From: Bryoerythrophyllum caledonicum
Taxonomy: Eukaryota > Streptophyta > Bryopsida > Pottiales > Pottiaceae
Reading direction: 5' to 3'
Assembly: GCA_963971425.1 (NCBI GenBank)
Contig: OZ020524.1
Location: 12,279,845 to 12,343,844 of the forward strand
Length of the DNA stretch: 64,000 nt
The notes beneath the pieces were generated by a model. The model was not told the DNA's origin. It saw nothing but the letters and a program-made list of their open reading frames with translations, and did not search any database. The translations under genes and the position numbers were made by a program. Of this stretch, positions 1 to 64,000 are shown one piece after another (within the stretch, counting starts at the first letter, position 1; every line of letters starts with the position of its first letter).

Positions 1-1137
1 TGGAGACCTCTTCTATGGTCTGAATTCATCTGCTAAGACATGGAGAGATGGATAATAGAGACGAAGAGATGAGGGCTGGTAAGGTGGAATTGTTTTAACT
101 TTTGTTGTGTTCTATCTGTGGCCACAAGATGTGAAGGTGCAGAGACGTTGAAGTGGGAAGGCGGTGCTGAAGGAAGTGCAATGGAGCCCTAGAAGCAGAA
201 TTCTAGATCCAGCAACCTGCTGCGGCAATGATGCAGTCCTTCATAAAACCAGGATTGCACCAGGATTCTATTTCAAGGTCTGTCAGGCTCCTTTCAAATG
301 TCCACTGTCCTTGACTTGTGTGGAGATTAATTATGTTCTTTATCATGATGTTCCTCTGAACGATAACTCGTACTAGTACTGCTACTCAGCATGCTTCATC
401 CAAGTCTCGGATGCGTTTAACCAATGCCGATAGAAGACGGCTTTTGCTCGAAACACGTGAGGACATGGCTTGTAATATATGGTGCAAACAATGAAGCTAT
501 CCCTGCAAATCAGGCGCGCATGTGAAATCCTTGCCTTCATTGGTAGAGAGTCAGGAATCACGTTGATGATGTTCCCATCCTTTGAAGCGGATATTTGTTT
601 CACAAGATGGTGACCACGGAACTTTCTTCGAGGCCACTAAACACGATTCGAGTGACCTCAGACTTCAGGTGACGGTTACCGTTTCAAACAGTTGGGTTTT
701 CACAACAGAGACAGTGCTTGAGAGTTATGACACGATTTCTGCGACGAGTGGTGGGAAATAGTATACAATAGTGCCGCGTGCTATGAATAAATGAATATCA
801 CTTTTCTATGGGAAGCGTAGGAGACTAGGCACGACGATCGTCAGACTTGCAGCTTCTGGCACACCAACGTGCGAAGCTTTTGTGATGACCTCAAAAAAAG
901 TGACTGAACAGTGAAGAATTACGACAGAATATTCTGCAAAATTCTAGAAATTCCTTTCAGAGCCCGAGTACAGAAGCAGAATGTGGCCAACGAGACGAGC
1001 TAGTATTATTTCTAATAATACTAGCATCGCACCTTGTTCAAAAGTAAAATCGCCTTCCGCAAATGAGCTTCTCTTCGCTAATTTCGAGGGATTTAAAAAT
1101 AATCTACTAATCGCAGATGAATACAGAAACAATGCCA
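1..1137. other. No gene recognised
   Basis: Short open frames exist on both strands, but none resembles a protein family I know and none has consistent splice signals. The stretch lies downstream of the mL59/64 gene, so its last few hundred bases probably include the 3' UTR of that gene. Confidence 0.4.
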
Positions 1138-2411
1138 TTACTTCTTCTTCTCTGCTTTCCTTTCCCACCTCCTCTTCTGCAAAAGCGAAGAGCACCATAA
1201 TCAGCACTGAAGATTACAAAATGGCAAGATTTTTCAATTAAAAAAAAAGGTCTTAAAACATTCAACAAATCAGAAACTGACAACAAAAAAATTTGTGAGT
1301 GACAAAATCGGTGACGTACCTTCATATCAGCCAGCATTTGCGGCATCTTTTCCATTAGTTCAACCGTGCGTGCGCGCCTGAAACCATCATTAACTATCGT
1401 TAGTCTCCGCAGCAAAAGAATCACAAAGATCCCAAGAGATATCAAAGCAATTCTCCAAGCAAAAAATCATAATTCTCCAGCATTCCTAAACAAGACATAC
1501 TTCTTAGCTAGTGATACGTTCAGAGCATGTCAATGTGACTGAGCCACGAATTCTGTCGAATTCTGAATTAAGATCAGAGGTCAAAAGAGAGAAATGATTC
1601 AAGAGGCCGAGAATCCCATAAAAAAAACCGGGCAGAACGACGCATACTTGAGAGCAGCCTCGCGATCAACTTTATGACCCTTCATTCTCGTCCTCTCGGG
1701 CTTTCGTGGAGCATCATACGGCCATTCACTGTAACCAAAAATGCAACAGATTAGTAATCTCTTAAAATCCACATATACATCCAAACAATTCTACAGGAAA
1801 CTCTTCATCACCACTCTCAAACCCAAATTCTTTGCTCTGCACACCCCATCAAAATTCTGCTTGCAACAACATCGGCGCCTACATTGAAAGACGGAATGCA
1901 CGTAAAATTAACACCTTCCATACAATCAAAGCCTTGAAAAAACCAAAATTCTAAACCCTAGAATAAACCTCCTCGTGTATCTCACCCCAGCAAACAATTC
2001 AAAAACAACGGTGCTTAATCATGCGCCAGATCAAACACGAAATTGAAGCCTTACGATATGACTTGGAAAACCCTAAACTCACAGACTAAAAAATTACAAA
2101 CTCTTCATCACCACTCTCAAATCCTAAAATCTAGACACAGAATGCACACCGCATCAATATCCTTCGGTGCTCGAAAATGAGTAAAAACCAGAGACGAAAT
2201 GCACGCCTTCGAAGCCTCGTAAAACCCTAGACCCTGATCCAAAAGCCATGGGGAAAAAGAAAGCATCCAACCCGCCGGCGAGAAGCGTCTCTTTGCGGAT
2301 TTTGGCGCGGTGTCTGGCGCTGATGGCGAGTGGAGTCCATCGCCCGTTCGCCCAGAAGCCGTGCACGCCCTTGGCAAGCTCCCCGGCCCATTTGGCCAGC
2401 CCCGACGCCAT
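1138..2411 (-). CDS. Mitochondrial large-subunit ribosomal protein mL59/64 (GADD45GIP1/CRIF1-like)
   Basis: Four exons, complement(join(1138..1176,1320..1377,1648..1728,2272..2411)), give a 105-residue protein. All three introns are GT-AG (donors GTTGGA, GTATGC, GTACGT) and phases agree throughout. The start is the ATG at 2411, from which the N-terminal half reads as a W-T-P-L-x-I-S-A-R-H-R type segment. It continues into E-W-P-Y-D plus a lysine-rich M-K-G-H-K stretch, then the M-E-K-M-P-Q-M-L motif near residue 80, which matches the M-P-Q-M block of animal mL64 (CRIF1). The tail is strongly basic (K-R-R-W then a lysine run), as expected for a ribosomal protein. In the family this is a structural protein of the mitochondrial large ribosomal subunit. 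The gene looks intact. The assignment to mL59/64 is from remembered motifs, not from a search. Confidence 0.82.
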
Positions 2412-2570
2412 TGTTAGCTGCAAAAAACTCATTCCGCGTCACCAAGCGCCTCTCAACCACTTTCTCTCAACGTGAGCTCTGCATGGCGCTTGAATGCAAA
2501 TGGCGAGGGAAGGATCCGGTGCTTGTCTCCAGCAAAATTGAGATGCGATTGCTTCTCCGATTTCACCACA

Positions 2571-2589
2571 GGTTAGGGTTTAGGGTTTA
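2571..2589 (-). promoter_or_regulatory. Telo-box upstream of the mL59/64 gene
   Basis: The plus strand reads GGTTAGGGTTTAGGGTTTA, which is AAACCCTAA-type on the coding strand, about 160 bases before the ATG at 2411. Telo-boxes of this kind are well known in promoters of plant ribosomal-protein and translation genes, which fits the gene it precedes. Confidence 0.6.
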
Positions 2590-2597
2590 TGAAATGT

Positions 2598-2730
2598 GCA
2601 CCTAGAACCGTTATGTGCACCGAAACTCGTTATTTGTACCTAAAACCGCTATATGTACCTAAAACCGCCATGTGTGTCTAAAAACGTTATGTGTATCTAA
2701 AACCGTTATGTGCACCTAAAAACGCTATTG
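2598..2730. repeat. Imperfect tandem repeat, unit about 21-23 bp
   Basis: About six degenerate copies of a unit like ACCTAAAACCGTTATGTGC follow each other directly after the telo-box region. There is no coding potential. It may belong to the 5' flank of the mL59/64 gene. Confidence 0.75.
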
Positions 2731-2762
2731 TGCGAAACCGTCACTTTCTCTCTGGAGGTGTA

Positions 2763-3122
2763 CCGTAGGTGAACCTCTAGTTTGGCACCTCCATGCCGAA
2801 TAATTAATTAAAGTGAGAAAAGGCCATTCTGCATCCAGAATAAAAATAAATTAATTTTTGGCAAGAAATCACATACTACTGTGTTTAGCACATTTGGCGA
2901 CCGTGGCCGAGACCTTAGGGTTCTAAATCAAAGCCTCCATACATGCACAACCTAGAAGGAAGGCTTTTCCAAGCTCCACTCTCCTTTGATGTCTTCCAAC
3001 GTGACAAAATCTGCAAATATAGAGTTTTTCTAGTTTTTGGCAATTTCATTAAATATTTTTTCCACTTCATTCGGCAAGCATTTTTCTAATTAATGATCGC
3101 CAAACTAGAGGTTCACCTACGG
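2763..3122. mobile_element. Stowaway-like MITE (Tc1/mariner-type, TA target site)
   Basis: A 360-bp non-coding element has near-perfect inverted ends: CCGTAGGTGAACCTC at the left and its reverse complement at the right, with 24 bp matching on each side. It is flanked by TA on both sides (2761-2762 and 3123-3124). The sequence around a later paralogous copy (about 3205-3225) reads through the same site without the insert, which supports TA as the duplicated target. It encodes no transposase and must have been moved in trans. Confidence 0.85.
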
Positions 3123-3265
3123 TATTAAATTTAGAAATTGAGGCCTATGAAGATTTACACTGGTTTTTCTTGACTCTTTCTCTGCAAAACCATCACTTTC
3201 TCTTTGTAGTGTATTAAATTTAGAAATTGAGGCCTATGAAGATTCATGCAGGTTTTTCTTGATGC
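3123..3265. repeat. 87-bp tandem duplication beside the MITE
   Basis: The segment starting at TATTAAATTTAGAAATTG (3123) recurs at about 3210 with few changes, including the text after it up to the TTTTTCTTGA words. The second copy serves as the empty target site for the MITE that interrupts the first. Confidence 0.8.
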
Positions 3266-3815
3266 TTTCAAATGTAGAACTCTTTAAGAGTGTTGATTCT
3301 AGTGTAAAGAGGGGAGAAGGAGAAAACAACTTGTGTTTCCAATTTCAATTTTTATTTTGGACTAATGTCTGTCACATTTGTTACAGACAAGTGAAGAACC
3401 TTGTGTGAATATGTAGACAATGCTTATGTGGAATGATGAATCTATTGGGCATACGGTTGCGGCCAACACATCTCTTGTCTACTACAATTAGAAGCTCCTT
3501 GCGCTACTTGAGGGAGATAAACCTTGTGAGTACTAAGGTATATCCCCCAATGACCGCCACCTTCCTAACACAGAAAGTCTATATTTGGTCTCAAGTCCAC
3601 CCAACATTCACCTCATTACCACTCCTTGTCAGCTTTAAATTAAGGCTTACTATTGGTCAAGACCCGTGACTATTGGCAGCACACTTTGAAAATTCAAAAC
3701 TAATTCAATTTTCATCGAAAAAATATGAAATTACTTGAGTTGAGATTGTAATTCTATTTTCTATCACTGAAAAACTAATGTGTAATAATTTAGGTTCTCC
3801 ATATACGCACATTGC
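3266..3815. other. No gene recognised
   Basis: AT-rich sequence between the tandem duplication and the first TTAA element. One 78-codon open frame (3433-3669) has no recognisable features. Confidence 0.4.
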
Positions 3816-3819
3816 TTAA

Positions 3820-4755
3820 CCCCTAAATTTCTTTGATAATTTTGCACCAAAAACACTTCAAAACTGCTAGTTTTAGTGCAATGAATAAGGAAAAAACGTA
3901 AAACATTCATTTCTAATTTTAAACGTAGGATCTCAATAAAGATTTACAAAATAACATATTCACAAAAATTCATAAACTTTGACCGCACGGATGGTAAGAT
4001 TATGGTATTTGAAGTAGAAAAAAGGTTCCTTGGGTTTAGTGGATCAGCACACTTTGACTTCACTTGGTGTCAAATATTTGCACTACACAAGGTCTAAATT
4101 CATTACCATCATGTTAAAGATGATACTAGTTCCTTGTGCACCAACTTTTAGAAGTAGAGGTGGGATGTAGCATATTCAAAAAAATTGTGCAGGGAGTGGA
4201 GGTTCCAAAAAAGTCAATTCATGTTATATTATTTTTGTGAACTTAATATGTTTTAGAATAAGAATCCGAATGGTCAATGCAAAGGTTCACACCACGTAAT
4301 GCTATGGAAAAAATAAAAAGTGAAATAATAAGAAGATCTTTAAGTTTAATGTGGAAAAGTAGAAGTATTTTGTACCTTGCCCAACAATGTGTGACGATGT
4401 ATGAAAATGTTTGTCTTGGATTTATATGCTTTTTTTTCACTAAAGACAAGAGAATTTTTTTGACAATATGAAGGGAAATAATATTATTTGTTGATACTCA
4501 AAATCTCACATTCAATAGAGTGTCCTAGTAAAAGTTTTTGGAGTTGCCCGACTTGCCTGCTCTCCCCATTTGAACTTCAAAACCTAGTAACTTTTTCATT
4601 AAATGTTGGATTGAGGAAAAAATTGGACTTACATAAAGCTTTTGGTAATATCCACCTTCAGTAAAAATTTCAAAGAAAAATGTTATAAATTGACGCAGGA
4701 GGTACCTGCCAAAACCTTCTAAAGTCTCCCGAGGGGACTCTTGGAAATTTGGGGG
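3820..4755. mobile_element. TTAA-flanked MITE, piggyBac-like, copy 1
   Basis: The element begins CCCCTAAATTTC and ends GAAATTTGGGGG, an inverted repeat with one mismatch, and is flanked on both sides by TTAA (3816-3819 and 4756-4759). It is 936 bp, AT-rich and non-coding. TTAA target sites with ends beginning CCC(C)T are the hallmark of piggyBac transposons, so I infer mobilisation by a piggyBac-type transposase encoded elsewhere. Confidence 0.75.
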
Positions 4756-5227
4756 TTAACTTCACTTCTGTAAGTGTTAAAGTTGGTTAAACTAGAGAAA
4801 TTATGGGCTAGTAGATAGAAAGAAGGGTAGTAAATTGTATTTCAAGGCAAAAAAATGGCCGGGTAAAATGCAATTCAAGGTTTAGAGGGACTTTATAGGA
4901 TGAAAATATTGATGAAAATTGGCTAAAAAAATTGGTTGAAAACTCAATAAGTGGTACTTTCAATATGTGTTACAATTTTTTCCGCTCTCGACCATTGGCA
5001 TTTAAAGGGGGTGGACTATAGACTTCTCTAGAAAACAATGATGTAAATTGACCATTCTAGCATACAATTTAGGGGAACTCTTTTCTTCAAAAATAGGTTG
5101 GACGTTTTCCACATTGATGTCGTTCATTTGGTAGGATATCAGGACAACTTCATCCTCCTCTTCCCATGCATTCTTTTAACATAATACATCACTTTTGAAC
5201 TAAGGGTTTGATTTCAAATAGGATTAC

Positions 5228-6141
5228 CCACTAAAAGCTCGTGACAATTTCACACCAAACCATTTCAAAATTGTTGATTCTAGTGCGATGAGTATGGAAG
5301 GAAATAAAACCTTATATTTATCCTTTTGACTGTAGGATCTCCATTAAGACTTACTAAGTAACATACTCATAAAATTTCATACACTTTGACCGCATGGATT
5401 AAAAGATTATAGTGTTTGAAGTCAAGAAAATGGTTCATTTTCTTCCCTATGTTGAGTGGATCAGTAGACTTTGACTTCACTTGAAATCAAATATTTGCAC
5501 TACACAAGGTCTAAATCTTTTTCCATTGTGTTAAGCATGATGTAAGATCAGTTAAAAAAAAATTAGAGGTAAAGAAGGGGTGTAGCATATTCAAAACAAG
5601 TGTGCAAGTAGTGGAGGTTCAATAATTGTCAATTTACAATTTTTTTGTTTTGAATTCAATATGTTTTAAAACAATCATCTAAACAGTCAATAAGAAGGTT
5701 TACACCACATATTGTTGTAGAGAAAATAAAAAGTGAAAAATATGAAGATCTCTAGGTTTTATGTAGAAGAGATGAAGTTTTTTCCTCGCTTACCCGAAAT
5801 GTGAAAAAAAGTTTGACTTGAGTTCAAATGTTTTTTCACACTAAAGACAAAAAAAATAAGGTTGACATCTTCAAAGAAGGTAATATTTGCTACATGTATG
5901 GAAAATCTCAATGCCAATAGAGACTTCTAGCAAAAATTTGGAGCCACCGAGAGTCCCCATTTCTAACATCGAGTGGTACTAACTTTCAAACCATGAATCC
6001 AAAAATAATAATAAAAATATCTCCATGGAGCTCTTATCAGGGAAAATCTATTATAAGAGTTAAAGAGATTTTTTGTTTTAATTTTAGGAACCTACCCAAA
6101 ATAAAAAATGTATGCTCCATGTACGCTTGGGCTTGTAGGGG
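5228..6141. mobile_element. TTAA-flanked MITE, piggyBac-like, copy 2 (decayed)
   Basis: The interior is homologous along its length to copies 1 and 3: shared words include the GTGGATCAGTAGACTTTGACTTC region and the poly-A-rich stretch after CACCACATATTG. The right end is GTAGGGG followed by TTAA (6142-6145). At the left end the target has decayed to TTAC and the terminal repeat is poor. Length is about 914 bp. Confidence 0.6.
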
Positions 6142-6593
6142 TTAATTACTATCTAACATCAAATTAGCTCATAGAAAACAATACACAATTAAATTGATCA
6201 CTATTCAATTGAGTATCATTTCCCGATCACAAACTTTGACATTTAGAAGAACTACAAGACTTATGGATGTTGAAAGTTTCACTACTAATATTTTGGCTTG
6301 AAAAGAACCTTGTTATTTATAATGACGTTTCGAAGCTTGAGACCACATATTCTAGTGTGGTTTAAACTAAACTTACAGTATTCCAGGACATTGACATTTA
6401 GCTGTGTGCAATTGTGAACATCTCTCCTGTACAAGGATTCAGAGCAGTCTAGGAAATTTGGCACTAGTAGATTTACATCATTTACTTCTAGCCAAATTTT
6501 TACCCACATAAAATTTGTTGACAATGTTGTGAAATGCCAATGTTCTCCAATGACTGAGATAATTAGAACTAACTGATTGAATTGGATACTTAA

Positions 6594-7520
6594 CCCCTAA
6601 AGGACCACGACCACTTTCGCTCTAAAACCAGTCCAAAACTGCCACTGCCAAAAAGAGACATGAAAATCACATTTCAAAGTGAATTTCGGATTTTCAACCG
6701 TAAGATCTTGAAATAGACTTCTATATAAACATGTTGTAAACTTTTGGTTGCAATCGACCCCACGGATTAATAGATTTTAGTGTTTAAAGTCAAAACAATG
6801 GTTCATTTTCTTCCTTGCGTTGAGTAGATCAGCAGACTTTGACTTCACTTTGTATCAAATTTTTGCATTGTACAAGGTCTAAATATTTTATCATTGTCTT
6901 AAGCATGATGTTATTTCCCAACATACCAATTTTTAGAGGTAAAAAAGGGGTGTAGCATATTCAAAACAAGTGTGCAAGGAGTGGAGGTTCAAAAATTGCC
7001 ATTTCACGTTTTATTTTTTTGTGAACTACGTATGTATTCAAATGATAATCCAAACGATCAATAAGAAGGTTTTCACCACATATTGTTGTTGAAAAAATAA
7101 AAAGTGAAAAATATGAAGATCTCTTGGTTTTATGTAGAAAAGATGAAGTTTTTTTCCCCCATTGCCCGACAATGTGTGAAAATGTTTGACTTGGAATAAA
7201 ATGCCCTTTTACACTAAAGACAAGATTTTTTTTGGAAAATTTCTTGAAAAGGAAATATTCTTTATATGTGTGAAAAATCTCAGTGTCAATAGAAACTTTT
7301 GTCAAAAAATTTGGAGGTGCCCGGTGTCCCCACTTTTGGCTTTAAGTGGTACTAACTTTCAAACCACAAATCCAAAAAATAAAATAAAAATATGTCCACG
7401 AAGCTCTTATCAGAGGCAATCTAGAATAACAATTTCAGAGAAAAAGGATTTTTTTTCGAATTTTAGGAACCTGCCCAAAATCAGAAAATCTCCCCGAAGG
7501 AGACTCCGGTCCTTTAGGGG
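6594..7520. mobile_element. TTAA-flanked MITE, piggyBac-like, copy 3
   Basis: The 17-bp ends CCCCTAAAGGACC.../...GGTCCTTTAGGGG form a perfect inverted repeat and the element is bounded by TTAA at 6590-6593 and 7521-7524. It is 927 bp and non-coding. A close relative (910 bp) sits at 44771-45680, in the same orientation, sharing nearly every base in long stretches. The strong match of the two copies suggests this subfamily moved more recently than copies 1, 2 and 4. Confidence 0.85.
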
Positions 7521-7631
7521 TTAAGAAGTAGCAACAAGAAAAAAAATTATTAAAAAATTTCAACATTCTCGGATGGAGTCTACGGAAAGTTGTGTGAAGT
7601 AAGGTATACTAGCTTATGACCGCGAGATTAA

Positions 7632-8564
7632 TCCCTAAATTTCCAAGAGTTCCCTTGGGGGACTCTAGAAGGTTTGGGCAGGATCCTGTGGTGTCAATTT
7701 ATAACATTTTTCTTTGAAACTTTTATTGTAGATGGACATTACCAAAAGCTTTGTGTAAGTCCAATTTTTTCCTCAATTCAACATCTTATGAAAAAGTTAT
7801 CGGGTTTTGAAGTTCAAATGGGGAGAGCGGGCACGTCGGGTAACTCGAAAAACTTTTGCTAGGACACTCTATTGAATGTGAGATTTTCAGTACTAGCAAA
7901 TAATATTATTTCCTTTCATATTGTCAAAAAAAATCTCTTGTCTTCAGTGAGAAAAAAACATATAATCCCAAGTCAAACATTTTCACACATTGTCACATAG
8001 TGTCGAGCAAGGTACCAAAAAATCTTCTTCCTTTCAACATAAAAATTAGAGATCTTCATTTTTTTTCTTTTTCTTTTCCCCACAACATTACATGGTGTAA
8101 ACCTTCTAATTGACCATTTGGATCCTCAATTTAAAACATATCAAGTTCACAATAAGATATAACACGAATTGATAATTTTTGAACCTCCACTCCTTGCACA
8201 ATTTTTTCAAATGTGCTACACTCCTTCTCTACCTCTAGAAGTTGGTGTACAACAAACTAATATCATGCTTAACATGATGGTAATGAATTTAGACCTTGTA
8301 TAGTGCAAAAATTGGACACTAAGTGAAGTCAAAGTTTGCTAATCCACTAAACGTAGGGAAGAAAATGAACCCTTTTCTCTACCTCAAACACTATAATCTT
8401 TCAGTCTGTGCAGTCAAAGATTATGAAATTTTGCAAGTATATTATTCAATAATTCTTATTGAGATCCTATGGTTAAAACTAAAAATGAATTAAAATTGTT
8501 TCCCTTACTCATTGCACTAAAACAAACATTTTTGAAGTGTTTTTGGTGTGAAATTTTTTAGGTT
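7632..8564. mobile_element. TTAA-flanked MITE, piggyBac-like, copy 4 (inverted relative to copy 1)
   Basis: This is an inverted relative of copy 1: it begins TCCCTAAATTTCC after TTAA (7628-7631) and its far end, read in reverse, matches the start of copy 1 through CACCAAAAACACTTC. The predicted length, about 933 bp, equals that of copy 1. The right-hand TTAA has decayed to TTGA. A further short type-B end (TTAACCCCTGAGG, from 8597) follows immediately. Confidence 0.7.
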
Positions 8565-8629
8565 GAGTGTTATGACATGCTTAGCTCCCTCCTTCGTTAA
8601 CCCCTGAGGTGTGCTTTTGCAAATCCGGG

Positions 8630-8935
8630 CAAGGCCATGGCCCAAGAAGATGATGCCTATCTCATCACCTATGTCCATGACAAAATGACAGGGTAAGAAA
8701 CACATCTGAAAAACAAATCCAGAACTTCTGATTGGCTGTTGAACAATTATTGAGGTAGGTTTGTTGTTCATTAATATTATTTAACCTGTACCTTTTTAAT
8801 GGATAACTCTCAGGAAATCATAAGCAATTATCATTGATGCAAAAACAAAGGGACCAGAGCCAGTGGCAATGGTGAAGTTGCCAAGGCAGGTGCCTTATGG
8901 CTTCCATGCTCACTTTCTCGCACAGGTTTATTTTC
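8630..8935 (+). pseudogene. Carotenoid cleavage dioxygenase (CCD/NCED family) C-terminal fragment
   Basis: Two exon remnants are visible. The first (about 8630-8690) reads as E-D-D-x-Y-L-I-T-x-V-H-D followed by a GTAAGA donor. After an acceptor near 8812 the second reads I-I-D-A-K-T then V-P-Y-G-F-H-A, the block carrying the last iron-binding histidine of CCD enzymes. An in-frame TAA breaks the second exon just before I-I-D-A-K. The rest of the gene upstream is missing, replaced by TTAA-type repeats, and no C-terminal exon was found. In intact enzymes this family oxidatively cleaves carotenoids in plastids; this fragment cannot. Confidence 0.75.
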
Positions 8936-9745
8936 TTTTCTCTGTCCTCAAGTATGGCATGTTTTACTGTGTACATCCCTGTTAGTGCTGGCCCAAAATA
9001 TGGCACTCCCTTTCGGTTTGTGCAGGAACAACTAGACTAGTTGCATAAAGTTGTCCACACCGATTCACAAGGTCAAGCGCAACCCTGCACATTCACAGCA
9101 ATCACGAATACAGTGTTATTTAATTGCAATAAGGATTATGAATTAGGATAATTGTCCTTCTAATAGTGAAGGGAATTCAAAATAGAACTTAGCATCTCAT
9201 GGTACGTCACTGGTACCCCCCAAAGTTTGGAATTTTCATTTAAATAAGAGTTGGAGATTGCAGTGTACAGTACATGCTTTTCTGGGTTTTTCTTAGAAGT
9301 GACAGACTTCACATGGTCTACTGTGGCACTCCATGTCTAGCTCTGTCTCAAGTTTCAGAACTAGATTGACATTGACGTTGCTACAAGTTACTGAAACCTA
9401 GACTCCGACCTTTGCAACTGATTGTCAACTAGAGAAGCTGAACGTGTGCTCGACCGAATTCCGAACATGAACAGCGACACTATCCATCCCGACAGACTTC
9501 GCAGATTCTATGGAGAATACACCTTCCTGGAGCCTTGTAGCTTTCCAAATCTAATTCAACAATGACCAGTGCCCGCAAGTAGTGCTGCACTCATTCAACA
9601 CGTTCAAGATGCGACAAGAACTGCTTACAATCTGAAGCACTTGTTGCAGCATCAATGACGTGATATTTGCATTACGTGAAAAATCCTTTTAATGTGATGT
9701 ACTCAACTCTACTAGATGCACTAACATCGCCTTCTACCTGACTAA
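8936..9745. other. No gene recognised; 3' flank of the PPR-SMR gene
   Basis: No convincing exon on either strand. The part next to 9746 presumably contains the 3' UTR of the PPR-SMR gene. I see no RNA gene. Confidence 0.4.
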
Positions 9746-12440
9746 TTAGCTGATCACTGTGGGAAGGTCTAAAGTGGCGGTCTCTAACCATTGTCTAACG
9801 TCGGTCCCGGAGGCTTCCAACCAGTCCTGTCTATCAACGCATTCTTGGAACGGAGAAGACATATCTTTCAGAACGGAGGAAATCACAACAATGAGCCTGA
9901 GTTCATCGCCGTTCATTTGCCTGCCCACGCCAGTCTCAATAATGATCCTCCCAGGCAGCTCCTGGCCCTGGTGCACAGCGTGCCTCAAAGACGACAACCA
10001 GTTCAAAACCGCACAGTGCGCAGCGCCAGTCGAGAGAGAACGCAAATTCAAAGACCACATTGTGGAAGATTTGCTCTGAAGCCCAGGGTACACGCCCAAA
10101 AGGTTAAGCAGAGGCAGAATCTGGAAAGCGTGGTTGCGGATCCCCTTGTGCCACGCCAACTGCATCAGAGAGTTGCAGATCGGTTTGTGAGCCTCCTCCG
10201 AAATCTCCTTCAGCAGCGACTGCAAATCCCGCTCCATATCTTGCCCCACAAACTTCTCCTCAAAGAGGCGCCCCACGAGGTCGTCCAGCAAGGGATTACA
10301 TCTCCTGAGACACCTCCGGATCAGCGCCATGTCTTCCTCTCTATCACACGAGTTCGAGAGATTCAGCACCACGCAAGACAGACGCTCGTCCGGAGCGCAC
10401 CCCATCGAGTTCAGAACGTCCTCCACCTTGTGGTACTCTTTGGCGTTTCCATACGCTTGCAAGAGGCAAGTGTACGCCATCACGTCAGCTGAGTACCCCG
10501 CCTCCACCAAGCTTGTAAACATCCGCTGCGCCTCCGCCGCCATGCCCTGCTTCGCGTACAAACTGATCATGTTCCGGTAGGTCCAGTCGTTGGGCTGGCG
10601 CCCAGACTCCGCCATCTCACGCAAGTACTGATCCGCTTCCCGCACCAGCCCCGCGTCGCCACACATCTTGAGCACCGTGTTGTACACGATCACGTCACAG
10701 GTGACACCCTTCCGCAACCGGGAGAAAACCTCCAGCCCCTCCACCACGTTCCCGGACCTGTTGTACGTCTCCATCACCGTGCTCAGCGTCACGGCGTTCG
10801 GCTTCACGCCCGCCGGCTCCATCTCCTGGAAAATCTTCAGCGCGTGCCCCATCCGCCCCGCGCGCCCTAGACACGAGATCAAAATGTTGTACACAATGGA
10901 GTCAGGTTGCACGCCAGACTCCTTCATCTCCTTGAAAGTCGCAACGGCCGCCTTCAGGTACCCTGCCCTCCCAAACAGACGCACCATGGTGCCGTAAGTC
11001 ACCTTGTCGGGCTTCCAGCCTGCTTTTCTCAGATTCTCGTACAACGCCACCGCTGCGTCGTACTTGCCGATCTTCCCATACACGTCCAGCATGGTGCTGT
11101 AGGTCACTCCATCCGGGACACAGCCTGCCTCGTGCATTCTGTCAAACCACGCCATCGCCTCCTCCTGGAAAACCAAAACAACAACAGCAGCTGTTTCAGC
11201 TAACTCATCCAGAAACATCTATTATCAACTCAAACATGGAAAAAGGCGGTACAACATTCATGGCCTCTACTCCATTCTCGACGATGACTAAATCTACTTC
11301 TAACTTGAGTTTAGAGACCACCGAGCTCTTCCATTCTTGATTGAAGGATTCTAATTGAGAGACCACCAAATCTAATAGCTATTAAGAGTGCGGAAAGAGC
11401 AGTATTATATATACAATGAAGGTGTAATTTTGGGTGACTTCACAAACAACTCCAGTTTAGAGAAATTAGGATTACCTGGCGATTGCAGCGGTTTGCGCAG
11501 CTGATGAGCGTGCTGTAGGTTATGTTATCCGGGAGGATTCCCACCGACAGCATCTCCAGAGCAATTTTTTCCGAGAGATCCCACTGACGCCCGCGCCGCA
11601 GCACTTTCAGCATCACATTGTACGTGTAGATGTTGAGGCTTTCGCTGCGCTCGGCTCGCAGCCACTTGAAGAGCGCGAGCGCCAGTCTCCAGCTGTTGAG
11701 GTTGTTGAGAATGGTGACGACGTCGAAGGGCGTGAGAGCGCCACCAAACTCTTTCAGAGCGAGAGCAACTCCTTCCTCACTCTCCTTGGCAGATTTCACC
11801 CTGGAATCCATCGCAAAACCATGAGGAACAAAATCCTAGGATGCACATTTCATGTCAAATTTGGCTGAAATTCTAAACCCTAGGATGCGCACTTCATGGA
11901 TTCGAATAAGGTTTGTAGTCTTAACATATCAAGCACTCGGCTGGTAAAAAAAACCAGAGGATGCGCATTTCGTGAGGTTTGTCAATGGCTGAAAAAAGAA
12001 ACCCTAGAATGCACACTTGATGAATTTGAGGGAGATTTGCAATCTTACATGTCAAGCACTTGGCCGACGACGCCAGAATTGGACGAGGCGCGGCGAGTGC
12101 CGCCCTTTGGCTGCGGGTGCACGCGATTCTTGACAGGGATCTCGAAGTATTCCAACCGGTTGGAGGCCGACTTGGTGCCAAGGACGCGCTTGCTCACACT
12201 CTCCAGGTTGAGCAGGCGCAGCTGCTCCCCGAGGGTCTTGGTCTTTTGCTGCGCGGGCCCGGCGCTGCTGGAGGTCGGCTGCGCATCGTCCTGCTGCGAG
12301 GTTTCGTCGTTGTGCAAGCTCGTGCCGTTGCTGCAACTCACCACAAATCGCGTCCTCAACGCGTGATGATGATGGTGCACAGGCTTACTACTGCAGCTCC
12401 CATGGCCCAGACACGGAGCCGGAGCCGGAGCCAGCGCCAT
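9746..12440 (-). CDS. PPR-SMR protein, chloroplast, SVR7/SOT1 type
   Basis: Three exons, complement(join(9746..11164,11476..11800,12049..12440)), encode 711 residues with consistent phases (2, then 0). Exon 1 starts at the ATG at 12440 and is Ser/Ala/His-rich at its N terminus with few acids, as in a plastid transit peptide. Exons 2 and 3 carry roughly ten 35-residue pentatricopeptide repeats (G-x-x-P-D-x-x-T-Y-x-x-L/M-I pattern) from about residue 170 to 520. Near residue 630 comes an SMR domain, L-N-L-R-S-L-S-x-G-A-A then I-x-x-E-T-G-x-G, closely matching the L-R-x-L-S-V-G-A-A ... N-T-G-H-G motifs of Arabidopsis SVR7 (At4g16390) and SOT1 (At5g46580). Those proteins act in plastid RNA maturation and translation. 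The usual T-G-H-G is T-G-V-G here, so the catalytic histidine equivalent is changed. Which family member it is cannot be decided by eye. Confidence 0.88.
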
Positions 12441-13473
12441 GGTCCAAACCTGAACTCACCACATAAACCACGACAAAATGAATTATACCCACAAAATGAA
12501 TTCTACCCACAGCGCGAGCGCTGTTTGTTGAATTTTCAACGTTGGAGCTGGAGATGGACTCCGAATCCTGGTTGGTTGAACCCTGAGACCTAATGGTTGC
12601 CTCCGCAGCATCAAAAAAATTGGTTGCAGGGTTCTGAAACCCTTAAACCCTGGCAACTAAACCTCTGGGTGTTGTTGGGCAGTTCAAGGTCCTCGCTTCT
12701 GGATAAGCCTCTGGTTCTCCCCACATTCATCTCTTATTATCTGACGATTCTCAGCGCGTACCCAAGATACCCTGGTGATGCCCTGAAATACCTGGTGGCA
12801 CCATTCGGAGCAGGATATCGATCAGTCGGTGAGCACCCTGCTAATGCGGAGGAAACAATTGATCTCGATAGCCCTTTTTTCCATTTTGATAGGAAGAAGA
12901 CGAAGAATTCCGGTCCCAAAAATCGGGCCTGCGTGAATAAAGTGTCTGTTTGTTCCACCACAAAGTTCATGTCCATTGGACATGGGTTAGTAGTATGGAA
13001 CTATTCCCCCCTCTCATTTTGATTGGATAGCCACAATGGCTGCGATGGAAGGAAAGTGGAAGCAAGTTTGGCTTTTGAGGGAGGTGTGAGGTGGAAAACA
13101 TGTGGCCACTGAGAGAGTGAAATGGAAGCAAGTGGGCACCAGTTTAGAAAAAACATAATGAATTCAATGACAATCTTGTTTAAGAATGTTTTGGCTATTG
13201 AAGTGTACAAAGGAAGTGCAAGTATGCACTGGAATTTTTTTGTAGAACTGTAAGGAGGCAATAGCGTAGAAAATTTGGCCTCAATTTGGCTACAGAGGCA
13301 AAAAAACTGAAAGTAGAACATTCTGGCTACAAAGTGACATGTAAAAGCAACATAGGCAACAAACCGCCATACAAAACAATCTAGTCTTCGTTGCCATAAT
13401 GGCTCCTATCTGGGGTCCTACACCACAACTCAAACGCCTCATTGTAGAGGAAGTTGTGAAGGTCTTACATTTT
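12441..13473. other. Upstream flank of the PPR-SMR gene; no gene recognised
   Basis: An AAACCCTTAAACCC-like telo-box variant occurs near 12639, which could belong to the promoter of the minus-strand gene. Open frames here are short and without recognisable motifs. Confidence 0.4.
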
Positions 13474-15873
13474 CTATAAAAACATGTCCACAACTACCGC
13501 AAGATGGGAGTCAAGCAAAGCACGGAGCCTGGACTTGAGAAAGGTGAGAGAGCTAAAAGTGCGCTCGTCCTCGACCGATCCCAACACCATAACGACGACA
13601 ATCTCTACCAATTTTATGTACATTGGGAAGCGGCCCGCGAGTGGGCCATTTGCCTGGGCCACGCGCCATATCCTTGGTAGTGGATTCACATAAAAAGGGG
13701 GCCTCGCAAGCATGCCAAAAGTTATTGCTCATAAAGAGCTTGAACAAAGACTACTCTGCGTCTAGGTTGTAACCACTGAGCAATGTTGGCATGACAATCT
13801 ATTTACTAAGGGCCCCTTCTACCTTCACTTCCTTTGTCTCGCAGAAGTGATGCTTAATCACCTCCAAATGGACCGGAAAGGTGTCCAAGCAGTCTTCTTG
13901 TGGCCAATACTGCGGGTAAACTATACCCATAGCGTTAAGAGTGTCCACAGATGGGAAGCGCCGGCAGAGTTCTTGACTTAAGTAGATTGCAGCAGCTACA
14001 CACATCACATACAACACACAAGATAGTTTTGAAGTTATGAAAAAGAGAAATAGAATATTTTCAAAAGTATAGAAGGGACTTAGGGTACCTTTGCATTGAC
14101 TTTTGATGTCAACCGCCATAGTTGCAAAAGCAGCCCTATCAATCATACACTTCTTGTAGAGAGCATGTACCTTTATATGAAAAAGCTTTCACATCAATCG
14201 CTTTTGTTGGGTGTTGAGGTCGATATCCCATCGCATGAATATGTTGTAGTGGGAGAGTTCTAGCAACGCCCAAAAATTGTTGAATTCTTCCATGGAACAA
14301 GCGGTGAAGAGTCGATATAGTGCTTGAACAACTGCGCCTCACAAGCACCAAGAGTTGCGACAAAATCTTGATTGAAGACGTTATCCTTTTGTGCAAAAGT
14401 AATAAGGACGTCGATTGTTTCGATTATGGGGATCATGGCAACCATCTCCAAAAGGACACTAGGGTTTACCATGTCTTCAAAACAGGCCTCCAAACACACA
14501 ACATTTCATAAATTTAGACCATCAAAAGACCATTTCATAAGAAAAACAAAGAGAAACAAGAAAGAAAAAAGGAGGTACTAGACTTCTCTATGGAATGGTT
14601 CATCTTGGCCAAAACCACTCGATATTGAGAAATTAACCGCTGTAGAGGATCCATGAGGCTTATCCACCTAGTGTGGACATTCTTGAGCAATTTCAGCCCG
14701 CGGCACCCCATAGTGTCCGCCAAATCCTTGAACTTTTGAATCCTCCGTGGGCTCTTGTGGAAGTAGTGGAAGGTTGCGGCAAGCAGCTTCTCTATTGCCT
14801 CCATTATCTTCATTTGACTCAATGTCTTCAAAGCAAGATTGCTCCCATGTACAAAGCAGTGGACGCTTTACGCAAAGGGAGCATGTGCACCATGAATTTG
14901 GGTGGAAACCCCACTGATCTTACCTTGGAAAACTGCAGCACCATCAGCCCCACAGCTTACCAAGCGCCTCTGGATGTCTATGTTATTCAAACCACCACGC
15001 TCCTTTAACACTGTAATGGGTACGATTACGAGGTCCTCCGCCTTGGAGCCATCAATGGCCTTGTGCACCTTCAACAACAAAGGCACGCGCTGCCAGTTGT
15101 CCATGAGGTAGGCGTGGATAGAGATCCAAGACGTCGTGTTAACGGCCGACACTTTGTCACAACTGAGAGCGATAAAATTGGTTGCCTTTACCTTGGCCGT
15201 CATATGGTCTTTGAGCTGAAGAATCCATGGAAAGCGGCGTTAGTGGAAAAGAAAGGTAGACAAGTATAGCAACGACATTCAAACACTTTAATGTTCAACA
15301 TATACCAAAAATATGAATTTGGCTAACTCACCACATTGTACATGGCCTCTGCCATGCACCAACCGGATAAATCCGTCCAGTGCATCTTGGATATGTTAGA
15401 GAACTCCAAAAAAGTGTACAAAGCCTCATGCTGCTCGTACTCCAACATTGGCCTCCGGTTTTGGAGAACTTGGAAAACGCTAACAAATTGGATGATTTTC
15501 TTGTACCTCATCATTGAGCTCATGTATTTGGCTTGTTGGAGGATGGTTGCAGGTTGCCGCTTTACAAACAAAAGCAAATTCTTCTTGTAACCACACTCTT
15601 TTGCAATGAATGAGTCGCCCCTGTTGATGTCGTTGGACAACTCGTCCTTCTTTGCATGTGTAGAGCACAACCAAGAGTATGAGAGATATGTTCATTAAAA
15701 CAAAGCACAAAAAAATTTAAAAAAATTAAAATCCAACCTACCTTGCGGTGCCCCTTATGCTTGATTAAGATATCCATTTTTGCCACTAGGACCTTTGGTT
15801 GACCATCAATTGTGGAGCATATTATACACCTCATCAAATGTACACCACCCTCCACCACACCTTCAACCCACAT
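13474..15873 (-). pseudogene. hAT-superfamily transposase, decayed
   Basis: Read on the minus strand, pieces of one transposase occur in order. A BED-like zinc finger (C-I-I-C ... H-K-G-H) lies near 15800, and a helical segment at about 15650-15330. A core block with C-G-A-D-G-A-A-V-F-Q-G-K, then V-H-C-x-V-H-G-S-N-L-A, runs from about 15200 to 14780, followed by H-T-R-W near 14660. The C-terminal hAT dimerisation motif (E-x-E-R-T-F-S-S-L-x-x-L-K-S-R-L-R) is near 13550. An in-frame TAA interrupts the core at about 14868 and the pieces lie in shifted frames; some gaps may be introns, since AG/GT junctions are present. The core is of the ZMYM/ZNF862-like (DUF4371) kind. Terminal inverted repeats and an 8-bp target duplication were not located. 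Confidence 0.75.
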
Positions 15874-18475
15874 GAACCTTGCTGACCATTTTCAATGGTA
15901 ATGACGATTCTTGTTATACTGCCATGCTTAGCGCTTGCGTGTTGGGTGGATTTTTTCAAAATCCGAGTCACTAGATTCACTGAGTCCGTCCTTATATTGC
16001 ACTTGCAACACAATAGAAAAAAATTAGAAAATTACAAAGCTGCGACATTTATGCAATGACCTAACAACGTCCGTACGTGAGGACAACATCCACAACCTCA
16101 GCCTGACACACCATCAGTAGCCCATGATACCCGTTTGACAGGCCATGACCCCTCCCCTTGGTAGTCCATAACCTTCCCTCACAAACTATATGCAACCTCA
16201 GCCTCCTTCCCCTCCGCAGTCCATGCACCATGAGCTCCACCACCACGAGCCCCAACTCCAACCACAAAAACAACAACCCATGCAAACCATCCCCGCCCAT
16301 ATATCCCAATAGCACATTCAAGACTACATGCACCAAAAAAACACATGTAGCAACTCATTCACTCAAGGGATGCAGTTGCACAAAGCACAACATGACAAGC
16401 ACATTAAGCACGACTAGCAAAAGCACATTCACCAAAAGTTCATGAGCAGAAGAAGTGAAAATTTAAGTACCTCCTGAGGAGGCTGCGCCATAGACATGAA
16501 CCCTCCAAAAAAGGCTCCATTTTTCTTGCGCTTCAATGTCACCGGTGTAGGGAATATAGGTTGGTTTTCCTTGCCATAGGCTTGGACGTTTAGAAGTTGC
16601 ACTACCGGATTGCTCTGCATAGGGGTTACTGAAAGTCGGATTGTGTCTTCACCTGTAGTGTCTTCAGCTGCAGGTGCCGCTGCCGCAACTTGGAGACCTT
16701 TTGAACCTCAACTTTGGGGGCCTCCTCCACGACGCTGCGAGAAAGTGATGCTCTGCTTAAGGGATTTCGTGATAACTGGAAGAACATGTTCAATGTCACT
16801 CCAACCTTGGCTACCATTTTTGCAGCTTAGTCAGGTGCCCGCATGAATCTTCTCTTATCTGCCGCCTCCTTTAACAGCCTCTTGTGTATTTGTCGCTTCT
16901 CCCTGTCAACACGACTATTTTGCCGAGCACACGACAAAGGAACCTTCGCATGCACACCTTCGCCATGGCTTGTCTCCGTCGTTGGGGTGACATTCGCATT
17001 TGGACTTCCCCCTTGCTTGTCTTAGTCTTATAATCGGCACCTCTAGCACCAACACCTCCCTGGAGATCTGCATCTTTAACTCCAATGCCTCCCTAGAGAT
17101 CTCCGGTAGCAGCGCGAATACCTCCATGGAGATCTGCATCTCTAGTGCCAACGGCTCTGTCAAAGTCACCACCTCCAATGTTGTTGTTTGCCATCACACA
17201 ATCACAATTTGTGAGGTTGCATAAATGCATACACTCACAACCAAAGACACAATCAGACTTGGTACAAATTAGGCCAAATTCAGTAGGGATGCATAAGGAA
17301 GGAGATGATCAACATTGAACAAAGTTTGAACGCACACTTAAAACAATCCAATCCACCACTAAGTTCAAAAGCAAAAAATAAGCATGACATGATACAAAAG
17401 TCAGATCTACTTACTTGAACATCAACGCTTGAAGTGTAAATTTTGAAACACTTTAGGCACTGTCGTTGCGTCATCCTTCCACCTGGCTCTCATAATTGTA
17501 GGATCCCACCTACAAAGTACACCATCTCCAACGCTGGCAACACTTATTTGGGATTTTGCGCCTCACAAATGCTCAACAACAAATGTTGATCTACAACGCG
17601 ATTTGGAAGGAGACGCTTGAAAGTAACTGCACCGCACAACTTAGATTCTTAAATCCTATCGTGCAAGATCTAAAGAATAGAGACCTAGTTGTAGAGGGCG
17701 CACAAATGTGTGCACTGGTGCAAAGTCGCTCAGGCGAGAGTGTAGGCAAGAGAGTGGGGACAGAGTGGAGAATGACAAGAGCTCAGGCAAGAGAGTAGGC
17801 AAGAGAGTGTATATAGAGTGGGGAGTCGTGACTGGCCAGTGGCAAAAGTGCGGGCGTCTGCATTAGCAGACTAACTGTAGGTACTATGTCGATAGTAGGG
17901 ACAGGCGAAAGCCAAGGCACCGGCGAGCGCAGACTAGAGCCTAGAGTCAGGACTGGCGAGGCCGCATCCACGGAGGCAACAATCCTAGGCGACATCATCC
18001 AGTAGGTCACAGCTACTACAAGCAATCAATTTATCTACAGCTACAGCCTACTATATTCATCCACAGTGTTGTGGGCGAGTGACGACTCTTCATCGAGGCA
18101 GCCTAGCATGGCTTTGGGAGAATGTTCTTAAAAAGCGCATGCACCGTGCAGAGGTAACACCCAACTCACACCCAACAGTCAACCTCAATAATATGAGGCG
18201 ATTCAAGCCCCACCACCCATCGCCACAAAGCTTACATAAAATCAACCTCGTTTGACATCTGGCTTTTTTAGCAAAATTTTACATTTTATTTACAAAGGCC
18301 ATCCGCCACCACTTTTTAAATTTCGTTTTTGGCCTTGAATCGCCTAAAAAAAAAGGGTCAGATCCCGATTCTCGACCTGAATCTCTTAGGGTTTCAATTC
18401 AACAACATTGGCTAGGGGTTTAAGGTTTCTTTGCTTGACCTAAACTTGTTTCTACGAGAGCTAAATGCTTGGCCC
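15874..18475. other. Upstream of the hAT transposase; possible extra exons, otherwise unassigned
   Basis: On the minus strand, 16429-16620 and 16626-16817 keep open frames with basic/proline-rich content and could be 5' exons of the hAT gene, but there is no family motif. Near 17700-17830 short direct repeats of AGGCAAGAGAGT occur. Nothing else is recognisable. Confidence 0.3.
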
Positions 18476-18479
18476 TTAA

Positions 18480-18715
18480 CCCCTCGAGGTGGGCTTTTGC
18501 AAATTTTGGGCATGCACTTCAGACCTATGATTGCAATTTATATTTCCAATTCTTGAACTTTTGTACACATGCAAGAAGTCATGAGTTACATGTAAATATA
18601 AGTTTTATTTTCATTAGATCTGTAGAAAATAAGTTATGTCAACTTAAAGAGAAATTGTCGGAGGCAGGCACATAGGGCAACTTCATGAATCTTCTACATG
18701 AGATCTACAATACAA
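18480..18715. mobile_element. Truncated TTAA-type MITE, type B end
   Basis: After TTAA (18476-18479) the sequence begins CCCCTCGAGGTGGGC and stays similar for about 200 bp to the left part of the nested element at 43130, including the GCAAGA...TACATG...AAATATA words. The other end is not found, so this is a truncated copy. Confidence 0.6.
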
Positions 18716-19219
18716 GTAATTAACATTATTCTTTGGGGGGAGTGATAGAGAGGTCAGCCGTCACGGGCTAAGTGAGACCTTCTCGAAAGCGTCTATGTCT
18801 ATTGGCTAGATCCTGGAGCAGAAATTGCTAATGTGGAAGGAGCTGCCATTTTAACCCGTTGGCTTTCTTTCAAAAAAAAATCCCATGTTATAAGGAACGC
18901 TTCTCCCTTAGCCCTTTATTAAATTGTTTTTGATTTGGGACCTGCATGTTTGTACTGTATCTCGTCAGACGTTGCCATGCCCCCATTCCTGCTTGGACCA
19001 TCACTTGTCGTGCTCTAAACAGAGCGTACACAATATGAAATTCTCCTTGTCTTTGATTGAATTCGCACTTTTGGCACCACAAATTCCAGATAATGCACAT
19101 TATTAGTACCTCCTAAGGACGCTCGTCTGGAAGGTTCAAAATCTTTGTGTTGTATATGGTGTTAGCCGCCTGAATTGCTAGGATCGGCCCTGTTGAGTCG
19201 TAAAGTCCTGTCAAGTTAC

Positions 19220-19490
19220 GTGTGCCACTAGCTATTGATCCTTGTGACAAGGTTGGCTAGTTGACGCATCTTTCACACCTTGTGCCAAACGCCTTCAACT
19301 GGACACGTGAAGAACGTATGTTCTAAAGTTTCCCATACACGTTGGTTGCAAAGATTGCAGATTTCTTCATTGCCTGGTCCCAATCTCATCTTCCATGCCG
19401 CCAAAGGAGGTGCCTTAGCATCGTACTGATCTTCCTAGACAACAACTTGTGCCAGAAATCCTTGTATTATCGCTACTTTTTGACAGTCGT
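19220..19490 (-). pseudogene. LINE fragment: reverse-transcriptase zinc-binding domain (zf-RVT)
   Basis: Minus-strand pieces in two frames give K-D-F-W-H-K-L-L-S-R-K ... L-L-W-R-H and then C-N-L-C ... W-E-T-L-E-H-T-F-F-T-C. This is the C-x2-C ... E-T-x-x-H-x-F-x-x-C pattern of the zinc-binding domain that follows reverse transcriptase in plant LINE-derived proteins. A frameshift separates the halves and stops surround them. The reverse transcriptase itself is not recognisable nearby, so only a relic remains. Confidence 0.65.
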
Positions 19491-20244
19491 ACAACACCGC
19501 TTGTTCATCAGGATGACAGAAAAAGGGCGGCGGAACTCCTTGTCTGAGGTTGATAATCTTGTATCCTCTTTTGCAAGTGTACTTAAAAATAATGACCCGC
19601 CTTGATGTGGCCCGCCTGAGTCCACCGCCATACTTTTAGCTGTGCATAAGTGAGCTACCTGTAGAGCTACCTGCACAGAACCGTGTAAATTGTTCAACCC
19701 TAGTGCATTCAGACTCATGGCACCCGAAGATTTGCAGCTGGAAGCTGAGACGAGCTTCAAGAGGCGGAGCTCCGAACGCTCCCCAAACTCTCGGAACTGG
19801 TAAGATTATCAGGAAGATAAGAACGCTTTCTATTGGCCAACAACCAGTGTTGTCGTTGTGGTCACTATGGGATATTCGTGACATCAAAAACTCAGGCATG
19901 ATTGGCAGCAGTATGTTCTCACATCTGGGCTTTCATCACTAGCTTAGGCGTGACAATTGTTTGACGATATGAACCAAGCAATGCAATTCTTGACCAATGA
20001 AATGGTCCCTCTATAAAACATTGTCATTCATGATCCACATGATTCATGTACAGCGACCTCAACAAATGAGTCAATGCCCCTATCAGGGAGCATTAATGAG
20101 GGCCAACTCATAAACCTTAAGGCGGCTGAAGCCTTAAAAATAATTCTACTGTTGCCTAATGCACTCTTAACACATACCACATGGTGCTTTGCCTAAATAA
20201 TATCTACATCGTGAGTTATGATCACAAATGTGCATATATCCTCC

Positions 20245-21446
20245 TAGACTCATTTTTTGAGGTGGCTTCTGGAGCAACTTCAGATGAGTGTAGAACAGAT
20301 AGAAACTTGTGTTTTTTGATGAAATTTTTTGTGATTTTTCTTCTCTTCCTTCTTGTAGAACATATTGTGGAGAATAGGAATCAAGATTGGTATGATGAAG
20401 CCAATTTCAGGAGACAAAGTGAGAGATATTGTTGCTCTTTTGATGAAAGGTCAGAGTACAAGAGTGGTTGCAAAGTCTTTGGGTTTCTCACAAAGTACGG
20501 TGAATAGAGTGAGGAAGAAACATTGTAGTAACTTAGAATTGCCAAAATGAGGTGCTCCAAAGATTCTTACCTCTTCAGAGAGACAACGTGCAGTGCGTTT
20601 GGTCACAGTTGGAGGGTTAGAAACGGCAATACAGGCAGCAAAAGTGTTGAGAGAGGGTAGAGAAGTGGGTTTTTGTGATAACACTATGTGGTCTGCTTTG
20701 AGAGATGCTGGATTGAGTGCTTGTGAGAAGATTCCTAAGCCTTGTTTGTCACAGGAAAATGTACGAGAGGCTACAATTTGCAAGAATTCATAAAGGGTGG
20801 ACAGTAGAGGATTGGAAGAGAGTTGTATTCTGTGATGAAACGAAGGTAAATCGTTTCAATCCAGATGGGAGGACTTGGTGTTGGGTTAATGACAAAAAAA
20901 GCTTGCCTGATCGTGCGATGAAGCAAACAGTGAAGCATGGTGGAGGGTCTTTGATGCTATGGAGTTGTATGACAGCAAGAGGTCTAGGTGATTTACAAAA
21001 GGTGGATGGGCGTTCAAATGCGAAGGACTATATTTCAATCTTGCATGGAGATTTGTACTTGAGTTTAGAGAGATTAGGATACTTGAACCTCGATAACGTC
21101 ATTTTCCAGCATGATAATGCTCCCATACATAAAGCAAAGATTGTTCAAAATGGTTCTTAGAGCAACCATCCTCTGTTTTAGAGTGGCCAGCTCAATCCCC
21201 AGACTTAAATCCCATAGAACATGTTTGGGCAATCCTCAAACATCGTTTGAATTCCTATCCAACTCCTCCTATAGGTCTTTTGCAATTATGGGAACGTGTG
21301 GAGGAGAGTTATAAGACGATCACTACAGAGCAATGTGAGAGATTGTATGCTAGCATGCCAGATTGAATTGCAGTTGTTTTGGCTGCTCGTGGAAAGTGGA
21401 CAAGATTTTGACCACTCTGTGTATAACGCCTCAATAAATGAGTCTA
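20245..21446 (+). mobile_element. Tc1-like transposon (DD34E)
   Basis: The ends TAGACTCATTTTTTGAGG (left) and, in reverse, TAGACTCATTTATTGAGG (right) form an imperfect inverted repeat around a single transposase gene. Length is 1.2 kb, typical of Tc1 elements. A third end-like sequence, TAGACTCATTTCTTGAAG, lies at about 21618 outside the element and may be the end of another, truncated copy. Confidence 0.75.
20365..21415 (+). pseudogene. Tc1-family transposase, broken
   Basis: The N-terminal helix-turn-helix (D-K-V-R-D-I-V-A-L-L-M-K-G then V-A-K-S-L-G-F-S-Q-S-T-V) begins at about 20395. A TGA at about 20548 and a shift near 20750 separate it from the catalytic core: V-V-F-C-D-E-T-K (first Asp), V-I-F-Q-H-D-N-A-P-I-H-K-A (second Asp, about 21105) and, after a one-base frameshift near 21143, W-P-A-Q-S-P-D-L-N-P-I-E-H (Glu). 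There are 34 residues between the second Asp and the Glu, so the triad is DD34E, the Tc1 class. The enzyme would cut and paste the element at TA sites; this copy is inactive as it stands. Confidence 0.8.
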
Positions 21447-21889
21447 TGTACATAGTTAACTTTGGCACTATGTATTTTTTTTATCTAGTGGCAAATTTTT
21501 TTCAATTTTCTTGAGGTTGTCAGTTACTTCATGCTCTCAAACTTTCATGTTCAAAATTTATTGCTTTGATTCTTCATACTCTCTAAATTGTTATTTTTCT
21601 AAATCAAATACCCTCATAGACTCATTTCTTGAAGTCGCTGTAGTTCTAAGGTCTCAATAACAAGGTATCATGCTGAAAGAAGACTTGCAGTTCTGAATCC
21701 CAGACTCCCAGTGTGTATTGGAAGATCATTCTTGGTTGTGACCTTGAGTTCTAAGCTCTCCTCTTCTGCAATGACGATGATGATGGATCTTCTACCGACT
21801 GCTACAACTTTTGGGTCATGGATTGTAAGCTTGTCTTTCTAGCTACGTTGAGAATTCAGTTTATTCAAAGCTTTGCTCACTCTTTTAAC

Positions 21890-23935
21890 ATGGTCGGTGG
21901 TTGCTTTGCAAATTTCACAACCGTGATGCTTGGAGTCCTGATTCTTCTCATGATATCCGGCAAGGTTCCCAAGACTTTGCCTCCAGGTCCTCGTGGTCTG
22001 CCCATCATTGGAGCCTTGCACCTCTTTGGCAAGTATCCATAGCAGGATCTGGCAATATTGGCCAAGGTTTGTGGACTGGTGATGTCGCTATGGTTCGGGC
22101 AGCAGCTCACGGTGGTGGTGTCCTCACCTGCTGCAGCGGAGGAGATTTTCAAGACGTAGGACCCTAGTTTCACAAGGCGGCCCAACTCAAGTTATGCGCG
22201 AATCATCTTACATGATGGTACTTTATCTCTCCACCCCCTCTTCTATCGATTTTTCTCAGATTGCAATCATTCTCCTCATGGAACAGAGATGGATTTCCTT
22301 GATCTTGTCTTTGAGCCTCGATTCAGACACAATCTGGAGTTGAGTGAGTTCTTTCCAAAGCCACCCAAGCTTTGAACGAGACACCACTCTTTTTATGTAA
22401 AATAGTACTCTTTTGGAAGGGCTTGGTGGTCTCTCTACTAGAATACTTTTTATGGTCTTTTAACTCAACTTAGAACTAGTTTGATAATTGCCTTGGAGAA
22501 TGCCAAAGAGACCATGAATCTTAGCCGCCCTCTTCCTCTTGGAGTTGATCATTACAGATATTCAGAGCTTTTTATGGTCTCTTAACTCAAGTCTAAACTA
22601 GTTTGATTGCCTCATGAGAAGATCATCCGCCTGCTCAACATGATTCCCCAGGACGGCACCGCAGTGGTCCCAGTAGGAAACTACATCGCTGCGGCATTTA
22701 CGAACATCTTGTCTCGCTTGTTGCTGAAGTAGCGCTTCATGGCGCTTCATGCTGGTGAGGAAGATGCCCAAGTGAGGCAGTTTAGGACGTTGGTCGAGGA
22801 GGATACCAAGCATATCGTAGATGTTGATCTGGGGGACTTCATTCCGGCCTTCAAAGTGGGTGGACTTCCAGGGCGTCAAGAAGCATCTACGGGGCCTCAG
22901 AGAGCGGATGGATACGGTCGTGTCCAGGATCATCTCTGAGCATCTTGAGCAGCGGAAGAAGTCAGACGTGTGTGAGAAAGGCTTGGTTGACGTGCTTTTG
23001 GACCAGATGGAGGACGAGACGTTGAGGTTAAAGATCACTATGACACATATCAAGGTGCATTCTGGGAAAGACTACTTCGGGACCCGAAATCATTCACCCA
23101 AAGTAATTCGCATCTGATAACCCCTCAAGATTTCTCATATAAAATCACAGGTCTCTATGTAGACATCCTTAATCGCCTCACACTTGGAGTAAAATAGGTT
23201 AGTAATATTCACCAGCGTTGATCTCATGCTAATTCCCTCTCAGAAACTATTTTGACTTGAGTTTAGAAACCACCAAGGTTAAATTTCAATTGATCTAATA
23301 CCAGCTACTTGGAGTGATTAAATACCTACTTCAGCTGATTTTACAAAGATAAATTTGATTCTATTTGCAATCCACTCATGTTGTCTCACTCTTTAACTCT
23401 CTGTTTGGAATTACCGAGGACATTTTTGCAGGCGGAACGGAGGCAAGCATCCACATCACGGAGACTGGAGTGGGCAATCTCCGAGTGCATCCGCAACTCC
23501 ACTGTGACGCGCAAAGCGCAAGCGGAGCTTGATGAAGTCGTAGGCACGTCCCAAAGAGTGGAAGAGACCGACATCCCCAACCTCAAGTACCTCCATGCCA
23601 TCTGCAAGGAAGTCCTCCGGCTCCACCCCCCGTCCACGGTAATACTCCCTCACATGAACGCAAGCGCTTGCAAGGTATTTGGATACAACATCCCTGCCGA
23701 GACGACGGTGATGGTGAACGTAGGAGCCATTGCAAAGGATCCGAGTATCTGGGAAGAGCCTCTGGTGTTCAGGCCGGAGAGGTTCCTAGATAACGGGACT
23801 CATTTCCAGGGCCACCACTTCGAGTTTCTGTCGTTTGGGAGCCGGCGAAGGCAGTGCCGGGGATGGCTCTGCCTGTGCACTGGTGCACATCTTGACTGCA
23901 AGCTTGATGCAGTCTTTTGAGTGATGTCGTGCTTC
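21890..23935 (+). pseudogene. Cytochrome P450 pseudogene (plant A-type-like)
   Basis: The first exon starts at the ATG at 21890 with a membrane anchor and the hinge L-P-P-G-P-R-G-L-P-I-I-G. TAG codons interrupt it at 22040 and near 22160. A middle exon (about 22600-23060) contains L-V-D-V-L-L-D-Q. The last part (23410-23915) has E-W-A-I-S-E, the K-E-V-L-R helix (ExxR), P-E-R-F and a heme loop F-G-S-R-R-R-Q-C-R-G; the cysteine is kept but glycine and proline positions are altered. Frameshifts occur before E-W-A-I-S-E and after the heme loop, and the expected C-terminal tryptophan codon is TGA. The intact ancestor would have been an ER-anchored monooxygenase. Family not assignable by eye. Confidence 0.85.
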
Positions 23936-24159
23936 CTCAAAACCTGGACATGTCCCAAGTTGCAGGCTTCTCGTCGCAGCGCGCTCAGCCTCTCACCGCC
24001 ATTCTTAAGCCTCGCTTACAATCCATTTCTCAGCCTCACGTAATCGATCATGTGAGAGTCTTGAATAAGGTCTTAGGTGAACCTCCCCATAACCGACAAG
24101 TTAAGCAATTTGCATATGTGGAGAGAACAAAGAATAATAATATGTTAATTTGTCACTAA

Positions 24160-26089
24160 AAGTCAACAGAACTACAGTTTCAACCCAAGCAATTTCATAT
24201 CTTTCCAATGAAATGTGAGTCAATTATAAATTTTTTAAGTATGTTGCCATGTTTTGCTAGTGACCATCAATAGTTATCTCTCACAAGCGCCAACCAACAG
24301 TGAGGGTTTGTGACTAATAGCAAACCTCCATTTAGAGCAAAATAAGTGGTAATGGGATGAAAGCGGGTTGGATTTTCCCCAATTTTATAAGTGTTGTTAT
24401 GGGTTTCAATTGGTTACTATGGGGGTTACCTTGGATGAATTGAAGTACTCGGAGCTCTTTATCTAATTTTTTTCTCATGGTCATTTGTGGCATGTGTTCC
24501 TTATTTAGAGTAGAAATGAAACTTTTAATCATAAAAGTAGGAAGTGTGGATAGGAAGTGTGGGGACTTCTACCACTTCACCTTTCCATCTTTCATCTTCA
24601 CAAAAAATCTCAAAAAATTGAAATTGAAATTTTATATCACAATCATGGAAGGTTTCTCAATATTTCAAAACGTCCACTTTGAGTCTTTGAAGCTTTAAGG
24701 ATAAATATTAACAATTATCTGCATTAATACTTAAAGTCCATAGCAACTAACATTTTATGACATATTATAACAACAATTGAAATGGTTTGACATCTTTTTA
24801 AAGTCTTGAAGCTAAAAAAAGGTAAGATTCATTTCAATAAGGCTTTCATGAAATAATGGAGTCTTATTTGGAGCTTGCTATTGTACACAAAATACACCTA
24901 AAATATTCCAAAAACTTTGAAAATCCAAAGTAGTTTAATTGCATCTTTATGTATAGCATTCCCCAAGTAGTTTTGTTTTCTCTAGGTAGTTGTTTGTAAA
25001 GTTGCCTAAAGTTTTAATAGATAATGGTCTTTTGATTTATAATACTACTACTTGGTCGATCTTAATAGTTACAAAGTAGAAGGGAGAATGGTGATCCTTC
25101 ATGGAAAAGCTTTGCAGTTTATACTTGAATTAAAAATAGTTTAGCCACCTTTGATATGGTGAAAAAAATTCATGTTGTACCATGAACATTTGAAAAAATT
25201 TCATTCCTTCAGAGCTATTTAGGGCTAATTATAATTGTTAGAAATAAGAAAAGAGGTCAAAACTCTATTATACCAAGTAAATGGTGAAGTTGGACGCATA
25301 GTATCGAATGAAGTCGGTAACCTTGGTCATCAATTATATAGGAAGTAAAACCATAACAACAAATCCTTGACAACAAATCGAGCCCCCTTCTACAAGAGGA
25401 GTGGCGACAAAACATACCCACTATTTCATTGTTAGGTGGGACCTTTCTAAATAATTAAATTTTCCCAACAGTAGATTAATTATTGGTGGGCCTTCAATGC
25501 TAATTTGGAGCCACATGTGTCAAAATTGGCAATAATTTTTTCCAAAATAGCATCTAGATCCCTCCAAGAAAGAGTCCCAAAAAATGTTTTGACCACACAT
25601 CATTTTTGGTCTCCCTTGCCATTAAGATGAGGGCAAGATTTATCCTTAAGAATAATAAATTATCAATTGCACTAAGGTCCAAAAGGCAAAATGGGGGGAA
25701 CAAACTAGAAAGGTAGGCCAAGAAGACAAAGGCCCTACCAAATTAGACAAAAAACATTGAACTCCATCACCCCTTCTTCTTCTACTCAATGATAGATGAT
25801 TTGCGTTAGAGATTAAATCATGGAATCAACTTCGTTGTGCCCTAAATTTGCCCCTATCACATAAGATAAAGTTCATCCAAATATTGAATGTTATTGCAAG
25901 AAACGTATCATTCATTAGCTAGATGAACCTTCTCCTTTGCATCAAAGACAAAATTTAGAGCATAATTGAGTTGTTTCCTAGATTCAATTTTTACTATAGA
26001 TCATTTAAATTAGCTAAAGCTAAACACAAAGTTTGGACCTAAGTACTCGTAATCAACTCGTATCACCGATACTCTAGATTAGTTGTTTT
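24160..26089. other. AT-rich DNA, no gene recognised
   Basis: About 1.9 kb without an open frame of note on either strand, and no terminal repeats or RNA gene that I can recognise. Confidence 0.5.
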
Positions 26090-26225
26090 CAAATAAACAA
26101 TCCAACAATCAATCTCAATTGCTTCCAAATCAACAATCCGACAATCAATCTCGGTTGCTTCCAAATCAACAATCCAACAATCAATCTCACTTGCTTCCAA
26201 ATCAACACTCTAACAATCAACTTCA
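26090..26225. repeat. 36-bp tandem repeat, about four copies
   Basis: The unit CTTCCAAATCAACAATCC followed by RACAATCAATCTCRNTTG repeats about four times with few changes. It ends about 30 bp before the left terminal repeat of the large element and appears to be flanking DNA. Confidence 0.8.
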
Positions 26226-26255
26226 AACTTCTAATTCTCAATGAATGTTGTATTT

Positions 26256-26283
26256 AACTATTTCTGGACTTTGCAAAGTCCAG
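26256..26283. repeat. Left terminal repeat with an overlapping 20-bp perfect palindrome
   Basis: AACTATTTCTGGACT (26256-26270) matches the right end in inverse orientation. Overlapping it, CTGGACTTTGCAAAGTCCAG (26264-26283) is a perfect 20-bp palindrome that could form a hairpin or bind a dimer. The right end lacks this palindrome but has the CTGGACTA word twice. Confidence 0.75.
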
Positions 26284-26371
26284 GATTAAGGAAGAAGGAT
26301 TTTAGTCTCGTAAAATAGTCGCACCAAAGAATATGAAAGGGATACCCAGTTAATTTATTTTAATCATTCAG

Positions 26372-26622
26372 TCGGATATCTCCGGATGGTTTCAGTGATA
26401 CATGACTAATCGAATATAGTGATAAAACAAGCGTGAAATTTTGTTCGTCGTGATCGACAAAATGATAACAACTTTCAAGCTAACACGTTTATAAAACAAC
26501 CATGTAATATGGTGTACTGTACATTTCTGTGGTAATATCGTGTAGAAGATGAGTACAGTGCATTTCAGAGCTTGAAGCATTGACATGCAAGGAATGCCGT
26601 TCAGACATCCGGAGATATCCGG
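26372..26622. repeat. Left subterminal palindrome variants (GATA centre)
   Basis: TCGGATATCTCCGG at 26372-26385 and CCGGAGATATCCGG at 26609-26622 differ from the internal palindrome in the central four bases; read on one strand both have the arms CCGGA/TCCGG (one arm base changed in the first) around GATA. They lie 116 and 353 bases inside the terminal repeat. Confidence 0.85.
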
Positions 26623-26808
26623 TCGAAAGCAAAGTACTAAAAATATAATTGCTCGGCTGTTCAAAAACGACAATGCTACTCTGGAATGAAGTCTCTTTAC
26701 AAAAGCGTTTGATACAAGACCAAATGTAGGAAAAAGCAGTGACTGGTCTGAGCAAAATTCGTGAATCTAACAACAAATTCTATCCTTGCACAACCTCTCT
26801 GAAGAGCT

Positions 26809-27261
26809 CTAAAGATCCTTCCAGTGAGCCGGTGCGTACATGTCCGAATCGACATCAGACCCTGTGTCACACCCAGTTTGAAATGGGCTGCAGCCGCCAT
26901 CCGAAGAAGATTCCTCCTCGTCTTCATACCAGGGGTCGTCCTCCACATCTTCTTCAACCGAAGCAGCTCTATCAAGGGTCTCTTCCACATCGGAGTCGAT
27001 CTGCTTCTCGTCCTCCGCATCACAGTCGATGCCGTAGTCCTCCTCTTGAACAAACTTGCTCTCAGCGTCATCCTCCAATTCGTCTAGAACACGCCGATCG
27101 GAACAGATCGCCCTTCTGTACTCGACTTGTAAGAAAAGCAGTCTTCCCTTCTCCGAACCCTGAGCCTCGCTCACCATCCTTCGTGAAACTCTCCTATCTA
27201 CCAAATCAGAGACATCCCTCTCCCTCTTTCTACTTCCGAAAGCCATCTCCTCTCTCTCCAC
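26809..27261 (-). CDS. Small acidic protein with conserved C-terminal motif
   Basis: A single open frame of 150 residues (a second ATG begins M-A-F-G-S). The N-terminal third is basic (R-K-R-E-R-D, D-R-R-V-S-R-R-M), the middle and C-terminal parts are strongly acidic (runs of E and D), and the protein ends F-Q-T-G-C-D-T-G-S-D-V-D-S-D-M-Y-A-P-A then H-W-K-D-L. The same terminal motif ends another acidic protein at 48137-48559, which argues that both are real genes under selection at the C terminus. It lies at the left end of the large element, transcribed outwards, between the palindromes at 26609 and 27817. No known family is recognised. The basic/acidic architecture would suit a DNA-binding or adaptor protein, but that is a guess. 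Confidence 0.7.
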   Translation of the reverse strand: MEREEMAFGSRKRERDVSDLVDRRVSRRMVSEAQGSEKGRLLFLQVEYRRAICSDRRVLDELEDDAESKFVQEEDYGIDCDAEDEKQIDSDVEETLDRAASVEEDVEDDPWYEDEEESSSDGGCSPFQTGCDTGSDVDSDMYAPAHWKDL

Positions 27262-28212
27262 CGTGGCTATGGCCTAACAAGACTTATGGTTGAAAGACAA
27301 AACATATGGATTACTGCAGCCCTGAACCCTCTCTTATACAATCCTCCCCACCAACCCACTAACTACACTTCTCGAGCGTAGGTACATTGATTTAAGTCGC
27401 TATAACACCAAGACTGATGGACTTAATGGCAGATGCCAAATTCATGAACGAACAACATGGTAGGCCACGCGTCAAACGTCCTGTGATAATGAGATGTGAG
27501 AAGTACAATCTCCGCCGCCAACCATCAGCATCATTTCAATCAAATGAAGGAACTCGGATGACTGATATTAACTGTGTAATTGACCGCCCACTTTCATATT
27601 AGCAGTGGCATGTCATAAATCAAAGAAGGAACCAGCCAGGAGAATGCCAAAAAGGTCTCTGTCATTTTGAAACAAGTTCCATTGATAGAGAAATTGCAGT
27701 ATCGTAGTCACAGAAGATCTCCGGATATGATTCAATAATATTCAGAACACCTAGGGAAGCTCAAAATTGGGAAATGTGGATCCCATTGTTAAGAATGGTA
27801 GATGTGAATCTCGTATCCGGAGATCTCCGGCTAGATCTCACCCACTTGAACAAGGAAATCCATGAACATTCGTCCGACCACGAAATTTGTCTTCCATACC
27901 CGGAGATCTCCGGTAAGCGTCCTATGAGATATGCGGGTCTGAAAATATTCCGGTGGAATAAACCAGTCAATAATAATTGTGTCACTACTCAATGTATCCT
28001 AATAACAGTGAATGGAAGAGCGCAAATCTGGTTCTCTTCACGAAAAGTGGCGAGAGCTGATAGGAGGGATGTCGAACTCTGGACCAGAAAATAATAGTCT
28101 TCACAGCCGGAGATCTCCGGTGCTCCTCCGTGAGGTCGAAGAGACTCGACGAGATTTTTCAGAAACAGAATTTCACAGAACAAAATTCTAGGTATTGGGA
28201 CTGATCACCGGA
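27262..28212. other. Intergenic DNA of the large element with three exact palindromes
   Basis: Between the acidic gene and the end of the transposase gene there is no coding frame. Palindromes lie at 27817, 27900 and 28107, with a half site (AGATCTCCGG) ending at 27724. Both flanking genes are on the minus strand, so this holds the promoter of the acidic gene and the 3' end of the transposase gene. Confidence 0.6.
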
Positions 28213-31200
28213 TCAAGGGTCAGCGGCATTCGCTTTCTCTAAGTTCACAAGCGCTGCTTCCTTCATTTTACGTGGAATGGATCTCGTGAGTTGGTTAACT
28301 TTGCTAGACCAAGTCGCAAACAAAACAGAACTCACATGACACCATACATGCTTCTCTTGGTCCGGAACCCAAGTGGCTTCCCAACAGTCCTGGTACTTCC
28401 GCTTCAGATTCTTCTGCTTGTTATCAGGCTCCCAATACTTAACGAGGAATTTTCCGTGGTTGACATTACCCTCATCCCTGACGACGTCCGAAACTGCTCT
28501 ACCCTGCCAGACAGGATAGATGTCTGGATCACTAGGTCTAACTAAAATCCAGGACCCGAGACGAATATCACGCCAAGGATTAAATGTGGACTTTGGGGCT
28601 TCATTGGCGGGTCCACAATAAGGCTCGAGAACCTCATCTTCGGGGGTGACATCCAATGGTTGTGGAAGCGATCCTAGCGGATTTTCACCTCCCTCATGAG
28701 GGCCTCTCCAATCATGGGCTGGCCAAAATCCCTCTTCAAGCTCGGAGGGCGTCTGTGGAAGTGGCTTGTCAAGCTCGTCGATGACGTCCCTCCAGTATTG
28801 CAGGTATGGGCGGATGGAGTCTGCGTAACCTGCGCACTTTGACATTCCAGACACCCAGTAGTCCACGTACTTCCGAAGCCCCGTCTTAATGAAGTTTTTG
28901 TTCTCCGTCGCTTTTCTGGCCTTGTCTCTGGCAACATCTTGGTTTCCGACCGGGTTCTGCTCCTCATTACCCCATATAGGCTTGAAAGGGACGGGCTTCG
29001 GAGAGCCTGTTGGAAGCATGGGACGTCCGCTGTCATCTACCTTCCAGAGTTTTATCGGCTCTCTGTGCATCGGCAACCACTCTGCGTCAACGGCAGACTT
29101 CTTGAACTTCATGACCGGAACACCATCATTGTCAACGTAGAACTTGAAAAGATGCATATCACTAAGTCCCACCAGACGTGCCGCCCCACTGCATAAAAAG
29201 CCATCGACGTAAGATTTAAAGTCGGCCACCTCTTGGATAACTTCCGGCATGAAGGCTAGTTTCTGTGACTTCATGAATGCCTTCATCAAATCCGCTAGAA
29301 TATATGTACTGCTTTTCTTCAGTTCTTTCGATAGATGACTAAAGTAAGCATCAATATCTTCATGCGTATGTCCGACAACCAAGAAGCCAACCTGTATCTC
29401 CTTGAAAACACCTCGAGCAGTTAGCAGTGATAAGAATGCCATCAAGTACTGGTTCTTGTTGTCCTTCGCTGAGTTGTCGAGCTGTAGAAACAATTTCGGT
29501 GGCAACGGTTTCGGTCCCTTAAAAGCACTGGGCTCCACGGGCTCTAAAGCGTCGACACACCTGCTCTTTCCCCTCATGAGCGCCGTGAACATCGAGTTTG
29601 GAGGAGGGTGCTCGAAGAGCGCGCGCGTCTCATGTAATGGTGCTCCCTCAAGCCGCCTAAAATGTTTTGCCAGAGAGGATATGGTGGCGTTCGAATCTCC
29701 CGGCCATAAAGTAGGAGCATAGTGAGCATACGCTCCGTCGACATGACCGTGAGCCACCATTCCGGTGACATTCATGGGAAGCTGTCCGAGACCAGATGTC
29801 GCCTTAGTAGTCCTCCACATGCGTGGAAGGGCCGTCTTCGCAGTGTCCATCTTGTCGTGAATGACACAGAGAAAGGTCAGCGGCTTCGCCTTCGACTCCT
29901 CCCTCCATGTCGCGTAAAGCTTCCGGCATGATTGTTGGTGATTCAAGTGAGCTTGCCTGTTGCTATAGAAGAGCTCGTATGCGGGCGTACCCTTAGGAGT
30001 TGTCAGTAAGAACTGATTGAACTCATCGCAAGTACTGCATTTTGCGAAGGTGCTTCCAGACGGCTTAATAGCAACATTCCCGAAGAATTCCTTCCTTACC
30101 CTACTAACTGTGGACTGACTTACTGGAGGGAGACCGTAGGAGTCGTTTGTCTGCAAAATGAAAAATTAACCTAGTGAGAGGAAAAATTGAGAAGTACAAT
30201 CCAACAAATGGTGCGAAGTACAGAGTAAATCAATTGAAGGTCAATGCAGAACAACGATGACCCAGCCGGAGATCTCCGGTTAAGATACTTGGACATCGGT
30301 CGACGGAGCAAGGAGAGTACAAATCCATTGCAATATGCGGGGACTGATAACGTACATCATTGACGCTGGCTCGAATTTGCTTCCAGTTGTTTCCCGCAGG
30401 AAGATACTTGAGAGTGTCAATCCGACCATTCCCGACACTCCGCATTTGGTAAGGCATTTGATCCGCGTTGTCATTAATAATCGACGTCATTGAGCCCATC
30501 GCCTGTATAGTGGCAAGCCGTGGGCGCTTGATGCCCTTGTTACCGTGAGTTGCATTAATGATTCCTCTACTGAAATGTGCGATGTACGTGTGAAACGTGG
30601 ACTTCCGAATTCCATGGATCGTGTACCATGCAACGGAGCAAACCTCCGTTCCCAAGAGCGTGACGTACTTTCTCTTCCGGTCCCCATCAATGGAGTGGAA
30701 CTGCCCACCTACCGAGATCGCATACTCCTTTCTATCTTCAAAGGATTTGTCATAGAATTTCTGTCTAACAGAAAGAGTCTGGGATTGTTGAAAATACTAG
30801 CAGCATCGTTTGGGACAGCACCTTTCCGAGCTGACTTTGCGAATTTCGTCGTCGGTAGTCCTCTTGGTGTACAAGGATTCCTTCTTGTTAAGGTCTTGCT
30901 GTCGGGAAATGAAGCGGTAAGGCTCCTTCGCACGACCCCCCAAATGAGCGCCAGAATCTGGTTGTAAGGGCATGGATGCGAAATGATCAATTGTGCATTT
31001 CAATGAACGACCGGAAGGAAAACAACATTGAAGAATGGGCCACGACTCATGACTCATTATTCTCTCCGTGTCTCCCACAAAAACATCAAGGACAGTTACA
31101 CCAATATTATCTTCTCCCAAACATCCACTTCGGAAATGGTCTGCTGGGAAAGCGGCCATGATTCTCCCAGAGCAGAGCACCAACCCATCTCCGTCCAACC

Positions 31201-31669
31201 GCTGCACTTCAAGTCCAACCCATCGCTCTCGTGGTACGAATGGGGACTCGTCGGACCGGAGATCTCCGGTTGGAATCATGACATCCGCCCTTCTCCATAA
31301 AACGGTCCGCCGGAGTGTGTGAATAAGTGAATTGTATCCGCGTTGCAAGGGAATGAGTGGTAATTCTTCCGCCGCGGGGCATATGGCCGTTGGTCTAAGT
31401 AATACGAACTCACTAGATCCGATTGGTATGTCAATTCCAAGCCATTGACCCATGGGGTGAACCTCAACAATGGACGCTTCTCCAATTTCACCTGAACCTG
31501 GCCTCATAAGGTTCACGGACATTCCTGACCACAGGACCTCCGATCTTCCTGTAGACTCCTGGGATGGATCATCTTCTTCCGTGAAATTCACATGTCCAGA
31601 ATCGGAGCACTGAGCTGCTACCATGGCAAGGTCTTCCGAGTCACTCTCCCACCAATCTGAGTCAGACAT
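28213..31669 (-). CDS. DUF7869-like putative transposase, interrupted by an in-frame TAG
   Basis: Two exons, complement(join(28213..30150,30356..31669)), phase 0, total 1,083 codons. The intron (GTACGT donor, TTTTGCAG acceptor) contains a palindrome at 30266. The chosen start gives M-S-D-S-D-W-W followed by an acidic region. Near codon 283 comes C-C-P-K-R-C-C, then TAG (30797-30799, codon 291) in a frame that stays protein-like on both sides. Around codon 342 is C-S-V-A-W-Y-T-I-H-G-I, then H-G-N-K-G; C-x2-C at about 476; a metal-binding-like H-D-K-M-D at about 536-540; L-Q-L-D-N-S at about 663; and G-H-T-H-E-D-I-D at about 698. These match, as I remember it, the DUF7869 RNase H-like proteins found in many plant, oomycete and algal mobile elements. 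The C-terminal 150 residues look like a small chromatin-reader-type or SH3-like fold. The TAG could be a nonsense mutation or part of an unseen intron. Confidence 0.72.
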
Positions 31670-31992
31670 AGTCCCGTGCTGCATCGGTGGAATCTCGGTT
31701 GGTGGCTGATGTCCTGAATGAGAAATTGTGTGTATGTAGAGTCGATTTGGATGACCAACCTCAATATCCTCGTCAGGGATATCCGGAGATCTCCGGCAGA
31801 GCGGATAATGATCGACAACGACGACTTCTTGTTTGATTTTGAGAGAGAACAAAACAGAAGTAGCCGGAGATCTCCGGGAATCCTGCTTTCGATGATTCTG
31901 ACAGCCACTGGAATCAAGGGGTGAAACCGTGGTTACCGGGCGAGATTGGCAGAATCCAGAATAGCACGGCATGAACAGCCGGAGATCTCCGG

Positions 31993-33053
31993 TTCAGTTT
32001 TTTGGCCTTGATCGAATCAACAGCCGTACGGAATATTCGCGGGTATGGCGGTGTGATACAGTTGCATAACCCGGTTAACAGTTCGGATTCACACGCCAAG
32101 AAATTACGTCATCTATATACTCGAGTCGAATATATTTACTGCTTCAGGGCTATGACTGTATTTTCGGAGACGAATTAGTTTAAAAATCTCTACTCGAGAG
32201 CTCCCGATCGACTTAGAGGACAGAATGCAACACAATCATCACCAATCCTCACAGACAGACAGTGAATACGGAATTATACGAGGGAACATACTTTACATTC
32301 CTGGAATAATGTCGATTCGTTTCCCTACAGTTATCTAGCACGATGTCGCGCAAGCGAACACTGTCACTGACTCGCTCAGCTCCCATAGTATCTCAAACAT
32401 CCTGAGCAAAAAAGGAGGAGAGCTGAGTTGAAGGATACTCTTATCCACCTTTCCATCACCTCGTGGAGGGAAAATTCAGGCGCTCAAATTTGAAACGAAT
32501 CTTGGGCATGCATGCTCCTTCAAACTAACTGCTGTACACCATCATGATTGTGCGCATTCTTCGACGTGCCCACGACCGAGGCCACATTCCACTCATGATA
32601 ATGAAAGGCTCGTACTCATGGGATGACCGTATTGTAAGGATACCATCTAATTCCTAGAGTGCTGCAAATTTGAAAACGGATGATGAAGTATGCCCCATGA
32701 TGTATCTTTGAATATACTAGGGCCGTATCACGTCTTAGACTAAATCACAGTAAAATGTAATCGTACAGGACTTCTCGTACTCACCTTTGTTAAGTAAATT
32801 ATACCCTACACAAGGAAAGGAGACGGCCCTCAGCTGCCTACTAGTATTGTTCATCAGGCAATACAAGACTCAAGTAGAACATCGGCGTTCGTTACCAATT
32901 AGAATAATCTCCAATATTGCCTAGTTCGACAGAAGTTATATGGATGCTTGAGAAAAAACGTGCACAAATAACTGAGCAGATGCTTTTAGAAGTACAGCAA
33001 CCCGGTCCTATGAATTCGGGTACAGCTTCCGTGTTCAGGCTGGATTGTGCATC
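31993..33053. other. Central non-coding region, no palindromes
   Basis: No coding frame longer than chance and no copy of the 14-bp palindrome, unlike the DNA on both sides. It lies between the divergently transcribed transposase and ParB-like genes. Confidence 0.5.
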
Positions 33054-33215
33054 AGGGTTTTAGGGTTTAGGGTTTAGGGTTTAGGGTTTAATGTGTCCGG
33101 TTTAGGGTTTAGGGTTTAGGGTTTAGGTTTTAGGGTTCATGGTTTTCACGGTGTAGGGTTTAGGGTTCACAGTTTCTAGTTCACGGTTTTAGGGTTTAGG
33201 GTTAAGGATTCAGGG
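33054..33215 (+). repeat. Interstitial telomere-like repeats (TTTAGGG)n, degenerate
   Basis: About ten TTTAGGG or near-TTTAGGG units, interrupted by variants such as TTTTAGGG and GTTCACGG. This is the plant telomere motif, but the array is short, impure and internal, so it is not a chromosome end. Confidence 0.85.
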
Positions 33216-33860
33216 TTCACGGTTCACCGTGGAGGGGTCTGAGTTCCTGAAGGTTGAGGGCTTATATCACCTGTAAATGTATAAATTAAAAATATTTTAT
33301 AACTATGAACTATAACCTTAAGTTTATCCATAACCATAACTTTTTAAAAAAACCTGGATACTATAGAGTGTAAGGAAATTTAGCGAGAATTGAACAATAA
33401 CTATTTATTTTGATACATTATAATTTAGTTAGAGAGAGAATAAAGAAGAGAAGGAGGGTAATGGATTTAATTTTAGAGTAGACTAGCTGTTGGCGCTTGC
33501 TTTGCAATGCATTAGCCCAACCATTTTTATGTATTTATAATATTAAAAAGTATTAAAAAGTAAAAGGTGGAATGGTTCACTATATTGTTGACAACGCGGT
33601 TGATTGTAGCGTTTTTGTAGTTCACTGCATGGTTGACTACGTGATAGTTCACTCCGTGGTTTACTGCGCAAATTATGATTTTAGTAGTATGACTAGGAGT
33701 TGGCTCTTGGTTTGCAACACATTAAATCAACCATTTTCATGTAGTTTTTATATCACAAAGTATTTAAGAAAAAAGGTAACAACAATCTACATAAATATGA
33801 ATATATCTTTGAAACCTATGCATTAATTTGAATAATGTAATAGAATGGGATAGAAAAAAA

Positions 33861-34702
33861 AATACTATTACAATAGTTCAATATTATTAACTATGGATGG
33901 AGATTGAGATAAAATAGGGAGAGTAAAACTAAAATAAATAAATAAACAAGTATGAGGGAGAGTTAGGGAGGGAAGGAGAGACTTGAGGGATTTATTTTTA
34001 GAGTAGTGTATATTTTTAGAATATGTAATAAGGGGAATCTAAAAAGAAAATCAAATGTAAAAAAGAGATGGGGAGGGAGAGTAAGGGCGAGGAAGAGTAA
34101 AATAGGGAGAGTAAGGGATTCTTTTAGAGTAGTAAGTTAATTATAGAATGTGTAAGTATTGAAATCACGAGGAGTCTAAAAAATATTAGAATCAAGATTA
34201 AAAAAGAGATGGAGATGGAGAAGGAGGGGAGAGTAAAACAAAAATAAGAAAAACAAGTGAGGGAAAGAATAGGATAGTTAAAAAATACTATTACAATAGT
34301 TCAATATTATTAACTAAGGATGGAGATTGAGAAGGAGGGGAGAGTAAAACTAAAATGAATAAATAAACATGTAGGAGGGAGAGTAAGGGAGGGAGAGTAA
34401 GAGAGAGAGAGACTTGAGGGATTTACTTTTAGAGTGGTTTATATTTTTAGAATATGTAATAAGGAGAATCTAAAAATAAAATCAAATGTAAAAAAGAGAT
34501 GGGGAGGGAGAGTAAGAGAGAGGAAGAGTAAGAGGGGGAGAGTAAGGGATTTTTTTAGAGTAGTAAGTTAATTTAAGAATGTGTAATTATTGAAATCACG
34601 GGGAGTCTAAAAAATATTAGAATGAAGATTAAAAAAGAGATGGAGATGGAGAAGGAGGGGAGAGTAGAACAAAAATAAGAAAAACAAGTGAGGGAAAGAA
34701 GG
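33861..34702. repeat. 423-bp tandem duplication, purine-rich
   Basis: The block starting AATACTATTACAATAGTTC at 33861 recurs from 34284 with small differences, so two copies of about 423 bp lie head to tail. Both are rich in GGGAGAGTAAGGG-type words. No coding potential. DNA before it, from about 33280, is also AT- and GA-rich and without genes. Confidence 0.85.
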
Positions 34703-34773
34703 GAGGGAGAGTAACGGAAAGGGAGATTCAGCTTTTCCACTAATGTCGTTTTAAATTCAAGTATAATTATTAC

Positions 34774-34872
34774 TCTAATACCCGGTGAACCCGAGTATCT
34801 ATTATAGTCATATCTAATACCCGGTGAACCCGAGTATCTATTATAGTCATATCTAATACCCATGAAACCGGG
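34774..34872. repeat. 39-bp tandem repeat, about 2.5 copies
   Basis: Units begin TCTAATACCCGGTGAACCCG at 34774, 34813 and 34852, the last one altered and incomplete. Confidence 0.9.
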
Positions 34873-35587
34873 TATCAATACGTCTTCTCACGCATGCTCA
34901 CGACATTGACAATGTCATGATTGTGAAATGGACACGTTGTACATGTACGTCATTTCAGCTGATTTTTAACTTCACCCACTGTCATCATGAGCCGTCACAC
35001 CCTTGAGCCGTCCAGCTTGTCCTCTTTGGGTTTTGGGAACTCCAAGAATGAACCATTTCTTGATTTTTTTGGCTTTTGTCTTCGTAATGTCGAAGGTAGT
35101 GAGCGGAAGTGGCGGGAGGGGTTTTCTTTCTTGGTTTGCGGAGTCGGCGTCGACGCATTAGGTTAGTTTTGTATGCGCTGTGAGAGGCCGTTGGTGTGCG
35201 AGGTGAGTGTTGATTTATGTGAGGGACATTGAGCGTGCCGTGGAGAGGTTGTTAACTGGATATGGACTGAAGGTCAGAGAGTAGGACTGAAAGAGAGCGA
35301 ATGCATTAGGAAGAAATTTGAAGAGCGCCTAGGTTTGGTAGCCAAGAGTGAACGACGTTGCGGTTGAGGGTGGCGTCAACACGAACGACCACGACGTACG
35401 GGTGCGCCGATTCGGCAAGTGAAGAGGTATGTAAAGTCTCAAAAATGGCTTTCAGTGAAATTTCAGTTGAATTTGCACAGGACTTCATAGAATCGTCACT
35501 GGAGCAGGTGTAGGGTTCGGTAAGCTTCATTAGGGTTCGAGAGAGTCGAGTAGTACTGATGTTGATAATCGTTTGAGCGAAATAGAA

Positions 35588-35606
35588 GGGTTTAGGGTTT
35601 AGGGTT
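35588..35606 (+). promoter_or_regulatory. Telo-box upstream of the ParB-like/HAD gene
   Basis: GGGTTTAGGGTTTAGGGTT lies about 220 bases before the proposed start codon at 35824. Such motifs are common in plant promoters and 5' UTRs. The region from 34873 to 35823 otherwise shows no convincing gene and probably contains the promoter of the plus-strand gene. Confidence 0.4.
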
Positions 35607-35823
35607 CTAGTTTTCTGTGCATTCAGTTTCGAAGGGCCGGAATTGAGCAATTTATGCAGTGTTGAAATTTGTTCCACCGAATTCCTGTATGTCAGAACTG
35701 GACCATACATTCTAGGGCATTTGAGAGATTGTATAGTTTGTCGTTCTGAGTTGTTGAATGCTTATGTACTGCAGAGTTGTGTATACGCTTTAATCCAGAG
35801 CAGTTACTGGAGGAGATTGCGAA

Positions 35824-38800
35824 ATGGCGACTACAGCAGGGACGTGGAATGAGAGTGCGTGGGATGGAAACCGGTAAGTATACACAATTGAACTGTTTAT
35901 GCTCAGTCCGGGCGACCAGGTGGGGTTCCTTTTTTTGAGTGAGTTCCGAATTAGTTCTATTATTTCGGAGTGGACGAACACTTGAATGATTTTGAAAAAC
36001 CTCAAAAAATGCGTACTAGAATTCCGATGTCTGTTTGGCTATAGACGATTGGATTTTTGTTGTCCCGTGAACATATTTGTATATCTATTCATGAATATGC
36101 GAATGATTTTGGAATTCCATGAATGTTTGAATGTGCTGTTCCTCACTGAGTCTGTCGAGTCTGGTTCGATTCAATGTATATAGTTTAATCCATGTAGAGT
36201 CGTCAAATTTGGCGTTCCATCGAAACATTAGCGGATTCTTCTTCTAATGTGTAAGGTCAAGTTGTAACAGAATTGTGTGAGCTCATTTGATACATATATT
36301 TATGTTCTCAACTATGTAACTTGGTATTTAAGTATGTCAAACTTCAAGAGTTATACGTCAAACCTCTCTGTAAATGAATGTAAATATTCGAGTCCTGATA
36401 TGATCCGATTAGTGCTTCGAAGTGCCGTACGTGCTTCTGCCGGAGATCTCCGGCTGAAAATACGGAGTTCTAGTAATCAGCCGGAGATCTCCGGATGATG
36501 TAGCAATCAGATGAATATGTTAATCCTATACAGGAGTTAGTTATTCTCGAAAGTAGCCGGAGATCTCCGGACGTATCGAAACAGTGGAAATTCGCGTTGA
36601 GGGGTCATTAACCGGAGATCTCCGGTTCAGGTCAGAAATAGACCCGTCAGAGCAGCCAGGATTCGTTCCTTGTCGGATGCACTCGACTTCCCCAAATCAG
36701 CCGGAGATCTCCGAGTACTGTCCCCTGCTGGCACTGTGATACAGATTTGGAAGCACGATTCATGGTTTCAATATCTAGGAACTTGTCAGGTGATTTTGTT
36801 TCGGATTCTTGTTATTGACCAGACAATTGCATCGATTCTAAACTGCCTGTTTGTTCTTTCAAAATCATCTTGCAGGGATTCGTGGACTACCACACTTCCG
36901 ACTGAATGTCGACCCGGGAAACTTGGGGCATTTGTAGAGTATTGGCTCCCTGAGTTTGTCTACAGAGGGATCCACAATGTCGGCTACGTATACAATTGCC
37001 GAAAGAGCATAACCCAGTGGGACATCAAGCTCATTAAAACCCCTGACGGTGCCTGGGAATTCGTCCCTCAGCTTCGGATTGGCAAACGGGGTCACCTCGA
37101 CATTGGTCTCCAGGTTCTCGAGTTGCAGGGTCTTGATGACGAGGTCAGTCTCGTCATCGTCCAGGAGAACGTGGACTCCTCCACCGAGCCGCATATATAC
37201 GGCTTGATCCTAGAATCATCTAAGATTTCGGATGAGATGGTGGAGACCTGCCAGAGTGAGAACTTTTTATTTGCCCCTCCAACGGGTGATACGTGGTATC
37301 CGGAGTACGTGAATGAGCAGTGGAAGTGGATGGCTGAAGCACAAGAGAAGTCTCGAATGCCCGTTCCAGACGCAACTCCCAATCTGTCTCTGACACCAGC
37401 ATCGACCTTGGCAAGAAAACGCAAGACCACCTTGAAGACTTCGACCCCAGGATCTTCATCGCGGGCGGAGAAGGGAAAGAAAGCGAAGGCCGATGAGCCA
37501 GGCCTCGCGATCGAAAGGTGCCTGAACTTCACACAGGCTGACCTCACAAAAATGAAGCGGACTGAAGTGGAAGCAATTGGCAAGGTACTCGACGACGCGT
37601 TCAAAAACGTTTACATACACAATAATAAGCCTTTGACAGTAGAAGACCCTGACACGAAGAAGGATGTCGTGAAGCTCGTTCATTTCGATAAGCTGCACCG
37701 GGCCCCTCCTGGAGGATTAGTATACAGGGGCATCCAGAAAGAACGGCTTGAAGGAATTATCAACGCAGTTCGCGCGTCTTCGAAGGCCACGGCACCTGAG
37801 ATTCACATTCGAGTCCTGCCACTGAAGAAGAAACCTGAAGGAAGTAAGGTAGAGTTTTTCGCGACCAAGCCGACGAAGGAGGACTGCCTGAGGGACTCAA
37901 CACACTTTTACATTATCGGAGGTCAGCATACTGTGGCGGCGCACAAGGTTCTGTCACACGAATTGCCAGCAACGTGGACGCTTGAAGAGATCTCCCACTT
38001 CTCTATCATCCCGGTTTGGACAAAACCGGACCCCAAAGACATGACCCTCCTACAGCTCTCGCGCGCTCTTAACCAAGATCTGACGGGTTTGCGGAAGGAG
38101 CAGAGTTTCACTGAGCAGCTGCAGACGTGCAGAGTGAAGTGGTTTGAGTTCGGTAAACCAGCCCCCCAACTGTATGGTCGTCCTCAATCTGACGCATTCT
38201 CGGTAAATATACATTCTCAACCTGAAAATATTTTTTATTCCGTGGCTGTGCTCTATCCTCACAACAACCAAACTAATCATCCGGAGATCTCCGGCTGCTT
38301 AGACCCTGTAACTGTTTTCATTGCAGACGTTCCAACGGCAAGTGGTGCCAACGGTTTTTACACACCTCGGTAAAACAGACCCCAAAGACGCGAAGGTCCC
38401 AGTTCTATTCGAGATGGATGATGCGGTGGTCCAGAAGTGGATCCGAATCGACAGGCTGTTCGTCGCTGGAGACTTACCAGACTCCAACGGGAAGACGGGG
38501 GACCCAGCTAAGCTGAAGCGGAAACCTCTGGTGCAGAACGACTTCAAGCCTCTTTACAAAATGCGCGCTGAAGACCTAGACTACCTCGCGGATTTAGTGC
38601 TCGAGAAGAAGGTCTGTGTGAAGTCCTCCAAAGCGGCAAACCAAGGTACTATGAAAGGGCAGGCGGAGACTCTCGAAAACGCGGCGAACAGAGAGAAGAG
38701 AGTCCGTGCAATGAAGAATGAACTGATGCTTAAATACAAGTCGCACCCCCTTCCCTCGAAGTCTGCTGACTTCGTCCCATACACAAAGGAGCAGTGGAAC

Positions 38801-41510
38801 GTATTTGCCGAAGAGAGGAATATTGGAAGGGTCCAGCTCGAGTCCTGGGTCGACGCCGCTAATCACTCTGCCAAGGGTAAAGCTTGGCTTGAGGGTTGAC
38901 TGAAGGCGATAAACAAGGATACCGACCCCACTCCAGACTTCCTCGTGTCCATTTGGCAAGGTAAAATTGTGGTCGTCTACTACTTCCCCCACCCTGGTGA
39001 TGGATTTCCGGTTCCAGTAATTGGGGTCGAGGAGACAGTATACTGCGTATTCCTGTATGAATACAATTCAAGCGAGACGCCTGCTCAGTCATTCAAGAGG
39101 CTCTTCAAAGGCCACCCCGAAAGAATGCCGGCCTTCTTTTCAGCCGCTCAACATAAAGAAACCATCCAGCGCTGGAAGCAAACCGGTGTCCCACAGCTGA
39201 GGATCTCGGTCCTGGATTCGTTGTTCACGGGATACATCAGAGAGGGTATGGTGGTCGTCAATGTTCATGGAGGACCACATATTACATACCTCGGCTTGGT
39301 AAGCAAGACATCCTTCCGAAGCAATCCAATGTCTAAGATTTCCGGTCCGCATACAGTTATATGAATTGGATATCGCCGTCCTAATTTTTTTTTGGTTTGC
39401 AGACTCACGACGCGCGGGTCCTCGAGATTGTGAACAGCGAAGATGCCAAAGTAAATGCCGAATCCTACGCAGAACAAATATTCAAATTCCACTTGAATAT
39501 CTTAGCTGACGTTACCGACGCCGATCCTGAGGAGTTACTGGAGACTGACATCACTGGGTCGACCCAAGGCGCTGGTGTTCAAACACGGGCTATGTCAAGG
39601 ATGAATTACACCGGCGAGGTATAACGCCTATGGATACTACCCGACCCGGAGATCTCCGGATGTTTATTCCATTCGGATGCCCTCCATTCTTTTGGACTCG
39701 TCTTTATCATTGCCATGTTTATTTTTAGTTCCCCCGGTAGACTCGGACAACTTTGAACCGGAGATCTCCGGGTGTATGATACCGTTTTATTTCGTATTGC
39801 GTCTTAATGTATTCCACACTGACTTCGTCAATGTGACGCAGACGACTGATGCCACGATGATTGATGTTGATGTGCGGAATGAACCAAGTTCATCAGCGGT
39901 TCCCAATTTTAGACTGGATTCCTTGGCTATAGCCGCTCGGATCATCGGTGTGGGCACCCCAATCGACCCATTGCAGGTAAACGTTGATGAACCACATCCT
40001 GCTGTCAGGCGTGCCTCGCCTAGTTCAACAAGCGACTCTACTCTGGACGGTAGATGGCGTCCCTCTCAAATGGAAACCAGTTCGCATTCCGATAGGCAAC
40101 GTTCTCCTCCGCCAGATCTGGACGATGACACGGCAATGTCCGATCGCCTGGAGTTCGACCACACCCACAGAGCACCCGGAGATCTCCCGCTGGACAACCC
40201 TTCCACGACGCGTCCTGAAGTGGAGGTTGTGTCCAAGACTGCCGAGGACCTGACTTTGCGTGACACTGATCACACGATGGATGAGGCATCGGCGCAACAA
40301 ACATTGCGTGAATTACAGGTTATGAGCCCTCCGCGCAGCCCTCCACGAAGCCACGGGCAGCTGGCTCAGAAAGAGAAGAAGAAGGCAATCGCGAAGAATC
40401 CTGTGCCGAAAGTTCCTCCTCCTCCGCCTACAGTTCGGACAAGGGCCCAGAAAGATAAGGTGAACAATTACTTGTCCATCAAACCTTCTTGATTGTTCTC
40501 AAGACAGTGCACTCTCTGCAGACCGTGTTCTTACCACTACATTACTGGTATTCAGGTGTCGGCTGGATCAACACAGTCGAAGGATGTCGGTGGCAGAAGC
40601 CTCGCACAGACTGCTGAAGTCGCTGGTGTAGCTCAGACTTCTAGGGATACTACACCTACTGTCCCAGGTGCCTAATATGGACATTCATACTTACGTGCCA
40701 TCATCTATATAGTGCTCATTCTTTCATCCAGCATTTCTGGGTTCTGAGTGCGGCACACTTTTATATGTATCTTTGCAATTTCTCTAAGCTGTACAAGTTC
40801 CTCATCTCAGCCGACGTACTCGTATTTTGGGTTCAGGTCTGAAGAAGTTTACGACGATCGTCCGAGAGCCTCCAATCGAGGATCAGGTAACACAACAACG
40901 GGTTTATCATGTCGTGTTTGACTTAAATGGAGTTCTTGTGCACAGGGGGGAATTTAAACAGGGACAACCGAGAGACATCAAAGTAAGGCCGGGTTCCACT
41001 GAAATCCTGAACTTCGTGGGAGAGAAGGCTACTGTCTCATTCTGGAGCAGTGTACTAGAAAAGAATATTGTGGATATCATCAAGGAGTTGCGCAAGAAAG
41101 GTGCTACCATTCCGGAAGGCGCCAGAATCCTGACACATGCCGATTGCACAAAAACATCATATATGCTTCCATCTCAGCCAAAGAAGCCAATTTTCCTAAA
41201 GGACCTGACAGTTTATAATAGCAAAGCGTCGCCCACATCTCCTAAGGATGTCTTGCTTGTGGACGATACCCCACTAAAGAACATCCTTAACGATCCCTTC
41301 AGCGCAGTTCATCCGCCATCATGGACTGGGAATACGGGTGAAGCCTGGTTGACCACCATGTTTCTCCCATGGCTCTCCGGACTACTAGCGTCAAATGAGG
41401 ATGTTCCCGACTTTGTTAGACGGAATCAATTGAAGTTTGTCAATGATCCAGTAGACAAAAATTCCACTCAGGCTCGCTCCGTGGTGATGGGCATAATTTC
41501 GGCGCCTTAG
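35824..41510 (+). CDS. ParB-like domain protein with C-terminal FCP1-like HAD domain, interrupted by an in-frame TGA
   Basis: Proposed exons: join(35824..35873,36876..38202,38327..39298,39403..39618,39842..40459,40556..40667,40837..41510), all GT-AG and phase-consistent, 1,322 codons. Exon 1 (M-A-T-T-A-G-T-W) ends at a strong GTAAGT donor. Residues about 190-225 are basic. Residues about 295-430 hold Y-R-G-I-Q-K-E-R-L, then Y-I-I-G-G-Q-H-T-V-A-A-H-K (about 362) and L-S-R-A-L-N-Q, resembling the G-x-x-R/H-x-x-A-A and following helices of ParB/sulfiredoxin-like domains. Residues about 855-1060 are Ser/Pro/Asp-rich and probably disordered. The C-terminal 225 residues are FCP1-like: V-V-F-D-L-N-G-V-L, F-W-S-S, and L-L-V-D-D-T-P-L-K-N. 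The second catalytic Asp of D-x-D is Asn, so phosphatase activity is doubtful. TGA at 38897 (codon 650) sits in otherwise open sequence; a 60-base GT-AG intron (38877-38936) could remove it in frame. Splitting into two genes, with a stop at 40492, is the alternative. Confidence 0.65.
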
Positions 41511-41862
41511 AACAATGAAATATACTGGATAGTATTAACTCTATGCTTTGTAAATGTTTCGTCATGAATGTCTGTCGGATTTTGACCTTTCAATTTTGAA
41601 GACAAATGTTCTTGTCAGAAACGTTATTTGTTGAGGTCCTTCATTTTATTTGTTATTGTTGGTGTCTCGCCCCCAAACTTCACCCTTAATATCTATGAAC
41701 TCTATTGAGTATTCTCCTGACCATTTCCACTGCAGAACGTTGGTCTGGGAGGGGCACCCGGAGATCTCCGGTCCAGGATGTGACTTCAGTTCCTCCTACC
41801 ATATTTTCTCGTCTTTTCAATGTTCAATTTCTAATTCTATGGTCGTGCCATCTATTTCGCAG

Positions 41863-42315
41863 GTCATAATCATATCTCTCCGTGGTCCTCTCTGCTCGGA
41901 CGAGGTCCTTGACTCGGCCAAGTCCCGATCCGCGCAGCTGCCTTCCTTTGATGACACCGCAGATGTTATTCGAATACTACTGCGGTATTTCAATGTCGGG
42001 ATCTGGTCTCCTATGCGTCCAGATAGGCTCATGGAGGCGGCCCAAGTGTTATTGCCCCCAGACATCTTATCAGATATTCTTTTTTGCTATGCCAGCAAAC
42101 AGACTCGAAGGCCCAGCTATGTTAGGTTTCTCCACATCTTTAAGAAGGCCTCATTTAATCCTAGAACAAGGCATTATTTGTGGCCTAAATCTGTTGTTGT
42201 TGCAGATCTAGATCCATTCAAGAATCCTAGAAAGGCTATAGTTCATTATCTAACATATGGGAGACACCATACAGGACGGGTAGAGGGCATCTGTAAAGCA
42301 CTAAAATTAGAATAG
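41863..42315 (+). CDS. Second, degenerate FCP1-like HAD domain (exon or separate gene)
   Basis: After a good acceptor (CTATTTCGCAG, ending 41862) an open frame of 150 residues runs to a TAG at 42313. It aligns by eye with the HAD domain just upstream: I-S-L-R-G-P-L in place of F-D-L-N-G-V-L, a F-N-V-G-I-W-S block in place of V-S-F-W-S-S, and V-V-V-A-D-L-D-P-F-K-N in place of V-L-L-V-D-D-T-P-L-K-N. The nucleophile aspartate is gone, so it cannot be a HAD phosphatase. The intervening DNA contains the palindrome at 41758. A splice from about 41483 in the previous exon would join them in phase 0 and skip its stop codon, giving a tandem-HAD protein, but that donor is weak. Confidence 0.55.
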   Translation, partial: VIIISLRGPLCSDEVLDSAKSRSAQLPSFDDTADVIRILLRYFNVGIWSPMRPDRLMEAAQVLLPPDILSDILFCYASKQTRRPSYVRFLHIFKKASFNPRTRHYLWPKSVVVADLDPFKNPRKAIVHYLTYGRHHTGRVEGICKALKLE

Positions 42316-42431
42316 TTGATTCGATTCTCCGTAGATTACACGAGCCTCTTATCAACGGCTACCCTTCATATTTTGTATGACACTTTCTTATAATGAAACA
42401 GTTTAGTACTGGACTCTTACTCTGATTTCAT

Positions 42432-42776
42432 CCCGAGATATCCGGTTGCATGTTCTATCAATTGCGAGTAATTTCTGTCCGCATCTCTGTCCCATTTTTT
42501 CCTACCACATGTTTCCCAACCACACATTTGTGATGTACAGTATGTCCATTAATTTCTGTCTTCAGGACTCGGTTCTTCTTCTGGTTTCCACTTTGATATT
42601 CACCCGGAGATATCCGGCTGCATGTTCCGGACTCACGTATTGTCTAAATTCAAATTTGGTCGCTCTAGCCATTTCTTCCTTCATAAGTGTCATTGGTGAT
42701 GCATTTAATGCTTGAAAAGTACTCGAAACTCCTCGGCTTTTACGCTTCACTCTCATTTATGAGGCACATCTCCGGA
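42432..42776. repeat. Right subterminal palindrome variants (GATA centre)
   Basis: CCCGAGATATCCGG at 42432-42445 and CCGGAGATATCCGG at 42604-42617 mirror the variants at the left end; a half site ACATCTCCGG lies at 42767-42776. They sit within 400 bases of the right terminal repeat. Confidence 0.8.
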
Positions 42777-42812
42777 TCTTTCTTTTAGTCCTTAGTCCAG
42801 AATTCACCTCAT

Positions 42813-42827
42813 AGTCCAGAAATAGTT
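42813..42827. repeat. Right terminal inverted repeat of the large element
   Basis: AGTCCAGAAATAGTT is the exact reverse complement of the left end at 26256-26270. Just inside it CTAAGGACTAAAAG-type words resemble the left subterminal sequence. No matching direct repeat flanks the two ends. Confidence 0.7.
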
Positions 42828-43435
42828 GAATTGATCATATGATAGAATCTTTTCCGAAAGTGAAAGGGGGCCACCCTGCATGCCACCTTCTACTTTATGG
42901 TCTTACGTTAGCAACCCGGACCGTATGGACAGGGTGACTTGGCTTGAGAAAGTTGTGGAAGAACTATTGATCAACTCTTTCATAACTAAGGGTACTATGG
43001 GGGAGTTTTAGCTTGCATTGGATAGGGCCCAAGAGCATTGATTCAACCATGCATTTCATTGGTGCATAAAAAAGAAGCATGAAATTCCTCATGCTCGCTT
43101 TATTTCAGTATTCAACTACAAATGACAAAAGTCCCGAGGTGGGCTTTTACAAATCTTGGACACGTTTCCATGGTTGCAAGCTATATTTACAATTCCTTGC
43201 AATTTTGTACAAAGATGCAAGACTACATGGAAATATAGTTTTTTTCTCGTTAGATTTATGTAAGAAGAGTTATGTCATCTTGAAGAAAATATCTTGAGAT
43301 TGGGCTCGTCAAGCAACTCCAATTTTTTTTTCCGAGGACTGTATTAGATGTGATATTTTTAATACTAGCAAGAAATATTATTTCTTATCATATTTTCAAA
43401 AAAAATCTTGTTTTTTATCCTAAAAGCCTATTTAA

Positions 43436-44337
43436 CCTTTGGGGGGCAATTTTTATTTTAAGCAGGCTCCTAAAAATAAAAATAAAAAATATTTTTTTGA
43501 AATTTTTATTCAAGATTTTCCTAATAAGAGCTTTCATGGAATTTTTTTATTTTATTTTTTTGAACTCAAAATATATAATTTATTAGCCTTCGAAGTTAAA
43601 TTGGGGACTCTGGGCAGCTCCAAATTTTTTGCTAGAAGCTTCTTTTGACATTGGAATATTTCATACATGTAGAGAATACTATCTTCTTTGAAGTTGTCAA
43701 AAAAAATCTTGTCTTTAGTGTAAGAAAGCATTTAATCCAAGTCAAACATTTTCACACATTTTGGACTAGGGTAGAAAAAAAACCTTCATATTTTCTACAT
43801 GAAACCTAGAGATCTTTATATTTTTCACATTTTATTTTTTTCAACAACAATATGTGGTCAAAACCTTCCTATCAACTGTTTGGACTATCATTCAAAAACA
43901 TGTTAAGCTTTCAAAGAATTAAAACGTGAAATGGTAATTTTTGAACCTTCACTCCTTGCACACTTGTTTTGAATATGCTATACTCCTTCTCTACCTCTAA
44001 AAATTGGTGTATACCAAGCTAACATCATGCTTAACACAATGGTAATATTTTTAGACCTTGTGTAGTGCAAAAATTTGATACCAAGTGAAGTCAAAGTCTG
44101 TTGATCCACTCAAAGCACGGAAGAAAATGAACCTTGTTTTACTTCCAATATTGTAATCTTTCAATCTCTATGGTAGATTGCAGCCCAAAAGATATAGTGA
44201 ATATACATAGAAGTATGTTTTAAAATCTTACGGTTAAAAGTCCAAATTTTTACTTCAAATATAGATTCCCTAGCCACTTTTGGGTAGTCGTAGTTTTGGA
44301 GCGTTTCTTAAGGGGAAAATGCCATGGGCCTTTCGGG
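43436..44337. mobile_element. TTAA-flanked MITE nested in the larger copy
   Basis: Flanked by TTAA at 43432-43435 and 44338-44341. The interior is an inverted relative of copies 2 and 3, with the same CTTAACACAATGG and GTTGATCCACT words. Length is about 902 bp. The ends CCTTTGGGG.../...GGCCTTTCGGG are a decayed inverted repeat. Confidence 0.65.
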
Positions 44338-44361
44338 TTAACATAGTTACCCAAGTCAAAC

Positions 44362-44575
44362 ATGTTCACACATTGTCACACATTGTCACACATTGTCACA
44401 CATTGTCACACATTGTCACACATTGTCACACATTGTCACACATTGTCACACATTGTCACACATTGTCACACATTGTCACACATTGTCACACATTGTCACA
44501 CATTGTCACACATTGTCACACATTGTCATACATTGTCACACATTGTCATACATTGTCACACATTATCACACACTA
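44362..44575 (+). repeat. 10-bp tandem repeat ACACATTGTC, about 21 copies
   Basis: A nearly perfect array of a 10-bp unit; a few units near the end read CATACATTGT or CATTATCA. Because 10 is not a multiple of 3 all three frames are open and give repeated T-H-C-H-T-L-S-H-I-V-type peptides, which are an artefact. The parent MITE at 7632-8564 has one such unit at the same place, so the array grew inside the element. Confidence 0.95.
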
Positions 44576-44770
44576 ATTAAGCAAGGTAGTACCAAAACAA
44601 TTCTTCTTTTCCGCATAAAACTTAGGCTTCTTCATACTTTTATTTTTTCCACAACAAAATGCGCAGTAAAACTACTTGTTGACTATTTGGATTATCATTC
44701 TGTAACATATTAAGTTCACCAACAATTTTTGAACCTCCACTCCTTGCACAATTGTTTTGAATATGCTTAA

Positions 44771-45680
44771 CCCCTAAAGGACCACGACCACTTTCGCTCT
44801 AAAACCAGTCCAAAACTGCCACTGCCAAAAAGAGACATGAAAATCACATTTTAAAGTGAACTACGGATTTTCAACCGTAAGATCTTAAAAAAAACTTCTA
44901 TATAAACATGCTGTTAAATTTTGGTTGTAATCCACCGCACGGATTAAAAGGTCTTAGTGTTTAAAGTCAAAACAATGGTTCATTTACTTCCTTGTGTTGA
45001 GTAGATCAGCAGACTTTGACTTCACTTTGTATCAAATTTTTGCATTGTACAAGGTCTAAATCTTTTACCATTGTCTTAAGCATGATGTTATTTCCCAACA
45101 TACCAATTTTTAAAGGTAAAAAAGGGGTGTAGCATATTCAAAACAAGTGTGCAAGGAGTGGAAGTTCAAAAATTGCCATTTCACGTTTTATTTTTTTGTG
45201 AACTACGTATGTACTCAAATGATAATCCAAATGGTCAATAAGAAGGTTTTCACCACATATTGTTGTTGAAAAAATAAAAAGTGAAAAATATGAAGATCTC
45301 TAGATTTTATGTAGAAAAGATGAAGTTTTTTTCCCCCGTTGCCCGACAATGTGTGAAAATGTTTGACTTGGAATAAAATGCCTTTTTACACTAAAGACAA
45401 GATTTTTTTTTGAAAATTAAAAAAAAAGGAAATATTCTTTATATGTGTGAAAAATCTCAGTGTCAATAGAAACTTTTGTCAAAAAATTTGGAGGTGCCCG
45501 GTGTCCCCACTTTTGGCTTTAAGTGGTACTAACTTTCAAACCACAAATCCAAAAAATAAAATAAAAATATGACTACGAAGCTCTTGTCAGAGGCAATCCA
45601 GAAAAAAGATTTTTTTTCGAATTTTAGGAACCTGCCCAAAATCAAAAATCCCCCCGAAGGAGACTCTGGTCCTTTAGGGG
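44771..45680. mobile_element. TTAA-flanked MITE, close copy of 6594-7520
   Basis: Perfect 17-bp-type ends CCCCTAAAGGACC and GGTCCTTTAGGGG, flanked by TTAA at 44767-44770 and 45681-45684. Nearly identical over long stretches to the element at 6594-7520, and inserted in a TTAA of the older MITE around it. Confidence 0.85.
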
Positions 45681-45814
45681 TTAATCCTTTCTCCATCTCT
45701 AAAAATTAGTATACAAGGAACTACTGTCATACTCAACATGATGGTAACGAGTTTAGACCTTGTGTGGTGCAAAAATTGACACCAAGTGAAGTCAAAGTTT
45801 ACTAATCCACTCGA

Positions 45815-46096
45815 CAGCGGCCTAGGGCGAATTGACCCCCTCGTTGGTACTTATCCGAGGGGGCCACAAGGTGGTGGGGCCAAACCTGGCCCCTATTTTG
45901 TTTTTGGATGGGGCCCTATTTATAGCAAGGGAGGGTCCTGCTGGGTAAACAATGGCTGTGGGCCCCAAATTTGTCTCCAAAAATCCAAAAAAAACCTCTA
46001 GACCCCCAAAAATAAGAGGGCCAAAAAATGACCTCATGTAATTAAGATGGGCCCACCTCAGGTAAGTACCAACGAGGGGGTCAATTCGCCCTGGGC
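45815..46096. mobile_element. 282-bp MITE with inverted repeats of about 41 bp
   Basis: The two ends contain AGGGCGAATTGACCCCCTCG and its complement, and the match continues through GTTGGTACTTA, about 41 bp with few mismatches. CTCGA on both sides (45810-45814 and 46097-46101) may be a 5-bp target duplication. The homologous site in the MITE at 7632-8564 (about 8346) lacks the insert. The interior is GGGCC-rich and non-coding. Superfamily not determined. Confidence 0.75.
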
Positions 46097-46306
46097 CTCG
46101 AAAGAAGGACCATTTTCTCTACTCCTAACACTATAATCTTTCAATAGGCATGGTCAAAATTTATGAAATTTTTATGATGTATAACTTAGTAACCCTTAAT
46201 TGAGATCCTACAATCAAAAAGACAAATAAATAATTTTTATTTTCCTTCCTTACTCATTGCACTAGAATCAATAGTTTTGAAGTGTTTTTAGATTTGTACA
46301 GGTTAA

Positions 46307-47299
46307 ATCTCACCCTCCCTATTTTCATTTCTTTCCTCTTCATAAAGGACTTTCACGAAAGCTTAAACAGTGACCATCCAAGCATGAGGGGCGGTTTACA
46401 CTACGGACCAAGAATTCGTCCCATGACCCTCTAAAATCTGTGATTGGCTCCATCAACTCGTCTCGGGATGACTTGGGTTTACACTACGAGGAAAAAAGAA
46501 AAGTGACCAAAGGAGTTGAGGTCCTCAAAAGGCCTAGAAATAGGCCAAATGGATAATGTTGGAAGGTCCCCCAGATTTTGCAGTGAGAGAGGCTAAATGG
46601 GTTCTCTCATTGCTGAAACGAGGAGACCCTGGGCCTGAAATGCTGTTTTATTATTTTTAAATTGTTTTTTTTTTGTTTTTTTTGTTTTTGGAGGAAGCCC
46701 AACGTTACTGTAGATACAATGATGGACACCCTTTTGTCTTTTTGGCTTGTTTTATTTTCTTTGTTATTTTAGGCAATACTGCCCTTTTTAGGCATTCATT
46801 AAAAAAATCAGCATGCCCACTTTTTAGTACATGGTCATTCCTCCCGGTCCAAGTTCGGTTTACACTTAGTGAGAAGCCCAAGGGCTTTAAAAATGACATT
46901 TTTATGAAGTGTGACCATGGAATGGATATTTAACTAAATATGGACAAATCGACCAATTATGGACCAAAAAAAAACTTAGACTCGGATTTCATTTCCTATA
47001 TCATACAAAAAAACAAGAAAATATGGGCTAAATCCTAAGGATATACATTGGAAATTGCATTCCATCAAACATTGTCCCACACAAAACTATAATAATTGTC
47101 CCATATCATTATGAAGTCTCTTCAAAACCAATAGAATCCTTAAATTTAAACGTTGGCCGTTAATCCAAAAAATCTAAAGATTCTCCAAAAACCTACAGAT
47201 TCTCCGTAGACCCTAAATATTCTCCTAGATCCTAAATATTCCTCTTGAATCCTAAAGAATCTCCATATGCCCTAAGGAATTTTGAAGACAGAATTAAAG
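46307..47299. other. No gene recognised; degenerate 20-bp repeat at 47165-47285
   Basis: AT-rich with homopolymer runs. From 47165 to 47285 units like TCTCCAAAAACCTAAAGAT repeat about six times with many changes. No coding frame convinces. Confidence 0.5.
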
Positions 47300-47736
47300 G
47301 TCGGGGGTCAGCCGACAAAGATTAAGGAGGAATCAGAATCACCGAATATATTGATTGAAGAAATCTCATTATAAAAAAAGGAGATAAAAAAAACTCCAAT
47401 GATCAAACAATATATTCAAAACATGGCATGAAAAAAGGGTGATTATATGGAATTTGAACAAAAAATATGCAGCGATGAGATTTGGTCAAAATGTTAACGA
47501 AGAACGTGGCTTGACCTTCGAGTACAGAAGTCGGCCGGCAGCCGACGGACAAGAGAGAGTTTAGTGGATTTCAAACAAAGTAGGATCCTAGTAGGCAGCT
47601 CGTAAAAGTAGTAGCAGATGGCAGAATGATCTTCTGAAAAATTAAGGAAACACTTGAAGAATAAAGGCCCGAGTAAGTAGAGCAAACATATGATCTCCAA
47701 ATTCCAAAAAAAAAAGGTTGTCGGATGGCAGCCGAC
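47300..47736. repeat. Three degenerate 17-bp palindromes GTCGGnnGnCAGCCGAC
   Basis: GTCGGGGGTCAGCCGAC at 47300, GTCGGCCGGCAGCCGAC at 47530 and GTCGGATGGCAGCCGAC at 47720. The right arm CAGCCGAC is identical in all three; the left arm keeps GTCGG. They lie just downstream of the second acidic protein gene, in the same relative position as the palindromes beside the first acidic gene at 26.4-26.6 kb. Confidence 0.8.
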
Positions 47737-48136
47737 AAGAAGAACTTCAATGAATAAGAAAGAAATCCAGTCCACAGAATATTGTAAATAAAACATCCAA
47801 AAATGGCCATCAAGAGAATACATTGATAACAAAATTAGAATAGAAGACAACACAATGAGTCAATGATAGCAGAGAGAAGACAACAAACGGACAAAAGTCT
47901 GTTGAACTCATATGACACACATGATTCTACCAAGCACAACATCAAAATAAAAAGGCTAAAATGGCGCTTCATTAAAAAGAAGTACATCAAGGATAAGATC
48001 CAAATAGAGCGTGATATTTTAGTAAAACTGAACGTTACAATTGGAGGTGTCCCAAAGTCGGTAGCAGTCTGGAAAATCGATTAGAGAAAAGCAACTGCAG
48101 GGGACTATTTACAATCTGAACTATACTTCACATCTA

Positions 48137-48559
48137 TCAGTTCTTGCACCATGCAGGAGCGTACATATCGGAGTCCACGTTCGAACCGGTGTCGCATCCG
48201 GTCTCAAACGCATTGTTCGAAAAGCTTGAAAATGAATCGCTGTCAACGTTTTCGGTAGCCCAGAAGTCCAACTCATCCAATCCATTGCAGCAGCGATCCT
48301 CTTCATCAGAGCATCCCAATTCAGCATCAACATGAAGACTGCCATCGTCGTCGGAATCGCCATCGAAGTCGGACTCCCCTTCGTCAAGTACATCTTCATC
48401 ATTCCTGACAGTCGACAGAACAGTGCTATCCATAGAGAACACAGACACCACACTATCCTGAGACTCTGCCTCCCTGACAACTCTAGCCGCATTTGCCTCC
48501 CTCTCCTCCCTTTCCTCTCTCGCTCTCCTAACAATTGCCATACTACGAGTCTCAACCAT
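48137..48559 (-). CDS. Second small acidic protein with the same C-terminal motif
   Basis: From the ATG at 48559 (M-V-E-T-R-S-M) the frame gives 140 residues: a basic/charged N terminus (R-R-A-R-E-E-R-E-E-R-E), a long acidic middle and the ending F-E-T-G-C-D-T-G-S-N-V-D-S-D-M-Y-A-P-A then W-C-K-N. The last 20 residues match the acidic protein at 26809-27261 at nearly every position while the rest is only similar in composition. An in-frame ATG at 48619 is possible but adds a hydrophobic stretch absent from the relative. No transposase or terminal repeat was found around it; an assembly gap lies 0.3 kb upstream. I read it as a remnant of a related element. Confidence 0.65.
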   Translation of the reverse strand: MVETRSMAIVRRAREEREEREANAARVVREAESQDSVVSVFSMDSTVLSTVRNDEDVLDEGESDFDGDSDDDGSLHVDAELGCSDEEDRCCNGLDELDFWATENVDSDSFSSFSNNAFETGCDTGSNVDSDMYAPAWCKN

Positions 48560-48849
48560 GTCGTCGGCTGGAAGCAGAATCAGACTAAGAAACGAAGAAA
48601 ACGAGCAAAAACTGTACACTCCAATCTGTTGCCAGGGTTGTCTACATAGACGGACAGGGGCCCAAAGACAGTGGATGGATGGACACTAGGACGGACGGAC
48701 AGGACGGACAATACTTTTTGGCGGACAGTTGCGTGTAAAAAAAAATTACAAATCCTAAATCAAATTTTCAACTTACCCCCTAGTAAAACACGTGTGCACG
48801 ACACATCAGACATCTTTCCACGTCACATCAAGGGGCGGGCGCGTGCCTT
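48560..48849. other. Upstream flank of the second acidic gene; GGAC-rich repeats
   Basis: From 48648 to 48728 GGACGGACGGACAGGACGGAC-like words repeat. The remainder up to the gap is unassigned. Confidence 0.5.
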
Positions 48850-49049
48850 NNNNNNNNNNNNNNNNNNNNNNNNNNNNNNNNNNNNNNNNNNNNNNNNNNN
48901 NNNNNNNNNNNNNNNNNNNNNNNNNNNNNNNNNNNNNNNNNNNNNNNNNNNNNNNNNNNNNNNNNNNNNNNNNNNNNNNNNNNNNNNNNNNNNNNNNNNN
49001 NNNNNNNNNNNNNNNNNNNNNNNNNNNNNNNNNNNNNNNNNNNNNNNNN
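48850..49049. other. Assembly gap (200 N)
   Basis: Exactly 200 undetermined bases, so probably a gap of unknown size. The DNA on both sides is GC-rich (GGGGCGGGCGCGTGCC before, GGGGCCGGGCGCGCAG after), which suggests a collapsed GC-rich repeat. Confidence 0.99.
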
Positions 49050-49190
49050 GTACCGTTAGGGGCCGGGCGCGCAGCGTCACGGGCCTGGCGCGTTCCATTG
49101 TAGGTCGCGCGTGCACCTGCCTATCGGACGCGCGCCCGATTAGGGACCGGGCGCGCGCGATCGAACACTGCGTCTGCCTCTCAAAAGGGC
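49050..49190. repeat. GC-rich low-complexity DNA with GGGCGCGCG-type words
   Basis: Words such as CCGGGCGCGC, GGCGCGTT and GACGCGCGCCCG recur at irregular spacing. Open frames crossing it reflect base composition. Confidence 0.6.
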
Positions 49191-49389
49191 TGAGGTTTAG
49201 AGAATGTGAAAGAATTCAATTGTACCAAGGTGCTCTAACATTAAAATTATTTATTTCAATGTGGTGCTTTCATGAATGGGCACTCTCAACACCAAATACA
49301 TAGTTCAAAACCGCGGTGCTATTGTACCATGCTATCACCACACCACTAAAGTCACTTTTAACTTGTAGTACCCTCATGTTCGTCATCTT

Positions 49390-49848
49390 TTAATCATCTG
49401 AGCTTGAGGATTCTTCATTGTGTTTTCGCTTCTGTTTTGATCGGCGAACATTTTGAGGAAGAGAAAGCCCGCGAAGCACCACCGTATTGTCGCCAGGTAC
49501 CTCATCGCAATCCTCATCGTTTGCATCATCGCCCGATGATGAGAAGTTCTCCGCTGCATTTTCCAAAATTGGTGCCACGTACTCCTCAATCTCCGAGGCC
49601 AAGTTTCGTAGTTGTAGCTCGGCTCCAGTAGTTGATGCGGCGTTCACAAGTCGTTTTACTCGGATATTCTTCCTTTTGTCTGTTACTCCATCCATGTTTT
49701 TGGAGCGGTTGCCTTTGGCCCCAATGACTCTCTCCGAGGTTCCACCTCGCCAAGGTCCCGTGAAGAAAGGGAGAGTACCATTGTTCTCACCCCTCCGTGT
49801 CCCTAAATGGCTGCTCATAGTAGAGGACCCAACCCTCGCGGAGGGAAG
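49390..49848 (-). CDS. Unrecognised protein C terminus, truncated by the LTR retrotransposon
   Basis: From the ATG at 49818 the frame gives 142 residues, but it is open back to 49848, where the retrotransposon LTR starts, so the upstream part of the gene was probably cut off. The middle is helical and acidic (E-I-E-E-Y-V-A-P-I-L-E-N), and the end is basic then acidic (K-Q-K-R-K-H-N-E-E-S-S-S-S-D-D). I recognise no family. It could be the tail of a transposon protein or a host gene. Confidence 0.45.
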   Translation of the reverse strand, partial: LPSARVGSSTMSSHLGTRRGENNGTLPFFTGPWRGGTSERVIGAKGNRSKNMDGVTDKRKNIRVKRLVNAASTTGAELQLRNLASEIEEYVAPILENAAENFSSSGDDANDEDCDEVPGDNTVVLRGLSLPQNVRRSKQKRKHNEESSSSDD

Positions 49849-51837
49849 TGTAGAGCCAAAATGACAAAATTAGCTTTTTTCCAAAAATTAAGTGTAAAAA
49901 GGGTTGTAGATATATGGAGAATTAAAAAATTAATGATTAAGTTTACACTAAGTAGATAATTAGGTGGAAAGTACCTATTCATATCCAAGAATAAGGAAAT
50001 AATGGGAAAAGGGTTGGACTCGCACCCTTTGGATAGGTTGTACCTTTTCATGAATAGATATGAAGAGATGTGAAGATTTAGTGGAATTAATCTTAATGGT
50101 TAATGATAGGAAAAACCTCTTGCCAAGAGGTGTGCCTCTTGGATGTTGAGTAGAATGACTAGCTTGAATTTTTAGCATTCTTGGCCATTACCATAGAAAT
50201 TCCTTGGAGGAAGATTGGAGTGAGCCCTAGCTTTAGGTGAAAGAGCTAGTTGATGACTCTTAATGTTGTAAGAGTATTTAATTTTATATATGAATATATA
50301 ATGGTTATTGAATTTGCATATGTAGAGTCTTGTAACTTGAGTCATATGTATAATTGCAATAATATGTGAACTTCATTACATAAATTTGACATTGTGTGTT
50401 GTAAATGCAATTGCATGCATTAGGTATTAATTGTGGATAAAATTCCTATGCATGAATGCATTGTATATTTATTCTTCATGGAATAAGTTAGGGAAATACC
50501 CTAACTACTAAGGTCGTGGGCGTGACCTTGTGTGTGTGTGTGTTGGAGCATTAATCATGAGTGTGAAGATTAATGGAGATAATGTGAAATTAAGTGACTT
50601 AGTACATGAGATGTGTGATGCATAAGTACTTAATAAGATCTCGAGTGTGAGTGAGCATAACTTGAGTATCATAAGAATAAGAATGGAGTTCTTATACATG
50701 TTAATGCAATTTATGCAATAAACATCAAGAGTGGCATACTTTGATGCATGGCAAGAGTGTCATATTATGCATACAAAAAATTGGCATTAAGTCTAGTCTT
50801 AATAGAAGGGATTCTCTAAGATAGACTAAGTTGTGAGTATTTAAGAATCTAACATAAGAGAGAAAAATAAGGAGCAAATCCCAAAGAAAAACTTAAGAAG
50901 AAAACATAAAAACTTAAGAATCTTAAATCCAAGTTTGGATACATAAGCTTATGAAGATTGAGATCTTAAGTACCAGTAGACCCTTAAGTTTAAGGGCTGG
51001 GACTTAAGATCCGTATGAGTGAGAATATGGGACATCATTTGCATTCAGTGAGATGCATTCCCGATTCCGGAAGTCTTAAGACAGAAACTTAAGAACACTG
51101 TAGGGCTGAATTGGTCTAGACAGTACAGGTTCTTAAGAATCAGTCCCGATTGAGTAAGTGAGTGCTTAAGAACTCAAGGATAGAAACTGTGTTCTTAAGA
51201 ACATGGAGTCAACTAAGAGCGAAGTCTTAAGTAAAATTCAGACATCTTAAAGACTAAGTGGTACGAGTAAGTGTGGAACACCGTGGTCTTTAAGGGATAA
51301 TTGTGGAAAGGTGAACTTAAGTGGAGACTTAAGAGCTGAAATTCCTTAAGACTTAAGTTAACTTGTGTATGTGATTTTTGAGACTAATCCTTGTCTTAAG
51401 AACGTGATTACGTGGATTTAGTGGACGGACGTGAAAAGTGGAGCAATTTTGCATGAGGTAAGAATTTGAATTCTTAAAGATTGTAATTAAAAGAACCAAT
51501 GCAATGAGACTTAATGGAAACTTCCATTAGCCCAGTGTGGCAAGTGTTTAAGGATTAGTGGCATAAGCACAATCTTAGAAGGACTAATGTTCCGTCTTAA
51601 GGCACGAGAGATCCTTTGGGATTAGACTTTGTGGGTGGATCCCTTAAGAGTGATGCTAACCGCCCTAATTCCCTAAAAATAGATAGATAACCTTAAGAAT
51701 TAACTAAAAAGATAGCTTTAACGACACAATTAATCTCCAAATACTTAAAACTAGGCGTATGATCATCCCCGTAACGAATCCTATGAGGTGTGGGTACACT
51801 TGGGTGTTTTATTAGAGTGGTGAAAAACCACTCTACA
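49849..51837 (+). repeat. 5' LTR, about 1,989 bp
   Basis: Starts TGTAGAGCC and ends CACTCTACA, so the termini TGTAGA/TCTACA are inverted as usual for LTRs. It lies directly before a primer-binding site. The second half (50,860-51,700) holds about 19 exact CTTAAG hexamers. A GTGTGTGTGTGTG run occurs at 50,530. Without the 3' LTR the left boundary rests on the terminal hexamer and the interrupted reading frame outside it. Confidence 0.7.
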
Positions 51838-51843
51838 TTTTTT

Positions 51844-51861
51844 TGGCGACCATGCTGGGGA
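51844..51861 (+). other. Primer-binding site
   Basis: TGGCGACCATGCTGGGGA follows the LTR end after a short T run. It starts with TGG, complementary to the CCA end of a tRNA, and is very similar in form to the TGGCGCC...GGGGA sites of many plant gypsy elements. The matching tRNA was not determined. Confidence 0.75.
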
Positions 51862-52039
51862 TGGTACCGTCAAGTTTTTTTTTAAGTAATTTTAATTAGG
51901 AAAGCTGTCAAACTTAAGTCAATTACTTAAGTAAACTATCATAGCATTTAGTTTTATGTGAAGTTATAAACTTTGAAAAACATTATTTAAAAAATTTAAA
52001 AATTAAAATTTGTAAAGAGTGAAGACATGTTGTTACAAC

Positions 52040-52537
52040 ATGTCTACTTTTCCATGGGAGGTTTCTGAAGAAACTTTGAGTGACTTCTTTAGTGGTCCAT
52101 ATTTGTTTAGCGCCCTTTATCGTGTCTATAGAGGTGCGTATTACGGACAAGGATTTCAATTTTATGGGGCTCACCTAAAAATTGATCAATCATTTAATGA
52201 AAAATTTGAACAACTACCCTTAGAAATTAAACAATTAATTTTAAACAAAGTGTGGAATAAGGGTGAGGGTTTTAATGAAGTAATTGTCAAGAAAAAGACT
52301 TTATATTTAAAATATCAACTACACTACCTTTTTGCTCAATATGGTAGATTGAAACTTCAAACACAACCATTAATTTCTAGAGGCTTAGGGGCTTGGAACG
52401 GATACAAGTTTAATCAAGAAACTTATATCTTTGTTTATAGTAAACAAAACTTAGAGAGCAAAGTATTCTTTCCCGACTTCTTATCTAAAGATCCAGAAGT
52501 TCCCGTGAGTGTAGCCTTTGATTTATTATGTATTTAA
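52040..52537 (+). CDS. Retrotransposon accessory ORF a (165 aa), unknown
   Basis: The first ATG after the LTR/PBS opens this frame. The product is rich in aromatic residues (F-S-G-P-Y-L-F-S-A-L-Y) and lysine, without known motif. It is the first of four small frames before gag; base composition matches the gag-pol frame (AT-rich), so it belongs to the element. Ogre elements also carry an ORF before gag, but I see no sequence basis for homology. Confidence 0.6.
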   Translation: MSTFPWEVSEETLSDFFSGPYLFSALYRVYRGAYYGQGFQFYGAHLKIDQSFNEKFEQLPLEIKQLILNKVWNKGEGFNEVIVKKKTLYLKYQLHYLFAQYGRLKLQTQPLISRGLGAWNGYKFNQETYIFVYSKQNLESKVFFPDFLSKDPEVPVSVAFDLLCI

Positions 52538-52553
52538 AAAAATAAAAATAAAA

Positions 52554-52862
52554 ATGAGCTCCTCAAATGAAACTTTTAAGGAACAACGGACAAGGTTGAA
52601 AAGATTGTTAATAATTTATTCTAAAATTCAATACAATGAAGGGAAATTATTTAGACTTTTGGGGACAGAAATAGAACGTATTAAAGACAACAACCAACAT
52701 TCCATTAATAGAAAAAAAATCATCAATACTTTCTTACAAAAATTCAATTACCCAAGAGAATTAATAATAGAACCACTGTCACGAGAATTTAAGATAGAAC
52801 CATTTACCCTGACTGATTGGCGTCACTATTGTTACCTCAATGGAGCAAATGAGAAAAATTGA
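52554..52862 (+). CDS. Retrotransposon accessory ORF b (102 aa), member of a small repeated family
   Basis: Begins 16 bases after ORF a ends and overlaps ORF c by 23 bases. Predicted mostly helical and basic. It contains L-G-T-E-I-E-R-I, matching V-E-T-E-I-E-R-L of ORF c and A-E-S-E-I-D-L-L of ORF d, so the three frames look like tandem duplicates. Confidence 0.6.
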   Translation: MSSSNETFKEQRTRLKRLLIIYSKIQYNEGKLFRLLGTEIERIKDNNQHSINRKKIINTFLQKFNYPRELIIEPLSREFKIEPFTLTDWRHYCYLNGANEKN

Positions 52863-53121
52863 ACGCCTAAATTCTAAAAGTGAAAGAAATAAGTCCCTTA
52901 AATTCTTATATGCAAGAATAGCTTATTATGAAACTTTCATTAGTCAGGATAGGAAATATTTGGATATAGTAGAAACTGAAATAGAGAGATTGATTGAACA
53001 AGCAAAAGAATGGTTGAGTGAACTTGAGATAGGGGAATTGTTGGCATATTTAGGTTACCCCATAAATAAAGAGAAGGAATTAAACCTATCCATGGAGGCT
53101 CTCCACCTTTGTTCAAGTTAA
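52840..53121 (+). CDS. Retrotransposon accessory ORF c (93 aa)
   Basis: ATG at 52840 lies inside ORF b in another frame. Shares with ORF d the pattern E-I-x-x-L-I-x-x-A-x-E-W-L-x-E-x-E-x-G-x-L-L followed by Y-P and a final E-A-x-x-L-C. Such overlap suggests re-initiation or a polycistronic leader. Function unknown. Confidence 0.6.
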   Translation: MEQMRKIERLNSKSERNKSLKFLYARIAYYETFISQDRKYLDIVETEIERLIEQAKEWLSELEIGELLAYLGYPINKEKELNLSMEALHLCSS

Positions 53122-53169
53122 AATTCTTTATAATTCCTTGAAATACCATACAAGTACCCCAATGATAAA

Positions 53170-53454
53170 ATGAACCGAGAGAGTGATCCTTTATGTACCC
53201 CAGTTAATGGTGGGAAAATAATTAGGAGATTAATCACTACAATTTGTGCGTATCACCGTATAGGACCTTATGATGGGGGATATTTGAAAATAGCCGAAAG
53301 TGAGATAGACCTTTTAATAGGTATAGCCAGTGAATGGTTGGGAGAAAATGAAATGGGAGCCTTACTAACTATGTATAAGTATCCACGAAACATTGCATGG
53401 GAAGTTGAGGGAATGAAGCTTACGGAGGAAGCAATTTATCTTTGTTTAAATTAA
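53170..53454 (+). CDS. Retrotransposon accessory ORF d (94 aa)
   Basis: A paralogue of ORF c: I-A-S-E-W-L-G-E-N-E-M-G-A-L-L aligns with its A-K-E-W-L-S-E-L-E-I-G-E-L-L, and both end with E-A-[IL]-[YH]-L-C. It ends 58 bases before the gag start. Function unknown. Confidence 0.6.
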   Translation: MNRESDPLCTPVNGGKIIRRLITTICAYHRIGPYDGGYLKIAESEIDLLIGIASEWLGENEMGALLTMYKYPRNIAWEVEGMKLTEEAIYLCLN

Positions 53455-53512
53455 AAATTTAAAAATTAAGTTCAGAATAAGGATAAAAATAAAAAACCTA
53501 TGGGGATTATTA

Positions 53513-56500
53513 ATGTCAGGAAAAGACAAAGAGAAAAGAGAGAAACAAAAAGTCGAGAGAGCTCAACGTTATAAGAAAAGGGTAGAGAGGAAACAACCAA
53601 CTATAGTGTTAGGAGTACATAATCCTACCTTTAACACTGTTACAACTCCTTCTCCCTTCAAACTAGATGAGGAAATAGAAATAGCCTTAGAAAAGGCATT
53701 GAGACAAACAAAAAAGGAGACAACATACAAAACACTACCCGATCCTCCAAATTCTCCTCAGTCAGACACAAAGACACCACAATTTACCCCAGAAGAGTTA
53801 GTATTTGCAGCCTTAAAAAATCCTAGGAAGAAATATATAGGAAAAAGAAAAGATAAAAAATATACGAGTCACTCTTGTTGTTCTAGTAGCCCGGAAGAAG
53901 TAAATTGGGAGACCCAAAGTGAGAAGGTTTGGTCTAAATCCTTAGAAAAGGAAGGATCCTCAGAAGAGGAAGAAGTGGATGAAAAACCTAACATTCATGA
54001 TCAACAACTTGATGAGTTAGAGCGATTGTTTAGAACCCCCATACCCCAATCTTTAATAAATCGTACATATGAAGTAGGTAACTCCTCAGACCAAACAAAC
54101 TTTGAAACTCCCTATCCAAGTCCTTTTGCCCAAGAATTTGAGTCAATACCAATATTTACTCATAGTGAAGCAAAAGAATCTATTGACCATTTTCTGAATG
54201 ATAGACCATTGGAAAATGAAGAAGAAAAGCATAAGTTTCGTAAGGAGTTATTAGAAGCTTTTAGTCAAATTCTTAGACCTACCACTTTAAACTTTGACAT
54301 ACAAGAAGAGATTGACCAAATTAGTGTAGAAGGAGCGGAATTTAAGTATAATCCTATTAAAGAGGAAAAGTTAGATGTAGGTGAGCAAAGTGAGCCTAAA
54401 GAAGGTGAAAGTTTATTTAATAGTGAAAGTAAAGAAGAAGAGCACTCAGAACCACCAGTGCGAGAAGAGAGTCCAGCTGGACTCCCCTCACATACTTCTG
54501 GGAGGACTTCTCCTTTTGACTCTTCTTCTGCTAGTTCTACCTCTAGCAGGTCCTCATTATCCTCACCACCTTCAACCCCTCCTACTCCAGACGACCCTTT
54601 TGTTAATCCCCTTGCTATGGCGCATCATAGGATGCTTAATATAGCTCCATTTCCCATATTCTATAGTGACTTGGGAGAAGATCTAGATTCCTACTTGGAA
54701 TGATTTCAAGTAGTAGCAATAGCTAATAATTTAGCAATTGATAAGTACATCACTAGTTTTCCTGGTAATTTACTAGGGGAAGCTCAGAGGTGGTATGCGG
54801 CATTAGATCCTCAACCAATAAACTGGGATGCTTTAAAAGAAGCATTTTTGACCAGGTTCAGACCCCAGTCTTATCATAATACTTTGCAGGATCAGTTACA
54901 AAGTTTTCAAATGTATCCCACAGAAACTATAGCCGGATATTATACTCGGCTTAGAAACTTATTGAATAGATGGCGAGATCATAATATGCCAGAAGCATGG
55001 ATCACTAATACCTTTACCAGAGGTTTATTAGATCCTATGTGTATATACCAGGTTAAACTTTCCAACCCGGCAAATTTAAATGCAGCATATGAAGCTGCTA
55101 GAAATTGGGAAGCTGCTATGCAGCGATCTAATATGTTGTTACAAACAAAAAGAATTCCATATCAGGATCCATATCTTTTACCTGTATCTACTCAATATGG
55201 GATGGATAATAGTGGAAGAGATTATTATCCTAGGTCAACATCTAGTCAACCCCAATTAACCATACAAGGACCACCTCATCCTCGAGAGCAACAACTTGCG
55301 TTGATGCCTCCAAGTCATGAGGAAAATGAGCTACAAGCCTTACAAAAACAATTTAGGGAATTGTCAGTCCAAGTTAATGAAGGAAAAAATAAAAGACCTA
55401 AGGCTACTAATCAACGAACTAATATTTGGTGTAGTAATTGTAAGGGACATGGACACTTGGCCACCGAGTGTAGATATCCTATAGGAGGAACACCTAAGCT
55501 TAAATGTGCTTATTGTGGTGCAAAGGGTCATGATATAACTACTTGTAGAAATATCAAGGAAGTTAAGGCTTTAGTACAAGAGCAACCTTCTCAAAATAAT
55601 AACCAAAAACAACCTTATAGAATTACATCCAAACAACCTTTCACCAGACCAGGAAACAATAATAACAATCCGAGAAGAAATAATGGTTATAGTCAACATC
55701 AAGTTTGGAGAGAACCTAACCAAGATAGAAACAAAGAAGTAGTATGTTATAGATGTGGAGAGCCAGGTCATTATTCTAGGGAGTGCACAAATGCACGTCA
55801 ACAAGTTGGTTTTAATCCCTTGTGTGGGAGATGTGGCCAAACCGGACATGTTTCTACCTTTTGCACAGCCATAATTAATGAGTTTCCTAATGTTAGGAAA
55901 CAAGTTCAAATTCAAGAAGTAGAGTCTTCTAATACTAGAAATGTTAATTATATGGCAATTGATACACCTCAAGATGTCTTTATCACTAGATCACAAGCCA
56001 AGAAGGCCCTTGAAAAAGAACCCATTAATAGTTCAGAGAGTGATTATAGCAAAGTAAAACTTAATCCTGTGCTTGCTAGAGATATGTCAACTATACTAAA
56101 AAGACCAGAAATTCTTAAACCATCACCACAAATAATAGAGATAACAAGTAGTGATTCTCGGGAAAATCCAACTCAAGTACCTATAACATCTACTTTGCCA
56201 GAAAAAGTTGTACCTATAATTCCAAAAGTGGAAAAAACAAGTACCTCCATGAAACCATTGGAACAACCTACTTTTTATAAGCCTTCAAAAAAGATAATGA
56301 AAGAATCATCTATGTCTTTAAAAAAGAGAAAACATAATAGAATTATGAGATTAGCAGTGGGTATGCATCCATATGATATTCTCACAGATTTAGATAGATT
56401 ACAACCTCAAATTTCTTTGAGACAATTACTTGCATTGTCACCTTATTGTAAAAATGAATTAACATCTTCTCTAATTAGAAAGAGAGCAAAAATACAAGAG

Positions 56501-59500
56501 GAGGGCAATGTTAAAGGAACTAAACAAAAAATAAATAAGGAAACAAGTAAATCTCAACCCGAAATTGTGAACGTTCATGATATCTCTCTAGATCCAGGTG
56601 CACCTACAGTCGATGTAATTATAGATGGAACTTTAATTGATGGAGTCCAAATTGATAGTGGGAGTAGTGTCAACCTTATGAATGTTGACACTATGGAAGA
56701 GTTGGGTATAACCAACTTAGTTCCTACTCCCATTATTTTAAGAATGGCCGATCAAAGTAGAGTCAAACCTTTGGGAAAATTGATACAATTAAATACAATA
56801 ATTGGTGGAATTGATTATAAAATTGACTATATTGTCTTTAAGGTGAGTGAGTCCATTTCCACATATCCTATACTCCTTGGCAGGCCTTGGTTGTCATTGG
56901 CTAAAGCTAAGGACGATTGGGGTAAGGGAACTTTAACAATTGGGAAGGGTAAAAGTCAAATTATTCTCCCTATGTTTCCTGCAAACTATCATGGTGAGAC
57001 CCAGGATGATGCTTCAGATTGGACTACTGATCCCAATTCAGAATCTGAGCCTGAAGACACTAATGTTGTCCAGGACATGCCTACGTTTAAAGGCTTAGGT
57101 CATGGAGAGTATTTTGTCCCTCCCAGTCAAGTTGATGACTCGGATGCAGCTATTGAAGCATGGCAAAATGCTCCTATTTTTAATATTACTATTGAGGGGA
57201 AGTCAGATAAGGAAATTCCTTATGTGTCAGACTCGGATCAATTACTAGGTGATAAAAAAATTCCTAATGTTCGACCTTTAGTAAAAAATACTATAGAAAT
57301 AAATTTAGGCACTACGGAAGATCCTAAGCCTATTAAAATATATGATGAATTAAGTTCTAAAGAATATGAAGAATGGTTGGAATTCTTTAAGAAGGAAAAG
57401 GATGCCTTTGCTTGGACTTATAAAGACTTGAAAGGCATACCTCCTGATGTTTGTCAACATCGAATTATCCTAGAAGCGGATGCTAAACCTGTTAGGCAAA
57501 GGCAATATAGGATGAACCCAAAGTATTCTCTGATGGTTAAAGAGGAAATTGATAAATTACTGGAGTGTAATTTCATTTATCCCGTGCCATTTAGCGAATG
57601 GGTGTCACCTATTGTCATAGTACCTAAAAAGAATGGTAAGATCCGTATTTATCAGGATTTCAGACAGTTGAACAAAGCCACTAAGAAAGATTTCTTTCCA
57701 TTACCATTTTCGGATGCAGTCCTAGATGGTGTAGCCGGTCATGAGTGTTATTCTTTCCTTGATGGATTCTCGGATTATAATCAAGTGCAGATTGCCCCAG
57801 AAGATAAACCATTGACCACTTTCACTACGGACTGGGGAACTTTTGCATATAATGTCATGCCATTTGGATTGTGCAATGCTCCGGCAACATTCCAAAGAGT
57901 TATGACTCAAGCCTTTACAAAATATCTTAGAAAATTTATGGAGATATTTTTAGATGATTTTTGTGTGTTTGGTTCTAAGAAAGATCATGCACAAAACCTA
58001 AAGAAATGTTTTAATCAATGTAAAGAATATGGCATCTCCATAAATGCTGCTAAGTCTGAGTTTGCCACTGTATGTGGTAAATTATTAGGTCATGTTGTTT
58101 CAAAAGAGGGAATATCGGTAGACCCAGACAAAGTAGACATTATTCTTAATATGGAAATACCTAAACATCTAACAGGACTAAAAGGCTTTCTAGGTGCAAC
58201 AGGTTATTATAGAAGATTTATTTATAAGTTTGCTTTTATAGCAGCACCTTTGAATGTCTTAACAAAACAAACTTTACTACCGGGGGTATGGACGGATGAT
58301 TGCACTAAAGCTTTTAACAAGTTAAAACGTCGTCTTAGTAAAGCACCTGTTCTAATTCCCCCAGATTGGACAAAACCCTTTGAAGTATATGTTGATGCTT
58401 CTAATATGGCAATTGGAAGTGTGTTAAGCCAGAAAGATTCCAAAGGTCATGATAGACCAATTTACTTTGCAAGTAGACAGTTGAGTGCCCCAGAAAGGAA
58501 CTATTCTGTAACTGAAAGAGAAGGTCTTGGCATGATTTTCTCTGTTCAAAAATATAGGCATTATTTATTGGGATATAAATTCACTTTTCATATTGATCAT
58601 GATGCTTTGAAGTATATGATCAATAAGCCTCAATTAAGTGGACGAATTGCGAGGTGGGTTTTGTTATTACAAGAGTTTAATTTTACCATAAATGTCAGAC
58701 CGGGGAAAATACATCAAAATGCAGATTTTTTATCAAGACTTAGTGAGACCATAAATCCACAGTCCATAGATGATAACTTTCCAGATGCACACATCTTTTC
58801 TGTTAAGGAGGGTGTGGAGGTACTTGATGTAATTCCAAAAGAATATGCCGACATCATCTACTATTTAACTAAAGCTACTTTTCCTATTGAATACACTAGC
58901 AAAGATAAAATTAAACTAGTGCATCAATCGTTACCATACACTATGATTAGTGGTGTTCTCTATAAGCGAGGTAAAGATGATGTACTTCGACGATGTGTAA
59001 ATCCTAGTGAAGTGTCAATGATTTTAGTAGGATGTCATGATGATGTCTGTGGAGGGCATTTTGCGGGTTGGGCTACCGCTCAAAAAGCATTACGAGCAGG
59101 CTATTGGTGGCCCACACTTTTTGCCGACGCCACTAATTATGTTAAAAAATGTGATCCTTGTCAGCGAGTCGGTAAACCGACAGCTACTAAGGCTATGCCA
59201 TTAACACCAATTTTAGCACAAATTCCTTTTGAGAAATGGGGAATTGACTTTGTAGGCCCCATTAAACCACCTAGTCGTGAGGGTCAAAAACGCTATATCT
59301 TGGTTGCAACAGAATATGTGACTAAGTGGGTAGAGGCCCTTGCCACTAAAAATGATGATGCAGACACTGTTGCAAAATTCATTTATGAACATATTATCAC
59401 TAGGTTTGGGTGTCCAAAAGAAATTGTAAGTGATAGAGGGACTCATTTCATCAATGACACTATTGAGAAAATGTTGCAAAAGTATTTTATTAAGCACCGT

Positions 59501-60091
59501 AAGTCGTCACCCTATCACCCTAGAGCTAATGGACAAACTGAGAAGTCTAATGGTATTCTTTGCAAGATCATCACTAAGACATTACAAGGCAATGCATCTA
59601 ATTGGGATTATGAGTTGAATAATGCATTATGGGCATATAGATGTACAATAAAAACTACAACTAAAGCAACCCCTTTTCAATTAGTGTATGGATTGGAAGC
59701 TATGCTCCCAATAGAAGTGGCATTACCTTCCTTACGTGTGGCAATTTCTGAAAGATTAGATGATGAACAATCTTTAAGAGAAAGATTAGATAATCTGGAA
59801 CGTCTAGATGAAATTAGAGGTCAAGCCTACATGAATATGGAAGCTATACAAAAACAAAGGAAAACTTATTATGATAGTAAATTACAACCAAAAACTCTAA
59901 AAGAAAATGATTTAGTCTTACTCTATGACAGTCGATTCCAGAAATTTCCAGGAAAATTTAAAATGAGATGGTTTGGACCATACAAAATACTTAAATCTTA
60001 TCCTAATGGTTCTGTGGAATTACAAGATTTTGCAGGTAATGTGCATGCAACACGCTATAATGGCTACAGGCTCAAAAAGTACGTAACTTGA
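53513..60091 (+). CDS. Ty3/gypsy Gag-Pol polyprotein, interrupted by one in-frame TGA
   Basis: One frame of 2,193 codons, broken only by TGA at 54701-54703 (codon 397). Residues 1-390 are charged and low-complexity, ending in a Ser/Pro-rich part. A Gag capsid domain (W-Y-A-A-L ... F-L-T-R-F-R-P) follows the stop. Four C-x2-C-x4-H-x4-C zinc knuckles start at about 639, 664, 744 and 770. Protease motif D-S-G-S-S is at about 1047. Reverse transcriptase has Y-Q-D-F-R-Q-L-N and the active site F-L-D-D-F at about 1480. RNase H begins V-D-A-S at about 1626. Integrase has the H-H-C-C zinc site at about 1840 and D, D, E at about 1909, 1971 and 2007. A G-P-Y/F module (W-F-G-P-Y-K-I) is near the end, with no chromodomain. 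Apart from the TGA the catalytic residues I can see are intact, so the copy is young. Confidence 0.93.
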
Positions 60092-60106
60092 GGGCAAGTT
60101 ACCTTT

Positions 60107-60119
60107 TAAAAGAGGGGGG
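60107..60119 (+). other. Polypurine-tract-like sequence after pol
   Basis: TAAAAGAGGGGGG follows the pol stop by 15 bases. It resembles a PPT, but the DNA after it does not start with TGTAGA or match the 5' LTR, so it would be an internal or secondary tract. Confidence 0.5.
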
Positions 60120-61244
60120 CTACACCCCTACTTAAAGGAAATTTTAAGAAAATCTTAAGAAAGAATTTTTAAGTAGTCCGGAACGACACTAAACTACCAA
60201 AGGGAAAGTGTAAAATTTTGTGTTTTAAGTCATAGTTAATTTATGATCATTCATAAAAAATATTCACAAAAAACTTTCTAGAGAGAAACCTTGTCATAAG
60301 GTATTATTGAAAAAAATAAAATTCAAAAATAAAAATTCTTAAGAGCTAAATCATTTTGCATAAAGGAACAGTACTTAAGAAGTCATCTCAAGTTAAGTCA
60401 CAGAATTAAGATCATAAGTGTAATGTCATGCCAGTTGTCTTAAGAACTTAAGTGCTCTTAAAGACAGAGTTGTCTTAAAGAACTTAAGCTGTCTTAAAAC
60501 ACTCAAGAGACGTCAGATCTGCAGTCGCCTTAAGAACTCAAAATAGTCTTAAAGACACAAGTGACTTAAGAACTTGAGTTGTCTTATCAAATTTGAGTGG
60601 GGGCGAGACTTAAAACCAAGTGGCAAACTTGATGAGCCGTTAAGAATACGAGCTGCCAAACTTGGCTATGGCTCATCAGAGAGAATTCACAAGTGCATTG
60701 TTCAGTCGCTGAAGTAGAGTCGAGAGGTTAGTTTGCGTTATTGAGAGTCAGAGTGTATCGTGAAGAATTGTTGCAAAGCTGTGAGTTTTGTGAGACTCTG
60801 CGTCGGGGAAGCGAGGTGTCACCAAGAGCGAAGGCAGAGGTCGTCACACGTTCTGGTGGTAAGTTCGTCGTTTAAGTCATGCTGAATGTGAGTTCACAGA
60901 ATTGTTGGATTATGCCATGTCGTTGTGAATAAGGTTGCTTAAGACAACAGAATTCAACTGATCTTCCTTGCTAAGGTATGAGATTAACGAAATAAAATTT
61001 ACTGAGAGTAGATAACTATCTACGAGAGTAAAATCAAAGAGTTTGTTAAAGAAAATCAAGAAACGGAATAACCGTTGTAACCACCTTGCATGTAATCTTA
61101 AGACATAAGTCTGCACAGATGATAGGGAATTCTATGAGTGTAGGTGCATGTCTTAAGAGTGTTCGTAGCGTAAAGAAGATTGCAAAAACGAAGTAGACAT
61201 TGCAGGAAAAAGAGCTTTGCTTTGTTGTTAAAGACAGGTGCAAG
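60120..61244. repeat. Non-coding spacer rich in CTTAAG
   Basis: About 11 exact CTTAAG hexamers and many near matches (TCTTAAAGAAC) between pol and the downstream ORF. The same hexamer is dense in the 5' LTR, but the two regions are not otherwise alignable by eye. It probably holds the signals for expression of the downstream ORF. Confidence 0.7.
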
Positions 61245-64000
61245 ATGGTGAATCCAAATTCACAGAGTGGCGTTGGTTGTAAGAGAACAGTTGACTCAGA
61301 GATCAAGATGAGCCAGAAACGGAAGCCGAAGAAGGATTTTGAGATTGATCCTTCACCGCTCAGGGAGTTGCCAAAGAAGGTGTATGAGGGCAACCGCAAG
61401 AACTTGGAAAAGGCAGGTCTCCTGCAATTCATCGAGCAACAATGGCCGGAGGCGGATCTACCGCGAGTGCTGGCCTTCATGCTGGGCTCCAAGCGAGGCG
61501 CGCAAGACGAATTTTTAATCAACGGTGAAGTGGTTCGCTTCGACGTGGAGATCGTCCAGCAGCATTGTCCAAGCTTGCCGAAGACAGGACCTACGCTGGT
61601 GGGATTGCCTTTGCTAACCAAGACTGAGCTCAGTCGGGTATTCGAGAGGCCAGACGACGCCAAGGTAGGACGGGGATATTCAATCAGGAAGGCCAAGGCT
61701 TCGTGGAAGGAGTGGTTGAAATTTATCAACCTTCGACTTTTGATGGCTTTTGATGGAACGGAGGTATTATCGCCCAGCGCGTTGGCCGCAGCTTACAAGA
61801 GCTGGAATGGAGAGCGACTCAACTGGTCCAAGATCATGTACGCGCATCTCCGATTGGAGCTGGCAGGGAAGAATACCCGCCATAACATCTTCTTCCATGG
61901 AACCACATACTTCTCAGCAATCTGTCCCCCATTGAGGAAGAGCTTGACTGGAGGAGCGCAACAGGTGGAAGAAGAATCAGGGAGGAGTCCCAGGAAGAAG
62001 AGATTGCGCAAGATGGTCGAAGAACCGGAAGAGGAAGAGGACGAACTGGAAGAAGCTTCTGAAGAAGAAGAGGACGTGGGAGATAACGACGTGCCAAGTC
62101 CTGCGAGGGAGGACGAGGAAGAGGAGACACCAGGGTCACCTCAAGCCCCTGTACGAGCGAAAGACAAGGGGAAGACACCGTTGGTGGAGGTGCAGAAGAA
62201 AAAGGTGAAGCACCCGATCGGCACTGGAGGTGTTTTAAGGATCACCTCAGGGCAGGAACCGCGTACACCAGGAACAGCGAAGCCGCCCAAGACACCATCC
62301 AAGCAGATTGTCCCGTACGCTGCTCCTAACGTCATCGACGTAGAGGACCCTGAGGATGAAGTGCCTATCAAGCGAACAGAGAAGAAATCGCAGGAAGCCG
62401 ATGGCACCAAACGGAGTGAGGTTCGTGAGCTGAGTAAGGAGAAACTCGAGCTGATGGTGATCCAAAAGGATGATCTCGTAGCTCAATATCAAGCCACCAA
62501 CAAGGATGTCTTGTTGGCCAAGGATCAAATGCAGAAGGACTTCCAACGCGAGAAGCTCCGGCTGGAGAAGTCGCTGTTGGAAGCTGAGCGGGCTAGAGAG
62601 CTGCTGGACCGAGAGCGAGGTGAACTGCGAGGGAAGTTAGCCCAAACAACTGAAGAAGTTCAGCGCTGGGAGACCTTGTGCAACGATCAGACGACGAAGG
62701 CACAGCAATGCGAGGAGTTGCAGAAGAAGCTGAGCCACATGGAGCAGGAGTACCATCGCCTCAAGGCGGAGTCGGAGAAGGAGAATTCGGCTCTAGCTGG
62801 AGACAAGGAAGCACAGGTGCGAGATTGGCACACGTTGCAAGAAGAGCTCCGGCAAGCTTCCGGGAGCGCTACCCACTGGAAGGATCTCCACACTGCGAAG
62901 GAGCGACAAGTTGAAGAATACTTGCTCGAGATTGAGAATCTGAAGACTCAATATCAGCAGGTGCAGGAATAGTGTCAGGCTGAGAAGAATCTGGCGAAGG
63001 AGTTGGCGACGTCCCTAGCACAACAGAAGAGGGAGGTGCAGGCAAGCAGGGAAACGTTGACCGTAGCTACGCCCGACTCTTCGCAGGTAGCAGAATTGGA
63101 AGAGAAGGTACGGGAGGTCACCGAGGCTAATGCCCGGTTGACTTCACAGACAACAGTAGATAGAGGAGTGAAGGGCAAACTCCAAGAGGCCATTTGGCGC
63201 CAGGACTTACACAGTCCGCCAACCTTTGCACTCTTCCGAGCCTATGAGTTGCAAAGGACCGCTTGTTTAACCATGATGTGTTTGAATCATGGAGACAAGC
63301 TGAGCCGAGGAGAATTTCAGAACCTGTGGACCGTAGCGGCGAATTTCGCCAATATGCAGAATCTAATCTGCGAAATGATTGTGAGACAAGACCTTCAGCT
63401 GGAGGACTCGAGACAGCTGCTGGTGCCGATCGGTGATATTGGAGCCAGAGTGCTACTATATTACTGGCACTTGGAGGGGCAGCTGCAGATGCGGAGGCAG
63501 TATGATCAACCGGATGTAGCTCAACGAATGGTAGTCATTCCGGAGGTTGATCTCAAGACAGTCCCCCTCTCCACGGACTATCTGGGAGAATGGAAGAACC
63601 AGATGGAGAAGCTGACAAAGCTGCTACAGAACGAGCAGAGCTTTGTGGGATGCATGACTCAAGTCCAGGAGCGCGAGGACTTAGCTCAGCGAGGTGAGAT
63701 CACCATGGGGCAGTATCTCTACGCCAAGGTCCGAGCTCATCACCGACTTAAGCGTGCGATCGAGGGAGCAAAGAAGAAAACGGTGGATGTGGCAGATGCG
63801 GTTCAGATGGCCACTTTCATGTCACCCCCTCCAGATTATAGACACACGATCTGGGGAGGCTTGCCACTACCAGTGACCGGATCGTTGAACAAGCAACGAT
63901 TTCTCGGAGAGTACGAGAATCTGTTTATCAGCGAGGAGGAGGTGCCATTTCCCTCATGGCAAGCCATAGATTGGCTGTTGGAGGACTTTGGCTTGTCACC
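61245..64000 (+). CDS. Retrotransposon downstream ORF, coiled-coil protein, runs off the window, one in-frame TAG
   Basis: From the ATG at 61245 (M-V-N-P-N-S-Q) the frame is open to a TAG at 62970, then continues open in the same frame to the end of the window, about 918 codons. Residues 1-240 form a globular part with K-K-D-F-E-I-D-P-S and S-W-K-E-W-L-K-F-I-N-L-R-L-L. Residues about 250-410 are acidic and proline-rich. From about 415 there is a long coiled coil rich in E, K, L and Q (L-R-L-E-K-S-L-L-E-A-E-R-A-R-E). After the TAG the coil resumes and is followed by a globular domain (F-A-L-F-R-A-Y-E-L-Q-R-T). GC content is clearly higher than in gag-pol, so this ORF has a different history. 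Extra ORFs in this position occur in Athila-type elements, but I see no signal peptide or membrane segment. Function unknown. Confidence 0.65.

Follow-up and report, generated by a model that had tools for sequence, protein, structure and literature searches.

A 14-bp palindrome, CCGGAGATCTCCGG, recurs along a DNA transposon of Bryoerythrophyllum caledonicum, lies almost entirely outside coding sequence, and has been kept at matching positions in diverged copies of the element while the flanking DNA drifted. A 14-mer search of the window, the whole 64-kb stretch of DNA that was analyzed, returned 16 exact copies, the first starting at 27817 and the last ending at 41771. This confirms the 16 copies in 14 kb reported by an earlier sequence-only reading, and its claim that the word lies far above chance also held, with 24 matches at two or fewer mismatches, whereas 100 shuffles averaged 0.04. 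All exact copies in the window lie inside the element. The same reading had called for a genome-wide count, and rather than being equally dense elsewhere in the genome (437.4 Mb), the word matches exactly at 2,718 sites, while the reversed word, used as a control, matches at 3, and the 50 listed places of these sites all fall within four element-sized arrays. At about 16.5 exact sites each, this corresponds to some 165 elements by our own arithmetic, a figure made rough by decay; counting variants, each element carries about 20 palindrome-type sites, nearly all of them noncoding. Among the 25 commonest 10-mers and 25 commonest 12-mers of the element (33.0 to 34.9 kb masked), no word other than the palindrome and its variants exceeded three copies. 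As a word, CCGGAGATCTCCGG was absent from the literature searched.

The element that carries these sites spans 26245..42838 (16,594 bp) and is bounded by a 4-bp target site duplication, ATGA, at 26241..26244 and 42839..42842. Its 26-bp terminal inverted repeats are imperfect (ATGTTGTATTTAACTATTTCTGGACT at 26245..26270 on the plus strand and its partner at 42813..42838 on the minus strand), and the word is absent from both. A DNA search of the genome with the transposase region gave 40 matches at 98 to 100% identity (the best 40 of 691 candidates), and our set of ten close copies comprises the window copy and nine others taken whole from the remaining 39 matches. These nine share 94.6 to 98.9% identity with the window copy in long BLAST pieces and measure 17.7 to 17.8 kb in eight cases and 18.2 kb in one. 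All ten begin with ATGYTGTAT(T/C)TAACTATTTCTGGACT and end with its imperfect inverted partner, and the target duplication, assessed in these ten copies, is perfect in every one, with a different target in each. Five diverged copies (c1_6.77, B, C, D, and E) differ from the window copy by ~6 to 29% in BLAST pieces longer than 600 bases; since B to E were chosen from a listing of paired sites and c1_6.77 from a listing of sites, all five were selected for holding some sites. Repeats of TTTAGGG also occur in this genome.

Coding frames in the element were suggested by substitution periodicity, and exon ends are approximate. The transposase gene lies on the minus strand and has at least two exons, a 3′ exon at 28213..30156 that matches DUF7869 (PF25273; E value, 3.9e-45) and is predicted to adopt an RNase H-like fold, and an upstream exon at about 30350..31650. 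The plus strand holds one or more multiexon genes, beginning with a protein that we call ParB-like for a short box only. Its first coding exon (36820..38203, start approximate, placed by periodicity and alignment) is followed by a second at 38327..39295 (end approximate, from periodicity), by a frame with a NIF-type phosphatase domain at 40827..41510 (PF03031; E value, 6.1e-13), and by a last exon at 41863..42315 that has no match in a Pfam scan and is conserved by its substitution ratios. A small acidic protein is encoded on the minus strand at 26809..27261, as indicated by its open reading frame and substitution ratios. In comparisons with B, C, and c1_6.77, nonsynonymous/synonymous ratios were 0.12 to 0.16 for the transposase 3′ exon, 0.17 to 0.35 for its upstream exon, 0.14 to 0.19 and 0.19 to 0.27 for ParB-like exons 1 and 2, 0.16 to 0.27 for the last exon, 0.36 to 0.58 for the acidic protein, 0.40 to 0.61 for an exon at 39845, and 0.57 to 0.70 for the NIF-type frame, which has one stop in the reference copy itself; comparisons with D and E gave higher ratios in part. 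The upstream transposase exon and ParB-like exon 2 each contain an in-frame stop in the window copy and none in the reference copy, so the window copy probably lacks autonomy.

Named relatives of the transposase are found in Physcomitrium, Ceratodon, and Riccia. Conserved D100, D226, and D266 fall on the predicted RNase H-like fold, and if these are taken as the catalytic triad, a conserved CxxC at 39 to 42 precedes the first D and no conserved cysteine lies between 226 and 311. A Pfam scan of 10 open reading frames, nine of them in the element, recognized no DNA-binding domain. When a transposase relative (P0007) was searched against IMG/VR, three stretches matched a pattern and none encoded a relative. 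No paper on DUF7869 was found in the literature searched. In the stretches adjoining an acidic-protein relative elsewhere in the window (48137 to 48619), there was no repeated palindrome.

Sites were located by motif search, for the most part together with comparison among copies. They occupy upstream regions of the two main genes, inferred introns, and the interval separating the transposase and acidic genes. Three stand between the 3′ end of the transposase gene and the acidic gene (27817..27830, 27900..27913, and 28107..28120). The transposase gene also has one in its inferred intron (30266..30279) and three in its 5′ region (31783..31796, 31864..31877, and 31979..31992), these four assignments resting additionally on substitution periodicity. 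Upstream of the ParB-like coding exon there are four (36440..36453, 36481..36494, 36557..36570, and 36612..36625) and a 17th site at 36701..36714, which has one mismatch in the window copy and is exact in 8 of the 10 close copies. Others occupy the inferred intron following ParB-like exon 1 (38281..38294, from motif search and substitution periodicity) and further inferred introns at 39646..39659, 39758..39771, and 41758..41771. Only the site at 31256..31269 lies within a coding exon, the upstream one of the transposase gene, where it is read in the frame T-G-D-L-R-S (motif search and placement count). Thus 1 of 17 perfect-type sites is coding, while 48% of the element is coding by our approximate exons, a share expected with a probability of 0.0002 if sites were placed at random. 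A near-match, CCGGAGATCTCCCG, also lies in coding sequence (40176..40189, plus strand). Of the nine other close copies, eight have it unchanged, as do B and C. The sites stand singly in unlike flanks and are not tandem repeats.

The sequence-only reading attributed the palindrome to selection on the site and not to recent duplication, and this is well supported, the 14-mer being kept at matching positions in diverged copies whose flanks have drifted. Intact sites made up 14 of 17 alignable sites in copy B (against 0.105 of flanking 14-mers), 17 of 19 in C (0.314), and 15 of 21 in c1_6.77 (0.281). Copy D, whose left part is unaligned, retained 5 of 18 (0.077; 0.222 changes per base at sites and 0.291 in flanks). 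The old copy E retained 4 of 15 (0.056; 0.114 at sites and 0.226 in flanks). The results for D and E weaken the case for conservation. Since sites 36440 and 36481 had served to find B, C, D, and E, the two were excluded from the counts of these four copies, but they were kept in a pairwise identity check; sites that did not align were dropped from both analyses, and among the close copies this removed 1 of 170 site-copies. With the second alignment method, applied to 16 sites of one close copy, identities for motif and flank were 0.982 and 0.766 in B, 0.978 and 0.884 in C, 0.964 and 0.841 in c1_6.77, 0.944 and 0.798 in D (14 sites), and 0.895 and 0.747 in E (15 sites).

Within the site, the core AGATCT showed no change in 1,014 comparisons (169 of the 170 site-copies in the ten close copies). 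In the same copies, the CG positions of the site changed in 5 of 676 comparisons and the outer positions in 9 of 676, against rates of 0.0065 to 0.0275 elsewhere, depending on base class. CCGG tetramers were kept more often in sites than outside them in B (27/30 versus 14/34), C (27/30 versus 25/35), and c1_6.77 (27/34 versus 20/35). Across all 15 copies, 48 of the 55 changes at sites were C>T or G>A, and 47 of these 48 fell in the CCGG arms, the pattern that methylation of dead copies would leave. In young copies whole-site decay is about equal to that of the flanks, exceeding the flank rate in 3 of the 10 close copies, among them the window copy (0.0102 versus 0.0070), and staying at or below it in the other 7. 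We read these patterns as suggesting that single copies lose sites after insertion and that lineages keep them, which would be the mark of selection among transposing copies and not of use by the host.

Near its ends, the element carries relatives of the palindrome that differ from the internal word. Two sites per end, of the asymmetric CCGGAGATATCCGG type, are present in the close copies, c1_6.77, and C: 26372..26385 (minus strand) and 26609..26622 (plus strand) on the left and 42432..42445 and 42604..42617 (both plus strand) on the right. Those at 26372 and 42432 each have one further mismatch in the window copy. These end sites are never the perfect palindrome wherever they can be read, the left end of B lying outside the comparison and D being unaligned there. 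CCGGAGATATCCGG itself occurs exactly 663 times in the genome (299 + 364; control, 0), and about four per element at ~165 elements is in line with the estimate from 2,718/16.5, decay making both figures rough. The contrast drawn by the sequence-only reading, between sites used all along the element and the usual clustering of transposase sites at transposon ends, is only partly right, since asymmetric relatives of the word are also found near both ends.

A more distant family carries a related but different word. In a genome search with P0005, a distantly related ParB-like protein, the top six hits were frames on small contigs (best 92 of 1,423 candidates). One 2.2-kb piece, L033, has a ParB-like frame that is 32% identical to that of the window over 398 residues, and the word of the window's family, CCGGAGATCTCCGG, is absent from its 2.2 kb. 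The kilobase upstream of this frame contains nine TCGTGAGATCTCACGA-type sites against a shuffle mean of 0.08; two are perfect, one has GATATC, as do the end sites of the first family, and six have other arms such as CCCCCGA. The two words have GAGATC in common and differ in their arms. Perfect TCGTGAGATCTCACGA occurs 41 times in the genome (control, 0), never on C1 to C15 and in all 41 cases on contigs numbered C200 to C836, and one mixed word of this second family has 25 genome copies (control, 0), 24 of them outside C1 to C15; these contigs may come from another organism in the sample. In four of the six copies of the second family, a perfect TCGTGAGATCTCACGA stands 190 bp past the aligned frame end, comparable to site 38281 of the first family, which lies ~80 bp past the end of its own ParB-like frame. 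A different word beside a related protein is the pattern that would be left if binder and word change together, as seen in one 2.2-kb piece on contigs that could be foreign.

On balance, we think it likely that the palindromes are docking sites for an element-encoded, dimeric DNA-binding protein that controls the chromatin or expression of the element itself. The sequence-only reading had also proposed a dimer site used all along the element, which agrees with the two-fold symmetry of the word, the mostly noncoding placement of the sites, and the changed word of the distant family. In such a mechanism, a sequence-specific protein made by the transposon would dock at the dispersed sites, most likely as a homodimer reading the two-fold symmetric word with its AGATCT core and CCGG arms. 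Docking at gene-proximal regions, introns, and ends would mark the whole element as its own, and the docked protein would keep chromatin open or genes expressed against host silencing. Copies with intact sites would then be those that transpose, and protein and word would change together between families. That a protein binds, that the element encodes it, that it dimerizes, and what its binding achieves are what we infer from these sequence patterns. Several points count against the docking interpretation: the Pfam scan recognized no DNA-binding domain in the open reading frames covered, the structural model of the ParB-like protein is poor, the sites, unlike the targets of the VANC proteins of Arabidopsis, are not tandem repeats, sites in young copies decay about as fast as their flanks, no palindrome occurs in the repeat-rich 4.4-kb stretch at 32.0 to 36.4 kb, in which no coding frame was found, the diverged copies were selected for holding some sites, and the second family lies on contigs that may be foreign.

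Our leading candidate for the binder is the ParB-like gene product, followed by the transposase and then by the other plus-strand exons or the acidic protein. The box IIGGQHTV, judged by eye, is invariant in all seven aligned ParB-like sequences. ParB identity found no confirmation in Pfam, NCBIfam, PDB sequences, or the predicted fold. A profile search of 5.8 billion proteins (best 7,999 candidates) found seven ParB-like relatives, none informatively named, and a search of the literature on ParB together with transposable elements, eukaryotes, and sulfiredoxin found only papers judged off topic.

Other explanations of the sites were weighed against the same evidence. Subterminal repeats are common in plant transposons, and TnpA of En/Spm binds near element ends. 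The transposase itself might likewise bind the word, near the ends for cutting and internally to coat the element or regulate itself, and the asymmetric variant near both ends, two per end and 663 genome-wide, speaks for this. However, 17 internal sites would invite cutting within the element, internal and terminal words are distinct wherever both can be read, and the 26-bp inverted repeats lack the word, so that we consider transposase binding unlikely. A host transcription factor recruited by the element for its own expression would explain the clustering of sites in introns and ahead of the two main genes, but the 50 listed genome places all lie in element-sized arrays, and one fixed host factor would not explain the changed word at comparable places in the related family; we regard this account as distinctly improbable.

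A shade less probable again, in our judgment, is a partition or clamp-loading system in which the palindromes would be loading points from which the ParB-like protein spreads through the element, as bacterial ParB does from parS. Symmetric sites of 14 to 16 bp and the invariant box are consistent with this, as is a single weak PHROG match to a ParB-like partition protein (E value, 0.011) in one of the seven members. Yet none of the seven has a Pfam or NCBIfam ParB match, the box was judged by eye, and the structural model is poor (pLDDT, 43.9). Least credible of all is that small mobile palindromes or duplication leftovers happen to lie in the element. Two further palindromes do occur in other copies, on segments missing from the window copy (insertion points 31849 and 36721), and their presence varies with indels. 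This explanation is largely refuted by the unlike flanks, which have in common only that T is weakly favored two bases beyond an arm (26 of 34 arms), and by positions shared among copies that have diverged in their flanks by as much as a quarter.

The element can be compared with several known systems. Members of the Sola superfamily have a 4-bp target duplication and a DDD transposase, and the present element resembles them, by description, in the 4-bp duplication of all ten close copies and perhaps in transposase type, with its three conserved aspartates on a predicted RNase H-like fold. To our knowledge, many internal palindromes and accessory genes are not among Sola features. MULE/VANDAL elements, in contrast, make a 9-bp target duplication. 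As with En/Spm TnpA and other subterminal sites, a short word is repeated and may be bound by an accessory protein of the element, although in the present case the sites are spread over its full length. Bacterial ParB-parS also pairs short symmetric sites with a protein bearing such a box, but ours is a eukaryotic transposon whose ParB label comes from a visually judged short box and a single weak profile match. A moss host is a further point in common with Sola, a "Physcomitrella Sola1" being listed in a table of PMC9033089. The Lanisha/CMCT group is described as having C(2)C and H(3-4)H motifs between the second D and the last E (PMC12730594); that stated motif is absent here, and the conserved CxxC precedes the first D of the assumed triad.

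The closest functional parallel may be VANC21 of Arabidopsis, which removes methylation from VANDAL21 copies through the motif YAGTATTAY (PMC5735166; PMC10398659) and is the case of sequence-specific anti-silencing by transposons that we found in the literature searched. VANC21 sites are described in introns, intergenic DNA, and terminal noncoding parts, with motifs that differ between families (PMC5735166). The moss sites resemble these targets as so described, in that many copies of one short word lie in noncoding DNA (1 of 17 coding) and the word differs between related families (TCGTGAGATCTCACGA in the second, from one 2.2-kb piece). Unlike YAGTATTAY, however, the word here is a perfect 14-bp palindrome, and whereas VANC targets are described as fast-changing tandem repeats, the sites here are single, fixed, and hardly move. 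VANC proteins carry DUF1985/DUF287 (PMC5735166, Fig. 5 legend), and neither was matched in the 10 open reading frames scanned, nine of them in the element. The pattern might, by analogy, work like VANC anti-silencing, but membership in a VANC-type system is not supported. A more specific proposal, which we hold to be a long shot, is that the ParB-like protein loads at the dispersed palindromes and spreads as a clamp over chromatin, excluding silencing; it would have evolved independently of VANDAL, and the end variants would serve as boundaries or as a link to the transposase.

If the docking interpretation is true, the moss element would be a second, apparently unrelated case of anti-silencing, and the strategy would have arisen more than once. 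Its exact word, ~165 copies, and sister family with a changed word would then form a clean system for mapping how binder and word change together. The naming of DUF7869, a very large family resembling DDD transposases, would benefit as well.

Outside the element, a frame at 48137-48619 resembles the acidic protein that the transposon encodes (BLAST E value of 6e-15), and the two share the ending TGCDTGS-VDSDMYAPA. It may be the remnant of another element of related type. Elsewhere in the window, a run of 200 N occupies 48850-49049, CATTGTCACA repeats about 20 times in a minisatellite read from the sequence at 44371-44570, and an open frame of 1,747 residues at 54848-60091 was recognized by eye as having features of a Ty3/gypsy polyprotein.

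Within the element, a purine-rich block of tandem repeats of the GAGGGAGAGTAAG type spans 33840-34720. Comparisons between element copies gave several alignment registers across this block, which probably accounts for part of the size difference among copies. Also read from the sequence was a run of TTTAGGG repeats, of the plant telomere type, at 33058-33205, flanked by the two divergent main genes (transposase and ParB-like).

A genome search for PF25273 (DUF7869), the Pfam domain of the element's transposase, returned 3,613 first-look candidates, and all 150 of those scored exceeded the cut-off. In the genome-wide count of the perfect palindrome word of family 2, a distantly related family, all 41 copies fell on contigs C200-C836 only. 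These contigs may be sex-linked, may consist of unassembled repeats, or may represent DNA of another organism.
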